The notes below the pieces were generated by a model. It had not been told where the DNA came from. It saw only the letters and a list, made by a program, of their open reading frames with translations, and searched no databases. A stretch of 64,000 nucleotides of DNA from Rathayibacter sp. VKM Ac-2879 (lineage in GTDB: Bacteria; Actinomycetota; Actinomycetes; Actinomycetales; Microbacteriaceae): the NCBI RefSeq assembly GCF_015351245.1, contig NZ_JADKSO010000004.1, positions 124,001 to 188,000 on the forward strand. Reading direction: 5' to 3'. The translations under genes and the position numbers were made by a program. Positions 1 through 64,000 of this stretch are shown here, one piece after another. Position 1 is the first letter of the stretch. Each line of letters begins with the position of its first letter.

Positions 1-1233
1 CCCACCGGGGCGTCGATCGTGTTGGGAGATGCCTTGACCGTGCGGGAGGCCCTCAAGGCCGAGGTCGGTCGGACCGACCGGATCGAGTCAGCTGCTCAGA
101 ATGGCTTGTCAGATCTTCGCAATCGTCTCACTCGTCAACAGAAGAGCGAGTCCGAGGCCTGGGAACGAGTTCGCTCGAGGGAGAGCCTCATCGACCGCCT
201 ACGCGCGCTTGCGCTGCAGTACGCGGACGACAAGCGAAAACTGACATTCCTCACTGAGGCAGAGAAGGTGTTCGACCCTTTGCGGATAGAGGTTTGCCCA
301 GCTTGTCTGGCCAAGCTAGAACGCGATGTGAGCCTCAATCATGGGCACTGTTCCCTATGTGGGTCCGAGGATCAATCCGTCGTCGCGTTGGGGTCCGTGC
401 TGTCGAGAAGAGAGCTGCGTTCGACTACCCAGCGACTCGACGAATTGACTGAGTACCTTGGTCGGCTCGAGTCGGAGTTGAGGGTGTTCGAATCGCAGGC
501 GATATCGGAGCAGGCGGCGGTTCAGGAGATTGCCTCCGAGCTCAACCGAGCAGCCGAACTCCCGGCCCCGTTCTTGGCGGCGCGTGATCAACTCATGCGT
601 GATCTCAACGCAGCGGAATCTGAGGTTGCTCGTGCTGAGGTTGGAGTTCGTTTTTGGGGTCGAGTCGAAGAGGCAGAAAGGCAGCGGGATGCGCGGCAGG
701 GTACTGTCACGCGTCTCCGACGTGAGCAGAGAGAACTCAGCACGAGGCCTGATCGCGCTGAAGTGAAGAAAGCGCTTTCGGAGCGCTTCTCCAACATTCT
801 CACTGACTTTGGCTACCCCAAGCTCAAGGGGGAAGCGTGGCTCGACGACAAGCTGATACCGTATGTCCGCGGCGCGGTTTACACGAAAGCCAGTAGCGGT
901 GGGCTTGTGCTGATCAGTCTTGCCTGGGCCATGGCCCTCTGGGAGATCAGTTGGGAAAGGCGGGCCCTGCTCCCAGGACTCTTGGTTGTCGATAGCCCGC
1001 AAAAGAACCTCGGACACCGAGCGGGTCCTGAAGACGCTGATTTCGCTGACGCCAAGCTCGTAGACAACGTCTACGCACACGTGGCGTCGTGGCTTTCTGG
1101 CGCCGGAAGCGGAGCTCAGGCCGTCTTCGTGGACAATTCCCCGCCTCCCGAGCTAGCCAACAGCATTGTCGTGCGATTCTCGGGGGATCGTGCCGTTCCG
1201 CCGTTTGGGTTGATCGACGACGCGATTGAGTGA
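1..1233 (+). CDS. SMC/Rad50-like coiled-coil ATPase, C-terminal part (cut by window edge)
   Basis: The frame is open to the first base, so the protein very probably begins upstream; an internal GTG at 19 would give 404 residues. Counted from that GTG, a coiled coil occupies about residues 20-85 and 125-260. It is interrupted by a CPAC...CSLC pair (Cys93, Cys96, Cys111, Cys114), placed like a zinc hook. Further on, an SSGG segment near residue 294 resembles an ABC signature and LLVVDSPQKNLG near 320-332 resembles a Walker B/D-loop. This is the C-terminal architecture of Rad50/SMC-like ATPases; the Walker A half would lie left of the window. Such proteins occur in repair, phage and defence loci. 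The GC content is lower than in the core genes, consistent with accessory DNA. The exact family is not assigned. Confidence 0.75.
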   Translation, partial: PTGASIVLGDALTVREALKAEVGRTDRIESAAQNGLSDLRNRLTRQQKSESEAWERVRSRESLIDRLRALALQYADDKRKLTFLTEAEKVFDPLRIEVCPACLAKLERDVSLNHGHCSLCGSEDQSVVALGSVLSRRELRSTTQRLDELTEYLGRLESELRVFESQAISEQAAVQEIASELNRAAELPAPFLAARDQLMRDLNAAESEVARAEVGVRFWGRVEEAERQRDARQGTVTRLRREQRELSTRPDRAEVKKALSERFSNILTDFGYPKLKGEAWLDDKLIPYVRGAVYTKASSGGLVLISLAWAMALWEISWERRALLPGLLVVDSPQKNLGHRAGPEDADFADAKLVDNVYAHVASWLSGAGSGAQAVFVDNSPPPELANSIVVRFSGDRAVPPFGLIDDAIE

Positions 1234-1396
1234 CGCGAGGCCGCCTCGTTGGTGAGGGGCGGCGCGCTAGGAGCGTCCGGACCGCAGCGTGGCGAGGACC
1301 GGACGCACCGCATTGCGCCGGCCACGCGCCGCCGCCGGCCGGAGGCCGGCCTTGAACGAGTAGGGAAAGTTCTCACAGCTCGTCGCGCCGGGGCCA

Positions 1397-1410
1397 TATC
1401 CTGTCTAGAT
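1397..1410 (+). promoter_or_regulatory. Leaderless -10 box overlapping a GntR-type operator half site
   Basis: TATCCT (1397-1402) lies 6 nt before the ATG at 1409, the spacing of a leaderless transcript. TGTCTAGAT (1402-1410) runs into the start codon and matches the operators downstream at 2107 and 2166. This suggests that the GntR protein represses its own gene. Confidence 0.6.
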
Positions 1411-2101
1411 GAGTAAGTTTCCGATCGATGAGCTTCGGCGGCTCAAGGGCGCGATCATTCCTGCTTACCGGCAGATCGCAGACGAGTTGCGCAGAGTCAT
1501 CACGGTCCGCCAGCTCGAGGTTGGAACCAAGCTTCCTTCTGAGGCTCAGCTCGTTGCTCGGTTTGGCGTGGCGAGGATGACGGCCAGAGAGGCGCTACGC
1601 GTCTTGAAAGCCGAAGGCGTTGTCCGGTCAGAGCAGGGGAGGGGGGTCTTCGTTGAGGGAGGCCCAACTCCTAAGCCCGTGCAGATGGCGCAGACCGCCT
1701 CATCCAACGAAGGGGAGTGGCGGGAGCATATCTACGGCGTTCTCGTCGAGGGCGGCGGCAAAGTCGACGTCGTCGATGATCCCTGGGCCGTCGCCGCTCT
1801 CCGCAACCAATCAGGGGTGATTTCGGCTATCGGTGTCACCATTCGCCCCTTCCCGTTGCTAAGGGAGGAGAGCACCTTGTACGTGCCCGGCCCCGCCCAA
1901 GGCGCGCATGCGCGCGCTGCCGGCGCTGTCGCGCGTGCCAAGCAGTGGGTAGTGTCCGTCCGTTCTCGCCGCGACGGGGAGCCCATGGATCTGCTCGTGA
2001 CCCGGATCGGACTGGATGCGGATGACCGCCCATTGATCGCCAGCAAGGGATTTCGGGCTGGGTCGTGGCCTGTGACCTCAATGGAGACTATTGAGGCTTG
2101 A
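1409..2101 (+). CDS. GntR-family transcriptional repressor (HutC-like)
   Basis: A 230-residue DNA-binding regulator. Residues about 15-82 form a typical GntR winged helix: a YRQIADELRR helix, LPSEAQLVARFGVARMTARE as the HTH, then a GRGVFV wing. The rest is a small UTRA-like effector domain that is poorly conserved. The start at 1409 has no Shine-Dalgarno sequence but has a -10 box 6 nt upstream. Three TGTCTAGA-type sites lie at its own start and in front of the next small gene. GT(N)TAGAC is the core recognised by the HutC/DasR/NagR subfamily, so autorepression and control of the Pra-like gene are likely. KorSA-like GntR repressors play this role in actinomycete integrative elements. The effector is unknown. 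Confidence 0.88.
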   Translation: MSKFPIDELRRLKGAIIPAYRQIADELRRVITVRQLEVGTKLPSEAQLVARFGVARMTAREALRVLKAEGVVRSEQGRGVFVEGGPTPKPVQMAQTASSNEGEWREHIYGVLVEGGGKVDVVDDPWAVAALRNQSGVISAIGVTIRPFPLLREESTLYVPGPAQGAHARAAGAVARAKQWVVSVRSRRDGEPMDLLVTRIGLDADDRPLIASKGFRAGSWPVTSMETIEA

Positions 2102-2127
2102 CGGCCTGTCTAGACAAGTGTCAGGAT
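2098..2127 (+). promoter_or_regulatory. Promoter with embedded GntR operator upstream of the Pra-like remnant
   Basis: TTGACG (2098-2103) and CAGGAT (2122-2127) are separated by 18 nt. The perfect 10-bp palindrome TGTCTAGACA (2107-2116) lies between them, an arrangement that would let a bound repressor block RNA polymerase. The promoter assignment is by eye. Confidence 0.5.
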
Positions 2128-2165
2128 GGAGGGCGTTCGTCGACCCCGACGGACACGGGACAACA

Positions 2166-2175
2166 TGTCTAGATG
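2166..2175. promoter_or_regulatory. Second GntR operator-like site
   Basis: TGTCTAGATG at 2166-2175 repeats the core seen at 1402 and 2107, 59 bp downstream of the perfect palindrome and 18 bp before the Pra-like ATG. It is an imperfect dyad. Confidence 0.5.
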
Positions 2176-2193
2176 ACTAGGTAGGAAAAGTTC

Positions 2194-2328
2194 ATGGTGC
2201 TTCGGTCAGCGATTCCGGTCAACTTCGAGGCGTTCTTCCCGCGCGGCGCATTCGTGGTCGGCGAGGTCGAACGAGTCATGAAGTGGAACGACGACGGCAC
2301 GCTCGGCGGTCAGGACGCTGACGAGTAA
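2194..2328 (+). pseudogene. Truncated Pra-like protein (integrative-element activator remnant)
   Basis: A 44-codon frame starting at ATG 2194, with an AGGAAAAG ribosome-binding sequence 7 nt upstream, and ending at TAA 2326. The peptide begins MVLRSAIPVNFE, followed by FPRGAFVVGEVE. This resembles the N-terminus of the Pra family (replication, integration and excision activators of pSAM2-type elements), which normally runs well past 100 residues. The stop comes where the family usually continues, so I read it as a truncated relic, though a functional short peptide cannot be excluded. It sits downstream of a GntR repressor and two operator sites and next to a tRNA gene, the usual setting for such elements. 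Confidence 0.5.
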
Positions 2329-2342
2329 CTCAAGACGGCACA

Positions 2343-2383
2343 GAAAAGGCCCCGATCCCAGTAGAAGCCTGAGAAAGGGGCCA
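2343..2383 (-). terminator. Rho-independent terminator of the tRNA operon
   Basis: Read on the minus strand, a GGCCCC stem (2382-2377) pairs with GGGGCC (2353-2348) and is followed by TTTTCT. It begins 2 nt beyond the 3' end of tRNA-Phe. The loop is long (23 nt). Confidence 0.6.
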
Positions 2384-2384
2384 G

Positions 2385-2457
2385 TGGCTCCGACGGGCGT
2401 CGATCCCGTGACCTCACGATTTTCAGTCGTGCGCTCTACCAACTGAGCTACAGAGCC
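2385..2457 (-). tRNA. tRNA-Phe (GAA)
   Basis: A 73-nt cloverleaf on the minus strand. The acceptor stem is GGCTCTG with CGGAGCC and the discriminator is A. The D-arm contains AGCTCAGTTGGTAGAGC, the anticodon loop CTGAAAA gives anticodon GAA, and the T-arm contains GGGATCGACGCCC. CCA is not encoded. Its 3' end faces the accessory DNA to the left, the usual attachment side for tRNA-integrating elements. Confidence 0.95.
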
Positions 2458-2501
2458 GTGCGACGAGACGTCGCGTGAGACGATGCTCGTCTCGTGAAGA
2501 A

Positions 2502-2523
2502 GGCCCTTCCTCTCGGAAGGGCC
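2502..2523. terminator. Perfect hairpin between tRNA-Asp and tRNA-Phe
   Basis: GGCCCTTCC (2502-2510) and GGAAGGGCC (2515-2523) form a perfect 9-bp stem with a 4-nt loop. On the minus strand it is followed by TTCTTC, a weak T-tract, so it could be a partial terminator or a processing site within the tRNA transcript. Confidence 0.5.
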
Positions 2524-2529
2524 CCTCTG

Positions 2530-2603
2530 CGACCCTGACGGGACTTGAACCCGCGACCTCCGCCGTGACAGGGCGGCACGCTAACCAACTGCGCTACAGG
2601 GCC
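2530..2603 (-). tRNA. tRNA-Asp (GTC)
   Basis: A 74-nt cloverleaf on the minus strand. The acceptor is GGCCCTG paired with CAGGGTC, with discriminator G as in Asp tRNAs. The anticodon loop CTGTCAC gives GTC, and the T-loop is TTCAAGT. CCA is not encoded. It lies between tRNA-Glu and tRNA-Phe in one operon. Confidence 0.95.
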
Positions 2604-2693
2604 TCGTTGCGAAGAACAGCATACTGCCTTCGAGGCTATTCGATTGTTCCGTCCCGGTCGTCTCCGCCCGGTCCGTTTCGGTCGTCTCGTCCG

Positions 2694-2766
2694 TGACCCC
2701 AACGGGATTCGAACCCGTGCTACCGCCGTGAAAGGGCGGCGTCCTAGGCCACTAAACGATGGGGCC
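2694..2766 (-). tRNA. tRNA-Glu (TTC)
   Basis: A 73-nt cloverleaf on the minus strand. The acceptor is GGCCCCA paired with TGGGGTC, with discriminator A. The anticodon loop CTTTCAC gives TTC, and the T-loop is TTCGAAT. It is the first tRNA of the Glu-Asp-Phe operon. Confidence 0.95.
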
Positions 2767-2817
2767 GGGAGCTCGCGGGGCGACCTGCGGCCGACCCCTC
2801 ATGACTACCGACACGCA

Positions 2818-2846
2818 AGCATAGGGACACGGTCGCGGATATGCAA
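2818..2846 (-). promoter_or_regulatory. Promoter of the tRNA operon
   Basis: On the minus strand, TTGCAT (2846-2841) and TATGCT (2823-2818) are separated by exactly 17 nt, close to a vegetative actinobacterial promoter. Transcription would start near 2811, about 45 nt before tRNA-Glu. The rest of the gap up to the M23 gene at 3005 shows no other gene. Confidence 0.7.
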
Positions 2847-3004
2847 AACCGACGCGTCCGCGGGCCGGGTCACCCCTCCGGGTGGCACCCGCCTCTAGGC
2901 GAACGGGGGGTGCTTGGCTAGTCTGGGTCAGAATCGCTCTTCCTCTGTGCAACGGTCCTGCCGCGCGCCGTCGGGAGAGGGCCCGCCTATCACTCCGAGG
3001 TCCC

Positions 3005-4381
3005 ATGCTGCTCTCCCCGCGACGTCCGCGTCCCGCCCGGTCCTCCGGCGCGCCACGGCTCGCGCGTCTGCGGAGTGCCGCCCTGGGCTCGGCCGTCGTC
3101 GCGCTCCTCGCGGGCCTGCTTGTCGCCTCCCCGGCCCACGCCGTCGACTATCCGTCGTGGGACGACGTCGAGGCGGCCAAGGGCAACACCGCTGCGGCCG
3201 CCGATCAGGTCGAGAAGATCACCTCCCTCGTCCAGAACCTGCAGAGCGAGGTCGCCGCCGCGCAGCAGCTCGCCCAGCAACGCGGAGCCGAGTACTTCGC
3301 GGCACAACAGGCCTTCGACGAGGCGTCCGATCGCGCGACCGAGCTGGGGACGGAGGCAAGCGGCAGCGCCGCCAAGGCCGATGCCGCCTCGCAGCAGGCG
3401 GGCCTGCTCGCCGCTCAGCTCTACCGCAGCACGGGAACCGACCTGTCGGTCAACATCTTCCTCGACGGCGCCGACGGCAAGGCCGATCAGCTGCTCTCGC
3501 GGATCGGCAGCATGAGCAAGCTCGTGGAGCGCTCGAACGCGATCTACGAGCAGGCGAGCACGGCGCGCAACACGGCCGCCTCGCTCGCCGAGCAGGCCAC
3601 GGTCGCGCAGGGCGAGCGGGAGCGACTCCGGGTCGACGCCCAGGCGAAGCTTGCCGAGGCGAGCTCGGCGCAGCAGGCATCGGAGTCGGCTCTCGCCGAA
3701 CAGCAGGCGCAGAGCGTCGTCCTCGAGCAGCAGCTCGCCGCGCTCCGTGACACCGAGTCGAAGACGGTCACCGAGTACCAGGCCGGCGTGGCCGCCCGCG
3801 AGGCCGAGCGGCAGCGCAAGCTCGCCGAGGAGGCGGCAGCCCGCGCCGCCGCCGCCCAGGCCGAGCGCGAGCGTCAGGCCGCCGCAGCGACCGCGCGTCC
3901 GAGCTCGGGAGGCGGCTCCAGCGCGCCGTCGGGTGGAGGAGGCTCCACCGCCGTCAGCGACTCCGGCTGGGTCCGCCCGGCCGCCGGACGCATCACCGGG
4001 ACCTTCGGACCGCGCGACAGCATCTCGACCGGCGGCGGCTCGACCAACTCCTACCACCGCGGCACCGACCTCGCGGGCGGCTGCGGGATCCCGATCTTCG
4101 CCGCGCACAGCGGAACGGTCGTCTATGCCGGACCCAACGGCACCTACGGCAACTGGGTGCTCATCGACCACGGCCAGGGCATCAGCACCGGCTACGCGCA
4201 CATCGTCGCCGGAGGCATCTACGTGAGCGTGGGCGAGCAGGTCGAGGCGGGCCAGCAGATCGCCGCCGTCGGCACCACGGGGGCGTCCACCGGCTGCCAC
4301 CTCCACTTCGAGACCCGGGTCAACGGCGCCGCCGTCGACGCCCAACCGTTCATGGCCGCACGAGGAGTGACTCTTGGTTGA
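3005..4381 (+). CDS. Exported M23 (LytM-type) peptidase with coiled coil
   Basis: A 458-residue exported peptidoglycan hydrolase. The signal peptide runs to about residue 46 (ALLAGLLVASPAHA). The mature protein begins with YPSWDDVEAAK, followed by an Ala/Gln/Glu-rich coiled coil (about 55-290), a Gly/Ser linker and a C-terminal M23 domain. Zinc ligands are visible in YHRGTDLAGG and HLHFE. The layout recalls EnvC/RipA-type regulators whose coil controls an endopeptidase domain, so a role in septal or wall remodelling is likely. ATG 3005 is chosen because the signal peptide follows it directly; the ribosome-binding sequence is weak (GAGGT). The stop overlaps the TTG start of the next gene, a paralogue in its N-terminal half, so the two are co-translated. 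Confidence 0.93.
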   Translation: MLLSPRRPRPARSSGAPRLARLRSAALGSAVVALLAGLLVASPAHAVDYPSWDDVEAAKGNTAAAADQVEKITSLVQNLQSEVAAAQQLAQQRGAEYFAAQQAFDEASDRATELGTEASGSAAKADAASQQAGLLAAQLYRSTGTDLSVNIFLDGADGKADQLLSRIGSMSKLVERSNAIYEQASTARNTAASLAEQATVAQGERERLRVDAQAKLAEASSAQQASESALAEQQAQSVVLEQQLAALRDTESKTVTEYQAGVAAREAERQRKLAEEAAARAAAAQAERERQAAAATARPSSGGGSSAPSGGGGSTAVSDSGWVRPAAGRITGTFGPRDSISTGGGSTNSYHRGTDLAGGCGIPIFAAHSGTVVYAGPNGTYGNWVLIDHGQGISTGYAHIVAGGIYVSVGEQVEAGQQIAAVGTTGASTGCHLHFETRVNGAAVDAQPFMAARGVTLG

Positions 4382-5798
4382 CCCGCAGAAGACCGCCCAG
4401 AGCTTCACCCCCGCCCCTCGCGAGCGCGCCTGGAAGGGCCGCCTCCCCCTCGCGGTCTCGGCCGCCTTCGCGGTGACGGCGGTGACCGCCTCTCTCGGCA
4501 TCGCCCCCGCCTCCGCCGACGACCCCCGGTACCCGTCGTGGGACGACGTGCAGAACGCCAAGAACAACGAGGCGACCAAGCAGGCAGAGATCGACTCGAT
4601 CGCGAGCCTGATCGCGGGACTCCAGACGGCCGTCGACGACGCGAGCATCACCGCCATGAAGAAGGCCGAGGCGTGGCGCCAGGCCAAGGAGGCGCTCGAC
4701 ACGGCCGCGCAGCAGCTCGCCGACCTCGAGGCGCAGGCGGGCGCCGCCTCGGCGAAGGCGCAGACCTCGAAGATGCGCGCGGGGCTGCTCGCGGCCCACC
4801 TCTCGCGAGCCGCGGGAAGCGATCTCTCGATGAACCTCGTCGCCCAGGGCCAGGACGCGGGCGACCTGCTCTACCAGCTCGGCGCGATGTCACAGCTCTC
4901 CGAGCAGTCGCAGCGGGTGTACTCCGAGGCGCTGGCCGACAAGCAGAACGCCGAATCGCTCGGCCACCAGGCCGACATCGCGGTCGTCGAGCACCAGAAG
5001 CTCTCGGACGCGGCGGATGCCGCCCGAGCCGACGCCGACGCCGCGGCCGCCTCTGCGCAGTCCGCGCTCTCGGCGCAGGAGACGAAGTCGACCGAGCTCA
5101 TCGCCCAGCTCGCCCTGCTCAAGGACTCGACGGTCGAGGTCGAGACCGCCTACCTCGAGGGCGAGCAGAAGCGGCAAGCCGCCGAGGCCGCCGCGGCCGC
5201 CGCCGCGGAGGCGGAACGTCAGCACGTCGCAGCTGCTGCTGCCGCCGCCGCGCAGGCCGAGGCGGCCTCCCGGCCGGCCCAGTCGTCGTCGCAGCCGGCG
5301 CCCGCCGCGCCTCCGCAGGCGGTGCAGCCGCCCTCGGAGTCGGCACCGTCGCAGCCGGCGCCGTCTCAGCCGTCGCCGTCGCAGCCCGTGACGTCCCAGC
5401 CCGACCCGGATCCCCAGCCGCAGGGCAACGCCGTCGAGACCGCGATCTCGTACGCGATGGCGCAGCTCGGCGAGGAGTACGTTCTCGGCGGCATGGGACC
5501 GGACCAGTGGGACTGCTCGGGATTGACCAAGGCGTCCTACGCCTCCGCCGGGATCTACATCGGCACGCACTCCGCCACGAACCAGTACAACCAGATGGCC
5601 GCCGAGGGCAAGCTGGTCCCGTACAGCCAGCGCCAGCGCGGCGACCTCATCTTCTGGGGAGGCGGCGGCGACTACTACCACGTGGCGATCTACCTCGGGA
5701 ACGGCCAGATCGTGGAGGCTGCCGACTACGGCAAGCCCGTGCGTGTGTGGAACGTCTGGGGCTCGCCGACCGGCATGGTCGGACGCCCGAGCGCCTGA
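4374..5798 (+). CDS. Exported NlpC/P60 endopeptidase with coiled coil
   Basis: A 474-residue exported hydrolase. It has a signal peptide to about residue 48 (GIAPASA), the same YPSWDDV opening as its upstream neighbour, a coiled coil to about 290, a Pro/Ser/Gln-rich linker, and a C-terminal NlpC/P60 domain. The catalytic Cys381 lies in WDCSGL and His436 in YYHVAIYLG. NlpC/P60 enzymes cleave stem peptides of peptidoglycan, as RipA/RipB do. The TTG start is placed 6 nt after GAGGAG and overlaps the stop of the M23 gene by 8 bp. The shared N-terminal half suggests that the pair arose by duplication, with two different catalytic domains attached. Confidence 0.92.
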   Translation: MVDPQKTAQSFTPAPRERAWKGRLPLAVSAAFAVTAVTASLGIAPASADDPRYPSWDDVQNAKNNEATKQAEIDSIASLIAGLQTAVDDASITAMKKAEAWRQAKEALDTAAQQLADLEAQAGAASAKAQTSKMRAGLLAAHLSRAAGSDLSMNLVAQGQDAGDLLYQLGAMSQLSEQSQRVYSEALADKQNAESLGHQADIAVVEHQKLSDAADAARADADAAAASAQSALSAQETKSTELIAQLALLKDSTVEVETAYLEGEQKRQAAEAAAAAAAEAERQHVAAAAAAAAQAEAASRPAQSSSQPAPAAPPQAVQPPSESAPSQPAPSQPSPSQPVTSQPDPDPQPQGNAVETAISYAMAQLGEEYVLGGMGPDQWDCSGLTKASYASAGIYIGTHSATNQYNQMAAEGKLVPYSQRQRGDLIFWGGGGDYYHVAIYLGNGQIVEAADYGKPVRVWNVWGSPTGMVGRPSA

Positions 5799-5826
5799 AG
5801 CCCCGTCCGCCTGAAGCCCCGAGCGC

Positions 5827-5870
5827 ACAGAACCCGCCCACCGAGGACGACTCGGTCGGGCGGGTTCTGT
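5827..5870. terminator. Bidirectional terminator between the NlpC/P60 gene and ppa
   Basis: ACAGAACCCGCCC (5827-5839) and GGGCGGGTTCTGT (5858-5870) form a long stem, extended inward by CCGAG and CTCGG. It lies between two convergent genes and probably ends both transcripts. Confidence 0.8.
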
Positions 5871-5899
5871 CGTGAGCGGAGGGGCGATCGCCCCGTGGC

Positions 5900-6391
5900 T
5901 CAGTGGCCCTCTTCGGCCAGCTTCTTGATGCCGTCCTGCACGATCTGCTCCGCCTCGGCCGCGTCGCCCCAGGCCTCGACCTTGACCCACTTGGCGGGCT
6001 CGAGGTCTTTGTAGCGCTCGAAGAAGTGCTTGATCTCGTTCTTCGTCTGCTCGGGCACGTCGCCGATGTCCTGGATGTGCTTCCAGCGCGGATCCTTGGC
6101 AGGCACCACGATCACCTTGGCGTCCGAGCCGGCCTCGTCGCTCATGTTGAGCACGCCGACGGGGCGGACCGAGACTCCCACGCCCGGGAACACCGGGTAC
6201 TCGAGCAGGACGAGCGCATCGACGGGGTCGCCGTCGAGGCCGAGCGTGTTCTCGAAGTAGCCGTAGTCGGTCGGGTAGACGAACGAGGTGAACAGCACGC
6301 GGTCGAGGTAGACGCGTCCGGTCTCGTGGTCGACCTCGTACTTGTTGCGGCTGCCCTTGGGGATCTCGACGACGACGTCGTATGCGGCCAT
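5900..6391 (-). CDS. ppa: Inorganic pyrophosphatase (family I)
   Basis: Soluble family I pyrophosphatase, 163 residues, hydrolysing PPi to two phosphates to drive biosynthesis. It shows [11 protein letters not shown] near the N-terminus, then the signature DGDPVDALV with its metal-binding aspartates, and KDPRW further on. Length is typical for bacteria. It is transcribed toward the NlpC/P60 gene and diverges from tilS. Confidence 0.97.
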
Positions 6392-6493
6392 GTTCGCTCC
6401 TTGAGTCGGTGGCGCCGTGGGCGGCGCATCGGCGGGGTGGTCCGCCTCGCGGGTGCGCGCGGATGCGCACGCTCGCGGGCCGGATCGCTGGCC

Positions 6494-6499
6494 TAACGT
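6494..6499 (+). promoter_or_regulatory. -10 box of tilS (leaderless)
   Basis: TAACGT lies 8 nt before the GTG at 6508, with no ribosome-binding sequence between, which supports a leaderless transcript and this start codon. Confidence 0.5.
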
Positions 6500-6507
6500 T
6501 ACTTGAT

Positions 6508-7497
6508 GTGCCCGATCGCCCCCGCCTGACTCCTGCCCTCGCCGACCTGCGCCGCGCGGTGCGCGCGAGCCTCGACGGGCTCGGTCCGGGGGCTCTGGTG
6601 CTGGTCGCGCTGAGCGGGGGAGCGGACTCGCTCGCGCTCGCCTCCGCCGTCGCCTTCGAGGCGCCGAGGGGAGGCCGGCGGGCAGGCGCGGTGATCGTCG
6701 ACCATGGGCTCCAGGAGGCGTCGGCCGCGGTGGCGCGCCGTGCCGCCGAGCAGGCGCACGCGCTGGGCCTCGCCCCCGTCCTGCGGGAGGTCGTGTCGGT
6801 GCGGGGCGAGGGCGGACCGGAGGCGGCGGCCCGCACCGCGCGCTATCGCGCCTTCGACGACGCGCTCGCGGCCACGGGAGCCGCCGCGATCCTCCTGGGC
6901 CACACCCTCGACGACCAGGCCGAGACGGTGCTGCTCGGACTCGCCCGCGGCGCCGGTGCCGCCTCCCTGCACGGGATGGCGCCGGTGAGCGGGCCGTTGC
7001 GCCGGCCCCTGCTCGGCGTGCGTCGCGAGACCACCCGCCGTGCCTGCTCCGACGCGGGGCTTGAGCCGTGGGACGACCCGCATAACGACGACCCGCGCTA
7101 CTCGCGAGTGCGGGTGCGTTCGCGGGTGCTGCCGGTGCTCGAGGCCGAGCTGGGTCCGGGGGTGGCGGAGGCGCTCGCCCGCACCGCGGAGCAGTTGCGC
7201 GAGGACGGCGACGCGCTCGACGCGCTCGCGCTGGAGTGGGCGCTCGAACTCGTGGGACAGAACGACGACGGGCACGTGACGGTGGACGCGCGGGGGCTCG
7301 CGGCGGATCCGCCTGCGCTGCGGCAGCGCATCATCCGTCTCGTCGTCTCGAACGAGTTCGGAGTCGCCCTCTCGCGCGCCCAGACCCTCGCGGTCGCCGC
7401 TCTCGTCACGGACTGGCACGGGCAGAAGGGCGTCGACCTGCCCGGCGTGGTCGCGACCCGCTCCGGCAGCACGCTCGTCTTCGCCCCGTCCCGCTGA
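6508..7497 (+). CDS. tilS: tRNA(Ile)-lysidine synthase
   Basis: An ATP-dependent enzyme that converts the wobble cytidine of tRNA-Ile (CAU) to lysidine. The PP-loop [10 protein letters not shown] lies near residue 36, and [14 protein letters not shown] and [12 protein letters not shown] follow as in the family. The 329 residues fit the short actinobacterial form. The GTG at 6508 is chosen because a -10 box sits 8 nt upstream; longer versions would run back over the divergent ppa promoter. As usual in actinobacteria, hpt follows, although a long palindrome separates the two here. Confidence 0.93.
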
Positions 7498-7509
7498 CCC
7501 CCTCCCCCC

Positions 7510-7578
7510 CCTCCGCGAGATGCCACTTATGAGCGCGACACGCCGACGCGGGACCGCATAAGTGGCATCTCGCGGAGG
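7510..7578. repeat. 22-bp perfect inverted repeat (intergenic palindromic element)
   Basis: Arms 7510-7531 and 7557-7578 are perfect reverse complements over 22 bp, with a 25-nt loop. The inner part of each arm reads GCCACTTATG / CATAAGTGGC. There is no T-tract, so it is not a classic terminator. The lower GC of the arms and their perfection suggest a mobile palindromic repeat or a structured RNA. Confidence 0.85.
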
Positions 7579-7603
7579 CGGGGGGCCGCGCGGGGATGCC
7601 CCG

Positions 7604-7609
7604 TAGAGT
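7604..7609 (+). promoter_or_regulatory. -10 box of hpt (leaderless)
   Basis: TAGAGT is followed by 6 nt and then the GTG at 7616. No ribosome-binding sequence is visible. Confidence 0.5.
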
Positions 7610-7615
7610 GGCCGG

Positions 7616-8167
7616 GTGGAAGCAGCCGACATCGCCGACGACATCACCGAGGTCCTCTACACCGAGTCACAGATCCACGAACGGATCCGCGACCTGGCGC
7701 GCGCCATCGAGCGCGACTACGCGGGCGAGAACCTGCTCATCGTGGGCGTCCTCCGCGGTGCCGTCATGGTCATGGCCGACCTCGCGCGCGAGCTCAAGCT
7801 CGACGTCGTGATGGACTGGATGGCCGTCTCCTCCTACGGCAGCAGCACCAAGTCCTCCGGCGTCGTGCGGATCTTGAAAGACCTCGACACTGACATCACC
7901 GACCGCAAGGTGCTGATCGTCGAGGACATCATCGACTCGGGTCTGACGCTCTCGTGGTTGCAGGGCAACCTGCGCAGTCGCGGCGCGGAGTCGGTCGAGA
8001 TCTGTGCGCTGTTCCGCAAGCCCCGCGCGGCGAAGGTCGAGGTCGACGTCGCCTACGTGGGCTTCGACATCCCCAACGACTTCGTCATCGGCTACGGACT
8101 CGACTACGCCGAGCGCTACCGCAATCTTCGCGATGTCGCGATCCTTGCGCCCCACGTCTACGAGTAG
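7616..8167 (+). CDS. hpt: Hypoxanthine phosphoribosyltransferase
   Basis: Purine salvage enzyme, 183 residues, transferring ribose-5-phosphate from PRPP to hypoxanthine or guanine. The PRPP-binding loop VLIVEDIIDSGLTL is present, as are the GVLRGA loop near the N-terminus and the late VGYGLDYAE-like segment (here IGYGLDYAERYRNL). The start is GTG 7616, in a leaderless context. It sits between tilS and ftsH as in most actinobacteria, but four genes have been placed between it and ftsH. Confidence 0.96.
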   Translation: MEAADIADDITEVLYTESQIHERIRDLARAIERDYAGENLLIVGVLRGAVMVMADLARELKLDVVMDWMAVSSYGSSTKSSGVVRILKDLDTDITDRKVLIVEDIIDSGLTLSWLQGNLRSRGAESVEICALFRKPRAAKVEVDVAYVGFDIPNDFVIGYGLDYAERYRNLRDVAILAPHVYE

Positions 8168-9197
8168 TCGCGCCGACGCGGCCCAGGAGAGCCTCGAGCG
8201 CTTCTTCGCCGCCCCGGTGCTGGGCTACCACATGAGCTACCCGACGTCGCTGCGCGCCGATCTCGAGTTCAACTACTGGTGGCTCGCTCACGCGATCGAC
8301 GCTGCGGTGGACGCCTTCGAGCGCACGGGAGACGAGGCGCACCTCGAGCGGGCGCGGCGCGTGCATCGCGCGATCCGCCTCCGTAACGGCGGCCGCCTGG
8401 TCAACGGCTACTTCGACGACATGATGTGGCTCGGAGGCGCGCTCGCGCGGCTCGGCGAGGCCACGGGCGACGGCCGCTGGCTCGATCGTGCCGACCGGTT
8501 GTGGCGCTTCGCCGTCGAGCGCGGCTGGAACGTCCGTCACGGCGCGAGTCTGGCCTGGCGCCGCCGCCAGCTCGACTACAAGAACGCGCCCGCGAACGGC
8601 CCGTTCGCGATCCTCGGGGCGCGGCTCGAGCGTCTCCGCCCCGACGGGCGCGAGGAGCTCGCGCGCACGGCGTTCGACTGGATGCACGTGCGGCTGCGCG
8701 ACGACGCCTCCGGCTTCGTCGCCGACGGCATCGGCCGCGAGGGAGGCTCGGAGCGGGACGACTGGGCCTTCAGTTACAACCACGGCGTCTACATCGGCGC
8801 CGCACTGGCGCTGCACCGGCTCCGTCCGGATCCGCGTCTCGTCGCCCACGCCTCCCTCACGGCGCTCGACCTGCTCGACCGTCTCGCCCCCGAGGGGGTC
8901 TTCGTGGAGCAGGGCGCGGGCGATGGTGCGCTCTTCGGAGGCATCGCCTACCGCCACCTCGTCGACCTCGCTCTCGACGCCGACACCGAACCGAAGGTGA
9001 GTGGACGCCTCCGCGCCTTCGTCTCGGGCAGCGTCGACACGCTCTGGAGCACGAGCGAGCGGCGTGGACTGCTGCTCGCAGGGCCGCGCTGGGATGCGCC
9101 TCCGCGCCTGCCCGCGACTCTCTCAGCCGAGCTCGGAGCCGTGCTGGCGACCGAGGCGGCCGCGGCGCTGGAGCGGTGCCGGAGCACGTCAGACTGA
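8133..9197 (+). CDS. Glycoside hydrolase family 76-like protein
   Basis: A 354-residue (alpha/alpha)6-barrel-type protein. GYFDDMMWLGGAL carries the Asp-Asp pair that is catalytic in GH76 endo-alpha-1,6-mannanases, and YNHGVYIGAAL is a further family segment. GH76 enzymes act on alpha-1,6-mannan of yeast walls or actinobacterial lipomannan. No signal peptide is visible, so the protein may be cytoplasmic or exported without a signal. The ATG at 8133 is the last plausible start before the conserved part and overlaps hpt by 35 bp; a later start is possible. It is not part of the usual tilS-hpt-ftsH neighbourhood. Confidence 0.8.
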   Translation: MSRSLRPTSTSSRADAAQESLERFFAAPVLGYHMSYPTSLRADLEFNYWWLAHAIDAAVDAFERTGDEAHLERARRVHRAIRLRNGGRLVNGYFDDMMWLGGALARLGEATGDGRWLDRADRLWRFAVERGWNVRHGASLAWRRRQLDYKNAPANGPFAILGARLERLRPDGREELARTAFDWMHVRLRDDASGFVADGIGREGGSERDDWAFSYNHGVYIGAALALHRLRPDPRLVAHASLTALDLLDRLAPEGVFVEQGAGDGALFGGIAYRHLVDLALDADTEPKVSGRLRAFVSGSVDTLWSTSERRGLLLAGPRWDAPPRLPATLSAELGAVLATEAAAALERCRSTSD

Positions 9198-9201
9198 GGG
9201 G

Positions 9202-10188
9202 GTGAGAGTCGAGCCCGCACCACGCACCGTCGCCGTCGTCGTCAACCCGAGCAAGTTCGACGACGTGCAGACGGCGGAGGACGTGGTCGCCCGCCTCGCG
9301 CGCCGCCACGGGTGGAACGAGCCGCTCTGGTTCGAGACGAGCCCCCACGACTCCGGGGTCGAGGCGGCACGGGCCGCTCTCGAGGCGGAGCCCGACCTCG
9401 TCTGCGCGATGGGAGGCGACGGCACCGTCCGCGCCGTCGCCGCTGTCCTGCGCGGCACGTCCGTCCCCTACGGCCTGCTGCCCAGCGGGACGGGCAACCT
9501 GCTGGCACGCAACCTCGGACTGCCATTGGGCTCGCTCGCCGACGCGGTCGAGATCGCTCTGCTCGGCCAGGATCGTGCGATCGACGTCGGGACGGCGACG
9601 TTCGACGACGGCGAGGAGCGCATCTTCATGGTGATGGGCGGCGTGGGGTTGGACGCCGAGATCATGGACAAGACCGATGACGAGCTGAAGAAGCGCGTCG
9701 GCTGGGGCGCCTACTTCGCTGCCGGCGCGGCTCCGGCGATGTTCATGTCGGGCTTCGAGGTCTCGCTGCGGATCGACGGGGTCGCGGAGGCGCCGACGCG
9801 CGCGCTCATGGTGCTCGCCTGTAATTGCAGCTCGGTCGTGGCCAACATCGAACTCGCCGCGGGGGCGGTGCTCGACGACGGCGACCTGGAGCTCGTGCTG
9901 TTGCGCCGTCGCTTCGGGCTCGCGCTCGACGTGGCGACGGGCAACCGCAACGGGCTCGCCTCGTTGCGACAGTGGCCGGGCCGCGAGTTCTCGTTCGAGC
10001 TGGACCAGGCGGTGCTCGCCGAGCTCGACGGGGATCCGATCGGTCGGACCACCTCGGGACGCTTCGGCGTGGATCCGGGGGCGCTCCTCGTGCGGCTTCC
10101 GGTGCCGACTCCGCGGAGCCCGGGCCTGACGCCGTCCGACTCCCTGGTGGTCGACACCACCGAGATTGCGACGATTCTCGACCGCTGA
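9202..10188 (+). CDS. Diacylglycerol kinase family lipid kinase
   Basis: A 328-residue protein of the DagK/YegS/BmrU lipid-kinase family. The nucleotide-binding segment AMGGDGTVRAVA is intact and is followed by LLPSGTGNLLARNLGLP; a C-terminal beta-sandwich domain completes it. It probably phosphorylates diacylglycerol or a related lipid at the membrane. The GTG at 9202 gives the family N-terminus (VAVVVNPSK). It begins 4 nt after the GH76 gene, so the two may be co-transcribed; a shared substrate, for example a mannosylated lipid, is only a guess. Confidence 0.88.
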   Translation: MRVEPAPRTVAVVVNPSKFDDVQTAEDVVARLARRHGWNEPLWFETSPHDSGVEAARAALEAEPDLVCAMGGDGTVRAVAAVLRGTSVPYGLLPSGTGNLLARNLGLPLGSLADAVEIALLGQDRAIDVGTATFDDGEERIFMVMGGVGLDAEIMDKTDDELKKRVGWGAYFAAGAAPAMFMSGFEVSLRIDGVAEAPTRALMVLACNCSSVVANIELAAGAVLDDGDLELVLLRRRFGLALDVATGNRNGLASLRQWPGREFSFELDQAVLAELDGDPIGRTTSGRFGVDPGALLVRLPVPTPRSPGLTPSDSLVVDTTEIATILDR

Positions 10189-10205
10189 GCGCTTGCGGAT
10201 CTTTC

Positions 10206-10237
10206 TTTACGGACGTAAGTTATCTGACGAACGTAAA
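10206..10237. promoter_or_regulatory. Probable TetR operator and promoter
   Basis: TTTACG (10206-10211) and CGTAAA (10232-10237) form an inverted repeat with 20 nt between them, and the left half also contains TTACG-GA-CGTAA. A -10-like TTATCT (10220-10225) lies inside. The AT-rich patch stands out from its surroundings and precedes the TetR gene. Confidence 0.6.
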
Positions 10238-10273
10238 AAAGCGGTGCGACGAGCGCCGAGAGACGAGGACGAC

Positions 10274-10870
10274 GTGACCGATCCGCGACAGGCCCGCTCG
10301 CGCGACGCGCTGCTCGCGGCGATCACGATCGCGCTCGACCGCCCCGGCGACGAGCAGCCCTCGATCACCGAGCTCTGCGGCGCCGCAGGCGTCAGCCGGC
10401 CGACCTTCTACCAACATTTCGGCGACGTCCCGTCACTCATCGAAGCCGCCGCGATCGAGCGGATGCACGCCCTCTTCGCGGCCGTCGCCCCGCCCACGCC
10501 GGACGAGCACTGGGAGGGAACGGTGCCGGACGTCGTCCGCGGACTGCTCGAGGGCCTCCGCGTGCACGCCGACTTCTACCGCCGGGTGTTCAGCGGAGGC
10601 ACCGCCCGCTCGGTGCAGGAGGCGGTCGTCGCGTTCCTCGCCCAGCGTCTCCTCACCTTCTCGCCACTGGCCGCGCGCGTGCCGGCCGGAGGCGATCGCG
10701 CGCGCGTCGAGCGCTTCGCCACCTTCCTCGCCGCCGGCACGACCTGGCTCGTCGTCGGCTGGCTGCTCGAAGGCGATGCCCGCCGTTCGGTCGCCGAGGC
10801 CGCCGGCGACATCGCCGAGCTCCTCGTCACGGGAGTCGCCTCGGAGCGCCTCGCCGCCTTGCACTCCTGA
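10274..10870 (+). CDS. TetR-family transcriptional regulator
   Basis: A 198-residue repressor. The N-terminal helix-turn-helix is visible (SITELCGAAGVSRPTFYQHF), and the C-terminal ligand domain is diverse. The GTG at 10274 gives a normal TetR N-terminus (TDPRQARSRDALL). A dyad with AT-rich arms lies 37-68 nt upstream. The next gene, 25 nt downstream, is a YhgE/Pip membrane protein; TetR-YhgE pairs are common, so it probably controls that gene and itself. The ligand is unknown. Confidence 0.9.
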   Translation: MTDPRQARSRDALLAAITIALDRPGDEQPSITELCGAAGVSRPTFYQHFGDVPSLIEAAAIERMHALFAAVAPPTPDEHWEGTVPDVVRGLLEGLRVHADFYRRVFSGGTARSVQEAVVAFLAQRLLTFSPLAARVPAGGDRARVERFATFLAAGTTWLVVGWLLEGDARRSVAEAAGDIAELLVTGVASERLAALHS

Positions 10871-10895
10871 CCTCCACCCCTCCTCGAGAAGGACC

Positions 10896-13298
10896 ATGAC
10901 CACCTCGCCCCTCCGCCGCGCCCTGCGCCGTGTGAACCCCCGTCTCCTCGTCGTCTTCGCGGCGATCGCCCTCATCCCGCTGATCTACGCGGGCCTCCTG
11001 ACCTCGGCGAACCTCGATCCGACCCACCACCTCGACACCGTCCCGGCGGCGCTCGTCGACGAGGACACCGGCGCGACCGCTTCCGACGGTTCGGCGCTCG
11101 CTCTCGGGCACGACCTGGCCGACGAGCTCACCTCGAACACGTCGGGCTCGAACTTCGCGTGGCACACGACCGGGGCCGACGAGGCGGCGAGCGAACTCGC
11201 CTCCGGCGCGGTCTACGCCGTGCTCACCGTGCCCGCTGACTTCTCGGCCGATGTCGCGTCGATCGGAGGCGACGACCCGTCCGCCGCCGCGACCGCGAAG
11301 CTCTCGATCGAGACGAACGACGGAGCCAACCTCATCGTCGGCTCGATCGCGAACACCGTGGGCACCTCGGTCACGCAGGCCGTCGAGAAGAAGGTGGGCG
11401 AGAAGTACCTCTCGTCGATCTACCTCGGCTTCACCGAGCTGCACGCGAAGCTCGAGCAGGCATCCGACGGCGCGAGCCAGCTCGCCGAGGGGGCCGGACG
11501 GGCGGCCGACGGCTCCTCCGAGCTGGTCGTCGGGCTGACGCAGTTGCAGGACGGCTCGGCTCGGCTCGCGGACGGCGCCGATGCGCTGCGCGCGGGCGCC
11601 GACTCGGCCGCGAGCGGCGCGGCGGCGCTCTCGTCCGGATTGCAGAAGCTCGACGACGGCGCCTCGCAGCTGCCGGCGAAGGCGGACGAGCTCGCGAGCG
11701 GTGCGCAGAAAGTCGCGGCGGGTGCCCAGCAGCTCGACTCCGGTGCCGCGGGGCTCGCCTCGGGCGCCTCCGACCTGGCCGCGGGAACCTCCTCGCTCAG
11801 TACGGGCGCGACCACGGCGGCGACGGGAGCTGCGGCGGTCTCGAAGGGCGCAGGCACGGTGTCGGGCGGCGCGGAGGAGGCGCTCACGGCCGCTCGGCAG
11901 CTCGCCTCAGGAGGCGCCTCGCTCGCGTCGGCGACCCCCACGCTCGCCGCCGGCTCGGCGGCAGTCGACTCCGCTCTCTCCTCCCTCCTGACCCGCTACG
12001 ACTCGATGAACGATGCCGAGCGGCGGACGGAGTTGACGGCGATCGAGAGGGCGGCGGCGGCCGTCTCGACCGGAGCGGCCGACGCCGACCACGGGGCGCA
12101 CGCCCTCGACGCGGGCACGAAGGCCCTGGTCGGCGACTCCGACCACGGCCTCACGGCGCTCGCCGCGGGCGCGGCGCAGCTGGCCGGCGGAGCCGCCGAG
12201 CTCTCGAACGGAGCCGGCACTCTCGCGAGCGGCGCGGCGGCGGTCGACACAGGCGCGCAGGCGCTGTCGTCCGGCGCGACGACGCTGGCGAGTGGCGCCT
12301 CCTCGCTCGACGCCGGCGCCGCCGGCCTCTCTAGCGGAGTCGACGCGCTGGTCGACGGGGTCGGCCCGCTCTCCGGCGGCATCGCCGACGCGGACTCCGG
12401 CGCCTCGCGTCTCGCCTCCGGAACGGCCGACCTCGCCTCGGGCGCCGACACACTCGCCGCCGGAGCAGCCTCCGCCTCCTCCGGGACGGCCGCCGCCGAG
12501 AGCGGCTCGGAGCGCCTCGCCGGCGGGATCGAGTCCCTCCGCTCGGGCTCGTCGACCCTGGGCGCCTCGCTCGCCGACGGGGCGAAGCAGATACCCAGCT
12601 ACACCTCCGCGCAGGCCTCCGCTCTCAGCGCGGTCGCCGCCGCCCCCGTCGGTCTCGACGCCGAGAGGCTGAACCGGGTCCCGTCGTACGGCTATGGCCT
12701 CGCCCCCTACTTCATGGCGCTCGCGCTCTGGGTCGGCGCGCTCGCCTTCTACCTGATGAGCGCGCCGCTGAACGCCCGCCTCCTGGCCGGGCGCCGCCCG
12801 GCCTGGGTGATCGCGCTGCGAAGCTACCTGCCCGGCGCGTTGATGGCCGTCGCGCAGGGCGTGCTTGCGGCGCTCGTGATCCGCTTCGGGGTCGGCGTCG
12901 AGGCGACGAATCTGCCGGGGCTGATCGGCATCGCGGTGCTCACGAGCCTGACGTTCGTGGCCGTCAACCAGGCGCTGATCGCTCTGCTGGACGCCCCGGG
13001 CCGCTTCCTCGCGTTGCTCATGATCGTGCTGCAGCTTTCCTCGGCCGGGGGCACCTACCCGGTCGAGACGGCGCCCGCCTTCTTCCAGGCCCTCCACGGG
13101 GTGCTGCCGCTGACCGGCACGGTGGAGGCGTTCCGCTCGCTCATCGCGGGCGGCAGCATCGGCGTCGCGCACGCCGTGCTCGTGCTGCTGCTCTGGCTGG
13201 CCGGCGCTCTCGCGGTGACCGTGCTGGCAGCGGGCCGCCGCCGTCGCCGCGGCCTGGCCCCGGCCCTCCCCGACCCGGAGCCGCTGCTCCCCGCGTGA
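10896..13298 (+). CDS. YhgE/Pip-domain membrane protein with long ASGA-type repeat region
   Basis: An 800-residue membrane protein. One N-terminal transmembrane helix (about 16-35) is followed by a large extracytoplasmic region and a C-terminal multi-helix membrane domain (from about 610), the ABC-2-like layout of phage-infection proteins. From about residue 185 to 590 it repeats an 11- to 14-residue unit of the type xLxxGAxxLASGA dozens of times, which should form a long helical rod. An ATG with AGAAGGA upstream sets the start. YhgE relatives include type VII-associated EsaA and the phage receptor Pip; some are linked to export of small compounds or proteins. Its TetR partner lies upstream; function is unproven. 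Confidence 0.88.
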   Translation: MTTSPLRRALRRVNPRLLVVFAAIALIPLIYAGLLTSANLDPTHHLDTVPAALVDEDTGATASDGSALALGHDLADELTSNTSGSNFAWHTTGADEAASELASGAVYAVLTVPADFSADVASIGGDDPSAAATAKLSIETNDGANLIVGSIANTVGTSVTQAVEKKVGEKYLSSIYLGFTELHAKLEQASDGASQLAEGAGRAADGSSELVVGLTQLQDGSARLADGADALRAGADSAASGAAALSSGLQKLDDGASQLPAKADELASGAQKVAAGAQQLDSGAAGLASGASDLAAGTSSLSTGATTAATGAAAVSKGAGTVSGGAEEALTAARQLASGGASLASATPTLAAGSAAVDSALSSLLTRYDSMNDAERRTELTAIERAAAAVSTGAADADHGAHALDAGTKALVGDSDHGLTALAAGAAQLAGGAAELSNGAGTLASGAAAVDTGAQALSSGATTLASGASSLDAGAAGLSSGVDALVDGVGPLSGGIADADSGASRLASGTADLASGADTLAAGAASASSGTAAAESGSERLAGGIESLRSGSSTLGASLADGAKQIPSYTSAQASALSAVAAAPVGLDAERLNRVPSYGYGLAPYFMALALWVGALAFYLMSAPLNARLLAGRRPAWVIALRSYLPGALMAVAQGVLAALVIRFGVGVEATNLPGLIGIAVLTSLTFVAVNQALIALLDAPGRFLALLMIVLQLSSAGGTYPVETAPAFFQALHGVLPLTGTVEAFRSLIAGGSIGVAHAVLVLLLWLAGALAVTVLAAGRRRRRGLAPALPDPEPLLPA

Positions 13299-13420
13299 CG
13301 GCCGTTTTCGGCGGGCGCGTGCCTCTCGATGTCAAGGAACGCGCCAGAGGGCCGCACGGTCGGAGGTGGCGCAGGCTCAGCCCACGGCGAACGCGTGGCC
13401 GGTGCCCAGAGTGCGAGAGG

Positions 13421-13426
13421 TAGCCT
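13421..13426 (+). promoter_or_regulatory. Candidate -10 box of ftsH
   Basis: TAGCCT at 13421-13426 would start transcription near 13433, giving a leader of about 47 nt. The rest of the gap after the YhgE gene (13299-13420) shows no gene. Confidence 0.4.
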
Positions 13427-13479
13427 GACTCTCACATTTCCTCGTCAGAAAGGTGCCGGGTGTCGCACCCGCAACATTC

Positions 13480-15492
<2,013 letters not shown>

Positions 15493-15499
15493 CGCGCTC

Positions 15500-16090
15500 G
15501 TGCCTGTCGACACGGCGCGCATCGAGGCGGCGGTCGTCGAGCTGCTCGCGGCCATCGGGGAGGACCCGGGCCGCGAGGGCCTCGCCGACACTCCGCGGCG
15601 TTTCGCGGAGTCGTACGTCGAGTTCTTCGGCGACTTCGACGTCGACCCCGCGGCTCTCCTCGCCGAGACCTTCGCCGTCGTCGAGGGCGAGGCCTCGGCA
15701 CCGCTCGAGCAGACGGTGATCGTGCGAGACCTCGCGTTCCGCTCCGTCTGTGAGCACCACCTTCTGCCGTTCGTCGGCGTCGCGCACATCGCCTACCGGC
15801 CGCGCGAGCGCGTGGTCGGTCTCGGACGCCTCCCGCGCGTCGTCGAGGCCGTCGCCTCGCGCCCGCAACTGCAGGAGCGGCTGACCGAGCAGGTCGCGGA
15901 CGTGCTCGACGAGGGGCTCGCTCCCGAGGGAGTCCTCGTCGTCGTCGACGCGGAGCACGGCTGCGTCCGGATGCGCGGCCCGCGCCAGCGGGGCAGCTCG
16001 ACCGTCACGATCGCCGCCCGCGGCACCCTGGCCGAGCCCGCCGCCCGTGCCGAGATCATCGCGCTGATCGGCGCCATCCGAGGGGAGTGA
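15500..16090 (+). CDS. folE: GTP cyclohydrolase I
   Basis: First enzyme of tetrahydrofolate synthesis, converting GTP to 7,8-dihydroneopterin triphosphate; 196 residues. The zinc site and signature are visible in SVCEHHLLPFVG, and EHGCVRMRGPR contains the second conserved Cys region. Start is GTG 15500, 7 nt after the ftsH stop. The genes folP, folB and folK follow with overlaps, so the operon covers most of the pathway. Confidence 0.97.
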   Translation: MPVDTARIEAAVVELLAAIGEDPGREGLADTPRRFAESYVEFFGDFDVDPAALLAETFAVVEGEASAPLEQTVIVRDLAFRSVCEHHLLPFVGVAHIAYRPRERVVGLGRLPRVVEAVASRPQLQERLTEQVADVLDEGLAPEGVLVVVDAEHGCVRMRGPRQRGSSTVTIAARGTLAEPAARAEIIALIGAIRGE

Positions 16091-16091
16091 C

Positions 16092-16952
16092 GTGAGCCCC
16101 TCCGTCGCGGACCTCACGCCGAGCGGTCGCGCCGCGCTCCTCGGGATCCTCAACGTCACCCCGGACTCGTTCAGCGACGGCGGCCGCTGGCTCTCGGTCG
16201 ATGATGCCGTGCGGCACGGCCTCGAGATGACGCGCGCGGTGGGCGAGGGCCCCGCCTCCTTCGGCGCCGACCTCATCGACGTGGGCGGCGAGTCGACCCG
16301 CCCCGGGGCGGCGCGCGTCGATACCGCGTCCGAGCAGGGCCGGGTGCTGCCCGTCGTGCGGGCGCTCGCGTCCCAGGGTGTGCGGGTCAGCATCGACACG
16401 ATGAGCGCGGCGACGGCCGAGGCTGCGCTCGACGCAGGGGCTGTCGTCGTCAACGACGTGTCGGGCGGACTCGCCGACCCGGCGATGCTGCCGCTCGTCG
16501 CCGAGCGCGGGGCCGTCTACATCGCGATGCACTGGCGGGGCCACAGCGCCGACATGAACGCGCTCGCCTCCTACCGGGACGTGGTCGCGGAGGTGCGCAG
16601 CGAGCTCGAGCGGCGCGTCGACGCCGCCCGCGCGGCAGGCATCCGCGACGATCGCCTCCTGCTCGACCCCGGCCTCGGCTTCGCCAAGGCAGGGGAGCAT
16701 GACTGGGCCCTGCTCGCCCGCCTTGACGCGCTCGCCTCCCTCGGCTTCCCCCTGCTCGTCGGACACTCGCGCAAGCGATTCCTGGCCCCGTTCGCTCCCG
16801 CTGGAGCTCCCGCGGCGGAGCGCGATGAGGTCTCGGCGATGCTGAGCCTCGTCGCCGCGGAGCGCGGCGCGTGGGGCGTCCGCGTGCACGATGTCCGCTC
16901 GTCCGCGCGGGCCCTCGCGCTCGCCGCCCGACTCCAGGAGGAGACCCCGTGA
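16092..16952 (+). CDS. folP: Dihydropteroate synthase
   Basis: Condenses 6-hydroxymethyl-7,8-dihydropterin diphosphate with p-aminobenzoate, the sulfonamide target; 286 residues. It shows ILNVTPDSFSDGG, DVGGESTRPGA, NDVSGG and the late VGHSRKRFL. Start is GTG 16092, one base after folE. Its stop overlaps the start of folB (GTGA). Confidence 0.97.
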   Translation: MSPSVADLTPSGRAALLGILNVTPDSFSDGGRWLSVDDAVRHGLEMTRAVGEGPASFGADLIDVGGESTRPGAARVDTASEQGRVLPVVRALASQGVRVSIDTMSAATAEAALDAGAVVVNDVSGGLADPAMLPLVAERGAVYIAMHWRGHSADMNALASYRDVVAEVRSELERRVDAARAAGIRDDRLLLDPGLGFAKAGEHDWALLARLDALASLGFPLLVGHSRKRFLAPFAPAGAPAAERDEVSAMLSLVAAERGAWGVRVHDVRSSARALALAARLQEETP

Positions 16953-17341
16953 CCGTGCCGGACCCCGCCGCTCTCGCCCTGCGCGACTCGATCACGCTGA
17001 CGGGTCTGCGCGTGCGCGCGCATCACGGCGTCTTCGACTTCGAGCGGGAGAACGGGCAGGACTTCGTGATCGACGCCACCGTCTGGCTCGACACCGCCCC
17101 GGCCGCCGCGGGCGACGCGCTCGCCGAGACCGTGCACTACGGCGAACTCGCCATCGCACTGGCCGACGCCGTGACCCGCGACCCGGTCGACCTCATCGAG
17201 ACGCTCGCCGAACGTCTCGCCACAGTGGCCCTCGGCTTCGCCGCTGCCGACGTGGTGCGGATCACCGTGCACAAGCCCGACGCGCCCATCCCGCTCCCCT
17301 TCGTGGACGTCGCCGTGCAGATCACGAGGGCCAGCGCGTGA
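16949..17341 (+). CDS. folB: Dihydroneopterin aldolase
   Basis: Cleaves 7,8-dihydroneopterin to 6-hydroxymethyl-dihydropterin and glycolaldehyde; 130 residues, typical length. The family segments LRVRAHHGVFDFERENGQ and VHYGELA are present. The GTG start overlaps the folP stop by 4 nt and the stop overlaps folK in the same way. Confidence 0.95.
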   Translation: MTVPDPAALALRDSITLTGLRVRAHHGVFDFERENGQDFVIDATVWLDTAPAAAGDALAETVHYGELAIALADAVTRDPVDLIETLAERLATVALGFAAADVVRITVHKPDAPIPLPFVDVAVQITRASA

Positions 17342-17931
17342 GGCCCCGGCAGCAGCGCCTGCGTCCGGCGCGCCACGTCGTCCTGGCGCTCGGCAGCAAT
17401 CTGGGTGACCGCCTGGCGCATCTGAACGACGCGGTCCGCGCGCTCGCGACGACCCCGGGCCTGCGCATCGACGCGGTCTCGAAGATCGTCGAGTCGCCCG
17501 CGTGGAAGCTCGACGGCGTCGACGAGGAAGCGCCCGCCTACTTCAACGCGGTCGTCGTCGGCTCGACGACGCTCGAGCCGGAGGCGCTGCTCGCGGCGAC
17601 GGCGGCGATCGAGCTCGCGGGCGGTCGCGTCCGTGGCGAGGGCGAGGAGCGCTGGGGCGACCGCACGCTCGACATCGACCTGATCGCGGTCGGAGGCGTC
17701 GTGCGCGACGATCCGCAGCTCACCCTCCCGCACCCGCGCGCCGCCGAGCGCGCATTCGTGCTCGAGCCGTGGCTCGACGTCGAGCCTGCCGGGGTGCTCC
17801 CGGGCGCGGGGCCGATCGCCGTCCTGCGTCGGCGCGCGAGCGATCGGGTCGGCGACCGACCCGAGACGATAGCGTGGCGGCACGCCGACTCCCCGCCGGA
17901 CCGTCCCGACACCGAGAGCAGCCTCCCGTGA
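17338..17931 (+). CDS. folK: 2-amino-4-hydroxy-6-hydroxymethyldihydropteridine diphosphokinase
   Basis: Transfers pyrophosphate from ATP to 6-hydroxymethyl-dihydropterin; 197 residues. Motifs are LALGSNLGDR near the N-terminus and RWGDRTLDIDLIAVG in the middle, the magnesium-binding signature. GTGA overlaps link it to folB and to the DUF3180 gene. Confidence 0.95.
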   Translation: MRPRQQRLRPARHVVLALGSNLGDRLAHLNDAVRALATTPGLRIDAVSKIVESPAWKLDGVDEEAPAYFNAVVVGSTTLEPEALLAATAAIELAGGRVRGEGEERWGDRTLDIDLIAVGGVVRDDPQLTLPHPRAAERAFVLEPWLDVEPAGVLPGAGPIAVLRRRASDRVGDRPETIAWRHADSPPDRPDTESSLP

Positions 17932-18401
17932 AGCGCACACGCCTCAGCACCCTGCTGGGCCTCGGCCTCGCCGGAGCCGCTGCCGGATTCCTCCTCGACC
18001 TGGCCATCGCGGCGGCCGGCCGGCCCGTGCTCGTCCCTCCGCTGACGGTGCCGGTGACGCTCGTCGTCGTCGCCGCGCTCGTGCTCGGCTTCGCGATCCC
18101 GATCCACCGCGCCACCTCGGGCGCCGTCCGTCGGCCGATCGACCCGTTCCGCGCCTTGCGCGTGGTCATCCTCGCCAAGGCGTCGAGCCACGTGGGCGCG
18201 CTCCTCCTCGGCGCCTCGGGAGGCATCCTGGTGTACCTCCTGAGCCGCGCGATCCCTGCTCTCGGCTCCGTATGGCAAGACGTCGCGACGATCGTGGGCT
18301 CCCTCCTCCTGATGGTGGCGGGCCTGGTCGCCGAGCACCTCTGCACGATCCCGCCGAGCGACGACGACGATCACGCGCTGGGCGAGGCGAACCACGCATG
18401 A
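17928..18401 (+). CDS. DUF3180 membrane protein
   Basis: A 157-residue integral membrane protein of the actinobacterial DUF3180 family, almost always found directly after folK. Four hydrophobic helices can be seen (about 8-28, 35-57, 80-105, 112-135), with a short acidic tail. Start GTG 17928 overlaps folK by 4 nt. Function is unknown; translational coupling to the folate operon is all the context offers. Confidence 0.9.
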   Translation: MKRTRLSTLLGLGLAGAAAGFLLDLAIAAAGRPVLVPPLTVPVTLVVVAALVLGFAIPIHRATSGAVRRPIDPFRALRVVILAKASSHVGALLLGASGGILVYLLSRAIPALGSVWQDVATIVGSLLLMVAGLVAEHLCTIPPSDDDDHALGEANHA

Positions 18402-18928
18402 GCGAGCAGCATCCCGTCGACGCCACGCGACCGCCCGTACGCCGACGCGCACGGGGCCGTCTCGACGTGGCGGGGGACTGGCGCCGGGTCTCGCCGCGCT
18501 ACGTCGCGGTCGAGATCGTCTCGGCGGTGGTCGCGAGCGTCGTGCTGCTGGCCGTGCCGACCGTCCTGCTCCTCGTCGGGGTGCGCTGGGCCTGGATCGC
18601 GCTGGTGCTCGCCGCGGTGCTCGCGGTGACCCTCCTGATTGTCGCGCCGCGTCGCGCCCGCGCGTACGGGTACCAGCTGCGGGAAGACGACCTGCTGTTC
18701 CGCCGCGGCATCATGTTCCAGCGTTTCGTCTCGGTGCCCTACGGGCGCATGCAGCTCATCGACGTCAACCGCGGTCCGCTCGCCCGGGCCCTGGGCTTGG
18801 CCGAGCTGCGCTTCGTGACCGCGGCGGCGGCCACGGGTGTGAGCATCCCGGGCCTCGTCGAGGGCGATGCGGAGGAGCTGCGCGACCGGCTGGTCGCGCT
18901 CGCCGAGTCGCGCCGGGCCGGACTGTGA
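18398..18928 (+). CDS. Bacterial PH-domain membrane protein (DUF304)
   Basis: A 176-residue protein with two adjacent transmembrane helices (about 40-85) and a bacterial PH-like domain (YGYQLREDDLLFRRGIMFQRFVSVPYGRMQLIDV). It is the smaller of two coupled PH-domain proteins, in the YdbS/YdbT arrangement. ATG 18398 overlaps the previous stop. Homologous pairs in Bacillus protect against some bacteriocins; the role here is not known. Confidence 0.88.
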   Translation: MSEQHPVDATRPPVRRRARGRLDVAGDWRRVSPRYVAVEIVSAVVASVVLLAVPTVLLLVGVRWAWIALVLAAVLAVTLLIVAPRRARAYGYQLREDDLLFRRGIMFQRFVSVPYGRMQLIDVNRGPLARALGLAELRFVTAAAATGVSIPGLVEGDAEELRDRLVALAESRRAGL

Positions 18929-20475
18929 CCGAGGCCATCGCCCGCGGGACCGAGACCGACCTCGCGGACGGCCAGTGGCACCGCCTGCACCCCGCGACTC
19001 CCCTGCTCAAGGGCGGGATCGGCCTGGTGGTCGTCCTCGGGATCGTGGTGGCGAACCTCCGCGAACGACTGATCGAGCTGTTCCTCCCCGGCCCAGAGGG
19101 CTTCGAGAGCGGCGACCCCGTCGATGAGCTCCTGCGCCGAGGGCTGCTCGGCTGGGCGGCGCTCGCGGTAGCGGTCGGGCTCGCCGTCGCGCTCGCCGCC
19201 TTCTGGCTGTCGTGGCGGATGCACAGCTTCCGCGTCACGGACGAGCTCGTCGAGGTGCGCTCCGGTGTGCTGTTCCGCACCAACCGTCGGGCACGGCTCG
19301 ACCGCATCCAGGGCATCGCGGTGCAGCGCCCGCTCGTCGCGCGCCTGGTCGGAGCGGCGAAGCTCGAGGTCAGCGTGGCGGGGCAGGACGCCACCGTGCA
19401 GCTCTCCTACCTGGGTTCACGCCTCGTCGACGCCCTGCGCCGCGACATCCTGCGCCTTGCCTCCGGGGTGCGCGAACGGGAGGCGGTGCCCGCAGAGGCG
19501 CGGGCGGGCGGGTTCCTCGCGCAACGCCTCGAAGAGCTCGCCGAGCCGCTCGACGTGGAGCCGCCAGAGTCGGTCGTGACGATCCCGGCAGGGCGGTTGC
19601 TCGGTTCGCTCGTGTTCAGCGGGTTCACGCTGTTCCTGGTCGTCGCGAGCGTCGTGGTGGTCCTCGCCGCGGTCTACGGCTCGCCTTTTGTGCTGTTCGC
19701 CATCCTCCCCGGGCTGCTCGGCTCGGGGGGCTACTACGTGCGGCACTTCGTGCGCTCACTCCGCTACTCGATCGTGGCGACTCCCGACGGCGTGCGGGTC
19801 GGCTACGGGGTGCTCTCGACGAGCAGCGACACCCTGCCGCCCGGCCGGATCCACGCGGTCGAGATCACTCAGCCCCTCCTGTGGCGGCCCTTCGGCTGGT
19901 GGCAGGTGAGGATCGACCGAGCCGGCCACGCCTCCGCTCGCGGCACCAGTGGCGAGCCGAACACCATGCTCCTGCCCGTCGGCGACCTCGCGGCCGTCGA
20001 GAAGGTGCTGCGACTGCTGCTGCCGGGCACGGGGGAGGGTGCCGAGGCGACGCCCGTGGGAGACGCGTTGCGCCGCCGCGACGCCCCGGGCTTCACCTCC
20101 GCCCCGCTCTCGGCGATCGGGTTGAGACCGTTCTCGTGGCGTCGCACGGGCTATCGGCTCGCCGAGGACGTCGTCGTCCTGCGCAGCGGGGCCGTCTGGC
20201 GGAAGGTGGTCGTCGTGCCGCTCGCGCGCATGCAGAGCATCGCGGTGCACCAGGGGCCGCTGCTGCGGATGCTCGGCCTCGCTTCCGCGCGCGTGCACAC
20301 CGTGGCAGGGCCCGTCGTGCCGACGATTCCCGTGATGAGCGTCACCGACGGGCTCGCGTTCTTCGACCGGCTCGCGGGGGCCGGAGTGCGGGCGGCGGGG
20401 AGCGACGCAAGCCATCGGTGGGGGAGACGGGCGCGGGAGGCGTGGCCGGCGCCGGAAGGAGATCCGTATGTCTGA
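18925..20475 (+). CDS. Large PH-domain membrane protein (YdbT-like)
   Basis: A 516-residue membrane protein with repeated bacterial PH domains: about 90-165 (FRVTDELVEVRSGVLFRTNR), 270-330 and 395-470. Paired transmembrane helices near 25-50, 70-90 and 215-260 separate them. It starts with GTG overlapping its smaller partner, and its stop lies 5 codons into the next gene. This is the ydbS-ydbT type gene pair. Confidence 0.88.
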   Translation: MTEAIARGTETDLADGQWHRLHPATPLLKGGIGLVVVLGIVVANLRERLIELFLPGPEGFESGDPVDELLRRGLLGWAALAVAVGLAVALAAFWLSWRMHSFRVTDELVEVRSGVLFRTNRRARLDRIQGIAVQRPLVARLVGAAKLEVSVAGQDATVQLSYLGSRLVDALRRDILRLASGVREREAVPAEARAGGFLAQRLEELAEPLDVEPPESVVTIPAGRLLGSLVFSGFTLFLVVASVVVVLAAVYGSPFVLFAILPGLLGSGGYYVRHFVRSLRYSIVATPDGVRVGYGVLSTSSDTLPPGRIHAVEITQPLLWRPFGWWQVRIDRAGHASARGTSGEPNTMLLPVGDLAAVEKVLRLLLPGTGEGAEATPVGDALRRRDAPGFTSAPLSAIGLRPFSWRRTGYRLAEDVVVLRSGAVWRKVVVVPLARMQSIAVHQGPLLRMLGLASARVHTVAGPVVPTIPVMSVTDGLAFFDRLAGAGVRAAGSDASHRWGRRAREAWPAPEGDPYV

Positions 20476-21181
20476 GCAGGGGTCGTCGCGTCGGCCGGAG
20501 TCGCGTCGAGACGGACGTCTGGGTGTGGGCGTCGTCGGAGCGGGCCCCGTCGGCCCGGTGCTCGGGGCCGCGCTCGCGAACGCCGGGCACGCCGTCGTGG
20601 GAGTCGCGACCACGAGCGAGGCCGGTCGTGAGCGGGCCGACGTGCTCCTCCCCGGAGTGCCGATCCTCGCCGTCCCCGACCTCGTCGAGCGCAGCGAACT
20701 CGTCATCGTGGCCGTGCCAGGAGGCGAGATCGCCGCACTCGTCGCAGGCCTCGCCGCCACGGGGGCATGGCAGCCGGGCCAGCTCGTGCTGCACACCGCT
20801 CCCGAGCACGGCTACGGTGTGCTGGCGCCGGCGCTCGCCGCGGGAGTCATTCCTCTCGCCGTGCATCCGGCGATGGCTTTCAGCGGCACGAGCCTCGATC
20901 TCGCGCGCCTCGCCGAGACCTACTTCGCCGTGTCCGCGCCGGGACCCGTGCTCCCCATCGCGCAGGCCCTCGTCGTCGAAATGGGCGGGGAGCCGGTGAC
21001 GGTAGCGGAGTCCGACCGCGCCGCCTACGCCGAGGCTGTGTCGACCGCGACGGCCTTCTCGACGGCGATCGTCGAGCAGGCGGCGGGTCTGCTGGCCGGA
21101 ATCGGCGTCGAGAAGCCGGGTTTCTTCCTCTCGAGCCTGGTGCGCTCCTCCGTGGACGACGCGCTGCGCCGCGCCGGCTGA
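20468..21181 (+). CDS. Rossmann-like/DUF2520 protein, possible ketopantoate reductase substitute
   Basis: A 237-residue NAD(P)-binding protein. The Rossmann motif VGVVGAGPVGPVLGAALA lies near the N-terminus, and the C-terminal part is the helical DUF2520 domain, related to 6-phosphogluconate dehydrogenase-type folds. Standing just before panC, such proteins have been suggested to take part in pantothenate synthesis, since ketopantoate reductase has the same general fold. That link is inference here. ATG 20468 lies inside the end of the PH gene. Confidence 0.85.
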   Translation: MSEQGSSRRPESRRDGRLGVGVVGAGPVGPVLGAALANAGHAVVGVATTSEAGRERADVLLPGVPILAVPDLVERSELVIVAVPGGEIAALVAGLAATGAWQPGQLVLHTAPEHGYGVLAPALAAGVIPLAVHPAMAFSGTSLDLARLAETYFAVSAPGPVLPIAQALVVEMGGEPVTVAESDRAAYAEAVSTATAFSTAIVEQAAGLLAGIGVEKPGFFLSSLVRSSVDDALRRAG

Positions 21182-21183
21182 GC

Positions 21184-21235
21184 CGAGGTGCCGCTGCGCC
21201 GGCCGCGGCGCCGCGGCACACGGCCCGGCATCTCG
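21184..21235. repeat. GC-rich palindromic element before panC
   Basis: Arms CGAGGTGCC (21184-21192) and GGCATCTCG (21227-21235) pair with one mismatch around a perfect centre CCGCGGCGCCGCGG. The outer arms share CGAGATGCC/GGCATCTCG with the larger palindrome at 7510-7578. It may be a diverged copy or a hairpin that ends the upstream operon. Confidence 0.5.
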
Positions 21236-21268
21236 CCGCACAGCGGGGAGGCGCCACGCCCCCGCCGG

Positions 21269-21274
21269 TAGCAT
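21269..21274 (+). promoter_or_regulatory. -10 box of panC (leaderless)
   Basis: TAGCAT is followed by 6 nt and then the GTG at 21281; no ribosome-binding sequence is present. Confidence 0.55.
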
Positions 21275-21280
21275 CGACGG

Positions 21281-22129
21281 GTGATCAGCACCATCGAGCG
21301 CATCGACGACCTCCGCACGCGGCTTCAGGAGGCGCGCCGGGACGGGGCGAGCATCGCCCTCGTGCCGACGATGGGAGCGTTGCATGCCGGTCACCTCGCC
21401 CTCGTCGCCCGGGCCCGCGAACTCGCCGACGTCGTCGTCGTCTCGATCTTCGTGAATCCGCTGCAGTTCGGCCCCACCGAAGACCTCGACCGCTATCCGC
21501 GCGATCTCGCGGGCGACACCGCGCTCCTCGAGGCTGCGGGCGTCGACCACCTCTTCGCGCCGGGAGTCGCCGAGATGTACCCCGACGGGCCCTCCTCCAC
21601 GCGCGTCGTCGCGGGCGAGATCGGCGCCCTCTACGAGGGCAGTGCCCGGCCCGGGCACTTCGACGGGATGCTCACCGTCGTCGCGAAGCTTCTGAACATC
21701 GTGCATCCCGACGTCGCTCTCTTCGGGCAGAAGGACTCGCAGCAGCTGTTCCTCGTGCGCCGCATGGTCCGCGACCTCGACTTGCCCGCCGCGATCGAGG
21801 CCGTCGGCACAGTGCGGGAGGAGGACGGGCTCGCCCGCTCGAGCCGCAACCGGTACCTCGACGGGGAGCAGCGCCGTGCAGCTCTCGTGCTGCCGCGTCT
21901 CCTCGCCGCCGCCACCGAGGCCGCCGAGCAAGGAGCCGCAGCGGCCCTCGACGCGGCCCGGGCCGTCGCCGAGGGCGAACCGCTCGTTAGGCTGGACTAC
22001 CTCGTCGTCGTGGACCCATCGACGTTCCTCCCGGTCGCCGACGACCACCGCGGCCCGGCCCTCGTGCTCGTGGCCGCGATCGTCGGCTCCACTCGCCTCC
22101 TCGACAACGCTCCGATCACGCTCGCCTGA
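21281..22129 (+). CDS. panC: Pantothenate synthetase
   Basis: Condenses pantoate and beta-alanine with ATP to pantothenate; 282 residues. Motifs are [14 protein letters not shown] (nucleotide-binding HIGH-type loop), [13 protein letters not shown] and FGQKDSQQL. The leaderless GTG at 21281 is supported by the -10 box 6 nt upstream. lysS follows after 31 nt. Confidence 0.96.
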
Positions 22130-22160
22130 CCCGCCCCCAACCGAAAGCACCCGCGCCGAC

Positions 22161-23732
<1,572 letters not shown>

Positions 23733-23764
23733 CCGACACGGTCGTCGTCAACCGAGGGGGAGTG

Positions 23765-24763
23765 ATGGTCACCAGGTCCAGCATCGTGGCGACGGTGGTC
23801 GCGGGCGTGCTCACGCTCGCGCAGTTCGGGGCAGGCGCGGCGGTCGCCACGTCGGTGTTCAGCACCTCGAGCGAGCTCGGCACCGCCGTCGCCGATCGTG
23901 CGGCGGCGGAGGCGTTCGCGCCCGACGCCACGATCGCGGGCTTCGCCGACCGCACGGCCATGTCGACCAGGGGGCGCGCGCTCTACTACGCGTCGAGCCC
24001 CTCCGTCGAGCCGACCGCGGGTTTCAACGAGCGCTGCGGCTACGCCGCCTCGGACGATATCGTGCTGGGCTGCTACACCGGCCGTGACATCTACATCTCG
24101 GACGTCGAGAACCCCGATCTCGACGGCATCCGCGAGGTGACCGCCGCCCACGAGATGCTGCACGCCGCGTGGGCACGCCTCGACGCCGACGAGCAGCGCG
24201 CCCTCGGCCGGCAGCTCGAGGAGGCGTACGCCGAGCTCCCCGCCGACACCCCGATCGCCGAGCGGCTCGAGCTCTACCGCTCCGGTGGCCTGGGCGAGCG
24301 TGTCAGCGAGCTGCACTCGATCCTCGGCACGGAGATCGCCGATCTGCCTCCGGGCCTGGAGGCGCACTACGCCGACTACTTCGCCGACCGTTCCGCCGTG
24401 GTCCGCCTGAACGCCGCCTACGAAGCGGTCTTCACCGACCTCGAGAAGCGGATCGACGATCTGGTTGCCCGGCTCGACGCGATGCGGAACGACATCACCG
24501 CTCGCGTCAGCGCCAACAACGCCGCCTTCGACGCCTTGAACGCCCGCATCGACGACTTCAACGAGCGCGCCGACAGCGGCGACTTCTCCTCCTCGAGCGC
24601 GTTCGACTCGGAGCGTGCCGAGCTGCTCGCCGAGAGCGGCGCCCTCGAGGCGGCGCGTGAGGCGATCGACGCCGACATCGCGAGCTACGACGGGCTGCGC
24701 AGCGAGCTCCAGGGGCTGAACTCCGACGCCGCCGCCCTCAACCAGTCGATCGCGAGCCAGTAA
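23765..24763 (+). CDS. Exported/membrane-anchored protein with HEMLH motif
   Basis: A 332-residue protein not assigned to a named family. An N-terminal hydrophobic segment (about 5-30) acts as signal or anchor. In the middle, TAAHEMLHAAW is an HExxH-type sequence typical of zinc metallopeptidases, and GDP/Ser-rich and coiled-coil segments follow (about 215-330). The ATG follows GAGGGGGAG closely, which fixes the start. It stands between lysS and cls. A secreted or surface peptidase is a reasonable reading, but a third zinc ligand cannot be identified by eye. Confidence 0.8.
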   Translation: MVTRSSIVATVVAGVLTLAQFGAGAAVATSVFSTSSELGTAVADRAAAEAFAPDATIAGFADRTAMSTRGRALYYASSPSVEPTAGFNERCGYAASDDIVLGCYTGRDIYISDVENPDLDGIREVTAAHEMLHAAWARLDADEQRALGRQLEEAYAELPADTPIAERLELYRSGGLGERVSELHSILGTEIADLPPGLEAHYADYFADRSAVVRLNAAYEAVFTDLEKRIDDLVARLDAMRNDITARVSANNAAFDALNARIDDFNERADSGDFSSSSAFDSERAELLAESGALEAAREAIDADIASYDGLRSELQGLNSDAAALNQSIASQ

Positions 24764-24798
24764 CCGCGGGCGCACGGCGGCCCGTCGCCGCCCGCGGC

Positions 24799-24804
24799 TA
24801 GGAT
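24799..24804 (+). promoter_or_regulatory. -10 box of the small membrane protein gene (leaderless)
   Basis: TAGGAT is followed by 6 nt and then the ATG at 24811. Confidence 0.55.
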
Positions 24805-24810
24805 CGACGC

Positions 24811-24993
24811 ATGGACTGGACGCTGTGGAATCAGGGACTGTGGGCCCTCGTGCCGACCGTCACCGTCGGTCTCATCTTCTGGTTCGTCATGCGTGCCCTG
24901 CTCCGCTCCGACCGCAACGAGCGCCGAGCGTACGAGCGCATCGAGGCGCAGGAGCGGGCGCGACGCGGGCTCCCGCCGCGCGACGCCTCCTGA
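24811..24993 (+). CDS. Small single-span membrane protein
   Basis: A 60-residue protein with one hydrophobic helix (about 10-32, LWALVPTVTVGLIFWFVMRALL) and a charged Arg/Glu-rich tail. Homologous small proteins are common beside cls and lysS in Microbacteriaceae, as far as I recall. The leaderless -10 box supports the start. No function can be inferred. Confidence 0.75.
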   Translation: MDWTLWNQGLWALVPTVTVGLIFWFVMRALLRSDRNERRAYERIEAQERARRGLPPRDAS

Positions 24994-25079
24994 GCGGGCC
25001 TGCAGCCGACGCTCGTGACGCCTCCTGACTCCGCGGTGCGGCTCGCCGTGCTTCGCCGAGAGAACGCCGAGGTGACGAG

Positions 25080-26555
25080 GTGAACGGACCGGACTGGTCG
25101 GTGGTCCTGGCGGTGACGGCGATCGTCGTCGAGTTCGCCGTGCGCGTCGTCGCCGTGATCGTCGTCCCGCGCAACCGACGACCGACCACCGGCCTCGCCT
25201 GGCTGATGGCGATCTTCCTGATCCCGTACGTCGGCATCCTGCTCTTCCTCTTCATCGGCAGCTACCGTCTGCCGCGCAAGCGTCGGCGCAAGCAGCAGGA
25301 GATCAACCGCTTCATCCTCGAGTCGACCGAGGGAGTCGACCGTGTCGCGCAGGACCACCCCTGGCCGCTCTGGCTGGAATCGGTCGTCACCCTCAACCGC
25401 AACCTCGGCGCCATGCCGCTCGTCGGAGGGAACGACGCGCGCCTCCAGGGCGACTACGAGCAGACGATCCGTGCGATGGCCGCCGAGATCGATCGCGCGC
25501 GCCGCTACGTGCACTGCGAGTTCTACATCCTCGCCTCCGACCGGACGACCGCGCCCTTCTTCGACGCCCTCGACCGCGCCGTCGCCCGAGGGGTCACGGT
25601 GCGGATCCTGCTCGACCACATTGCGTCCATCCGCGTGCCCGGCTACTACAGCGGCACGTACCGCCGCCTCCGCCGGATGGAGCGCGCCGGGGCGTCGTGG
25701 TCGTACATGCTGCCGGTGCGCCCCTGGCGCTGGCAGTACCAGCGACCGGACCTGCGGAACCACCGCAAGCTGCTCATCGTCGACGGCAACGCCGCCTTCA
25801 TGGGGTCGCAGAACGTCGTCGACTCCAGCTACAACAAACGCGGCAACATCCGCCGCGGGCTGCACTGGCACGACCTCATGGTGCGTCTGGAGGGACCTGT
25901 TGTCCAGGGCATCAACGCCATCTTCATCACCGACTGGTACAGCGAGACGGATGAGCTGCTCCTGCGCGAGTCGGAGCCGATGGAGGCGCTGCAGCAGCGC
26001 GACACGATCGACTGCCAGGTCGTGCCCAGCGGCCCGGGCTTCGAGGGCGAGAACAACCTGCGGCTGTTCCTGACGCTGCTCTACTCGGCGCAGAAGTCGA
26101 TCATCATCACGAGCCCCTACTTCGTGCCCGACGAGGCGATGCTGTACGCGATCACCACGGCCACGCGGAGAGGCGTGCACGTCGAGCTCTTCGTCTCGGA
26201 GATCGGCGACCAGGCCGTCGTCTACCATGCGCAGCGCTCCTACTACGAGACGCTCCTCACCTCGGGCGTGCGGATCTGGATGTACCGCAAGCCGACGATC
26301 CTGCATGCGAAGCACTTCACGATCGACGACGATGTCGCCGTGATCGGCTCGAGCAACATGGACATGCGCTCGTTCACGCTCAATCTCGAGGTCTCGCTGA
26401 TGGTCTGCGGATCGGAGTTCGTGGAGGACCTGCGCCAGGTGCAGCAGGACTACCGCGAGCACTCGCGAGAGCTGACCCTGCGAGAGTGGCGGCAGCAGCC
26501 CCTCCGCTCGACCCTGCTCGACAACCTCGCGCGACTCACCTCGGCGCTGCAGTAG
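25080..26555 (+). CDS. cls: Cardiolipin synthase
   Basis: Membrane phospholipase-D-type enzyme, 491 residues, which joins phosphatidylglycerol units into cardiolipin. Two N-terminal transmembrane helices (about 8-28 and 40-62) precede two HKD motifs, NHRKLLIVDGNAAFMG and LHAKHFTIDDDVAVIGSSN. Start is GTG 25080. Its last 20 bp overlap tail-to-tail with the PPTase gene on the other strand, where the biosynthetic cluster begins. Confidence 0.95.
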   Translation: MNGPDWSVVLAVTAIVVEFAVRVVAVIVVPRNRRPTTGLAWLMAIFLIPYVGILLFLFIGSYRLPRKRRRKQQEINRFILESTEGVDRVAQDHPWPLWLESVVTLNRNLGAMPLVGGNDARLQGDYEQTIRAMAAEIDRARRYVHCEFYILASDRTTAPFFDALDRAVARGVTVRILLDHIASIRVPGYYSGTYRRLRRMERAGASWSYMLPVRPWRWQYQRPDLRNHRKLLIVDGNAAFMGSQNVVDSSYNKRGNIRRGLHWHDLMVRLEGPVVQGINAIFITDWYSETDELLLRESEPMEALQQRDTIDCQVVPSGPGFEGENNLRLFLTLLYSAQKSIIITSPYFVPDEAMLYAITTATRRGVHVELFVSEIGDQAVVYHAQRSYYETLLTSGVRIWMYRKPTILHAKHFTIDDDVAVIGSSNMDMRSFTLNLEVSLMVCGSEFVEDLRQVQQDYREHSRELTLREWRQQPLRSTLLDNLARLTSALQ

Positions 26556-27225
26556 CGGAGCGCTCGAGCCGGGCGACGGCGAGCACGAGCCGCGCCCGAA
26601 GCGCCCAACGGCCGCGAATACGGAACCCCGGCCGCCCGCCCTCCACGAGCGGCACGACCTCGAACGCCGAGGTCCCGCGGAAGGAGACCTCGGCCGAGGT
26701 CACGCCCAGCCAGATCCCGGTGGCGGGGAACCACGCCTTGAACGCCGCCTCCTTCGCCGCGAAGAGAGCGAGCGGCAGCGCGGAGGCGAGCGGGTGGCCC
26801 GCCTCCCGGAGCCGATCGAGATGCTGGAGCTCACGGGGGCGCGCGAAGGTGCGGACAAGGTCGGCGGAGAGATGCCGCATCCGCTCTGCATCGACGCCGA
26901 TTCCCGGATGGAGGCGGGAGCGCGCGACGACTGCGGCGCGGTAGCCCTCGGTGTGGGTGAGGCCGCCCACCACGCCGGCGGGCCATACCGGTGCTCCGCT
27001 CGCCGAGCGGGGGAGGGCGCAGGGCTCCTCGCCGAGGAGGACGAGGGCGCGCCGGGCGAAGGCGCGGGCCTCGAGGGACTGGTGTCGGGAGCCGGACGAG
27101 GCGATCCGTGGCCCGACGAGGTGCTCCTCGCCGGGCCACGGGGAGGCGATGCCGCCGGCCGCGCCGCCCACGCCGACCGCATCGGCGGGCAGGAGCCCGG
27201 CGAGCAGGGACGGTCCGGCGATCAC
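26536..27225 (-). CDS. 4'-phosphopantetheinyl transferase (Sfp type)
   Basis: Transfers phosphopantetheine from CoA to the serine of carrier proteins; 229 residues, the length of Sfp-type enzymes. The magnesium and CoA-binding motifs are visible as GIGVDAERM and FAAKEAAFKAW. The GTG at 27225 overlaps the stop of the upstream DUF1772 gene (GTGA), and a longer frame would be read through that gene. It is last in a five-gene operon beginning with an ACP and is the obvious activator of both carrier proteins in the cluster (29518 and 46672). It converges on cls with a 20-bp overlap. Confidence 0.92.
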   Translation of the reverse strand: MIAGPSLLAGLLPADAVGVGGAAGGIASPWPGEEHLVGPRIASSGSRHQSLEARAFARRALVLLGEEPCALPRSASGAPVWPAGVVGGLTHTEGYRAAVVARSRLHPGIGVDAERMRHLSADLVRTFARPRELQHLDRLREAGHPLASALPLALFAAKEAAFKAWFPATGIWLGVTSAEVSFRGTSAFEVVPLVEGGRPGFRIRGRWALRARLVLAVARLERSATAAPR

Positions 27226-27698
27226 AGCGCCAGGAGGGCGAGACCGAGCAGCAGGAGGGAGCCGCTGGTCGCGAGCATCCGCACCACGTTCCAGCCGGCC
27301 CAGGGTCTCTCGAAGCCGCGGCGCGCGGTGACCAGCGGGCCATGGGCCTCGCGGTCGAGCCGGAGATTGAGCGGGATGTTCCGGCCGAAGGTGACCGCGT
27401 ACTGGAGGACCGCGAGGGCGAGCGACCCGGCGATCGCCCAGGGGGCCAGGCCCCCTCCGGTCGAGAGCGAGGCGACGAGCGCCGCCGCCGAGGAGAGCCC
27501 GCTGCCGAAGAACGCGAGGGCGAAGAGCGGGTTCTGCACGGCGGCGTTGATCGCCGTCATCGCCGCGACGAAGGTGCGATCGTCGGTGCGGGCGAGCCCG
27601 GGCATCACGGCACAGGAGAAGGCGTAGAAGAAGCCGGCGGCCAGCCCGTTCGCGACGAGGGCGGCGAGCAGCAGCGGCACAGTGAGCGAGGGGGGCAC
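27222..27698 (-). CDS. DUF1772 (anthrone oxygenase-like) membrane protein
   Basis: A 158-residue membrane protein with four hydrophobic helices (about 5-25, 52-75, 82-105, 138-157), a conserved Asn-Pro pair (NPLFALAFFG) and YAVTFGRNIPLN. This is the DUF1772 layout. The family includes the fungal and streptomycete anthrone oxygenases, which act on polyketide rings, but most bacterial members are uncharacterised. It overlaps the PPTase start by 4 nt. A second DUF1772 protein (40102-40617) lies on the other side of the cluster. Confidence 0.8.
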   Translation of the reverse strand: MPPSLTVPLLLAALVANGLAAGFFYAFSCAVMPGLARTDDRTFVAAMTAINAAVQNPLFALAFFGSGLSSAAALVASLSTGGGLAPWAIAGSLALAVLQYAVTFGRNIPLNLRLDREAHGPLVTARRGFERPWAGWNVVRMLATSGSLLLLGLALLAL

Positions 27699-27728
27699 GG
27701 GGGCCTTCCGGGAGGGGGTGCGGGAGCC

Positions 27729-27758
27729 GGTGCGCGGGAGCCGCGGCCCCCGCGCACC
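27729..27758. other. Hairpin between the SDR and DUF1772 genes
   Basis: GGTGCGCGGG (27729-27738) and CCCGCGCACC (27749-27758) form a perfect 10-bp stem. On the minus strand it lies just after the SDR stop without a T-tract. It may be a processing or attenuation site within the operon. Confidence 0.45.
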
Positions 27759-27764
27759 GATCGG

Positions 27765-28526
27765 TCAGGTGATAGAGACGCCGCCGTCGATGCTGACGAC
27801 CTGGCCGGTCATGTAGTCGGTATCGATGAAGAACCCGATCGCCTGTGCAACCTCCTCCGTCGTGCCGAACCGGCGCATCGGACACTTCGTGCGGATACCC
27901 TCCTTCACCTGCTCCGAGAGCGACTCCGTCATGCTGGTGATCATGAAGCCGGGAGAGAGCGCATTCACCGTCACGCCGCGGGCGGCGCACTCGGCGGCGA
28001 GGGTCCTGGTCATCCCGATCAGTCCCGCCTTCGAGGCGGAGTAGGCGGTCTGGCCCGGCGTGGCCACGAGGGCCGACGGAGAGACGACGTTGACGATCCT
28101 GCCCCAGCGGTGCGTCAGCATCGGAGGGAGGCAGAGCCGGGCCAGGTGGAACGCGCCGATCAGGTTGGTGTCGATCACCGACCGCCACTGGTGCGGATCC
28201 TGCATCGCCATGAGGGAGTCGTGGCGGACGGCCCCGTTGTTCACGAGCACGTCGACGGGCCCGAGAGCGTTCACCACCTCCGAGTGCAGCCGGAACGAGT
28301 CGCTCCAGGAGGAGGCGTCGCCGCCGACGACGACGGACTCGTTGGCGAGCAGCGCTGCGGTCTCGGCCGCCGCCTCCGCCGACGAGTTGTAGTGCACGGC
28401 GACGCGGAAGCCGAGAGCGTCCAGGCGCACCGCGATCGAGCGGCCGAGGCCGCCCGAGGCGCCGGTGACCAGGGCGACGGGCCTCTCGGGGCGCTCGCCG
28501 CGGACGCGGGACGGCGTGCCGCTCAT
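27765..28526 (-). CDS. Short-chain dehydrogenase/reductase (FabG-like ketoreductase)
   Basis: A 253-residue SDR. The cofactor loop is TGASGGLGRSIA, NNGAVRHD is the NNAG-type motif, and the catalytic Ser and Tyr-Lys lie in VVSPSALVATPGQTAYSASKAG. The late PGFMITSM segment is that of FabG 3-oxoacyl-ACP reductases. In the same operon as an ACP and a KAS III, it probably reduces a beta-ketoacyl-ACP. Its start overlaps the stop of the KAS III gene (ATGA). Confidence 0.92.
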   Translation of the reverse strand: MSGTPSRVRGERPERPVALVTGASGGLGRSIAVRLDALGFRVAVHYNSSAEAAAETAALLANESVVVGGDASSWSDSFRLHSEVVNALGPVDVLVNNGAVRHDSLMAMQDPHQWRSVIDTNLIGAFHLARLCLPPMLTHRWGRIVNVVSPSALVATPGQTAYSASKAGLIGMTRTLAAECAARGVTVNALSPGFMITSMTESLSEQVKEGIRTKCPMRRFGTTEEVAQAIGFFIDTDYMTGQVVSIDGGVSIT

Positions 28527-29515
28527 GCCGCGACCGCCTTCCCGCCCCAGCGGAGCAGGAGCGAGGCCCAGGTCATCCCCGCGCCGAAGCCTGCGAGGAG
28601 CACCAGGTCGCCGTCGGCGATCCGCCCCTCCTCCAGAGCCTCGAACAGGGCGATCGGGATCGACGCCGACGCCGTGTTCCCGTAGCGCTGAAGATTCGTG
28701 AACAGCTGCTCCTCGGCCATGCCCGTGTGCTGGGCGATGGAGTTGACGATGCGGATGTTCGCCTGGTGCGGGATGACCAGGTCGATGTCGCCGACCTCGA
28801 CTCCAGCCGACTCGAGCGTGCGCCGCACCGTGCCGACAGTGAGGCGCACCGCGTTCAGGTAAATCTCGTTGCCGTTGATCCGGGCGTAATGGTGCCCGTC
28901 CCTGACCGTCTGCTCGGTCGTGGGCATCCGGCTGCCGCCGGCGAGCACCCTGAGGCTGTTCGTGCGGCTGCCGTCGGCGCCCATATCCCAGCCGAGGATC
29001 CAGTCCTCGTCACCGGGCACCAGCACGACCGCACCCGCGCCATCGCCGACCAGGATGCCCAGGTCGCGGTCGGCGGGGTCGGTGGTGAGCGAATGGGTGT
29101 CGCTGCCGATCACGAGGATCGGCCGCGGGTCCATCTTCATCAGGCCGGCCGCGGTGATCAGGGCATAGACGAAACCCGAGCACTCGGCGTTGACGTCGTG
29201 CGCGCTCCCGGCGATGCCGAGCGCGTGGTGGACGAACGCCGAGGTCGCGGGGGAGGGCTGCTCGGGAGTCGCCGTCGCGACCAGCAGGTGCGCGATGTCG
29301 GCGCCGGTCAGCCCCGAGCGCTCCAGAGCGGCGCGGCCCGCGTCGATCGCCAGCGAGGCCGTCGTCTGCCCGTCCTCGACCCATCGCCGGGATCGGATGC
29401 CGCAGCGGCTGACGATCCAGTTCTCGTCGACGCCGAAGGTCTCGGCGCGCTCGGCGCTCGTGACGATGCGCTCGGGGACGGCCATCCCCCAGCCCGAGAT
29501 GCTGATCTGGGCCAC
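28523..29515 (-). CDS. 3-oxoacyl-ACP synthase III-like ketosynthase
   Basis: A FabH-type condensing enzyme of 330 residues. The triad is complete: Cys112 (NAECSGF), His250 (VIPHQANIRI) and Asn280 (RYGNTASAS). KAS III enzymes start a chain from acyl-CoA and malonyl-ACP, and relatives in secondary pathways also act as acyl transferases. The GTG at 29515 lies 2 nt after the ACP stop. With the ACP, SDR and PPTase it could make a short beta-hydroxyacyl or beta-ketoacyl piece for the cluster product. Confidence 0.92.
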   Translation of the reverse strand: MAQISISGWGMAVPERIVTSAERAETFGVDENWIVSRCGIRSRRWVEDGQTTASLAIDAGRAALERSGLTGADIAHLLVATATPEQPSPATSAFVHHALGIAGSAHDVNAECSGFVYALITAAGLMKMDPRPILVIGSDTHSLTTDPADRDLGILVGDGAGAVVLVPGDEDWILGWDMGADGSRTNSLRVLAGGSRMPTTEQTVRDGHHYARINGNEIYLNAVRLTVGTVRRTLESAGVEVGDIDLVIPHQANIRIVNSIAQHTGMAEEQLFTNLQRYGNTASASIPIALFEALEEGRIADGDLVLLAGFGAGMTWASLLLRWGGKAVAA

Positions 29516-29517
29516 GA

Positions 29518-29775
29518 TCAGCCGACCGCGCCGGCGGTGACGCGCTGCGAGAGACGCTCGTGCACGATCCGGAGGGTCAGCGAGCCGTCCTCGTTCGCGA
29601 AGACGTCGGCGTCGACGCCCGAGTCGGGGTTCGCGGACTGGTAGCCGTACAGCCACTCCATCAGGTCCATCGAGTCGACGTCGGACAGCTCGGTGAGCGG
29701 GGTGTCGGCGTCGATCTCGGGGGCGCCGGAGACGGACTGCATCTGCTCGATCAGGTCGTCGAGGGTGGGGATCAT
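29518..29775 (-). CDS. Acyl carrier protein (atypical)
   Basis: An 85-residue carrier protein. The phosphopantetheine serine lies in SDVDSMDLMEWL, where the usual DSL is DSM. The C-terminal part is unlike FabD/FabF-type ACPs. A good ribosome-binding sequence (AAGGAC, 7 nt spacing) sets ATG 29775. It is the first gene of the minus-strand operon, about 100 nt from paired TTGCGG heptamers that probably bind the SARP regulator. It pairs with the KAS III encoded immediately downstream. Confidence 0.85.
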   Translation of the reverse strand: MIPTLDDLIEQMQSVSGAPEIDADTPLTELSDVDSMDLMEWLYGYQSANPDSGVDADVFANEDGSLTLRIVHERLSQRVTAGAVG

Positions 29776-29875
29776 CGTTCTGTCCTTCTGCGCGGGTCGA
29801 GCGCCTCCGGCGGAGCGGAGCGGTCGACGGATCGGTGGTCTTCGAGGCGACCGGCCCGGGAGCGTCGCCGGAGCC

Positions 29876-29907
29876 AGTCCAGACCAGGCCCGCAAACGGC
29901 CCGCAAG
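29876..29907 (-). promoter_or_regulatory. SARP-type direct repeats and -10 for the ACP operon
   Basis: Read on the minus strand, heptamers CTTGCGG (29907-29901) and TTTGCGG (29896-29890) start exactly 11 bp apart. An 8-nt spacer and a -10-like TGGACT (29881-29876) follow. This is the geometry known for ActII-ORF4/DnrI-class regulators. Confidence 0.65.
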
Positions 29908-29925
29908 CGCGCGCGGGCGCCTCCG

Positions 29926-29957
29926 CTTGCCGCGCCCTTGCGGCCCGGGCGCAGGCT
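29926..29957 (+). promoter_or_regulatory. SARP-type direct repeats and -10 for the monooxygenase operon
   Basis: Heptamers CTTGCCG (29926-29932) and CTTGCGG (29937-29943) are 11 bp apart, then 8 nt, then CAGGCT (29952-29957). The site mirrors the one on the minus strand 19 bp away, so one regulator could drive both divergent operons. Confidence 0.65.
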
Positions 29958-30005
29958 CGTCCCGGAACGCGCCGGACGCCCCGGCGGGGCAGGGAGGAAC
30001 AGGGC

Positions 30006-31508
30006 ATGGACGCCACACCGCACATCCGCGTCGCGATCATCGGGGCGGGGTTCTCGGGCCTCGGCGCGGCGATCCGCCTCGCGCAGGAGGACCAGGACGA
30101 CTTCCTCGTCTTCGAGCGGGCCGAGGAGGTGGGCGGCACCTGGCGGGACAACTCCTACCCGGGCGCGGCCTGCGACGTCATGTCGCTCCTCTACTCCTAC
30201 TCATTCGCCCCGTACTCGGGGTGGGAGCGAACGTTCGGCACGCGCGACGAGATCCTCGCCTACCTGATCCGCACGACCGACCGCTCAGGGATCCGCGACC
30301 GCATCCGGTTCGGACACCGACTCGAGGAGGCGCAGTGGGACCAGGAGGCGGGGCACTGGCTCGTGCGCACCTCGCGCGGCGACTGGACCGCGGACGTCCT
30401 CGTGCTGGGCACCGGCTACCTCAGCGAGCCGTCGCTCCCATCCCTCCCCGGTCTGGACGGCTTCGCGGGCACAGCGGTGCACTCGTCGCAGTGGGATCCC
30501 TCGATCGACCTCGCAGGCAAGAGCGTCGCCGTCGTCGGTACCGGTGCCTCCGCGATCCAGATCGTGCCGAGCATCCAGCCGCAGGTGGCCGAGCTGACCG
30601 TCTACCAGCGCACCCCCGCGTGGGTCGCGCCGAAGCCGGACAAGAAGATCTCGGCGCTCCAGCGGTGGCTGCGCACGAGTGTCCCCGGCTACCAGCGCTT
30701 CCGGCGCCTGTTCAACAAGTACGGCCGCGAGATCGTGGTGGCGCTGCTCTCGAAGCCCGAGCTGATGCGGAAGACGCTGCAGGGGAACGCCCTCGCGCAC
30801 CTGCACGCGTCGGTGCCGGCCGGTCCGCTCCGCGACGCCCTCACTCCCGACTATGTCGCCGGCTGCAAGCGCGTGCTGTTCTCGAACGACTACTACCCGG
30901 CGCTCACGAGCGGCAACACAGAGCTGGTCTCGTCGGCGGTGAGCCGGATCGAGGGCTCGCTGGTCATCGCGGGCGAGGACGAGCGCGACATCGACGTGCT
31001 GATCTTCGCCACCGGGTTCTCGGCCGTCGACAGGCCCGTGGCCCACCTCATCCGCGACACGCAAGGGCGCACTCTCGCGTCGCACTGGGCGGGCGGGGCA
31101 TCCGCGTACCTCGGGTCGACCGTTGCCGGCTTCCCCAACCTCGTCCTGTTGATGGGCCCGAACACGGCGCTCGGCCACTCCTCCCAGACCGTGATGATCG
31201 AGGCGCAGCTCGCCTACCTCGTCTCGGCCCTCGCGGTGCTGCGCGCTCGCGGGGCCCGATCGTTCGAGGTGCGGCGCGACGTCCAGGACCGTCACGACGC
31301 GATGATCCGCCGCCGCTTCGACGGCACCGTCTGGCAGGACGGCGGCTGCGCGAGCTGGTACGCCGACGCGTCCGGCCGAAACCCCTCGATCTGGCCCTCG
31401 ACCACCACCCGCTTCGAGCGCCTCACCCGCACCTTCTCACCCTCCGACTACCTCCTCACCTCCGTCTCCGCTCGCGCGCTGACGCCGTCACAGAAAGCCG
31501 ACCGATGA
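30006..31508 (+). CDS. Flavin-containing monooxygenase (Baeyer-Villiger type)
   Basis: A 500-residue FAD- and NADPH-dependent monooxygenase. It has two dinucleotide-binding motifs, GAGFSGLGAA at the N-terminus and VVGTGASAIQ near residue 180. Between them, FAGTAVHSSQWD fits the Baeyer-Villiger fingerprint FxGxxxHxxxW(P/D). Such enzymes insert oxygen next to a ketone or oxidise heteroatoms. GGGAGGAA upstream fixes ATG 30006. The stop overlaps the start of the oxidase gene. The substrate is presumably a ketone made by the cluster's ketosynthases (inference). Confidence 0.93.
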   Translation: MDATPHIRVAIIGAGFSGLGAAIRLAQEDQDDFLVFERAEEVGGTWRDNSYPGAACDVMSLLYSYSFAPYSGWERTFGTRDEILAYLIRTTDRSGIRDRIRFGHRLEEAQWDQEAGHWLVRTSRGDWTADVLVLGTGYLSEPSLPSLPGLDGFAGTAVHSSQWDPSIDLAGKSVAVVGTGASAIQIVPSIQPQVAELTVYQRTPAWVAPKPDKKISALQRWLRTSVPGYQRFRRLFNKYGREIVVALLSKPELMRKTLQGNALAHLHASVPAGPLRDALTPDYVAGCKRVLFSNDYYPALTSGNTELVSSAVSRIEGSLVIAGEDERDIDVLIFATGFSAVDRPVAHLIRDTQGRTLASHWAGGASAYLGSTVAGFPNLVLLMGPNTALGHSSQTVMIEAQLAYLVSALAVLRARGARSFEVRRDVQDRHDAMIRRRFDGTVWQDGGCASWYADASGRNPSIWPSTTTRFERLTRTFSPSDYLLTSVSARALTPSQKADR

Positions 31509-33037
31509 CCGTGCAGTCCACCACCCCCGCTCCCGATTCCCCGTCCACAGGCGCGTCCCGGCGCGCCGTCGTCCTCGGCGCCGGCGCGGCCGTCGTCGCC
31601 TGGAGCCTCGCCTCCGGCTGGCTTACCGCCGATGGCGCCGCGGCCACGGAGGAGCGCACGGGCGACCGTCACCGCCTCCCGCGGCTGGACGGCACGCTGG
31701 AGCTCGCGCAGACCTCCGGCTTCGACCACGATTTCGGCGGCTTCGTCACCAGCAGGCCGTGGGCGGTGCTCCACGCCGGCTCGACCCGCGACGTCGTGGC
31801 GATGATCGACTACTCGCGCCGCCACCGCATCCCGGTCGCCGTGAACGGACAGAGCGGCGAGCCTGGAGTGCTCGAGTCGCACTCGAACTACGGGCAGGCT
31901 CAGACCGACGGCGGGCTGCAGATCGACTTGCGCTCGTTCGCCCGCATCGAGACGATCGAGCCGCGCCGCGCGATCGTCGGTGCTGGAGCCACCTGGGCGG
32001 AGGTCGTCGAGGCTGCGCTCGCCATCGGCAGCACCGTCCCCACCCTCCCCGACTACCTCAAGCTCTCGATCGGGGGCACGATCTCGGTCGGCGGCATCGG
32101 CGGCAATGTGCAGCGCGTCGGGCTCTCGGCCGACATCGTCCGCTCGCTCGAGATCGTGACCGGTCGGGGCGAGATCGTCACCGCCTCCCGGCGGCGAAAC
32201 TCCGCTCTGTTCGATGCGGCCCGCGCGGGCGGCGGCCAGGTGGGAGTGATCACGAAGGTCGAGCTCGACCTGGTCCCCGCCGAGACCACGGCCACCATCC
32301 GCACCTACTTCTACACCGACCTCAGCCGTTTCCTGGCGGACCAGACGCTGGTGATGCAGGCCAAGCGCGTCGACCATCAGTCCGGCTCGATCGTCCGCAC
32401 CCCGGACGGGACCGGATGGCGCTTCGCGATGGAGCTGGGCACCTACCACTCCACCCAGGAGGCTCCCGCGCTCGACGACCTCGTGGCCCGCTTCGGCGAT
32501 GTCGCCGCCGACCGCGACGAGTTCGCGCTCCCCTACCGCGACTGGGCGTTCCGCCTCGAGCCGCTCATTCCCGGGCTACTCGACGGCGGCTACTGGGAGC
32601 AGCGCAAGCCGTGGCTGAGCCTGCTCGTCCCGAGTCACGAGGTGGAGCGGTTCGTCGGCGAGATCCTCCCCGACCTGACCCCCGCCGACCTGGGCGCCGG
32701 CTTCTGCCTGCTCTCGCCACTGGACCCGCGGGTCATCACCGCGCCTCTCTTCGCGGTGCCGCGGGGGCGCGACGGGCTCGCCTTCTTCTTCGACCTGCTC
32801 GCGTTCCCCGAGCCGGACGAGACCGGCATCGATGCGATGCTGGAGCGCAACCGGCGGCTCTACGACCGCCTCGTCCAGCTGGGGGGCAAGCGCTACATCA
32901 TCGGTGCTGTGCCGCGGATGACCGTTGCGGACTGGCGGCGCCACTTCGGTCCTGCGGGTTACGCGAACCTGAACCGGCTGAAGTCGCTGCACGATCCAGC
33001 GCGCATTCTCACTCCCGGTCAGGGTTTCTTCGGATGA
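31505..33037 (+). CDS. Tat-exported FAD-linked oxidase, cytokinin-dehydrogenase-like
   Basis: A 510-residue flavoprotein of the VAO/BBE fold. The N-terminus has SRRAVVLGAGAAVVAW, a twin-arginine signal, so it is likely exported or membrane-held after folding. The FAD domain contains LPDYLKLSIGGTISVGGIGG, and GQVGVITKVELDL matches the cytokinin dehydrogenase pattern. HSNYGQAQ aligns with the GHSINGQAQ segment whose His carries FAD covalently in CKX enzymes, after an insertion of about 8 residues. It may oxidise an amine or a late intermediate outside the cytoplasm. Cytokinin breakdown is the alternative, but the operon setting favours a tailoring step. Confidence 0.88.
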   Translation: MTVQSTTPAPDSPSTGASRRAVVLGAGAAVVAWSLASGWLTADGAAATEERTGDRHRLPRLDGTLELAQTSGFDHDFGGFVTSRPWAVLHAGSTRDVVAMIDYSRRHRIPVAVNGQSGEPGVLESHSNYGQAQTDGGLQIDLRSFARIETIEPRRAIVGAGATWAEVVEAALAIGSTVPTLPDYLKLSIGGTISVGGIGGNVQRVGLSADIVRSLEIVTGRGEIVTASRRRNSALFDAARAGGGQVGVITKVELDLVPAETTATIRTYFYTDLSRFLADQTLVMQAKRVDHQSGSIVRTPDGTGWRFAMELGTYHSTQEAPALDDLVARFGDVAADRDEFALPYRDWAFRLEPLIPGLLDGGYWEQRKPWLSLLVPSHEVERFVGEILPDLTPADLGAGFCLLSPLDPRVITAPLFAVPRGRDGLAFFFDLLAFPEPDETGIDAMLERNRRLYDRLVQLGGKRYIIGAVPRMTVADWRRHFGPAGYANLNRLKSLHDPARILTPGQGFFG

Positions 33038-34377
33038 GCCGCTCCGCGATGGCGACCCGCGACCAGGTCGACCTCCCCGCCGCTCCGGCCGAGGTGTGGG
33101 CCGCGCTCCTCGCCGAGCTCGGCGGCGGCGGCCGGTGGTGGCTGCCGAACAACACCTTCGTGCCGCTCGCCGGGCGGATCGACATGCTCGGTGCGGCCCT
33201 GAGGGTCGAGGTGAGACCGAAGGGCCGCGACGGCAGCGGCCCCGTGCTCGCATTCACGGCTGTCACGCGGGTCGCGGTCGCGGAGGAGCTGCTGGCGATG
33301 GACTTCGTCGACGGCTGTTTTCGCGGCGGCTGGCGATTCGAGCTCTCGCCGCTGGATGGGGGGCGTGCGACCCGGCTCGCGGTGGTGTTCGAAGCGGAGG
33401 CGGCGGGTTGGGTGCGCGCTCTTGCCCGGGTCGTCGACGTGGGGGCGGAGCACTCCGCCGGCGTCGGCCTCGCGTTCGAGCAGCTCGCGGCGCACCTCGC
33501 TGACGAGTCGCCGGCAGAGGTCTCGCGCGGCGTGCACTCCGTCACGCTGCGCGGAGGCGGGGCGATCCGGGTCGTGCGGCACGCGCCCGCCGAGCCGACC
33601 GCCGTGCCCATCGTCCTACTGCACGGCTGGGCGAGCTCGGCGGACGTCTGGGAGGAGACGGCCGCCGGCCTCGCGCGGCGCGGGTCGGTCGTCCTGTGCC
33701 CCGAGCTGCGCGGCCACGGCGGCTCGGCCGCTCTCCCCGTCCCCGAGGCGACGGAGCTCCTGCCCACGCTCGTCGAGGACGCCCTCGCGGTGATCGACTC
33801 TCTTGCGGGCGGAGGACCGGTCGTGCTGGCCGGGCACTCGGGCGGAGGCCTTGTCGCCCTCGATGCCGCAGCCGCCCGGCCCTCGGTCGCGGCCGGCCTC
33901 GTGCTCGTCTCGACCGCGGTGCGGTCTGACCCGCTTCCCGGAGCCGAGCGTGCGCTGGTCGGCGGGACATTCCTGGGCCGCGTGCTGCGGACGGGAGCCG
34001 GCGCCGAGCTGGTCCTCTCGCGCACGATGGGGCCCTCGCGCCCCTTCCCGGGGAGGCGTGCCGTGGCCGACGCCTTCGCCGCGACCCGGCCGAGGGTCCG
34101 GCGGGTCTTCTTCGACGCCTCCTCCGGGATCGACCGCCGCCGCCACCTCGCCGCGGTCGCGGCGCGCGGACTCCCGATCGGTGTGCTTTCGGGTCTCGAG
34201 GACCGCACGACGAGTCCCGCCCTGGTCCGGCGCACGGCGGCCGCAGCCGGGCTCGCGGGGCCGGTGCTGCTGCCTGGCCGCGGGCACGCGCTGCCCGTCG
34301 AGGCGCCCCACGCGGTGCAGGAGGCGGTCCTCGCGGTTCGGCGAGCGGCGCGGCCCGCGGCGGTGCCGACTCCCTGA
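33034..34377 (+). CDS. SRPBCC-domain / alpha-beta hydrolase fusion protein
   Basis: A 447-residue two-domain protein. Residues about 1-155 form a SRPBCC (START-like) domain, a hydrophobic ligand pocket found in polyketide cyclases. Residues about 185-440 form an alpha/beta hydrolase with LLHGWASSADVWE (oxyanion region) and the nucleophile elbow AGHSGGG. The late GRGHALPVEAPH supplies the His. The ATG overlaps the stop of the oxidase gene. A cyclase pocket fused to a hydrolase suggests cyclisation or release of the cluster product, but this is inference; I know no characterised example. Confidence 0.85.
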   Translation: MSRSAMATRDQVDLPAAPAEVWAALLAELGGGGRWWLPNNTFVPLAGRIDMLGAALRVEVRPKGRDGSGPVLAFTAVTRVAVAEELLAMDFVDGCFRGGWRFELSPLDGGRATRLAVVFEAEAAGWVRALARVVDVGAEHSAGVGLAFEQLAAHLADESPAEVSRGVHSVTLRGGGAIRVVRHAPAEPTAVPIVLLHGWASSADVWEETAAGLARRGSVVLCPELRGHGGSAALPVPEATELLPTLVEDALAVIDSLAGGGPVVLAGHSGGGLVALDAAAARPSVAAGLVLVSTAVRSDPLPGAERALVGGTFLGRVLRTGAGAELVLSRTMGPSRPFPGRRAVADAFAATRPRVRRVFFDASSGIDRRRHLAAVAARGLPIGVLSGLEDRTTSPALVRRTAAAAGLAGPVLLPGRGHALPVEAPHAVQEAVLAVRRAARPAAVPTP

Positions 34378-34388
34378 CCCGCCTTTCG

Positions 34389-34439
34389 CCGATGACCCCG
34401 AGCGCCCGCTCCTCCCGGACGGGTGCTCGGGGTCATCGG
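34389..34439 (+). terminator. Strong hairpin ending the monooxygenase operon
   Basis: CCGATGACCCCGAGC (34389-34403) pairs with GCTCGGGGTCATCGG (34425-34439), continued inward by CCCG/CGGG after a mismatch. There is no long T-tract, as is common in actinobacterial terminators. The rest of the gap to 34618 holds no gene. Confidence 0.75.
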
Positions 34440-34618
34440 CGTGCGCGGGGCATCCGGGCAGCAGCCGGAGACGGCAGCGTATGGGTCTGAGCCGCGTGCG
34501 CATTCCTCCGCCGGGGGAGGACCGCTTGCATGGAGGAAGGACGGAAGGAGCCGGTCGGTCCCGACCGGGCGAACCGCCCCGCCGCACCCGCGGCGCCACT
34601 CAGACGAAGGAGAACCCC

Positions 34619-35431
34619 ATGCTGATCATCGGTGGAACAGGCAAGACGGGTCGACGCGTGGTCGACCGGCTCACGGAGAAGGGCGTCGAGGTGCGGGTCG
34701 GCTCGCGCTCCGGCACCCCCGCCTTCGACTGGGACGACCGCTCGACGTGGGCCGCCGCGGTCGAGGGCCAGAAGGCCGTCTACGTCACCTACTACCCCGA
34801 CCTCGCGTTCCCGGGCGTCTCGGACCTCATCGGCGACTTCTCGCGCCTGGCCGTGGCGGCCGGGGTGGAGCGGCTCGTGCTGCTCTCGGGGCGCGGCGAG
34901 GAGGGGGCGCTCGCGAGCGAGCAGGCCCTCCAGGAGGCGGGAGCACGCTGGACCATCGTCCGCTGCAACTGGTTCAACCAGAACTTCGACGAGAGCTTCT
35001 TCCTCGAGCCCGTGCGCGAGGGCGTCATCGCCATCCCGGCCGGCGACGCGGTGGAGCCGTTCGTCGATGCGGAGGACATCGCCGACGTCGTGGTCGCTGC
35101 GCTGACCGAGGACGGCCACGACGGCGTCGTCTACGAGCTGTCCGGTCCGCGCCTGCTCAGCTTCACCGAGGTCGCTGAGGAGCTCAGCCGCGCGACCGGT
35201 CGCGAGATCGTCTACGCCCCGGTGACGCCGGAGGAGTACGGCGCCATGCTCGAGCGCGAGGGTCTGCCGCAGGACTTCGTCGAGCTGTTCACGATCATCC
35301 TCGACGGCCGCAACGCCAGCCTCACCGACGGCGTCCAGCGGGCGCTCGGCCGAGAGCCGCGCGACTTCCGCGACTACGCGCGCGAGGCCGCGGCGACCGG
35401 TGTCTGGACCCCGGCACCCGTATCGGTGTGA
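34619..35431 (+). CDS. NmrA/NAD(P)H-binding family oxidoreductase
   Basis: A 270-residue atypical SDR of the NmrA/QOR2 type. It starts MLIIGGTGKTGRRVV, a Rossmann loop, and continues with LVLLSGRGEEGA and NWFNQNF, which are usual in this family. AAGGAG 6 nt upstream sets ATG 34619. It could sense redox state or reduce a small molecule. It has its own leader after a terminator and is loosely coupled to the next gene; a link to the cluster is uncertain. Confidence 0.88.
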   Translation: MLIIGGTGKTGRRVVDRLTEKGVEVRVGSRSGTPAFDWDDRSTWAAAVEGQKAVYVTYYPDLAFPGVSDLIGDFSRLAVAAGVERLVLLSGRGEEGALASEQALQEAGARWTIVRCNWFNQNFDESFFLEPVREGVIAIPAGDAVEPFVDAEDIADVVVAALTEDGHDGVVYELSGPRLLSFTEVAEELSRATGREIVYAPVTPEEYGAMLEREGLPQDFVELFTIILDGRNASLTDGVQRALGREPRDFRDYAREAAATGVWTPAPVSV

Positions 35432-35445
35432 CACGGAGAGGGGGG

Positions 35446-36618
35446 ATGATCGAGGAGGCGGTCGGCGCGGTGTTCGGGGTCGTCGAGCAGTCCACCGCGG
35501 TCGTGTTGGTCGCGATGAGCTGCCCGACGCGCACCGAGGCCGACCGGCAGCGGGTGCGCTGGGAGGAGTGCGGCTGCTCCCGCCCCGGACTGGGCGGCAG
35601 CGGAGGTGCGAGCGTGCTGACCGGCGCGTTCCCGAGCGTGTTCGATGCGTTGACCGCCGTCGGTGCGGTCTGCTCCGATGCTCGGCCGGGAGGCGGCGGA
35701 AGCGTCGCGATCGCCTCTGGCTCCGCCGGACCCGGCACGGGCGGCGAGATGCTCGCCGGACGGGTCTCCGCCCTGCTGGCCTCGGCCGGCCCGGGAGAGT
35801 GCCTGGCGACGGCGGAGGTCGCCCTGCTCGCCGGTCCCCTGCTGGGCGCCGGCCTCGATCTGGTCGACAGCGGGCGTCGGGAGCGGCGCGAGCCCGCGGC
35901 CGGACCAGTGGACGCCGGGGCGGCGATCGTCTACGAGATCCGGCCGACCGAGGTCGCCGGTCGCCTCACCTCCTGCTCGCGGCTCGATTGGGCCCGCCGA
36001 CGCCTGCACGGTGCTCCGGCGCGTCCCCGCGCCGTCGACCGCCTCCGTCCCGCCTCCCGGATCACCTCGCTCGTTGCCGAGGACGAGGGAACGCTCGAGG
36101 TCGCCATCGCGCAGGCAGCCCTGGGCGCCCACTCCGCCGGCGCCCACGTGCTGCGCTCGAACGGGCGGGCGGACGGGGGACGGCTGCTGTCGGCCGTGGT
36201 CGAGCTGCTGGCGGCGTACGCCGAGGATCGCGGCTCGTCGCTCGCGAGGGGGGAGTCGGCGCACGAGTGGGCCGCCGTCTCGCGGTCGCTGCCCGAGATC
36301 GCGCACCGCTCCGGGCTGGCGAGGAAGGCCGAGGACGCCGCGGCGCACCGGGCGAGCCCGGTCGGCCGCGAAACGCTCGATCTGCTCGACCGCCTCCTCC
36401 GCTCGGTGGCCGCCGCCGGGCCCGTCGCCTTGATCATCACCGCGGTGAAGGAGCTGGATCCGCTCAGTCGCGTGCTGATCGAGCGGGTGCTCGGCGACCG
36501 CCGGTTGCCCGACGTCCGGCTCGTGCTGGGCGCGATCGGCGAGGAGCCGGCGTTCGTCGATCGCCTGCGCCGCCGACTCGGCGACCACGAGGTGCAGCAG
36601 GTCGTGCTGACCGCCTGA
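35446..36618 (+). CDS. Degenerate cyclase-homology/ATPase-like regulatory protein
   Basis: A 390-residue protein of no clear family. Its first part (GAFPSVFDALTAVGAV, SVAIASGSA, AGRVSALLASAGPGECLAT) reads like a class III nucleotide cyclase domain that has lost the catalytic metal residues. Its second part (RLLRSVAAAGPVALIITAV, ELDPLSRVLIERV) resembles the Walker B region of MalT/AfsR-type STAND ATPases, but no Walker A is seen. ATG 35446 has GGAG at good spacing; a GTG at 35428 overlapping the previous stop is the alternative. It sits tail to tail with the SARP regulator and may modulate it. No DNA-binding domain is visible. Confidence 0.65.
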   Translation: MIEEAVGAVFGVVEQSTAVVLVAMSCPTRTEADRQRVRWEECGCSRPGLGGSGGASVLTGAFPSVFDALTAVGAVCSDARPGGGGSVAIASGSAGPGTGGEMLAGRVSALLASAGPGECLATAEVALLAGPLLGAGLDLVDSGRRERREPAAGPVDAGAAIVYEIRPTEVAGRLTSCSRLDWARRRLHGAPARPRAVDRLRPASRITSLVAEDEGTLEVAIAQAALGAHSAGAHVLRSNGRADGGRLLSAVVELLAAYAEDRGSSLARGESAHEWAAVSRSLPEIAHRSGLARKAEDAAAHRASPVGRETLDLLDRLLRSVAAAGPVALIITAVKELDPLSRVLIERVLGDRRLPDVRLVLGAIGEEPAFVDRLRRRLGDHEVQQVVLTA

Positions 36619-36649
36619 CTGACGGCGGCAGGGTCCGACCCTGCCGCCG

Positions 36650-39600
36650 TCAGTGCCGCTGCGCCGCGCCCGCCGTCTCGAACCGGTCCAGCCGCACGAC
36701 CGAGACGTCGACGACTCGCCGCGCCTCCTGCCGGAACGCCGCAGCGGCGACCAGGTCGCCCGCGGTCCCGCGCGCCTCCAGTACCGCGGCGATGCCGAGC
36801 TGGTGCGCGGCGACCCACACCCGCGACCGCGAGCGCGCGACGGCGGTGAGGCCCGAGAGGAAGAGGCGCTCGGCGTCGTCGAGATCGCCCGCGGCCGACG
36901 CGAGCCGCGCGAGGTGGAAGGCCACCGGGCCCGCGTCGCTGCGGTAGCCGTGCCCGGCCGTCACCAGGGCGAAGGGTTGCAGCCGCTCCCGCATCGAGCC
37001 GATCAGGTCCTGGTCGCCGGCCTCGGCCGCCACGATCGCGAGCGCTGCCGCGTCGTGCAGGGTCGCGTCGTCTTGCGCCAGCGGCACTCCGAGGGTGAGC
37101 AGCATCCGCAAGCGCGAGCGTGCGGCCGAGCGCCGCCCGGCGAGGAGGTCGGCGAGCGCGGCGTCGGCGTCCGGGACGGTCGAAGGATCCCCGCTGGGGC
37201 CGGCGACGCTGGCCGACCACGACGCCGGATCGCGGAAGCCGAGCCAGCGGGCGACGAGGCGTTGCCGCCCGGTCAGGTCGCCGCCGAGAGCTCCCTGCTC
37301 GCGGCTCCCAGGGAGCGGCACGGACCCGAGGGCAGCCCTGCCCCCGGTCGAGCGGACCAGGCCGCGCTCGACCGTCAGGTGAGCGAACCGCTCGGATTCC
37401 GGGTGGGCGTCGAGCGCTGCCGTCCAGGCCTCGTCGAACTCCGCCGTCTCCTCAGGGCAGCGTCGGATCATCGCCGCCGAGAGACCGTGGTGGGCGGCGA
37501 GCAGGGCCGCATCGCGGTCGCCGGCGCGCGAGGCGAGAACGGCGAGCCCGCGCGCCAACTCCACGCGCTCCTCGCCCTCCAGCGGGTGGCAGCGCTCGTC
37601 GGCCGCCGCCCGGTGGGCGCGGATGGCGCGAGCGAGCAGCGCTGGGTCGCCCGCGCTGCCGCCCTCCCGGAGATGCCGGACGAGGAAGTGGCCGAGCGGC
37701 CGGGCGGTGTTCTCGTCGTCGAAGACTCGCGAGTCGATCCCCGCGAGCTGCTCCAGCAGCTGCTCGCCGGTGGACCGGGCGTCCTCTCGCCCGTCCGGAT
37801 CGACGGAGAGATCCTCGATCAAACGGGTGGCGGCCGAGAGGGCGACGCCCACGTCTCCTCGCCGAAGCCCGACCAGCGCGGCCTCGAGGAGGTGGCCTCG
37901 CCCGCCTGCTGCTCCGGCCCGGAGCTCGTCGGTCCCGAGGGCCGCGAGGGCCCTGGTGCGCAGGTCGGCGTCGTCGAAGGGCACGAGCTCGAGCGCATCG
38001 CTTCGTAGGCGCACGGCCTCGCCGACGTCTCCGGATGCTCCTGCCAGGTCGGCGGCCCGCCACAGCGCCTCGATCGAGGCGCTGTCGAAGCGCGGAGCCG
38101 CGATCGAGAGGGCGACCAGGCGCTGCCCCGCGCTCGAGTCCGCGAGCTCCTCTTGTTCCCGCAGCTCGTCGGCGAGACGGCGGTGGATCCGGACGCGCTC
38201 GGTCTTGGCGAGGTCGGCGTAGAGGGCGTCGCAGACGGCGCCGTGCACGAAGCGGTACTCTTCCGGGCGGCGCGCCTCGGGCGCCGCGGAGACGGTGGGC
38301 TCGTCCGGGCTGATCAGCTCGTGCCGCACCAGCTCCTCCACCGCTGCGGCCGCCTCGTCGCCGTCGAGTCCGACGGCGCGTCCGATGACCTCCACGTCGA
38401 ACACCGGCCCCGAGACCGCTGCCGCGCGGAGGAACCGGGTCGCCGCGGGGCACAGCCCGATCATCCTGATCCGCGTGTAGTCGCGGAGGCCGCCGACGAG
38501 CGTCGAGACGAGGTCGGGGCGCGAGGGGTCGGCTTCGACGAGTCGGGCCAACAGGTACGGGTTGCCACCGGACGCCGTCAGAAGCCGGCCCAGCTGCTCG
38601 GCATCCTCCTGGGCGGCCGCGGGCAGCGTCGACACGAAGTCGTGGGCGTCGACGACGTCGAAGCGTGGCAGGTCGATGCGTCGCGCGGTACCGGCGCGCT
38701 CGAGGTCGTGCAGCATCCGCAGGGTCCCGGAGTCCAGGCGCGAGGAGTCGGCCGTGGCGACGACGCAGATGGTCGGTGCCTGCTCCGCGACCGCCTGCGA
38801 GAGGAGCAGCGACCGCACGACGTCGAGCGTCGCGGGGTCGGCCTGATCGAGGTCATCGACGACAAGCAGTAGCGGCTCGCCCTGCGCGTAGGCGTGCAGC
38901 GCGCGGACGAGCGGGGCGGCCTCCCTCGCTGCCGCCGCGGGCTCGACGACCTCCCTGACCTCAGACGGGAGCGACGCCAGTCGGTCGCCCAGCGCCCGCC
39001 CGACGGCCGAGCGGCCCTCCTCGCCGCGTCCGAAGCAGGTCAGTGCCCGACCGCCCGAGGCGACCACCCGGTGGGCGAACTCGTCCACCGTGCTGGTCTT
39101 CCCCAGGCCGAGTTCGCCGGTCACGATGGCCATCGCCGGTCGGCCGGGCGCCGCCTCCGCCCGGACCGACTGCAGCTCGTCGAGCGCGCTCTCGCGTCCC
39201 ACGAAGGCCCGGCGCGGCGGTGCCGAGTCGGGAGGCGACGATGCGGGGGAGGGTGGGGACGAGGCGGCACCGCGCTCCGACGCCGGGAGCGGCCTGTCGT
39301 CTCCGGCGGAGAGGAGGCCGTGGTAGAGCTCCTCGCTCTCGGGGGACGGGTCGATGCCGAGCTCGTCGCTGAGCATGGTCCGCAGCCGCGCGTAGGTGAG
39401 CAGCGCCTCCCCGTGGTTGCCGGAGTCGGCCTGCGCCTGCATGAGCGTCCGGTAGCCGCTCTCGCGCAGGGGAGCGCGCTCGACCAGGGCCCGGGAGGCG
39501 ACGAGCGCGGTCGGCGGGTCCGCGACCGCGAGGGCGGCGCGGGCGAGCACGTCGTAGGCCTCCACGAGAGTGTCGCCGAGGTAGCGCCGCACGCCGTCGG

Positions 39601-40102
39601 CCCACTCCGAGTCGTGATCCGGGAGGAACCCGGCGTCGAGCACCTCGACTGCCGCGCGCGCCAGCGTCCTGGCCTCGTCCGGTCGGCCGTCGCCGAGGGC
39701 ATCCCCCGCGCGCGCGGCGCTCTCGACCGCCTCCTCGACATCGATGTGCACGGTCGAGGGGAGGCGCAGGAGATAGCGACCGCCGATCGACTCGAGAGCC
39801 ACGCCGGGGCCGAGGTCCTCGACCAGGCGGCGCACGCGCGTGACGACGCTCCGCAGAGCGGAGGCCCACGTGTCCGGGAGCGCCTCCGGCCAGATCGTCT
39901 CGGCGAGCTCGCGACGACTGGTACCGGAACGCCTCCGCTCGAGCACGAGTCTGGCCGCGGCGATGCGGGCCTGCGAGCTGTTCAGGCGGCGCGAGGTCCC
40001 GTCGGCCGCGACGGCGCCGACCTCGCCGAGGAGCTGCACGCGAGCCGGAGCAGGGGCTGCGTCGGTATCGCCGCTCGCGGGGGAGGCCGTCTCGGCGGCC
40101 AC
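36650..40102 (-). CDS. SARP/AfsR-like large transcriptional regulator
   Basis: A 1150-residue pathway regulator. About residues 20-115 form an OmpR-type winged helix (RRELAETIWPEALPDTWASALRS), followed by a BTAD bacterial activator domain to about 265. A STAND ATPase region starts with FVGRESALDEL and has Walker A GELGLGKTSTVDE and Walker B LLLVVDDLDQAD. The rest is TPR-like. SARP regulators bind direct heptamer repeats spaced 11 bp, and such repeats occur in front of the three main operons here. The GTG at 40102 overlaps the TAG stop of the DUF1772 gene by one base, so the frame upstream belongs to other genes. It is probably the cluster activator. Confidence 0.92.
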   Translation of the reverse strand: MAAETASPASGDTDAAPAPARVQLLGEVGAVAADGTSRRLNSSQARIAAARLVLERRRSGTSRRELAETIWPEALPDTWASALRSVVTRVRRLVEDLGPGVALESIGGRYLLRLPSTVHIDVEEAVESAARAGDALGDGRPDEARTLARAAVEVLDAGFLPDHDSEWADGVRRYLGDTLVEAYDVLARAALAVADPPTALVASRALVERAPLRESGYRTLMQAQADSGNHGEALLTYARLRTMLSDELGIDPSPESEELYHGLLSAGDDRPLPASERGAASSPPSPASSPPDSAPPRRAFVGRESALDELQSVRAEAAPGRPAMAIVTGELGLGKTSTVDEFAHRVVASGGRALTCFGRGEEGRSAVGRALGDRLASLPSEVREVVEPAAAAREAAPLVRALHAYAQGEPLLLVVDDLDQADPATLDVVRSLLLSQAVAEQAPTICVVATADSSRLDSGTLRMLHDLERAGTARRIDLPRFDVVDAHDFVSTLPAAAQEDAEQLGRLLTASGGNPYLLARLVEADPSRPDLVSTLVGGLRDYTRIRMIGLCPAATRFLRAAAVSGPVFDVEVIGRAVGLDGDEAAAAVEELVRHELISPDEPTVSAAPEARRPEEYRFVHGAVCDALYADLAKTERVRIHRRLADELREQEELADSSAGQRLVALSIAAPRFDSASIEALWRAADLAGASGDVGEAVRLRSDALELVPFDDADLRTRALAALGTDELRAGAAGGRGHLLEAALVGLRRGDVGVALSAATRLIEDLSVDPDGREDARSTGEQLLEQLAGIDSRVFDDENTARPLGHFLVRHLREGGSAGDPALLARAIRAHRAAADERCHPLEGEERVELARGLAVLASRAGDRDAALLAAHHGLSAAMIRRCPEETAEFDEAWTAALDAHPESERFAHLTVERGLVRSTGGRAALGSVPLPGSREQGALGGDLTGRQRLVARWLGFRDPASWSASVAGPSGDPSTVPDADAALADLLAGRRSAARSRLRMLLTLGVPLAQDDATLHDAAALAIVAAEAGDQDLIGSMRERLQPFALVTAGHGYRSDAGPVAFHLARLASAAGDLDDAERLFLSGLTAVARSRSRVWVAAHQLGIAAVLEARGTAGDLVAAAAFRQEARRVVDVSVVRLDRFETAGAAQRH

Positions 40103-40617
40103 TACCGCGCCGCGGGGACCCGGCGCGAGCGGCGCACTCCCCGACGCGCGAGGAGAGCCGCGGCGAAGCAGGCGGTCGCGGCGCTCGAGAGCATGGCCCG
40201 GACCGTGTTGCCGGCGGTCCACTCCGAGGCGAGGGCCGCCCAGGGCGCGGCAGAGGTTGCGGAGGACGCGTCGAGCTGCGCGATCGCCGTATTGCGGGGC
40301 ACGTGGTAGACCACGGTCAGCACGAACCCGGCAAGGTAAAGACAGCTGCCGGCGACGGCGATGGCGGAACGCTCGCCGCGGGGGGCGCGCGCCTGGTGCA
40401 CGAGCGTCGCGACGCTCAGCGCCGCCGCACCGAAGAAGCAGAGCATGAACGGCGCCTGCTCGGCGCCGCGGTTGAACTCCTGCATCCGCGCCAGGCCCTC
40501 GGCGGGAGCAGACGCGGCGAGCGCGGGCATGGCCGAGACCGAGAAGTACGTGTATACGGCGGCGGTGACGCCGGATGTGACGACGGCGGCACCGGAGAGC
40601 AGGCGTGACGTGAGCAT
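40102..40617 (-). CDS. DUF1772-type membrane protein
   Basis: A 171-residue membrane protein with four hydrophobic helices and the family features FNRGAEQAPFMLCFFGA and YHVPRNTAIAQLD. ATG 40617 is preceded by AGAAGGA at 5-6 nt spacing. DUF1772 genes are often found divergent from an AraC gene, as here (40720). It is coupled to the SARP gene. It may be an anthrone-oxygenase-like enzyme or simply the target of the AraC protein. Confidence 0.82.
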   Translation of the reverse strand: MLTSRLLSGAAVVTSGVTAAVYTYFSVSAMPALAASAPAEGLARMQEFNRGAEQAPFMLCFFGAAALSVATLVHQARAPRGERSAIAVAGSCLYLAGFVLTVVYHVPRNTAIAQLDASSATSAAPWAALASEWTAGNTVRAMLSSAATACFAAALLARRGVRRSRRVPAAR

Positions 40618-40719
40618 GAGAGTCCTTCTCATCGAACGGATGGTCGCATCTATACCAGCCGACGAAGACCTGCACGTGAATTCTGCATCCACTCAGATTC
40701 ATACGAGAACGTCTCCGCT

Positions 40720-41643
40720 GTGGACCCACTCTCCGACTTCCTCGACGGGCCTCGCGCCCGCAACGCGTTCCTCCTCCGTGTCGTCATGAGCTCCCCGTGG
40801 GCCATTGACGTCTCGGACGGAGCCCCGCTCACGCTCGTCGCCGTCCTCAGCGGACACAGCTGGGTGGTCCCCGAGAGCGCGCCCGCCGTGCAGCTGCGCC
40901 GTGGCGACGTGTTCGTCGTGGGCGGCGACGCCCCGTACCTGCTCGCCTCCGAGCTCGGGTTGCCGCCGACCGTGCACATCGGCACGGGGCAGGCGTGCTC
41001 CGGGCCCGATGGGCGCGACCTCTCGACCGAGCTCTCGACCGGCGTGCGCACCTGGGGCAACGACGTCGACGGCGAGGACCAGCTGCTGGTCGGCACGTTC
41101 CGCAGCGCCGGGGAGGTGGGGCGCATCCTCCTCGGCGCTCTGCCGCCCACCTTCGTGGTACGCGCCGACGACAACCCCATGGTGGCGGCGCTCGCCGAGG
41201 AGGTGGCCCGCGACGGCATCGCCCAGGGCACGATCCTCGATCGCCTCCTCGACCTGGTGCTGATCCAGGCCGTCCGTTCCTGGTCCGAGATCGCTCGAGA
41301 GGCGCGACCCGACTGGTTGAGCGGGAACCGCGATCCCGTGGTGAAGGAGGCGCTCATGCTGCTGCACGAGAACCCGGGGCGGAGTTGGACCACCGAGTCG
41401 CTCGCCGGCAGCGTCGCCGTCTCGCGCGCCTCCCTCGCCCGCCGGTTCCACGCGATCGTCGGGCAGCCGCCGATGGCGTACCTCACGCAGTGGCGTCTCG
41501 CCCTCGCCGCCGATCTGCTGCTCGACCCGCAGCTGACCCTCTCGGCCATCTCGGAGCGGGTCGGCTACGGCAGCCCCTTCAGCTTCAGCACGGCCTTCAA
41601 GAAGCACTACGGCGTGAGCCCGCAGGGCTACCGCACCGGCTGA
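40720..41643 (+). CDS. AraC-family regulator with cupin sensor domain
   Basis: A 307-residue regulator. The N-terminal part (PLTLVAVLSGHSWV, LRRGDVFVVGG) is a cupin_6-type sensor. The C-terminal double helix-turn-helix includes ESLAGSVAVSRASLARRF and ISERVGYGSPFSFSTAFKKHYG. GTG 40720 gives the family start MDPLSDFLDGPRARNAF. It diverges from the DUF1772-SARP genes across about 100 bp (40618-40719) that must hold both promoters. It probably controls that divergent pair, and perhaps the large operon 127 nt downstream. Confidence 0.92.
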   Translation: MDPLSDFLDGPRARNAFLLRVVMSSPWAIDVSDGAPLTLVAVLSGHSWVVPESAPAVQLRRGDVFVVGGDAPYLLASELGLPPTVHIGTGQACSGPDGRDLSTELSTGVRTWGNDVDGEDQLLVGTFRSAGEVGRILLGALPPTFVVRADDNPMVAALAEEVARDGIAQGTILDRLLDLVLIQAVRSWSEIAREARPDWLSGNRDPVVKEALMLLHENPGRSWTTESLAGSVAVSRASLARRFHAIVGQPPMAYLTQWRLALAADLLLDPQLTLSAISERVGYGSPFSFSTAFKKHYGVSPQGYRTG

Positions 41644-41699
41644 GCCGGCCGTCGCGCAGGGGGTGCAAGCTCTCCGCGCCTCCTCGCGCTCGCGACCCG

Positions 41700-41731
41700 G
41701 TTGCGCCGGTCTTGCGCGCACCCCGTTGCAT
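41700..41731 (+). promoter_or_regulatory. SARP-type direct repeats and -10 for the main biosynthetic operon
   Basis: Heptamers GTTGCGC (41700-41706) and CTTGCGC (41711-41717) are 11 bp apart, followed by 8 nt and the -10-like TTGCAT (41726-41731). The ATG of the first gene lies 39 nt further on. The geometry equals that at 29876-29957. Confidence 0.65.
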
Positions 41732-41770
41732 CGTCCTCGTCACTGATCGACGGCACGGAGGACGAGGACC

Positions 41771-43075
41771 ATGACTGCAGGCACCGCGACGGACACGAGC
41801 GTCAGCCCGGCACAGGAGGACGCGGTCGGGAACGGGGCAGAGGCGGCGCTGTCGACCGCCTCGGTGACCGCTCTGGCCGCGAAACTCGCCGCCACTCGGC
41901 GCCGGGTCGGCTCCCTCGAGTCCACCCCGCACCGCCGCAACAGCTTCCTGCCGTACGTCCCGGTCGCGGGGACGCCCTTCGTCGACGTCGAGGGCGAGCG
42001 CCTGCTGATGATGTCGGGCTACAGCTACCTCGGCCTCGCCGGCGACCCCCGCCTCGCCGCCGCCGTCACGAGGGCCGTCGACACGTACGGCACCGGCGCC
42101 CACGGAGTGCGCGCCCTCGCCGGCAGCACTCCGCTGCACCAGGAGCTCGAAGACGAGGTGGCACGTTTCACCGAGCGCGAGGCCTCGCTCGTGTTCAGCT
42201 CGGGCTACGCGGCGAACGTGGGCACGATCGGCGCCCTCTGCGGCCCCGGCGACCACGTCTTCGTCGACAAGCTCGACCACGCCAGCATCGTCGACGGCTG
42301 CCAGCTGAGCGGCGCGACGGTCACCCGCTTCCGCCACAACGACCCGGAGCACCTGGAGGCGCGACTCCTCGCAGCGCCGACCGGAGGCATCCGCCTGGTC
42401 GTCGTCGACAGCGTGTACTCGATGGACGGCGACATCGCGCCGCTGCCGGCGCTGCGCGAGGTCTGCGACCGCCACGGCGCCCTGCTGATGGTCGACGAGG
42501 CACACGCTCTCGGTGTGATCGGCGCGACGGGGCGCGGGATCGAGGAGCACTTCGACCGGACCGTGCGTGTGGACGTCAAGCTCGGCACGCTCTCGAAGGG
42601 CATCCCCTCGATGGGCGGCTGGGTCTCCGGCTCGCCCGAGCTGATCTACCACCTGCGCTACGCCGCGCGGCCGTTCCTGTTCTCGGCGGCGCTGGCTCCG
42701 GCGCAGACGGCGGCCGCCCTCGAGGCGGTCCGTGTTCTGGGCGAGGAGCCGTGGCGCGTGACCCGCATCCAGACGGAGTCGAAGCGGTTCCGTGCGGCGA
42801 TGACCGCCTCCGGCGCGAACGTCGGCGACAGCGTGACCGCCATCGTCCCGCTGATCATCGGCACCGACCTTCAGGCCTACGACTTCGCCACGGCCTGCCG
42901 CGAGGAGGGGGTCGTGGGACTGCCGGTGGTCACGCCGGCGGTGCCGAGCGGGCTCGCCCGCCTCCGCATCGCGATCACCGCCGCGCACTCGCCGGCTCAC
43001 ATCGACACGGCCATCGCCGCCTTCCGCGCGGCGGCGGAGCGCCAGGAGACCGTGGTCGCCGGGAGTGGGTCGTGA
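41771..43075 (+). CDS. Alpha-oxoamine synthase (KAPA synthase-like, PLP)
   Basis: A 434-residue PLP enzyme of the BioF/KBL/SPT/ALAS family, which condenses an acyl thioester with an amino acid and loses CO2. The PLP lysine is Lys276 (GTLSKGIPSMGG). VDEAHALGVIG supplies the Asp that holds the PLP nitrogen. An N-terminal extension of about 45 residues is variable. Primary BioF is unlikely: no other bio gene is near, and it is the first gene of the secondary operon, overlapping the ketosynthase start. In prodiginine and tambjamine pathways such a domain (C-terminus of PigH) adds serine to a pyrrolyl-beta-ketothioester; the same logic may apply here. Confidence 0.92.
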   Translation: MTAGTATDTSVSPAQEDAVGNGAEAALSTASVTALAAKLAATRRRVGSLESTPHRRNSFLPYVPVAGTPFVDVEGERLLMMSGYSYLGLAGDPRLAAAVTRAVDTYGTGAHGVRALAGSTPLHQELEDEVARFTEREASLVFSSGYAANVGTIGALCGPGDHVFVDKLDHASIVDGCQLSGATVTRFRHNDPEHLEARLLAAPTGGIRLVVVDSVYSMDGDIAPLPALREVCDRHGALLMVDEAHALGVIGATGRGIEEHFDRTVRVDVKLGTLSKGIPSMGGWVSGSPELIYHLRYAARPFLFSAALAPAQTAAALEAVRVLGEEPWRVTRIQTESKRFRAAMTASGANVGDSVTAIVPLIIGTDLQAYDFATACREEGVVGLPVVTPAVPSGLARLRIAITAAHSPAHIDTAIAAFRAAAERQETVVAGSGS

Positions 43076-44295
43076 CCGGGCGCGAGAGTGTCGTCATCAC
43101 CGGCATCGGTCTGCTCACCCCCGCGGGCGACACCGTCGAGGCGGTCTGGGACGCCCTGCTCCTCGGCCGGTCGATGGCCCGCACCCTCGACCGGTTCGAC
43201 GCCTCGGCGCACCCCGTGTCGATCGGCTGTCAGGTCGACGCCCGCCGCACGCCGAAAGGAGCCTCCGAGAAGCAGCTGCGTCGACTCGACCCGTTCGCGC
43301 GTTACGGCCTCACCGCCGCGCTGGATGCGGTCGCCGACGCGGGCGCGCCCCGCGTCGATCCGCAGCGCACGACGATCGTGGTCGGCAATGCGGTCGGCGG
43401 CCGCACGACGAGCGACTCCGAGAGCATCGCCTACGCGACCCGCGGCACGGAGGCGGTCAGCCCGCTGATGCCCGTCGTCACCATGCCCAACGCGGCTGCG
43501 GTCGCCGTCTCGATGGCGCTGGGCTCCACGGGTCCCGCGCTGACCCTGGCGACGACTTGCGCGAGCGGTGCCGACGCGATCGGCACCGGCGTCACCCTGC
43601 TCCGCTCCGGCAGCACCGATCTCGTGATCGCCGGCGGGTGCGAGGCGACCCTCAGCCCGGTGACGCTCGCCGCTTTCGCCCGCCTCGGCGCTCTGTCGAC
43701 CCGCTCGGGCGATCCAGCGCTCGCCAGTCGGCCCTTCGACGCCGACCGCGATGGCTTCGTGATGGGAGAGGGGGCTGCGTTCGTCGTCCTCGAGCGCGAG
43801 TCCGACGCCAAGGCCCGCGGCGCCCGGATCCACGGGGAGGTGCTGGGCTACGCGGCGGGCTCCGACGCCCACCACCTCTCGATGCCGCACCCCGAGGGTG
43901 ACGGCGCGTTGCGGGTGATGAGCGCGGCGCTCCGCGACGCGGGCATCGACTCCGCCGACATCGGCCACGTCAACGCGCACGGCACCTCGACCCGTCTCAA
44001 CGACGCCGTCGAGGCGCGGGCGCTCGGGAGGCTCTTCGGCCGGTACGTGCCTCCGGTCACGGCCGTCAAGGGCGTCACCGGCCACCTGCTCGGCGCCTCA
44101 GGGGCGCTGGAAGCGGTGGTCGCGATGCTCGCGGCGCGGCGCGGACTGGTGCCGCCGGTCGCGAACCACGACCGCACGGACCCCGCGATCGCCCTCGATG
44201 TCGTGGCCGGCGTACCCCGCGAGGTCCGGCCCGCACCCGCCCTGAGCACGTCGTTCGGTTTCGGCGGCCACAACGCAGCGCTCGTCGTGGCCTGA
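43072..44295 (+). CDS. Beta-ketoacyl-ACP synthase II-like ketosynthase
   Basis: A 407-residue FabF-type ketosynthase. The Cys-His-His triad is complete: Cys163 (TTCASGADA), His303 (NAHGTSTRLND) and His338 (GHLLGASGALEA). It therefore should condense, not only decarboxylate. The GTG start overlaps the alpha-oxoamine synthase stop (GTGA), so the two enzymes are made together and probably act in sequence. The likely donor is a PCP- or ACP-bound acyl group, possibly pyrrole-2-carbonyl. Confidence 0.93.
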   Translation: MTGRESVVITGIGLLTPAGDTVEAVWDALLLGRSMARTLDRFDASAHPVSIGCQVDARRTPKGASEKQLRRLDPFARYGLTAALDAVADAGAPRVDPQRTTIVVGNAVGGRTTSDSESIAYATRGTEAVSPLMPVVTMPNAAAVAVSMALGSTGPALTLATTCASGADAIGTGVTLLRSGSTDLVIAGGCEATLSPVTLAAFARLGALSTRSGDPALASRPFDADRDGFVMGEGAAFVVLERESDAKARGARIHGEVLGYAAGSDAHHLSMPHPEGDGALRVMSAALRDAGIDSADIGHVNAHGTSTRLNDAVEARALGRLFGRYVPPVTAVKGVTGHLLGASGALEAVVAMLAARRGLVPPVANHDRTDPAIALDVVAGVPREVRPAPALSTSFGFGGHNAALVVA

Positions 44296-44331
44296 GCACA
44301 CCCCGCCGACCGACCCCTCGAAAGGACCACG

Positions 44332-45159
44332 ATGACGATCCCCACAGCATCGCCCGCTACCGCGCTCCGCGGTCTGCTCCGCTCCGCGCTCGGCAGGCCG
44401 TCGCGCACCGACGCGCTGAACCCGGTCACGGCGTTCCTCGCCCTCCACCCGGCGCTGACCGAGTACCTCGGCGCTGTCGCCGGCCACATCGACGTCGTCG
44501 TCCACCTCGGCCAGGAGCTGCGCCTTCTCCGTCCCGAGCTGCTCGACGGCGATGCGCCGACCTCGGTGCGCTGTCGTCTGCGTGAGGTCCGCTCCGACGC
44601 CCGGGGCGCGGTGGTGACCGTCGACAGCGTCCTGCTCTCCGAGGCCGGCGACGAGATCGCCTTCGGAGTCTCGACCGTGCTCCTCGGCGGAGTCGATCCT
44701 GAGGCTCTCCGGACGCACCTGGACGGCGCCGGGCAGCGAGTGCCCGCCCCTGCCGCCCGCCCTCGGGCCGGTGCGCCTGTCGTGTCGGCGACGGTCCCGG
44801 TCTCGGCGGCGTTCAGCGCTCTGTACGCCGGGGTCTCGGGCGACGACAACCCCCTCCACCTCGACGCCCGTGCGGCGCGCGGTGCCGGGTTCGACGGACC
44901 GATCGCGCACGGCATGAGCGTCGTCGCCCTCGCGCTCGAGGTCGCGGCCGACGCGGTGCTGGACGGTGACCTGTCCCGCATCCGGTCGGTCGGCGTCCGC
45001 TTCTCGGCGCCCGTGCTCTGCGGCTCAGAGCTCGCCGTCGACGTGGTCCCCGCCGAAGACCCGTCCGTGCTCGTCCTGCGGGCGCGCACTCCAGGGGGGC
45101 CCGCCCTCAAGGCGGCCTGGATCGGCATCGCGCCCGCGCTTGAGCGGAGCGGGGCGTGA
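44332..45159 (+). CDS. MaoC-like (hotdog) dehydratase
   Basis: A 275-residue protein with two hotdog folds. The C-terminal one has YAGVSGDDNPLHLDARAARG, with the Asp and His of (R)-specific enoyl hydratases, and FDGPIAHGM. The N-terminal half is degenerate, as in FAS1B-like and HtdX-type dehydratases. AAAGGA sets ATG 44332. It would dehydrate a beta-hydroxyacyl thioester, perhaps one formed by the SDR at 27765. It overlaps the ligase start by 4 nt. Confidence 0.87.
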   Translation: MTIPTASPATALRGLLRSALGRPSRTDALNPVTAFLALHPALTEYLGAVAGHIDVVVHLGQELRLLRPELLDGDAPTSVRCRLREVRSDARGAVVTVDSVLLSEAGDEIAFGVSTVLLGGVDPEALRTHLDGAGQRVPAPAARPRAGAPVVSATVPVSAAFSALYAGVSGDDNPLHLDARAARGAGFDGPIAHGMSVVALALEVAADAVLDGDLSRIRSVGVRFSAPVLCGSELAVDVVPAEDPSVLVLRARTPGGPALKAAWIGIAPALERSGA

Positions 45160-46685
45160 GCGGGCTGGTCGCCGAGCGGTTCGCGCCCACCCGGCTCTCC
45201 GCCGCATCCCCGCTCGTCGCGGCGATCCTCGGGCACGCGGAATCGCGTCCGGACGCCGTCGCGCTGCAGTGCGGCGACGAGACCCTGAGCTACTCCGAGC
45301 TCGCGACCCTCGCCCACGAGCTCGCCGCGAGCCTGCCCGACGACGACGTGCTCGCAGTCCTCGCCCACAAAACAGCGCGGACCGTCGCGTTCGCGCTCGG
45401 CGCCCTCGCCGCCCGCCGCTCCGTCCTTCTGCTCGCGCCGACGATGCCGGAGGACCGCTCGGCCGCGGTCGTCGCCGCCGCGGACATCCGGATCCTGGTC
45501 GACCCGCGCCCCGGCGGCCCCGTCGCCGTCCGGCCGCACGCCGTCCCCCGACACAGCGGCCGGCGTCACGGCGACGGATCCGCCGCGCCCCGGCTCCTGC
45601 TCACCACGTCGGGGACCACCGGTGTCCCCAAGGTGGTGTCGATCCCGCTCGACGCGGTCGAGCGCTTCGGTGCGTGGGCGAGGAGCGAGTTCTCGCTCTC
45701 GTCTGCGAGCACCGTGCTCAACCTCGCGCCGCTCAACTTCGATCTGACGCTGCTCGAGGTCTGGGCGACCCTCGCCTCGGGTGGCCGGGCGGTTCTGGTG
45801 CCGCCGGAGCGCGCCGTTCGCGGCGGTCACGTGCTCGACCTGATCGAGCAGGGTGCGGTCGACCTCGTGCAGGCGGTGCCGACCTTCTACCGGCTCATGC
45901 TCGAGAGCGCCACCGCGCACGGGCGCACCCTCCCCTCGGTCTCGACCCTCGTCTTCACCGGGGACCGGGTCGACGCGGACCTGCTCGGCGGGCTCCGCAT
46001 CCTCTTCCCAGCAGCGCGGATGCTGAACGTCTACGGCATGACGGAGACGAACGACAGCTTCGCTCACGAGGTCGGAGCACAGGAGGGCACCGGGGCCCTG
46101 CCGATCGGGATGGAGCTGCCCGGCGTCGCGGTCCGCGTCCGCGCCGAGGACGGCACGCTCTCCGACCACGGAACAGGCGAGCTCCTCGTGAGCACGCCGT
46201 TCCAGGCGGAGGGCTACCTCGACCGGACGGCGTCCGCCGAGCGCTTCGTCACCCTCGACGGCGGTGACGGGCGGGTCTTCGTCCGCACCGGAGACCTGGT
46301 CGACCGCCGGCCCGGCGAGCCGACGCGGCTGCTCGGGCGCCTGGACCGGCGCGTCAAGATCCGTGGCCTCGCTGTCGATCTCGCGGAGATCGAGCGGATC
46401 CTCGAGACACATCCGCTCGTCGGCGCCGCCGTGGCCGTGGCCGAGCCGGACCCGATCGCCGGCCACAGGCTGGCCGCGGTCGTGCAGCGCGCGTTCCCGT
46501 CCGACCTCGACCTGCTGGAGCTGCGCTCCTTCGCGGCGATGCGTCTCGCGAGCGGTAGCGCCCCGAGCGAGTTCCACGTCACCGACGCCCCCTTCCCTCT
46601 GACCATCACCGGCAAGACCGACCGATCCCGTGCGCTCTCCCAGGCGCGCGGCCATCTCGAAAGGGACGACCATGAGCAGCACTGA
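45156..46685 (+). CDS. Adenylate-forming enzyme, prolyl-AMP-ligase-like
   Basis: A 509-residue free-standing A domain. Core motifs are intact: TTSGTTGVPK (A3), NVYGMTETNDSF (A5), RTGDLVDR (A7), KIRGLAVDLAEIE (A8) and ITGKTDR with the catalytic Lys (A10). The TETNDSF form of A5 is what I recall for L-prolyl-AMP ligases such as PltF, PigI and RedM. Together with a PCP and a flavin dehydrogenase in the same operon, loading of L-proline is the best guess. Substrate residues were not extracted, so another amino acid is possible. GTG start overlaps MaoC; the stop lies 14 bp inside the PCP gene. Confidence 0.88.
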   Translation: MSGLVAERFAPTRLSAASPLVAAILGHAESRPDAVALQCGDETLSYSELATLAHELAASLPDDDVLAVLAHKTARTVAFALGALAARRSVLLLAPTMPEDRSAAVVAAADIRILVDPRPGGPVAVRPHAVPRHSGRRHGDGSAAPRLLLTTSGTTGVPKVVSIPLDAVERFGAWARSEFSLSSASTVLNLAPLNFDLTLLEVWATLASGGRAVLVPPERAVRGGHVLDLIEQGAVDLVQAVPTFYRLMLESATAHGRTLPSVSTLVFTGDRVDADLLGGLRILFPAARMLNVYGMTETNDSFAHEVGAQEGTGALPIGMELPGVAVRVRAEDGTLSDHGTGELLVSTPFQAEGYLDRTASAERFVTLDGGDGRVFVRTGDLVDRRPGEPTRLLGRLDRRVKIRGLAVDLAEIERILETHPLVGAAVAVAEPDPIAGHRLAAVVQRAFPSDLDLLELRSFAAMRLASGSAPSEFHVTDAPFPLTITGKTDRSRALSQARGHLERDDHEQH

Positions 46686-46986
46686 CACCACCACGCCCAC
46701 CCTCTCCGCCGCAGAGGCGGCCCTGGACCCCGACGAGGTCGTCCAGGCTCTGCGGGTCTACCTCGTGGAGGAGTTCCTCCCGGGTACCGCGCCCGAGCGG
46801 GTCGGCACCGACCTCGACCTGATGAACAGCGGAGTCATCGACAGCCTCGGCCTCCTCAAGCTGATCGCCTGGATCGAGAGCCGCTTCGAGGTCGGAGTCG
46901 ATGACACCGACCTCGACCCGGAGAACTTCCGCAGCCTCACCGCGATCGCCGGCTTCGTCTCCCGCGCGCGCTCCGACGGGCGATGA
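46672..46986 (+). CDS. Peptidyl carrier protein
   Basis: A 104-residue carrier protein. The phosphopantetheine site is NSGVIDSLGLLKLIAW, with Ser in DSL. Its form, IDSLGLLKLIAWIE, is like the PltL/PigG/RedO carriers of proline-derived pyrrole pathways. GAAAGGGA just upstream of ATG 46672 sets the start, 14 bp inside the ligase gene. The ligase should load it and the PPTase at 26536 should activate it. Confidence 0.92.
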   Translation: MSSTDTTTPTLSAAEAALDPDEVVQALRVYLVEEFLPGTAPERVGTDLDLMNSGVIDSLGLLKLIAWIESRFEVGVDDTDLDPENFRSLTAIAGFVSRARSDGR

Positions 46987-48005
46987 CCTCCTCGAGGCTC
47001 GTCCGCCTCCTCGACGAGGGGCGGTGCGTCCCGCTCGAGGAGTGGACCGCGTTTTGGACCCGCGTCGAGGACCGCGCCGGCGATCCCGGAGAGCTCGTCG
47101 CCGTGCTGACCGCCGCCTCGCGCGCGCTGCCCCGCGACGAGACACTCGTCGCGTTGGTGCGCTCTCTCGCTCCGGCCGCGGTGCCGGCTCCCGTCCCCGC
47201 TGTCGACATCGTCGGGATCGGCGGAGGCCCCTCCACCATGAACCTCTCGACGGCCGCCGCCTTCGCCGCCGCCGCCGCTGGGGCCAGCGTGCTGAAGTCG
47301 GGCTCGCGGGCCTACACGTCCTCGCTCGGCTCCACCGATCTGCTCGGCCGTCTCGGCCTGCGCGCCGACGCGGACGCCGAGCAGGGCGAGCGGTACCGCC
47401 GTCGCGACGGCCTCGCCTTCCCCGGACGGCACGCCCATCCGGTCGAGCTGGTGCGCCTGGCGCGCCGGATCGTCCCGGTCGGCCTGCGCGAGTTCGGCGG
47501 TCTCCTCAACGTCATCGGGCCGTTCCTCTCCCGCACCCCGGTCTCCGCCGTGGTCGTCGGTCGGTCGGACCGTGCGGGGGAGCGGACCCTCCGTGCTCTC
47601 GCCGGTGCCCGACCGGAGCGGTCGCACTGGATCTGCTCGAGTGCGGTCGGTGCGGACGAGCTGATCAGCGTGAGCCCCAGCCGGCTCGTGCGGCCCGACG
47701 GTCGGGTCGAGCGGATCGAGCCCGGCTCCCTCGTCTCCGGCTCCGGATCGATGGCCGAGCTGCGCGCGGTCGCTCCGGAGGCGGCGGCCGAGCACTTCTC
47801 GCGGGCTCTGTCCGGCCGGCTCGGTACGGCGGTCACCGAGACGATCACTCTCAACGCCGCGGTCGTCCTGCTCGCCGGCGGAGTGGAGTCGGAGCTGCCC
47901 GCCGCCGTCGACCGCGTGCGGTCGGGCCTGGAGTCGGGTGCGGCCGCGGGCCTCCTCGAGCGTCTGCGCTCCGAGGCGCGGGAAGGGGCGGCCCTCCATG
48001 CCTGA
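46983..48005 (+). CDS. Divergent anthranilate phosphoribosyltransferase-like protein (TrpD homologue)
   Basis: A 340-residue member of the TrpD family, which transfers ribose-5-phosphate from PRPP to the amine of anthranilate. The glycine loop and following segment are recognisable but altered: GIGGGPSTMNLSTAAAF instead of GTGGD...NIST, and KSGSRAYTSSLGSTD instead of KHGNR...GSAD. By eye the residues that contact anthranilate (His107, Asn109, Arg164 of the Sulfolobus enzyme) become Ser, Ser and Val. PRPP use looks plausible, but the acceptor may not be anthranilate. The ATG overlaps the PCP stop. Partners are the TrpA-, TrpF- and TrpC-like genes downstream; no trpE, trpG or trpB is near. Confidence 0.82.
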   Translation: MTSSRLVRLLDEGRCVPLEEWTAFWTRVEDRAGDPGELVAVLTAASRALPRDETLVALVRSLAPAAVPAPVPAVDIVGIGGGPSTMNLSTAAAFAAAAAGASVLKSGSRAYTSSLGSTDLLGRLGLRADADAEQGERYRRRDGLAFPGRHAHPVELVRLARRIVPVGLREFGGLLNVIGPFLSRTPVSAVVVGRSDRAGERTLRALAGARPERSHWICSSAVGADELISVSPSRLVRPDGRVERIEPGSLVSGSGSMAELRAVAPEAAAEHFSRALSGRLGTAVTETITLNAAVVLLAGGVESELPAAVDRVRSGLESGAAAGLLERLRSEAREGAALHA

Positions 48006-48810
48006 GCGGACGCTGCTCCCCGCCCGTCCGTTTTTCTCGGAGCGCAGCAGGTCGACCGGTCTCGCACTGTTCCTGAACGCGGGCGACCCCGCCGACGACG
48101 AGCTCGTCGAGCTCGCCATCGCGATGGACGAGGCCGGTGTCGACTGCCTCGAGTTGGCGGTCCCGTTCCCCGACTCGGTGACCGACGGCCCGGTGATCCG
48201 CGCGAGCGCCGAGCGGGCCCTCGCCGCCGGAACCGACCTCGCCGCCACTCTGCGGCTGGTCACCCGGATCCGCGAGCGCACCGAGCGCCTGCGCGTCGCC
48301 CTCCTCGTCGACTGGAGCCACTCCCTCCGCGGTCGAGACCTCGCTTCGAGCCTGCGGGACGTCCGGGCGTCGGGCGCCGACGCGGTGCTCGTGCACGGCC
48401 TGCCGCCCGTGCTGCGGCAGGAGTACCTCGCCGCGGCGGGCGGCGTGGGGCTGCCGGTGGTGACCACCTGCTACCACGGCACGTCGTCGCCCGAGACGAT
48501 CGCCGCCGCCGGGAGGGACGCGACCGCCTACGTCTACCTCGTCGCCCGTTACGGCCGCAGCGGGACCCCCTCCGACGACTCCTTCGCCGCCCTCGCTGGG
48601 ACCGTCGCCGAGCTGCGTCGCAGCACCTCGGCTCCGATCGCGGTCGGGTTCGGCGTGGCCACGGCCGACGACGTCCGGCAGCTGGCCGGGCTCGGCGTCG
48701 ACGCGGCCATCGTCGGCACGGCCGGCGTCCGCGCCCTCCGATCCGGGTGCGACGGCCCCGTCGCCGCGTTTCGCTCGTTCCTCACCGGCCTCCTGCCGGC
48801 CACCCGCTGA
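47998..48810 (+). CDS. Tryptophan synthase alpha-like protein (indole-3-glycerol phosphate lyase type)
   Basis: A 270-residue TIM barrel of the TrpA family. The catalytic Glu (Glu52, in LELAVPFPDS) and Asp (Asp63, in VTDGPVI) are retained, and the phosphate loop reads GFGVATADDV. TrpA splits indole-3-glycerol phosphate into indole and glyceraldehyde-3-phosphate. There is no trpB here, so if active it would release free indole or an analogue, as plant BX1/IGL enzymes do. The ATG overlaps the TrpD-like stop by 8 bp. Sequence divergence from housekeeping TrpA is considerable. Confidence 0.87.
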   Translation: MPERTLLPARPFFSERSRSTGLALFLNAGDPADDELVELAIAMDEAGVDCLELAVPFPDSVTDGPVIRASAERALAAGTDLAATLRLVTRIRERTERLRVALLVDWSHSLRGRDLASSLRDVRASGADAVLVHGLPPVLRQEYLAAAGGVGLPVVTTCYHGTSSPETIAAAGRDATAYVYLVARYGRSGTPSDDSFAALAGTVAELRRSTSAPIAVGFGVATADDVRQLAGLGVDAAIVGTAGVRALRSGCDGPVAAFRSFLTGLLPATR

Positions 48811-48848
48811 CCCCCGCACTACCCACCGCATCTCGGAAGGAAGCAGCC

Positions 48849-49223
48849 ATGCTGATTAGGAAGCGCACCGACGTCCCCACCGTCGAATGGGGCAACGGCA
48901 CGAGCGACCGCCTCGTCAACGAGGCCGACGGGCTCGGCTTCGCCGTCGCCCACACCGTCGTCGCCGCGGGAACCCGCTCGCGGCTGCAGTACCGCCGGCA
49001 CATCGAGGCGTGCTACTGCCTTTCCGGCTCGGGCTCCGTCGTGGAGGCCGACGGGACGGTCCACGAGATCGTCCCCGGCACCCTCTACGCCCTCGACCTG
49101 CATGACCCGCACGAACTACGGGCCTCCGAGGACGAAGACCTCCACCTTGTCTCGATCTTCAACCCGCCGATCACGGGCACCGAGCGCCACCGGCTCGACC
49201 CGTCCGGCTACTCCCAGTACTGA
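48849..49223 (+). CDS. Ectoine synthase-like cupin (orphan EctC)
   Basis: A 124-residue cupin strongly resembling EctC: HIEACYCLSGSGSVVE, PGTLYALDLHDPHELRA and VSIFNPPITGTE. The metal ligands by family position are Glu53, Tyr80 and His88, and all are present. EctC closes the ring of ectoine by condensing an amine with an amide carbonyl. EctA and EctB are absent from the window, so a related ring closure or dehydration in the cluster product is more likely than osmoprotection. GGAAGGA precedes ATG 48849. It starts 38 nt after the TrpA-like gene. Confidence 0.9.
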   Translation: MLIRKRTDVPTVEWGNGTSDRLVNEADGLGFAVAHTVVAAGTRSRLQYRRHIEACYCLSGSGSVVEADGTVHEIVPGTLYALDLHDPHELRASEDEDLHLVSIFNPPITGTERHRLDPSGYSQY

Positions 49224-49235
49224 GCGGACGCTCCT

Positions 49236-50381
49236 ATGACGATCCTCGACACCCCAGCCCTCGCGACCGCCGACCTCATCGCGGAGCGCCTTGCGGCGGC
49301 CTTCGACCCCTCACATGCGCGCCCCGCCGACGAGACCGTCTTCGACCGTGCGGGGTGGGACCGCCTCCGCACGACGGGGATCCTCGGTGCCCCCTTCGAC
49401 CCGGTCGTCGGCGGGGCCGGCCTGAGCTACCGTGAGTCCCTCCCGCTGCTGGAGGCGCTCGGCCGCCTCAACCACGACGCGGGCCTCTCGTTCGCGGCCG
49501 TCACCACGATGGCCAGCACCGCGGTCGCCCTCTCACGCTTCGGCTCGGCCGAGCACCGCGGGAGCATCTTGCCGGAGGTGGTCGGCGGGCGGCTCTTGGC
49601 TGCGCACGCCATCACGGAGGAGGGAAGCGGCTCGGACGCGCTGGGCATGGCGACCCGCGCGGTGCGCGACGGCGACGGATTCGTCCTCGACGGAGCGAAG
49701 ACCTTCGTCACGAACGGCGGCCTCGCGGACGTCTACGTGGTCTACGCCCGGACGTCGGAGGTGCCTGGGCCGTTGGGCATCACCGCCTTCCTCGTGCCCG
49801 CGGGAACCCCCGGCTTCACCGTCGGACGCCGTCTCCCGACGCTCGGGCTCTCGGGCAGTCCGCTCGCGGAGCTCTCCTTCGAGGGTTGCCGGCTGCAGGC
49901 CTCGAGCGTGGTCGGCCGGGTCGGTGGCGGGTTCCTCGTGCTCGATCACGTGATGGAGCGCGAGATCCTGTTCTCCTTCGCCGTCAATGTCGGCGAGATG
50001 GTCCGCCGCGAGGCGCGTGTCGTCCAGTGGTGCCGCGAACGGGTCCAGTACGGCCGGACGATCGGCTCGAACCAGGCGATCTCCCACAAGGTGGTCGACA
50101 TGCGGATCGCCTCCGACACGGCTCGGATGTGGCTGCAGGCGGCGGCCGACCGCCTCGACGCTGGTGTCTCGGCGACCACCGAGATCTCGATCGCCAAGCT
50201 CGTGACCAGCCGCGCCACTCTGCAGTCGAGTCTCGACGCGCTGCAGATCTTCGGCGGTCGCGGCTACCTGACCGAGCACGGGATCGAGCGCGACCTGCGC
50301 GACTCCGTGGCCGGACCCATCTACTCAGGCACGAACGAGATCCAGTACAACCGGGTCGCGGCAATGATCGGCCTGCGTTGA
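49236..50381 (+). CDS. Acyl-CoA dehydrogenase-like, probable prolyl-PCP dehydrogenase
   Basis: A 381-residue FAD enzyme of the acyl-CoA dehydrogenase fold. It shows AITEEGSGSDALG and FVTNGGLADVYVV in the middle domain, and QIFGGRGYLTEHG with DSVAGPIYSGTNEIQ at the C-terminus. The family includes PltE, PigA and RedW, which oxidise L-prolyl-PCP by four electrons to pyrrolyl-2-carboxyl-PCP. The presence of a matching ligase and PCP in the operon makes this the best assignment. Another acyl-PCP substrate cannot be excluded without the catalytic base position. The start follows the cupin stop by 12 nt. Confidence 0.87.
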   Translation: MTILDTPALATADLIAERLAAAFDPSHARPADETVFDRAGWDRLRTTGILGAPFDPVVGGAGLSYRESLPLLEALGRLNHDAGLSFAAVTTMASTAVALSRFGSAEHRGSILPEVVGGRLLAAHAITEEGSGSDALGMATRAVRDGDGFVLDGAKTFVTNGGLADVYVVYARTSEVPGPLGITAFLVPAGTPGFTVGRRLPTLGLSGSPLAELSFEGCRLQASSVVGRVGGGFLVLDHVMEREILFSFAVNVGEMVRREARVVQWCRERVQYGRTIGSNQAISHKVVDMRIASDTARMWLQAAADRLDAGVSATTEISIAKLVTSRATLQSSLDALQIFGGRGYLTEHGIERDLRDSVAGPIYSGTNEIQYNRVAAMIGLR

Positions 50382-50392
50382 GGAGCGCGCGC

Positions 50393-51079
50393 GTGGTCAA
50401 AGTGTGCGGAGTCGTGGCCGCAGCCGAGCTGAGCCTGCTCGCGGCCGCCGGCGCGACCGACGCGGGTGTGTGGTGGGGGGTGCCCGGCTCGCCCCGCTCC
50501 CTCTCAGTGCCGCAGCTGGCCGCGGTCGCGCGCGACCGGTCCCCGATCCGCCGAGCGCTGGTCACCTTCTCCTCCGACGCCGACGGGATCGCACTCGCGG
50601 CTGCCGCGCTGGAGGCCGACTGGATCCAGCTGCACGCGTTCCAGCGGCCCTCCGTCGTCGACGAGCTGCGTCGGAGGCTCGCCGACTCCGGCCGCGCCTG
50701 TCGCGTCGTGAAGGTGCTGCACCTCGACGGCGGGGTCCTCCTGGAGGCGCCGTTCCTCGGCGCGTACGGACGCGCGGGGGCTGACGGCTACCTGGTCGAC
50801 ACCGTCGCGGGCGGCAGGATCGGCAGCACCGGGGTCCGAGCCGACGCCGGTGTGCTCCGACGAGCGGTGGAGCGGCTCGACCGGCCGTTCCTCGTCGCGG
50901 GGGGCCTCGGCGCCCGCGACGCCGACCGCGTCGCGGACCTGGCTGCGAGCGAGCACTGGCAGGGGATCGACGTCGACGGCTCGGCGCGCGGCGTCCACGG
51001 CGCCCTCGATGCGGTGGCCGTGGCGGCCCTGGTCGACGCGTGGGCCCCGCAGCTCGGGCGCCGCGCGGTGCCCGCGTGA
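50393..51079 (+). CDS. Phosphoribosylanthranilate isomerase-like protein (TrpF homologue)
   Basis: A 228-residue TIM barrel of the TrpF family. The general base Cys is present at the N-terminus (VKVCG) and the general acid Asp in GYLVDTVAGG. The phosphate-binding GGTGxxFDW is replaced by GRIGSTGVRAD, while FLVAGGLGARDADRV and GIDVDGSARG keep the later loops in modified form. It would carry out an Amadori rearrangement of the TrpD-like product. GTG 50393 follows GAGGAG at 5-6 nt and places VVKVCG as in the family. Its stop overlaps the TrpC-like start. Confidence 0.85.
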   Translation: MVKVCGVVAAAELSLLAAAGATDAGVWWGVPGSPRSLSVPQLAAVARDRSPIRRALVTFSSDADGIALAAAALEADWIQLHAFQRPSVVDELRRRLADSGRACRVVKVLHLDGGVLLEAPFLGAYGRAGADGYLVDTVAGGRIGSTGVRADAGVLRRAVERLDRPFLVAGGLGARDADRVADLAASEHWQGIDVDGSARGVHGALDAVAVAALVDAWAPQLGRRAVPA

Positions 51080-51765
51080 GCGTGTCGCCGTTCGTCGCGG
51101 CCGTCCTCGCCTCGGAGGTGCGTCTGATCATGGAGATCAAGCGTCGCTCCGCCGCCGGAGTCGATCTGACCGCCGGCCGGACTACCGCCGAGCTCGTCCG
51201 GCTCTACGAGGACGCCGGCGCGCCGTGCCTCTCCGTGGTCACCGGGCGCTGGTTCGGCGGCGACCCCGCGATGCTCGAGGACGTTCTGCGCTCCACGAGC
51301 CGCCCCGTCCTGCAGAAGGACTTCTTCACCAGGCGGGCGCAGCTGGATCGCGCCGCAGCGGCCGGAGTCTCGGCGGTGCTGGTGACCGCGCAGCTCCTCC
51401 GGCGCGAGAGCCTCGAGGCCCTCGTCGAGCACGCGCTCGAGATCGGGCTCACCCCTTTCGTCGAGGTGGTCTCGGCGGCGGAGGTCGCTGTGGTGCCCTG
51501 CACGCACGCGTGCGTGATCGCGGTGAACAACAAGGACATCCGCGACCAGGAACGCGGGAGCGCCCGTCTGGAGCGGAGCCTCGAGCTCGTCGACCGGGTC
51601 GTCGCCACCGGCACGCCCCTGCCTGTCAGCGCGAGCGGAGTCGAGTCGCTCGAGGACGTCGAACGGCTCCTCGGCGCCGGGTATCGCGGGCTGCTCGTCG
51701 GCAGCTCGCTCCTCGCCGGGTCGCTCGCGAGCACCTTGCCTGTCGGGCCCCGGACCGCGCGATGA
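51076..51765 (+). CDS. Indole-3-glycerol phosphate synthase-like protein (TrpC homologue)
   Basis: A 229-residue TIM barrel, shorter than usual TrpC (about 255-270) because most of the N-terminal extension is missing. Catalytic residues are visible: Glu20 and Lys22 (IMEIKRRS), Lys81 (LQKDFF), a Glu in FVEVVSAAEV, Asn in AVNNKDI and Ser in VSASGVES. TrpC closes the pyrrole ring with loss of CO2 and water. The GTG at 51076 overlaps the TrpF-like stop; a GTG at 51082 is the alternative. It overlaps the thioesterase start by 4 nt. Confidence 0.88.
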   Translation: MSVSPFVAAVLASEVRLIMEIKRRSAAGVDLTAGRTTAELVRLYEDAGAPCLSVVTGRWFGGDPAMLEDVLRSTSRPVLQKDFFTRRAQLDRAAAAGVSAVLVTAQLLRRESLEALVEHALEIGLTPFVEVVSAAEVAVVPCTHACVIAVNNKDIRDQERGSARLERSLELVDRVVATGTPLPVSASGVESLEDVERLLGAGYRGLLVGSSLLAGSLASTLPVGPRTAR

Positions 51766-52484
51766 CCGGCCTGCCTGTCGTCCTGCTGGCGCCGCCCGCG
51801 GGCGGGTCTGCGCTGTTCCGTCGCCGTTGGTCCGTCGACCTCGAGGGCCGGGCGTTCGTGCGGATGCCGCCGCGCCCGCGTGGTCCTGGCGCGACGCTCC
51901 TTACTGCCGCACAGGCGCTGGCGTTCGCCGCACCGAGGGGCGGCCGGTGGATGCTGGCGGGCCACAGCCTCGGCGCGCTCGTCGCCTTCGAGGCCGTCCG
52001 CCTCCTCGAGGCCGCGGGAGATCCGCTGCCCGACCGCTTGCTCGTGATGGGGAGCCGTCCGCCCTGCTCCGAGACGGGCCGCTCCTTCGCTCCCGTCGTC
52101 GATCTCGAGGATGACGCCTTCCTGTCCGCACTGGTCGCGATGGGCGCTGTCGACGCGTCGCTGCCCGAGAACCCCCTGCGACGGCTCTTCCTCCCGGGTC
52201 TGCGCGCCGATCTGCGGCTGCTCGTCGGCCACCGGCCGGTGCACGGCGCAGCCGTTTCCGTCCCGCTGGAGGCGTGGCACGGCACGTCCGACCGCCTCGC
52301 CCCGCCGGCCGCGGGCGCGGGCTGGTCGGCCTGCACGAGCGACTCCTTCGCCCTGCGGGTCGTCGAGGGCGGCCACTTCTTCCCGATCGAGCAGTCGGCC
52401 GCAGTGACCGCGGCACTCGGTCGCCCCGGGTGGACAGCGACGGCACCCTTTCGGGGCTCCACGAGCGAAACTCGGCTCTTGTAG
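51762..52484 (+). CDS. Type II thioesterase
   Basis: A 240-residue alpha/beta hydrolase of the type II thioesterase family found beside NRPS and PKS genes. The nucleophile is Ser69 (LAGHSLGAL), and VEGGHFFPIE carries the His. It begins LLAPPAGGSALFRRR, as the family does. It probably removes misloaded groups from the PCP or ACP, or releases the product. ATG 51762 overlaps the TrpC-like stop. It closes the main operon. Confidence 0.9.
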   Translation: MTGLPVVLLAPPAGGSALFRRRWSVDLEGRAFVRMPPRPRGPGATLLTAAQALAFAAPRGGRWMLAGHSLGALVAFEAVRLLEAAGDPLPDRLLVMGSRPPCSETGRSFAPVVDLEDDAFLSALVAMGAVDASLPENPLRRLFLPGLRADLRLLVGHRPVHGAAVSVPLEAWHGTSDRLAPPAAGAGWSACTSDSFALRVVEGGHFFPIEQSAAVTAALGRPGWTATAPFRGSTSETRLL

Positions 52485-52537
52485 GCTGAGAGCGCGAGTG
52501 CTGAGGGGTGCTCGCGTTCACGATCGGAGCCGCCACC

Positions 52538-53533
52538 GTGATCCCTCGTCCGACGCTCACGAATCCCGCCAGCGTGCCGCTCGGCGCCGGAGTCCGCGCC
52601 GTCCGGCTCCGCGGCGCGGAAGGGGTCTCGGCCGTGCGTCGCTCGCTCGACCTCGCGATCGAGCAGGTGCACGGCTTCAGGATGGATCTGCAGATCGCCT
52701 CGATCGAGCGGGTCCGCGTGATGCTCGTCTCGTCGACCCCGTTCTCGACGCGCTGGCCGGGGCCCGGCTTCGAGAGCGGTGCGTCGACGTTCGCGCTGCC
52801 GGTCGCGGGCTCGCTGACGATGCGAGCGGGTCTCGAGCGCGTGACCGTCGCTCGGGGAGGGCTCGTGCTCTCCTCCGACGAGCCCGTCGTCGTGGAGGCC
52901 GAGCAGGCGGTGCGCTTCCTCGTTCTCTGCACGCGCCCTTCGCCGAGCGAGCGCGCGCGACGGCTGGAGGCGACGGATCCGGATCCCGTGCGAGTCGGCG
53001 CCTCCCGCGCGCTGCCCGCGAGCTCGTTGACGGCCGCCGCCCTGGCCCTGCTGCACGGCGTCCTCGCCGAGCTCGACATCGAGCACCCCACCCAGGCCGA
53101 CTATCTCCACGGCATGGTGCTGCGCCTCGCGCGCCTGCTCTGGGCCGACGGCCACGACTCCTCTACCGAGAAGGTCGGCGTGCGCGAGATGGTCGAGGCG
53201 GCCGAGGAGGTCGTGCGCGCCGATGCCGCCGACCCGGCGCTCGACCCTCCCGGGGTCGCCCTGCGCTGCGGAGTGCGGCTGCGCACACTTCAACGCGCGA
53301 TCGCGGAGGAACGCGGGACGACCCTCCGCGACCTGATCATCGCCGTGCGCACCGAGGAGGCGCTCCGTCTCGTGCGCGCGCCGGGCGGAGGCGAGCTGCC
53401 GCTGCGCGACATCGCCGACCGTTCGGGGTTCTCCTCCCCCGAGCGGCTACGGCGCGCGATCGCCGCGCACACGGGGCTCTCGCCGAGCGAGTACCGCCGC
53501 AGGCGGCGGGGCGACGGGCGCGCCACCGGCTGA
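52538..53533 (+). CDS. AraC-family transcriptional regulator
   Basis: A 331-residue regulator. The N-terminal sensor is of the AraC_binding_2 type (DLQIASIERVRVMLVSSTPFS), and the C-terminal HTH reads LRCGVRLRTLQRAIAEERG and IADRSGFSSPERLRRAI. GTG 52538 follows GGAG at 5-nt spacing; GTG 52508 would add 10 residues. A TAGGCT -10-like box at 52482-52487 lies upstream, at the end of the thioesterase gene. It is the right-hand gene of the cluster and probably a second regulator, or it could belong to the flanking genes. Confidence 0.88.
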   Translation: MIPRPTLTNPASVPLGAGVRAVRLRGAEGVSAVRRSLDLAIEQVHGFRMDLQIASIERVRVMLVSSTPFSTRWPGPGFESGASTFALPVAGSLTMRAGLERVTVARGGLVLSSDEPVVVEAEQAVRFLVLCTRPSPSERARRLEATDPDPVRVGASRALPASSLTAAALALLHGVLAELDIEHPTQADYLHGMVLRLARLLWADGHDSSTEKVGVREMVEAAEEVVRADAADPALDPPGVALRCGVRLRTLQRAIAEERGTTLRDLIIAVRTEEALRLVRAPGGGELPLRDIADRSGFSSPERLRRAIAAHTGLSPSEYRRRRRGDGRATG

Positions 53534-53584
53534 GGGCGGCGGCGCCCCTCGCGCAAGTCCCTGTGCCCCTCTCGGCGCCGCGCG

Positions 53585-53590
53585 TAGCGT
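53585..53590 (+). promoter_or_regulatory. Candidate -10 box of ndh
   Basis: TAGCGT lies about 65 nt before the ndh ATG. The gene has its own ribosome-binding sequence, so this transcript is not leaderless. Confidence 0.35.
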
Positions 53591-53655
53591 CGGAGCGTCT
53601 CTCGGCACCGCGCGGGTCCGCCGTGTCCGGTGTCGAGTTCGAGAAGGGACTGGAC

Positions 53656-55050
53656 ATGACGGCATCCGGAACGACGCGCATCCTCATCCTCGGCGGCGGC
53701 TACGTCGGCCTGTACACGGCCTGGGGGCTCGAGAGACGACGCCGGCAGGCGCCGATCGACGTGACACTCGTCGAGCCGAACCCCTTCATGACCTACCAGC
53801 CGCTCCTCCCCGAGGTCGCCGGCGGGCACGTGCAGCCCCGCCACGTCACCGTGCCCCTCGTCTCGGCGCTCAAGCACACCCGGGTGCTCCGTGGAGCCGT
53901 CACCGGCGTCAGCCTGGCCGAGCGCACCGCGACCGTGGCGGCGATCGACGGATCGTCTCGCACGCTCGAGTTCGACCAGGTCGTGTTCGCCCTCGGGGCG
54001 GTCACCCGCACCTTCCCGACCCCGGGCCTCGCCGAGCACGGCATCGGCTTCAAGACGGTGGAGGAGGCGGCGCACCTGCGCGACCGCGTTCTCGAGAACG
54101 TCGCCCGGGCCTCCCTCACGACGGACCAGAGCGAACGACGGCGACTTCTCACCTTCGTCGTCATCGGCGGCGGGTACACGGGCGTGGAGGCGCTGAGCGA
54201 GCTGCTCGATCTGAGCCGCCGTGCGCTCGCCGCCCACCCCTCGCTCTCGGTCGGCGACGTCACCTGGCACCTCGTGGAGGCGCTCGACCGCATCGCGCCC
54301 GAGGTCGGCCCCGAGCTCTCGGCCTGGACGCTCGCTCAGCTCCGCGAACGCGGCGTGCATGTGCACCTGAAGACGACGATGCCCTCGTGCGAGGACGGCG
54401 TCGTCGAGCTGTCGAGCGGCGAGCGCATCCCCTCCGCGACGATCGTGTGGACGGCGGGCGTGAAGCCGAATCCGATCCTCGACGCGACGGATGCGCCGCG
54501 GGGGCCGAAGGGCCATGTGAGGGCCGACGCGTGCCTCCGGGTCATCGGCGACGACGGCGAGCCCGTCGGAGGCGCCTGGGCCGCGGGCGACGGCGCCCAG
54601 GTGCCCGACCTCACGTCGGTGAAGCAGCCTGCCTACTACCCGCCGAACGCCCAGAACGCGGTGCGGCAGGCCAAGCTGCTCGCGCGCAACCTCGTCGCCG
54701 AGGTGACCGGCGGAGTCGTGGAGGAGTATCGCCATGCCTCCCTGGGCACCGTCGCCGAGTACGGACTGGGCAAGGGCGCCGGACTGATCAAGGGGGTGAC
54801 GCTGCGCGGGCTTCCTGCGTGGTTGGCGCACCGCGCCTATCACGGCGCGGCGATGCCCAGCCTCGATCGGAAGTGGCGGGTCATCACGGGATGGCTGGTC
54901 GACGCGGTCGCTCCCCGCGATCTGTCACCGATGGGCGCGCTGCAGGATCCGCGGAGGGCGTTCCGCGAGACGGTGGAGGCGACGGACCGGGCTGAGGCGG
55001 CGACGAAGGCGGACGAGGCGGCGTCCGCGACGGCGGATCCGGCCTCCTGA
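53656..55050 (+). CDS. ndh: Type II NADH dehydrogenase
   Basis: A 464-residue single-subunit NADH:quinone oxidoreductase of the inner membrane face, non-proton-pumping. Two Rossmann motifs are seen, ILGGGYVGLYTAWGLE at the N-terminus and VVIGGGYTGVEALSEL near residue 170, with WAAGDGAQVP as the late FAD contact. AAGGGA precedes ATG 53656; longer frames would run through the AraC gene. Convergent with the pirin gene 31 nt downstream. It marks the return to core genes after the cluster. Confidence 0.93.
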   Translation: MTASGTTRILILGGGYVGLYTAWGLERRRRQAPIDVTLVEPNPFMTYQPLLPEVAGGHVQPRHVTVPLVSALKHTRVLRGAVTGVSLAERTATVAAIDGSSRTLEFDQVVFALGAVTRTFPTPGLAEHGIGFKTVEEAAHLRDRVLENVARASLTTDQSERRRLLTFVVIGGGYTGVEALSELLDLSRRALAAHPSLSVGDVTWHLVEALDRIAPEVGPELSAWTLAQLRERGVHVHLKTTMPSCEDGVVELSSGERIPSATIVWTAGVKPNPILDATDAPRGPKGHVRADACLRVIGDDGEPVGGAWAAGDGAQVPDLTSVKQPAYYPPNAQNAVRQAKLLARNLVAEVTGGVVEEYRHASLGTVAEYGLGKGAGLIKGVTLRGLPAWLAHRAYHGAAMPSLDRKWRVITGWLVDAVAPRDLSPMGALQDPRRAFRETVEATDRAEAATKADEAASATADPAS

Positions 55051-55081
55051 GCGTACGCGGGCGCAACGGAGGTGGCGAGCG

Positions 55082-56065
55082 TCAGACGCGTCCCCGCGGC
55101 CTGAGGCGCACGGAGGGCAGCTCGGGAGCAGGCAACGGCCTCCCGGGATACCCCGGCACGATTCCGAAGGGGCCGTCCGAGTCCCGTCCGTCGATCACGT
55201 CGGACTGCCAGCGCTCGCGGGCAGCGGCGATGTCGTCGTGGCTGCGCCCCACGAAGTTCCACCACATCACGAGCTGCTCGCCGAAGGGCTCGCCGCCCAG
55301 GAGCACGACCCTCCCTCCCTCGGGACCCGCGGTCAGCGCGAGCGCGTCGCCCGACGGGGGGAGGTAGGCGAGGTGCGGAGGCTCCACCCACGCCCCCTGC
55401 ACGCCGATCGGCCCGGAGTCGACGAGGACGCCGTACTCCCATCCCGGCTCGCGGGGCAGCTCGACGCTCGCGTCGGGTCCCAGGTCGATCTGCGCGGCGA
55501 CGAGAGGAGTGAACACGCTCGCGGGCACGGCGACTCCGAGCATCCCGCCCACGAACACGTGCACCACGAGTCCCGGGCGCTCGACCCGCACGCTGTGGTG
55601 GTGCTCGAAGAACGGCTCCGTCGTGCGCGCCTCCTCCGGCAGCGCGACCCAGAGCTGCACGCCATGCAGCACGGGCGCCGCCCCCGTCGAGACCTCCGAG
55701 TGCGAGATGCCGTTCCCGGCGGTCATCAGGTTCAGCTCGCCGGGGCGGACGAGCGAGCTGCTCCCCACGCTGTCGCGGTGCTCGATCTCGCCCTCGAACA
55801 GCCAGCTGACGGTCTGCAGTCCGGTGTGCGGGTGCGGCGGGACATCCATGCCTGCCCTCTCGCCCAGCTGGACGGGGCCGTAGTGATCGGCGAAGCACCA
55901 GGCGCCGATCGTCGAACGCGAGCGCTGGGGGAGGGTGCGGCGGACTTCGATGGCCCGCGGGCCGCCGAGCGGCACGAGGCGCGCCTCCAGGATCTCGACG
56001 GGGCCACCGGCAGGGGGCTCCGGGGTGACCGGGAGCTCGGCGGGATGCTCCTCCAGGTTGCTCAT
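55082..56065 (-). CDS. Pirin-family cupin protein
   Basis: A 327-residue bicupin. The N-terminal cupin shows DHYGPVQLGERAGMDVPPHPHTGLQTVSWLFEG, with the metal-binding His and Glu residues of pirins. Bacterial pirins include quercetinases and regulators of pyruvate metabolism; the role here is open. It diverges from clpC, with 165 bp between the starts. Confidence 0.92.
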   Translation of the reverse strand: MSNLEEHPAELPVTPEPPAGGPVEILEARLVPLGGPRAIEVRRTLPQRSRSTIGAWCFADHYGPVQLGERAGMDVPPHPHTGLQTVSWLFEGEIEHRDSVGSSSLVRPGELNLMTAGNGISHSEVSTGAAPVLHGVQLWVALPEEARTTEPFFEHHHSVRVERPGLVVHVFVGGMLGVAVPASVFTPLVAAQIDLGPDASVELPREPGWEYGVLVDSGPIGVQGAWVEPPHLAYLPPSGDALALTAGPEGGRVVLLGGEPFGEQLVMWWNFVGRSHDDIAAARERWQSDVIDGRDSDGPFGIVPGYPGRPLPAPELPSVRLRPRGRV

Positions 56066-56230
56066 CCCGAAAGTCTATGCCTGTGCATGGAAACGCTGCC
56101 CGGGCCGCCGTCGCCTCACCCCCGGGATCAGGCTCACGCCCAGGGCGAACAGGCCTCCGCTCTCGGGCGAGCGCTGGTTACAGTCGACGTATCGGAGCCC
56201 ACCCCTGCGGGTTCTGTAGGGAGTGACAGC

Positions 56231-58741
56231 ATGTTCGAGAGATTCACCGATCGCGCACGGCGCGTCGTCGTCCTGGCCCAGGAAGAGGCCAAGATGCTCA
56301 ATCACAACTACATCGGTACGGAGCACATCCTGCTCGGCCTGATCCACGAGGGCGAGGGAGTCGCCGCGAAGGCACTCGAGTCGCTCGGCATCTCGCTCGA
56401 CGCCGTGCGCGAGCAGGTGCAGGACATCATCGGCCAGGGGCAGCAGCAGCCGACCGGCCACATCCCCTTCACGCCTCGGGCGAAGAAGGTCCTCGAGCTG
56501 TCCCTCCGCGAGGCGCTCCAGCTCGGCCACAACTACATCGGGACCGAGCACATCCTGCTCGGCCTCATCCGCGAGGGCGAGGGAGTCGCGGCGCAGGTGC
56601 TGGTCAAGCTCGGCGCCGACCTCAACCGGGTGCGCCAGCAGGTCATCCAGCTGCTCTCGGGGTACCAGGGCAAGGAGCAGGTCGCCGTGGGCGGTGAGCA
56701 GCAGCAGCCTCAGGGAGGCTCGCAGATCCTCGACCAGTTCGGGCGCAACCTCACGCAGGCGGCGCGCGACAACAAGCTCGACCCGGTCATCGGGCGCGAG
56801 AAGGAGATCGAGCGCGTGATGCAGATCCTCTCGCGCCGCTCCAAGAACAACCCCGTCCTCATCGGCGAGCCCGGCGTCGGCAAGACCGCCGTCGTCGAGG
56901 GCCTCGCCCAGGCGATCGTGCGCGGCGACGTGCCCGAGACGCTCAAGGACAAGCAGCTCTACACCCTCGACCTCGGCTCGCTCATCGCCGGCTCCCGCTA
57001 CCGCGGAGACTTCGAGGAGCGCCTCAAGAAGGTCACGAAGGAGATCCGCACCCGCGGCGACATCATCACCTTCATCGACGAGATCCACACCCTCGTCGGC
57101 GCAGGGGCCGCAGAGGGCGCGATCGACGCCGCCTCCATCCTCAAGCCGCTGCTCGCCCGCGGCGAGCTGCAGACCATCGGCGCGACCACGCTCGACGAGT
57201 ACCGCAAGCACTTCGAGAAGGATGCGGCGCTCGAGCGTCGCTTCCAGCCGATCCAGGTCGCGGAGCCGTCGCTGCCCCACACGATCAACATCCTCAAGGG
57301 TCTGCGCGACCGCTACGAGGCGCACCACAAGGTGTCCATCACGGACGGCGCGATCGTGTCGGCCGCTAACCTCGCCGACCGTTACATCAGCGACCGCTTC
57401 CTGCCAGACAAGGCGATCGATCTGATCGACGAGGCCGGCGCCCGCCTGCGCCTCTCGATCCTCTCGGCGCCGCCGGAGCTGCGCGACTTCGACGACCGCA
57501 TCGCCGTCGTGCGCTCGGCGAAGGAGGCCGCTATCGAGGACCAGGACTTCGAGAAGGCCGCGTCCCTCCGCGACGAGGAGAAGCAGCTGCTCGGCGAGCG
57601 CCTCCGCCTCGAGAAGCAGTGGAAGTCGGGCGACGTCAAGGCCACCGGCGTGGTCGACGAGGGCCTGATCGCCGAGGTGCTCGCGCAGGCGACGGGTATC
57701 CCGGTCTTCAAGCTGACCGAGGAGGAGTCGTCGCGACTCGTCTTCATGGAGAAGGCGCTGCACCAGCGGGTCATCGGTCAGGAGGAGGCCATCGCGGCCC
57801 TCTCGCGCACCATCCGCCGCACCCGCGCCGGCCTCAAGGATCCCAAGCGCCCCTCCGGCTCGTTCATCTTCGCCGGCCCCACCGGCGTCGGAAAGACCGA
57901 GCTCGCCAAGGCGCTCGCCGAGTTCCTCTTCGACGACGAGAACGCGATGATCTCGCTCGACATGTCGGAGTACGGCGAGAAGCACACCGTCTCGCGGCTG
58001 TTCGGCGCCCCTCCCGGGTTCGTCGGCTTCGAGGAGGGCGGCCAGCTCACCGAGAAGGTGCGGCGCAAGCCGTTCAGCGTGGTCCTCTTCGACGAGATCG
58101 AGAAAGCCCACCCGGACATCTTCAACTCCCTCCTCCAGATCCTGGAGGAGGGTCGACTCACCGACGGCCAGGGACGTGTCGTCGACTTCAAGAACACCGT
58201 CATCATCATGACCACCAACCTCGGTGCCCGTGACATCGCCGGTGGTCCCGTCGGGTTCCAGATCGAGGGTGACAACGCCACCGGCTACGACCGCATGCGC
58301 GGCAAAGTCAACGAGGAGCTCAAGAAGCACTTCAAGCCCGAGTTCCTCAACCGCGTGGACGACGTCATCGTCTTCCCGCAGCTGTCGAAGCCGGAGCTGC
58401 TGCAGATCGTCGACCTGTTCATCACGCGCCTGGGCGATCGTCTCCTCGACCGCGACATGACGGTCGAATTGACGCAGTCGGCCAAGGAGCGACTGATCGA
58501 GGTCGGGTTCGACCCGGCCCTCGGCGCCCGCCCTCTGCGTCGCGCGATCCAGCGCGAGATCGAGGACCAGCTGTCCGAGCGGATCCTGCACGGCGAGCTC
58601 GGGGCCGGAGACCACATCCATGTGGACTTCGTCGGCGGGGCGTTCGTCTTCACGACGACGCCGCGGCTGATCTCGATCAGCGCCGGTGCGACGGCGGGAG
58701 CCGCCACGACAGGCCCCGCGACGCCCGACCTGATGGCGTAG
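56231..58741 (+). CDS. clpC: ATP-dependent Clp protease ATP-binding subunit ClpC
   Basis: Hsp100 unfoldase, 836 residues, feeding substrates to ClpP. Order: two N-terminal Clp repeats (about 1-145), AAA1 with Walker [14 protein letters not shown], a UVR-containing middle region (about 415-460), AAA2 with Walker [13 protein letters not shown], and a C-terminal small domain. ATG 56231 follows GGGAGTGA. The 165-bp upstream gap holds the divergent pirin promoter and a TA-rich patch (GGTTACAG ... GTATCGG) that may be its promoter. Confidence 0.97.
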
Positions 58742-58757
58742 CGTTCCGCCTCCTCGA

Positions 58758-58791
58758 CGTGCCCGTCCCTCCTTGCGGAGAGGCGGGCACG
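58758..58791 (+). terminator. Hairpin after clpC
   Basis: CGTGCCCG (58758-58765) and CGGGCACG (58784-58791) pair, with a second CTCC/GGAG stem inside. There is no T-tract. Likely the clpC terminator. Confidence 0.65.
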
Positions 58792-58829
58792 CCGTCGTTA
58801 GGGGCGCGCCCTGTGCCTCCGTCGCGGAA

Positions 58830-58835
58830 TAGGGT
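58830..58835 (+). promoter_or_regulatory. -10 box of the acetyltransferase gene (leaderless)
   Basis: TAGGGT is followed by 6 nt and the GTG at 58842. Confidence 0.55.
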
Positions 58836-58841
58836 GGGGGA

Positions 58842-59351
58842 GTGGCTGATTGGAAGTACCCGGTGCGCCGGGCGCGCACGAGCGATGTCCCGTTCATCCA
58901 GGAGCTGAGCGAACCGCTCGTCAACGAGCGCATCCTGCTCGGCAAGGACCGCGTGGTGCTCTACGGCGCCGTGCAGGAGTTCCGTGTCGCTGAGGACGGC
59001 GAGGGCAACCGCATCGGGTGCGGCGCGTTGCACGTGATGTGGGACGACATTGCGGAGGTGCGCACTCTCGCGGTCGCGACGCCGTGGCTGGGCAAGGGAG
59101 TCGGCCATCACATCCTCGAGCGCCTCGAGAACGACGCGCGCGAGCTGGGCCTGTCTCGGCTGTTCTGCCTCACCTTCGAGGTCGACTTTTTCGCGCGCCA
59201 CGGCTTCTCGCCCATCGGCGAGAAGGTCGTCGACCCGGACGTCTACGCGGAGCTGCTGCGTTCCCCCGACGAAGGTGTGGCGGAGTTCCTCGACCTCGCG
59301 CGCGTGAAGCCGAACACTCTCGGCAACACCCGTATGCTCAAGACGCTCTGA
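58842..59351 (+). CDS. GNAT amino-acid N-acetyltransferase (ArgA-like)
   Basis: A 169-residue GNAT protein. It starts with VRRARTSDVPFIQ, has RTLAVATPWLGKGVGHHI as the acetyl-CoA loop, and ends near LFCLTFEVDFFARHGF. This is the short amino-acid N-acetyltransferase type that supplies N-acetylglutamate for arginine synthesis in actinobacteria lacking long ArgA. Its place next to clpC is usual. The leaderless -10 box supports GTG 58842. Confidence 0.9.
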   Translation: MADWKYPVRRARTSDVPFIQELSEPLVNERILLGKDRVVLYGAVQEFRVAEDGEGNRIGCGALHVMWDDIAEVRTLAVATPWLGKGVGHHILERLENDARELGLSRLFCLTFEVDFFARHGFSPIGEKVVDPDVYAELLRSPDEGVAEFLDLARVKPNTLGNTRMLKTL

Positions 59352-59365
59352 CAGGTGGAGCGTCG

Positions 59366-59371
59366 TAGCCT
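59366..59371 (+). promoter_or_regulatory. -10 box deciding the start of the DUF4232-like protein
   Basis: TAGCCT is followed by 6 nt and GTG 59378. The same spacing in neighbouring genes favours this GTG over the one at 59372. Confidence 0.5.
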
Positions 59372-59377
59372 GTGCCG

Positions 59378-59998
59378 GTGACCCCGCCTCCCCGTCGCCT
59401 GCCCGCCGGGGTGTACCGCCGCCGCCGTGCCGTCCTGCTGCTCGTCGTCCTCGCGGTCGTCGCGATCGTGGTCGTGCTCGTCCTGCGGCCGTGGACCGGC
59501 GTCGGCACACCCGACGCTGGAGCGCCGACTCCCACCGAATCGCCGTTGCCGACGCTCTACCCGAGCGCCTCCGACTCGGGGACGCCCGCCGCGATCCCTC
59601 CCTGCACCGCCGCCTCGGTCTCGGTGACCGCCGTGACCGATGCGACCAGCTACGGGGCGGGGGTCAACCCGCAGCTGTCGCTGTCTCTCGCGAACATCTC
59701 GAACGCTGACTGCGTGATGAACGCCGGCACCAGCCAGCAGGTGTTCCGCATCACCAGCGGATCCGATCAGATCTGGTCCTCCGCCGACTGCCAGACGGGC
59801 GCGACCGACCTTCGTGTGCTGCTCCAGGCGGGCCGTTCGGTGACGGGCAGTTCGATCACCTGGGACCGTACCCGCTCCTCGCCCGACACCTGCTCGGGCG
59901 GCCGGGAGGCGGTGACGGCGGGCGGGGCGGCCTACAACCTGTCGGTGTCGGTCGGTGGCATCGAGTCGGGGTCGACGACGCAGTTCTTGCTCGAGTAG
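59378..59998 (+). CDS. Membrane-anchored extracytoplasmic protein
   Basis: A 206-residue protein. A basic N-terminus and one transmembrane helix (about 18-38) precede a Pro/Thr-rich linker and a beta-rich domain. The domain has PPCTAASVSVTAVTD at its start and four cysteines further on (C-V-M-N-A-G, SADCQTG, DTCSGG), suggesting disulfides outside the cell. It resembles DUF4232-type exported domains of actinobacteria. Function unknown. Confidence 0.8.
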   Translation: MTPPPRRLPAGVYRRRRAVLLLVVLAVVAIVVVLVLRPWTGVGTPDAGAPTPTESPLPTLYPSASDSGTPAAIPPCTAASVSVTAVTDATSYGAGVNPQLSLSLANISNADCVMNAGTSQQVFRITSGSDQIWSSADCQTGATDLRVLLQAGRSVTGSSITWDRTRSSPDTCSGGREAVTAGGAAYNLSVSVGGIESGSTTQFLLE

Positions 59999-60033
59999 GC
60001 CTCCCGGCGGAGGCGCGAGCAGCGGCTCGGCGG

Positions 60034-60039
60034 TACGCT
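60034..60039 (+). promoter_or_regulatory. -10 box of the DUF2207 gene (leaderless)
   Basis: TACGCT is followed by 7 nt and the ATG at 60047. Confidence 0.5.
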
Positions 60040-60046
60040 GACGCCC

Positions 60047-61942
60047 ATGTGGGGGATGCTCGGCTCGGTCCTGTCTGTGCCTCCCGTGGCAGGCAGGGCG
60101 AGGAGGTGGCTTGCCGGTGGGCTGATGGCCCTCGTGCTGCTGCTCGTCGTTGCGCCCGAAGCGGCGGCGCTGGAGCGAGCGAGCGCCTCCGCGGCGGCAG
60201 GAGCGGCGGGAATCGTGCGCGTGGGCGTGGACGACTTCCGCTTCTCCGAGTACTCGGCCGACTTCGTCCTCGAACGGGACGCCGAGGGTCGGTCGCTGTT
60301 GACGACGACCGAGACGTTCGTCGCGGAGTTCCCGCAGAGCGATCAGAACCACGGGATCCGGCGCGCGATTCCGCTCGATTTCCAGGGTTATCCGACCGAT
60401 GTCCGGTTGGTTTCCGTCACCGACGGCGGCGGAACGCCCCGCGCCGTCGACACCGAGACCGACGGGGGGTTCCTCCTCGTGACGAGCGCCGAGGAGGGGT
60501 TCGTGCACGGCCGCCAGAGCTATGTCTTCACCTACACGCAGCACAACGTGACGTTGCCCGCCGCAGGTACGGCCAGCGGCGAGGACGAGTTCTTTTGGGA
60601 CACGAACGGCACGGCGTGGAGCCAACCTTTCGACCGTTTCGATCTTCGGGTCAGGCTCGGGCAGGGCCTCGAGGAGGCGATGACCGGAGCTTTGAGCTGC
60701 TACCGCGGCCGGGCCGGGTCGACCGACACGTGCTCGATCGGGCGGGATGCCTCGGGAGTGAGCGCCTCGGGAGGGTCTCTTGCGAGTGGTGAGAATGTCA
60801 CGGTGGCGATCGGCTTCGCCCCGGGGACCTTCACGCCGCGCGATGATCGGTACTTCGCCTCCGGCTGGTCGTGGGTGCAGCTGGGCGGGCTCGCGGGGCT
60901 GCTGATCGTGCTCGTTCTCGCCGTGCGTCGGCGGAGGACCGTGCTGCGGGACGCGCCCGGTCGGCCGACGGTCATCGCGGAGTACGAGCCGCCGGCTCAG
61001 GGGCTGTTCCTCTCGGCAGCGTTGGTGGGGAAGACGGCGAAGGCGCCGACGGCGGCGTTTCTCGACGCGGCTGTGCGCGGACTGGTGCGGATCGAGGAGA
61101 CGGCGGGTGGGAGGAAGCCCGCATTCGCCTTGCGCGTGCTCGATCCGGCGGCGGCGGCTCCACGGCGTGCGGGCAGGCCGCGGACCGTTCCCTCCGATGA
61201 CCGCCGCTTCTTCGACGTGGCGTTCGGTCGAGTGCCCGGAACGGTGCGCGAGCTGTCGGGGCGCGATCGGGCGTTCGGCGCGGCGGTGTCGGGTTTCGTG
61301 CATGGACTGAGTGAGAGGACGACGGAGGCTGGACTGAGGCGAGCCGGGACGGTCGTCGGGTCGGTGGTGCTCGTCGTCGTGGCTGTGCTGGCGTTTACTG
61401 CGGCGTTCGTCGGCGGAGTCGTGGTGGTCTCGTCGTCGCTCGGCGGCCTGCTTCCGGGGGTGTTGCTCGCGGTCGCGGTCGCGATGGCCGCGGCGTCGAT
61501 CGTCCTGGTGTCGAAGGTGCCCCTGACCGCGGCGGGCGCGGAGCTGCGCGACCACGTGCGAGGACTGACGCTGTACATCCGGCTCGCGGAGGCCGATCGT
61601 TTGGCCGTGTTGCAGTCGCCGCGGGGTGCGGAGCGTCGTGCGGCTGGAACGGTCGATGTCGTCGAGGTGACGGAGCGGCTGTTGCCCTGGGCGGTGCTGG
61701 TCGGGCTCGAGAAGCAGTGGGCGGAGGCGTTGGCGGTTGTGTATGAGCGTGAGGGGGAGGCGCCGCTCTGGTATTCGGGTACGAGCGGCTTTCGTGCTGC
61801 CGCGTTCGTGGGGAGCGTGTCGTCGTTCTCGTCGTCGGCATCGAGTTTCGTGGGCTCGGCGTCGAGTTCGTCGAGTGGTGGTGCAGGCGGGGGCGGCAGC
61901 TCTGGCGGTGGGGGCGGTGGGGGCGGTGGGGGAGGCGTGTAG
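60047..61942 (+). CDS. DUF2207 membrane protein with poly-Gly tail
   Basis: A 631-residue membrane protein. After a signal peptide (to about residue 42) the DUF2207 domain spans about 55-260 (NHGIRRAIPLDFQGY, TYTQHNVTLPA). A transmembrane helix follows (about 280-300), then a cytoplasmic region and two further helices (about 440-490). The end is a run of Gly and Ser, with more than ten Gly among the last dozen residues, as is common in this family. Function unknown. Confidence 0.9.
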   Translation: MWGMLGSVLSVPPVAGRARRWLAGGLMALVLLLVVAPEAAALERASASAAAGAAGIVRVGVDDFRFSEYSADFVLERDAEGRSLLTTTETFVAEFPQSDQNHGIRRAIPLDFQGYPTDVRLVSVTDGGGTPRAVDTETDGGFLLVTSAEEGFVHGRQSYVFTYTQHNVTLPAAGTASGEDEFFWDTNGTAWSQPFDRFDLRVRLGQGLEEAMTGALSCYRGRAGSTDTCSIGRDASGVSASGGSLASGENVTVAIGFAPGTFTPRDDRYFASGWSWVQLGGLAGLLIVLVLAVRRRRTVLRDAPGRPTVIAEYEPPAQGLFLSAALVGKTAKAPTAAFLDAAVRGLVRIEETAGGRKPAFALRVLDPAAAAPRRAGRPRTVPSDDRRFFDVAFGRVPGTVRELSGRDRAFGAAVSGFVHGLSERTTEAGLRRAGTVVGSVVLVVVAVLAFTAAFVGGVVVVSSSLGGLLPGVLLAVAVAMAAASIVLVSKVPLTAAGAELRDHVRGLTLYIRLAEADRLAVLQSPRGAERRAAGTVDVVEVTERLLPWAVLVGLEKQWAEALAVVYEREGEAPLWYSGTSGFRAAAFVGSVSSFSSSASSFVGSASSSSSGGAGGGGSSGGGGGGGGGGGV

Positions 61943-61973
61943 CTGCTGGGCCGGAGCGAGCGCGGCCCTGGTC

Positions 61974-63350
61974 CTAGCCGGTGGCATGGCCCGTTCTTCG
62001 CCGTCGTGATCGGCGGTCGCGGCTCCGGGCGGCGGCGAAGTCGCGGGAGCTGCGGCTCGAGAGGGCGAGGAGCACGAGGATGTCGAAGGCGACGCTGCCT
62101 AGGTTGGTTTGCAGGCTGATCGCCGCACCTCCCTGGAGGACCGCGGTGAATGCCGCGAGGGTGCTGAGCACGCTCGAGGAGAGGGCGAGGAGTCGTGCCG
62201 TCGCGGATCCGCGGAGGACGAGCGCCCCGAGGACCAGCCAGACGAGCATTGCCGCACCGAGGACGGCGGCGGCGACGATGCGTGTCGTGTCGGCGTCGGT
62301 CGGTGTGCCGTCGCTGGATCCGCCGTCGAGCACTGTCAGGTCGTCGAGGGAGGCGACGCCGGTGAGCAGCAGGGCGGTCTGTAGGGCGTAGGCCAGAGCG
62401 CGGGCGACGAGCATGAGCGCTCCGACGCGGGTGGTGGCGGGGCGACGGGGACGGGTGGAGCGGGTGCCTGGTCCGGCGAGCTCGGTCGAGGCCGCTGGTT
62501 CGATGGTGGCGGTGGCGGTGGCGATGGGGACCGCGCGGAGGTCGACGACTGGGAGGTCGCCGTCGGTGACGATGGAGTCGCCGCCTCCGTTGCGGGCGTG
62601 GTAGCCGGTGGAGAAGTCGCGGATGACGTCGATGACGGCCTCGGGATGCCGGGCGACGAGCGTGGCGACGATATGGTCGCGTTCCCGATCGGTGTCGGGT
62701 GAGATCTTGTGGGTCACCTGCAGCGTGAACAGCGAGAGCCCGACGCTGCGGTCGAAGGTGCCCGCCGCGACCCATTCGGCGGGGAACCCGCCGGGCAGTA
62801 GCCAGCCGTCTGGACATCGCCAGAAGCGGACGTGGTGGCGCTTGGCCGGATTGCCGGCGACTTCCTGCTGGAATGCGACGTCTTGCTGTCTTCCGAACAC
62901 GAACAGCGGCGAGACGGGTGCCTCGTGATAGCTGCGGCGGGTCAGCGTCGAGACGACGATGCGCCAGCTGCTGCGGAGCGTCACCTCGTCGGCTCTCGTC
63001 CATCCGGCGCTCGTCATGGCGTGCACGAGCTGGGCGTCGCTGCCGTGCAGGGCGAGGTTGACGGGGTCTCCGAGCAGACCGTCGCTCGTCCGTGCTCGTC
63101 CGATGAAGTAGTCGGGTACGTAGAGGCGGGTGAGGATGCGGTGCAGTCGGGGGAGTGCGAGGTAGGCGACGAGCACCCAGACGGCGACGTAGAAGCCGAT
63201 CTGTGCCCAACCGGATCGGAGGCCGTCGTCGACGAGGACGACCGCGAGAAGGACGGCGGCGACGCCTCCGAGGATGAAGAACGCCTGGTCGAGCAGTACG
63301 GGTATCGAGAAGCCTCGCCGCTCGACGGCGCCTCCTTCGCTGCTGGTCAC
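61974..63350 (-). CDS. LssY_C-domain membrane protein
   Basis: A 458-residue protein. Two N-terminal helices (about 20-70) lead to a domain with GDPVNLALHGSDAQLVHAM, GWTRADE and APVSPLFVFGRQQDVAFQ, the pattern of the LssY C-terminal domain. RHHVRFW follows. Further helices lie near 325-350, 370-395 and 400-440. It converges on the DUF2207 gene across 31 nt. The start is GTG 63350. Function unknown. Confidence 0.85.
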   Translation of the reverse strand: MTSSEGGAVERRGFSIPVLLDQAFFILGGVAAVLLAVVLVDDGLRSGWAQIGFYVAVWVLVAYLALPRLHRILTRLYVPDYFIGRARTSDGLLGDPVNLALHGSDAQLVHAMTSAGWTRADEVTLRSSWRIVVSTLTRRSYHEAPVSPLFVFGRQQDVAFQQEVAGNPAKRHHVRFWRCPDGWLLPGGFPAEWVAAGTFDRSVGLSLFTLQVTHKISPDTDRERDHIVATLVARHPEAVIDVIRDFSTGYHARNGGGDSIVTDGDLPVVDLRAVPIATATATIEPAASTELAGPGTRSTRPRRPATTRVGALMLVARALAYALQTALLLTGVASLDDLTVLDGGSSDGTPTDADTTRIVAAAVLGAAMLVWLVLGALVLRGSATARLLALSSSVLSTLAAFTAVLQGGAAISLQTNLGSVAFDILVLLALSSRSSRDFAAARSRDRRSRRRRTGHATG

Positions 63351-63397
63351 GGCGCCAGCCTAGGTGCGTGCATGGTCGACTCGTGGGTGCGTCGGCG

Positions 63398-64000
63398 TCA
63401 GCCGGCGGGGATCCGCTCGGGAACCGGAACCAGCGCGTGGGTGATCGCGCTCGCCAGTGTGAATGCGCTGGAATCGAGGTGGGAGGCGTGGCCGAGTCGC
63501 GTTGCTTCTCCGGCTCGTTGTTTGGCGCCCGAGGCGGGACGGATGTCTCCCGAGAGACTGATCTCGCCGAAAGCGGCGATGCCGGGGCGCAGCGGCGTGT
63601 AGGCGTGGGCGGAGGCGATGGCGACCGCGATGGCGAGGTCGGCGGCGGGCTCGAAGAGCTTGACGCCTCCGACCGTCGAGACGTAGACGTCGCAGCGGCG
63701 TAGGGGGATGCCTGCTTGTCGTTCGAGTACGGCCAGGATCATGGCCACCCGAGAGGGGTCGACACCGTTCGTGACGCGGCGGGGATGCTCGCCGTCGTTG
63801 GCGATGACTAGCGCCTGGATCTCGACGGGCAGCGCGCGGCGCCCCTCCATCGCGACCGTGACACAGATGCCCGGGGTGGGGAAGCGCGTGCGACTGAGGA
63901 ACAGACCGCTCGGATCGGGGATCTCGGCGATGCCCTCGGCGGTCATCTCGAAGCAGCCGACCTCGTCGGTGGGGCCGAAGCGGTTCTTGAGCGAGCGCAC
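63398..64000 (-). CDS. radA: DNA repair protein RadA, C-terminal part (cut by window edge)
   Basis: The last 200 residues of RadA, a RecA-like helicase for branch migration. The visible part opens with RSLKNRFGPTDEVGCFEM, which contains the KNRFG motif diagnostic of RadA. The Lon-like C-terminal domain follows (VSTVGGVKLFEPAADLAIAVAIASA, AFGEISLSGDIRP). The Cys4 zinc finger and Walker A lie outside the window. Confidence 0.97.
   Translation of the reverse strand: MRSLKNRFGPTDEVGCFEMTAEGIAEIPDPSGLFLSRTRFPTPGICVTVAMEGRRALPVEIQALVIANDGEHPRRVTNGVDPSRVAMILAVLERQAGIPLRRCDVYVSTVGGVKLFEPAADLAIAVAIASAHAYTPLRPGIAAFGEISLSGDIRPASGAKQRAGEATRLGHASHLDSSAFTLASAITHALVPVPERIPAG

Follow-up and report, generated by a model that had tools for sequence, protein, structure and literature searches.

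A probable pyrrolopyrrole-type gene cluster in Rathayibacter that joins a kosinostatin-type cassette to a different assembly line

What would be made by an operon in which homologues of four tryptophan-branch enzymes stand beside a ligase, a carrier protein and a ketosynthase? This question is raised by a locus of Rathayibacter sp. VKM Ac-2879 within the window, the whole 64,000-nucleotide stretch of DNA analysed here. The original prediction had described an operon with a ligase, a peptidyl carrier protein (PCP), an acyl-CoA-dehydrogenase-fold enzyme (ACAD), a ketosynthase (KS), an alpha-oxoamine synthase (AOS), TrpD-, TrpA-, TrpF- and TrpC-like enzymes and an EctC-like cupin, and every one of these genes was found by Pfam on the + strand within 41771-52484, with best E-values from 9.2e-07 (TrpF-like, 29.2 bits, cut-off 22.7) to 1e-58 (AOS). 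A MaoC dehydratase and a terminal thioesterase are members of the operon beyond that list. The cluster is probably a pyrrolopyrrole-type biosynthetic gene cluster that joins a kosinostatin-type cassette to a different assembly line.

Judged by sequence, the precedent for the cassette is the pyrrolopyrrole cassette of the kosinostatin/quinocycline clusters, kosinostatin being an antibiotic with a fused double-pyrrole unit. Twenty-five related loci were retrieved via the TrpD-like gene, and all counts are lower bounds; 19 of 80 loci (L007-L025) were taken as the family at a break in identity (38-44% versus 36% or less), giving a family of at least 19, and 6 of 20 plasmid records were used, two of them without annotation. 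The eight genes of the cassette (ligase, PCP, TrpD-, TrpA-, EctC-like, ACAD, TrpF- and TrpC-like) are complete in 22 of the 25 loci listed, and AOS-KS-MaoC lies directly upstream in 11 of the 25, as it does in the window and in the further locus L103. The set is therefore more than a chance assembly, and the predicted co-conservation of the trp-like genes with the ligase, PCP and dehydrogenase is borne out. A genome search for the gene set, as had been proposed, found it in these other genomes but gave no match at E 1e-30 in 398 genomes from the family to which G130, and probably the window too, belongs; in the sampled order, 2 of 396 genomes matched, the centre genome and G139, which holds the AOS-type cluster L103. 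L103 stands outside the residue counts and the tree, L006, L023 and L024 stand outside the tree, and the ACAD match of L006 is spurious, so that statements on the ACAD rest on the other 23. In the tree, the side on which the window falls is separate from the cassettes whose partner is a PKS or NRPS (UFBoot 100%).

Among the loci with all eight genes are N. alkaliphila, which carries a near-complete kosinostatin cluster (PMC7918784), and S. spiroverticillatus JCM 4609, whose cluster and the validated ksn cluster are nearly identical (PMC13099267); disruption of ksnC3 (TrpF-like), presumably the TrpF-like gene of the cassette, abolishes kosinostatin. The window shares with kosinostatin (kst, ksn) the eight genes and the ligase code and EctC, TrpC, TrpD and TrpF signatures, as in L022 and L025, but differs in having AOS, MaoC, KAS III, SDR and anthrone-oxygenase-like genes and no type II PKS. 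Queries with KS-alpha and CLF of S. xanthii (L002) matched only the single FabF-like KS of the window, the type II ACP, aromatase and transglutaminase-like gene of L002 had no match there, and no branched octose sugar genes are among the annotated parts of the cluster. A kosinostatin cluster was rejected as the identity of the locus for its missing type II PKS. The statement that no described pathway has this mix of genes fails for the eight-gene core and, as far as literature listings show, holds for the version with AOS-KS-MaoC.

The operon is only the right half of a cluster that runs from about 26.57 to 52.48 kb. A scan for anthrone-oxygenase (Anthrone_oxy/DUF1772) proteins exposed a left arm that begins near 26569 and is conserved, being collinear in Arthrobacter in its PPTase, KAS III, ketoreductase, ACP, flavoenzymes and regulators, and 41771-52484, being too short, was dropped as the entire cluster; the predicted inventory stands for the operon genes listed and had missed the KR, KAS III, ACP, flavoenzymes and PPTase. 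On the minus strand the left arm carries a PPTase-like gene (4'-phosphopantetheinyl transferase; 26569..27059, ends approximate; 41% by tblastn to an annotated PPTase of Streptomyces L005, with homologues in Arthrobacter L097, Spirilliplanes L100, Actinoplanes L102 and in L103), copy 2 of the Anthrone_oxy/DUF1772 small protein (27222..27764; PF08592 4.8e-08, HMM 1.7e-36), a FabG-like SDR ketoreductase (27765..28526; Pfam adh_short 2.5e-51; NCBIfam 3oxo_ACP_reduc 228.5 bits, under the cut-off of 297.75; identity 66% to Streptomyces L005 and 72% to Arthrobacter L097), a ketoacyl-ACP synthase III (KAS III; 28523..29524; Pfam; NCBIfam PRK09352 317.2 bits, cut-off 249; 72-75% to relatives) and an acyl carrier protein-like gene (29518..29790). 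The last shows an invariant DVDS[LM]DLMEWLY with a candidate Ser in an alignment of 7 homologues; it had no NCBIfam match, and its Streptomyces homologue had no Pfam match. KAS III and SDR occur together in 11 of the 13 AOS-type clusters (the 11 loci, the window and L103, with the query source L005 counted).

The + strand follows with an FMO/Baeyer-Villiger-like flavoprotein monooxygenase (29958..31508; Pfam FMO-like 2.9e-17; 54-60% to relatives), a gene at 31505..33037 that we take to encode an FAD-linked oxidase with a twin-arginine-like N-terminus (weak NCBIfam FAD-oxidase matches; 41-55% to relatives; no homologue found in Actinoplanes L101/L102), an SRPBCC protein (33034..33510; 39-51%), an alpha/beta hydrolase (33511..34377; 32-39%) and an NmrA-like NAD(P)H-binding protein (34600..35431, start approximate; Pfam; 72% to Arthrobacter L097 and 68% to Spirilliplanes L100). 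Next to the operon lie, on the minus strand, a SARP-type regulator with BTAD and AAA ATPase domains (36650..40102; BTAD 3.4e-22; the reading frame reaches 40729, the true start being lower), with homologues in the AOS-type loci and L010, and copy 1 of the Anthrone_oxy/DUF1772 protein (40102..40692; PF08592 1.3e-10), and on the + strand an AraC-family regulator with a Cupin_6 domain (40720..41643; Pfam; 57% both to Arthrobacter L007 and to L103).

The operon opens with the AOS of BioF/SPT type (41771-43075; NCBIfam bioF 384.3 bits, under the cut-off of 426.45), which is 68-74% identical to AOS-type relatives and keeps the PLP Lys in 12/12. It is followed by a FabF-like KS with Cys-His-His (43072-44295; Pfam; TIGR03150 432.6 bits, under the cut-off of 493.75) and a MaoC-like dehydratase/hydratase with an Asp/His pair (44332-45159; Pfam 3.5e-21), all three on the + strand, as is the thioesterase (51762-52484; PF00975 5.3e-18; 43% to Arthrobacter L007, 38% to L103). 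The classes ligase, PCP, ACAD, KS and AOS are shared with the prodiginine/tambjamine systems (pig, red), and the KAS III, ACP and KR recall what we take to be the alkylpyrrole branch, RedP/Q/R/L/K; the window differs in scores under the RedW, PigA and PigJ cut-offs, in a ligase code unlike the published proline code, and in its added Trp-like and EctC-like genes. The KS scored 63.5 bits against the NCBIfam PigJ model (cut-off 900), and the proposed prodiginine/tambjamine-type KS extension is accordingly not upheld.

The four Trp-like enzymes, all on the + strand, belong to the TrpD, F, C and A families of the tryptophan branch, with which they contrast in the changed acceptor site of TrpD and in TrpD and TrpC scores under the NCBIfam cut-offs. 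The TrpD-like phosphoribosyltransferase (46983-48005; Pfam 3e-27; TIGR01245 117 bits, cut-off 199.05) differs at positions 83, 107, 109 and 164 in 26/26; we take these positions to bind PRPP-metal or anthranilate, with 107, 109 and 164 presumably forming the anthranilate site. A second, separate TrpD-type match is present in 5/5 genomes checked. The TrpA-like retro-aldolase (47998-48810) exceeds its cut-off (TIGR00262 129.9 bits, cut-off 102.35). Residues that are presumably catalytic are kept in 23/23 in TrpA (E49/D60), in the TrpF-like Amadori isomerase (50393-51079, start uncertain; Pfam PRAI 9.2e-07; C7/D126) and in the TrpC-like ring-closing enzyme (51082-51765, start 51076 or 51082; Pfam IGPS 3.5e-38; E51/K53/K110/E159); in the last, E210 is replaced by Ala and R182 by Lys in 23/23, with N180 kept in 22/23 and S211 in 21/23. 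Plain indole formation was set aside on the changed anthranilate site of TrpD, and the predicted fused-pyrrole analogue of indole in the product is probably right.

The EctC-like cupin (48849-49223, +; Pfam 1.4e-32) resembles ectoine synthase at the metal site and in most residues that touch the substrate, with the contacts to metal, amide and alpha-amine kept in 26/26, but differs in that Asn38 is replaced by T, A or C in 26/26 and that the annotation of the cluster lists no ectA or ectB. Asn38 of EctC contacts the substrate carboxylate, and its loss would be expected if that carboxylate were a thioester; it has also been proposed in a proton relay with Thr40, so that the loss could instead mean altered catalysis (PMC6344544). 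The usual substrate of EctC is N-acetyl-diaminobutyrate, and the Halomonas enzyme, as a side reaction, turns glutamine into ADPC, a cyclic amidine with a five-membered ring (PMC6344544).

The stand-alone adenylation enzyme, the ligase (45156-46685, +; Pfam 1.8e-45), has the code DLLQVTVDSK, identical in L022, L025 and the window, and DL[LF]QxTxDSK holds in 23/23 loci, kosinostatin-type included; the adjoining PCP (46672-46986, +; PF00550 5.5e-07) has its candidate phosphopantetheine Ser in 26/26. Asp235 and Gln278 are kept in 23/23, and the code also has Asp330 and Ser331. It is a polar code, close to none of the four compared, agreeing at 3/8 fixed positions with two published glutamine codes, which have Gln at 278, and at 2/8 both with the published proline code DVQYIAHVTK, which has Tyr there, and with DhbE/MxcE, reported nicotinate acceptors with the code PLPAQGVVNK. 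The predicted prolyl specificity of the ligase is unlikely on this comparison with the published proline code, and we put it no more strongly: the codes of stand-alone prolyl ligases begin DLLY and so share DLL with the code in the window. The ACAD (49236-50381, +) is kin to the prolyl-PCP dehydrogenases by NCBIfam and by alignment with solved relatives; its best models are RedW (296.5 bits) and PigA (292.5 bits), but both scores are well short of the respective cut-offs, 650 and 500. Its top PDB match, labelled butyryl-CoA dehydrogenase, scores 226.8 bits, above a prolyl-PCP dehydrogenase (214.3 bits), a point against the reading preferred below.

We lean, only just, towards a reading in which a glutamine-fed cassette produces a pyrrolo[2,3-b]pyrrole acyl unit on the carrier and passes it to a small FAS-like line with AOS; around the observed gene set, conservation and residues, we infer the use of glutamine, the sequence of reactions and all that follows the cassette. 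The ligase would load L-glutamine on the PCP, the EctC-like cupin would join the alpha-amine and side-chain amide into a five-membered cyclic amidine (5-iminoprolyl-PCP), and the ACAD would remove two hydrogens to give 5-aminopyrrole-2-carbonyl-PCP, a carrier-bound anthranilate analogue. The TrpD-like enzyme would then put phosphoribose on the amine, the TrpF-like enzyme would carry out an Amadori rearrangement, the TrpC-like enzyme would close the second pyrrole ring, and the TrpA-like enzyme would release glyceraldehyde 3-phosphate, leaving 1,6-dihydropyrrolo[2,3-b]pyrrole-2-carbonyl-PCP (free acid C7H6N2O2). From there KS, KR, MaoC and AOS of that line, which also has KAS III and ACP, may couple the unit with an amino acid and a short chain, with oxidation to follow. 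Glutamine is favoured by the kept Asp235 and Gln278, the latter shared with both glutamine codes and not with the proline code, and by the Halomonas side reaction; ring oxidation by the ACAD is favoured since its best models oxidise a carrier-bound proline ring. Glutamine would directly supply five carbons and both nitrogens. Points against it are the match of only 3/8, the DLL start and the presence of two solved prolyl ligases among the PDB matches of the ligase (4.1e-36 and 1.3e-32, behind others). TrpC normally decarboxylates its substrate, and the proposed substrate has no carboxylate at that place.

The nicotinic acid assignment for kosinostatin reportedly rests on feeding and enzyme assays, and the making of its pyrrolopyrrole is only partly worked out. 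Papers citing Ma et al. 2013 describe the cassette as using nicotinic acid and ribose, and a published table has kstB genes load nicotinic acid and lead to the pyrrole and kstC genes make the pyrrolopyrrole (PMC7918784). Applied to the window, whose ligase code is that of L022 and L025, the same cassette would load nicotinic acid, contract it, losing one carbon, to a pyrrole and build it into the pyrrolopyrrole, an origin that we hold to be unlikely but well worth keeping in view: Asp235, kept in 23/23, contrasts with the DhbE/MxcE code, the EctC-like cupin would have no clear role and the second nitrogen no source, and KstB7, the proposed deformylase, is encoded outside the cluster of 28ISP2-46 and reportedly absent from the other near-complete clusters compared.

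Another amino acid on the carrier, such as a diaminobutyrate or ornithine derivative from which the EctC-like cupin would close another cyclic amidine, is improbable; it would suit the normal EctC substrate and a ligase code close to none of the four, but glutamine is the most direct source of a five-membered amidine whose carbons add up to a pyrrolopyrrole, and no acetyltransferase is among the annotated genes of the operon. Least probable is a proline-derived pyrrole-2-carboxyl-PCP with prodiginine-type extension beside a separate indole-type unit, which, for all the ACAD's models and alignments, the shared DLL and the pairing of AOS with KS presumably seen in prodiginine pathways, was set aside as unlikely on the ligase code (Gln278, Asp330 and Ser331 being unlike the proline code and presumably unlike stand-alone prolyl ligases) and the ACAD scores, with the non-PigJ-like KS, the changed TrpD site and the occurrence of the cassette without AOS in kosinostatin-type loci also against it.

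To our knowledge the fused pyrrolopyrrole is rare among natural products, and we know of no product of any AOS-type cluster; at the level of search listings, the literature yielded no account of an AOS-type cluster or of a glutamine origin. Tentatively, and with somewhat less than even confidence, we propose that the Trp-like enzymes act on a glutamine-derived, carrier-bound 5-aminopyrrole, formed by cyclic-amidine closure of ectoine-synthase type and oxidation of prolyl-PCP-dehydrogenase type, and that the cluster in the window makes a new, non-anthracycline class of pyrrolopyrrole. If true, the cassette would be a mimic of the tryptophan pathway working on a thioester, and the origin from nicotinate published for the quinocycline pyrrolopyrrole would have to be revised. 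The conservation data lead to a precise, testable substrate proposal at variance with that in the literature. The second type of cluster implies a portable cassette, open to coupling with unrelated assembly lines, and product discovery could start directly from the AOS-type clusters of the window, Arthrobacter, Spirilliplanes, Actinoplanes and Streptomyces.

Searches of the open-reading frames against Pfam and NCBIfam recovered all of the genes that the original prediction had named in the operon at 41771-52484, and also placed a MaoC dehydratase and a thioesterase, absent from that list, in the same operon. The G+C content of the window is 71.8%. Between the alpha-oxoamine synthase (AOS) and thioesterase genes, the chosen start sites give overlaps of 4 to 14 bases at six of eleven junctions (AOS/ketosynthase, MaoC/ligase, ligase/PCP, PCP/TrpD, TrpD/TrpA, and TrpC/thioesterase), and the remainder are gaps of at most 38 bases.

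Related loci were collected with the TrpD-like protein as query. A tblastn search of plasmids gave 20 records, from which six, four of them annotated, were taken for comparison, and a scan of genome contigs gave at least 19 more family loci (L007-L025, 38-44% identity); the family boundary was set at the break in identity, with ordinary TrpD at 36% or below. When the window proteins were mapped onto each of these 25 loci (6 plasmid and 19 contig), the complete core of ligase, PCP, TrpD-, TrpA-, EctC-like, ACAD, TrpF- and TrpC-like genes was found in 22, bearing out the predicted association of the trp-like genes with the ligase/PCP/dehydrogenase set. The reduced neighbourhoods L006, L023, and L024, from S. 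albogriseolus (twice) and Streptomyces sp. SW4, gave matches for PCP, TrpD, and EctC only, the ACAD match of L006 being spurious. Immediately 5′ of the core, 11/25 loci carry AOS, ketosynthase (KS), and MaoC genes (L001, L004, L005, L007, L009, L011-L013, L017-L019; hereafter AOS-type), while a type II KS pair lies nearby in five (L002, L015, L016, L020, L025; for L020, a CLF fragment at the edge of the locus), and partners in the other loci are of other kinds or unread. On S. clavuligerus pSCL4 (L003, 12.7-20.0 kb), the cassette adjoins three more adenylation-type matches on the opposite strand, probably an NRPS and a third kind of partner. All eight genes, in rearranged order, are also present in the Gram-negative Azospirillum griseum (L021), together with a UbiD-like decarboxylase, an amine oxidase-like enzyme, and an AfsA-type hotdog protein.

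Maximum likelihood analysis of a concatenated alignment of the eight proteins (23 clusters, 2147 columns) gave an unrooted tree in which the window and AOS-type loci are set apart from L002, L003, L008, L014-L016, L020-L022, and L025 (ultrafast bootstrap 100%). Arthrobacter L007 is the sister of the window (100% support), inner branching on the AOS-type side is partly weak (37-71%), and L010 falls on that side, though no AOS or KS match was found in the stretch compared.

Two loci link the core to kosinostatin. L022 is from N. alkaliphila, for which an almost complete kosinostatin cluster was reported (PMC7918784), and L025 is from S. spiroverticillatus JCM 4609, with a cluster near-identical to the validated ksn cluster (PMC13099267); in that study, replacement of the TrpF-like gene ksnC3 abolished kosinostatin. 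Since both clusters carry the core and this replacement abolishes the product, the eight genes very probably correspond to an established functional unit. The comparison with kosinostatin clusters covered L022 and L025. Table 5 of PMC7918784 has the kstB genes loading nicotinic acid and turning it into a pyrrole, and the kstC genes building the pyrrolopyrrole with PRPP. Seven loci (L002, L014, L015, L016, L020, L022, L025) have a transglutaminase-like gene between ACAD and TrpF, found neither in the window nor in the 11 AOS-type loci; its product may serve to release the acyl unit, or to link it onward, in kosinostatin-type pathways.

The ten-residue ligase code, D-L-[LF]-Q-x-T-x-D-S-K (positions set by motif, against GrsA numbering), occurs in 23/23 ligases including those of L022 and L025, and window and kosinostatin-type ligases are thus very probably, to judge from the code, specific for one and the same substrate. 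An Asp235 such as it has usually contacts an alpha-amine. Codes of stand-alone prolyl ligases start DLLY, the first three positions being the same as in the family code, and two prolyl ligases are among the PDB matches (4.1e-36 and 1.3e-32), ranked below linear gramicidin synthetase and others. Over the eight fixed positions, the family code has 3, 3, 2, and 2 matches, respectively, to the glutamine codes DAWQFGLIDK and DAWQTGLIDK and the proline code DVQYIAHVTK (PMC2866473) and to the nicotinate-accepting DhbE/MxcE code PLPAQGVVNK (PMC8400222), so that the code alone is weak substrate evidence.

Residue conservation in the EctC-like cupin is the stronger substrate evidence. In P. lautus EctC (PMC6344544), Glu57, Tyr84, and His92 bind the metal. 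Glu57 also contacts the amide nitrogen, together with Tyr52, while the alpha-amine is contacted by Thr40 and the carboxylate by Asn38. W21, S23, R25, T40, Y52, E57, Y84, H92, and F106 are kept in 26/26 family proteins and Asn38 is missing in all 26. As Asn38, fully conserved in the EctC set compared there, also has a proposed part in the proton relay (PMC6344544), several readings of its loss are possible. As a side activity, Halomonas EctC converts glutamine to ADPC, a five-membered cyclic amidine (PMC6344544). ADPC has a proline-type ring bearing a 5-amidine; glutamine on the PCP would be closed to such a ring, which one two-electron oxidation would convert to a 5-aminopyrrole. The oxidant would be the ACAD, an enzyme related to prolyl-PCP dehydrogenases. 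It aligns with the solved prolyl dehydrogenases 5zw0 and 4irn at one Glu, the base, kept in 23/23 family ACADs and changed to Ala in the deposited variant 6af6; its best PDB match is 6cxt, labelled butyryl-CoA dehydrogenase.

The 5-aminopyrrole thioester would be a good stand-in for anthranilate in the next four enzymes. With residue numbering and roles as we assume them, TrpD keeps Lys106, Asn89, Ser91, Asp223, and Glu224 and has Asp83 replaced by Gly, His107 by Thr/Ser, Asn109 by Ser, and Arg164 by Gly/Ala (26/26 each). TrpA keeps Glu49 and Asp60 and TrpF keeps Cys7 and Asp126 (23/23), the TrpF alignment to solved structures being a single, weak match (0.093). TrpC keeps Glu51, Lys53, Lys110, and Glu159, with Glu210 to Ala and Arg182 to Lys (all 23/23); Ser56 is kept in 2/23, Asn180 in 22/23, and Ser211 in 21/23. 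The net outcome would be the gain of two ribose carbons, which complete a second pyrrole ring and take C5H6N2O2 to C7H6N2O2. A route from nicotinate, the published kosinostatin assignment and as such standing against glutamine, would arrive at an equal number of carbons once one had been lost; Ma et al. 2013 is reportedly the primary paper behind it. KstB7, proposed for that carbon loss, lies outside the 28ISP2-46 cluster and is reportedly absent from the other near-complete clusters compared (PMC7918784), and glutamine fits this better. Both origins might be reconciled if nicotinate were broken down to glutamate-type compounds.

The KS, for which a prodiginine-type extension was first proposed, is FabF-like rather than PigJ-like by NCBIfam models (432.6 bits against a FabF cut-off of 493.75; the broader FabF subfamily model was passed, 424.4 of 387). 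This KS with KAS III, KR, MaoC, and ACP could make a short unsaturated chain, to which the AOS would attach an amino acid, CO2 being lost, as is known from the formation of prodiginine alkylpyrroles or bipyrroles. Late oxidations may fall to the anthrone-oxygenase-like, FMO-like, and FAD-linked enzymes. This account of the post-cassette steps is a guess, and confidence in their order is low.

Several of these genes lie in a conserved left arm, where tblastn with Streptomyces L005 queries located PPTase, SDR, KAS III, ACP-like, FMO-like, FAD-linked, SRPBCC, and alpha/beta hydrolase genes at 26.57-34.3 kb and gave no match in the window for the L005 methyltransferase. Arthrobacter stretches L097-L098 have the gene set and order of the window minus an ORF at 35428-36618 (+), whose protein has no Pfam match and no match in the Arthrobacter stretch, and most left-arm genes are present in Spirilliplanes and Actinoplanes couchii (L099-L102). 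Of the first 12 AOS-type clusters, 10 have KAS III, SDR, and ACP-like genes (L005, the source of the queries, included), the exceptions, L009 and L019, being short stretches. Within the stretches compared, 0/11 other family loci matched KAS III or ACP-like; three gave weak SDR matches (27-34%) and one, L010, a SARP regulator match. The ACP-like protein has an invariant DVDS[LM]DLMEWLY in seven homologues. The window, L007, L017, and L018 supplied the small anthrone-oxygenase-like proteins for an HMM and so match it by construction. This HMM picked up further members in L001, L005, L009, L011, and L012, and the window and L018 each proved to have a second copy. AOS-type L004, L013, and L019 gave no match, nor did the 14 other family loci or 61 controls, loci carrying an ordinary TrpD; this control is weak because many of them come from distant phyla. 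A 13th AOS-type cluster, in genome G139 of the same order (L103), reads AraC, AOS, KS, MaoC, the eight core genes, and thioesterase, and beyond AraC, away from AOS, lie anthrone-oxygenase-like, PPTase, DUF1772, SDR, and KAS III genes.

The original view that no described pathway has this mix of genes fails for the core, since the eight-gene cassette and its kosinostatin context are already known. For the AOS-type version, no description of cluster or product was found in a search of mostly open-access literature. The whole kosinostatin cluster is much less widespread than the PKS, NRPS, and sugar modules (PMC13099267), and a kosinostatin-like region called by antiSMASH is reported in Subtercola endophyticus (PMC9287328), possibly an AOS-type cluster.

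Of the genomes sampled from the same order, 2/396 matched at E 1e-30 or better, the centre genome being one, and 0/398 matched in the family of G130, the closest genome by flanking gene, with the query and cut-off that had given the matches in the order; the cluster is rare in the sampled genomes. All five genomes checked have a second, separate TrpD-type match, which points to a housekeeping copy other than the cassette TrpD. In four relatives (L093-L096, from the five best by flanking gene), lysS, a PLD-family gene, and clpC are closely spaced, with a PLD-clpC gap of 0.1 to 4.6 kb versus ~29.7 kb in the window, where the cluster lies inside. In Arthrobacter L007, the operon end is directly 5′ of clpC, as the cluster precedes clpC in the window, and because the thioesterase there directly precedes clpC, the AraC regulator, NADH dehydrogenase-like flavoprotein, and pirin genes between operon and clpC (52508-56065) are probably not in the pathway. 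From the enlarged gap and the same placement in L007, the cluster seems to be an insertion into a variable stretch ahead of clpC, and the region just upstream of clpC (26.6-56.2 kb in the window; L007; L093-L096) is a possible insertion hot spot.
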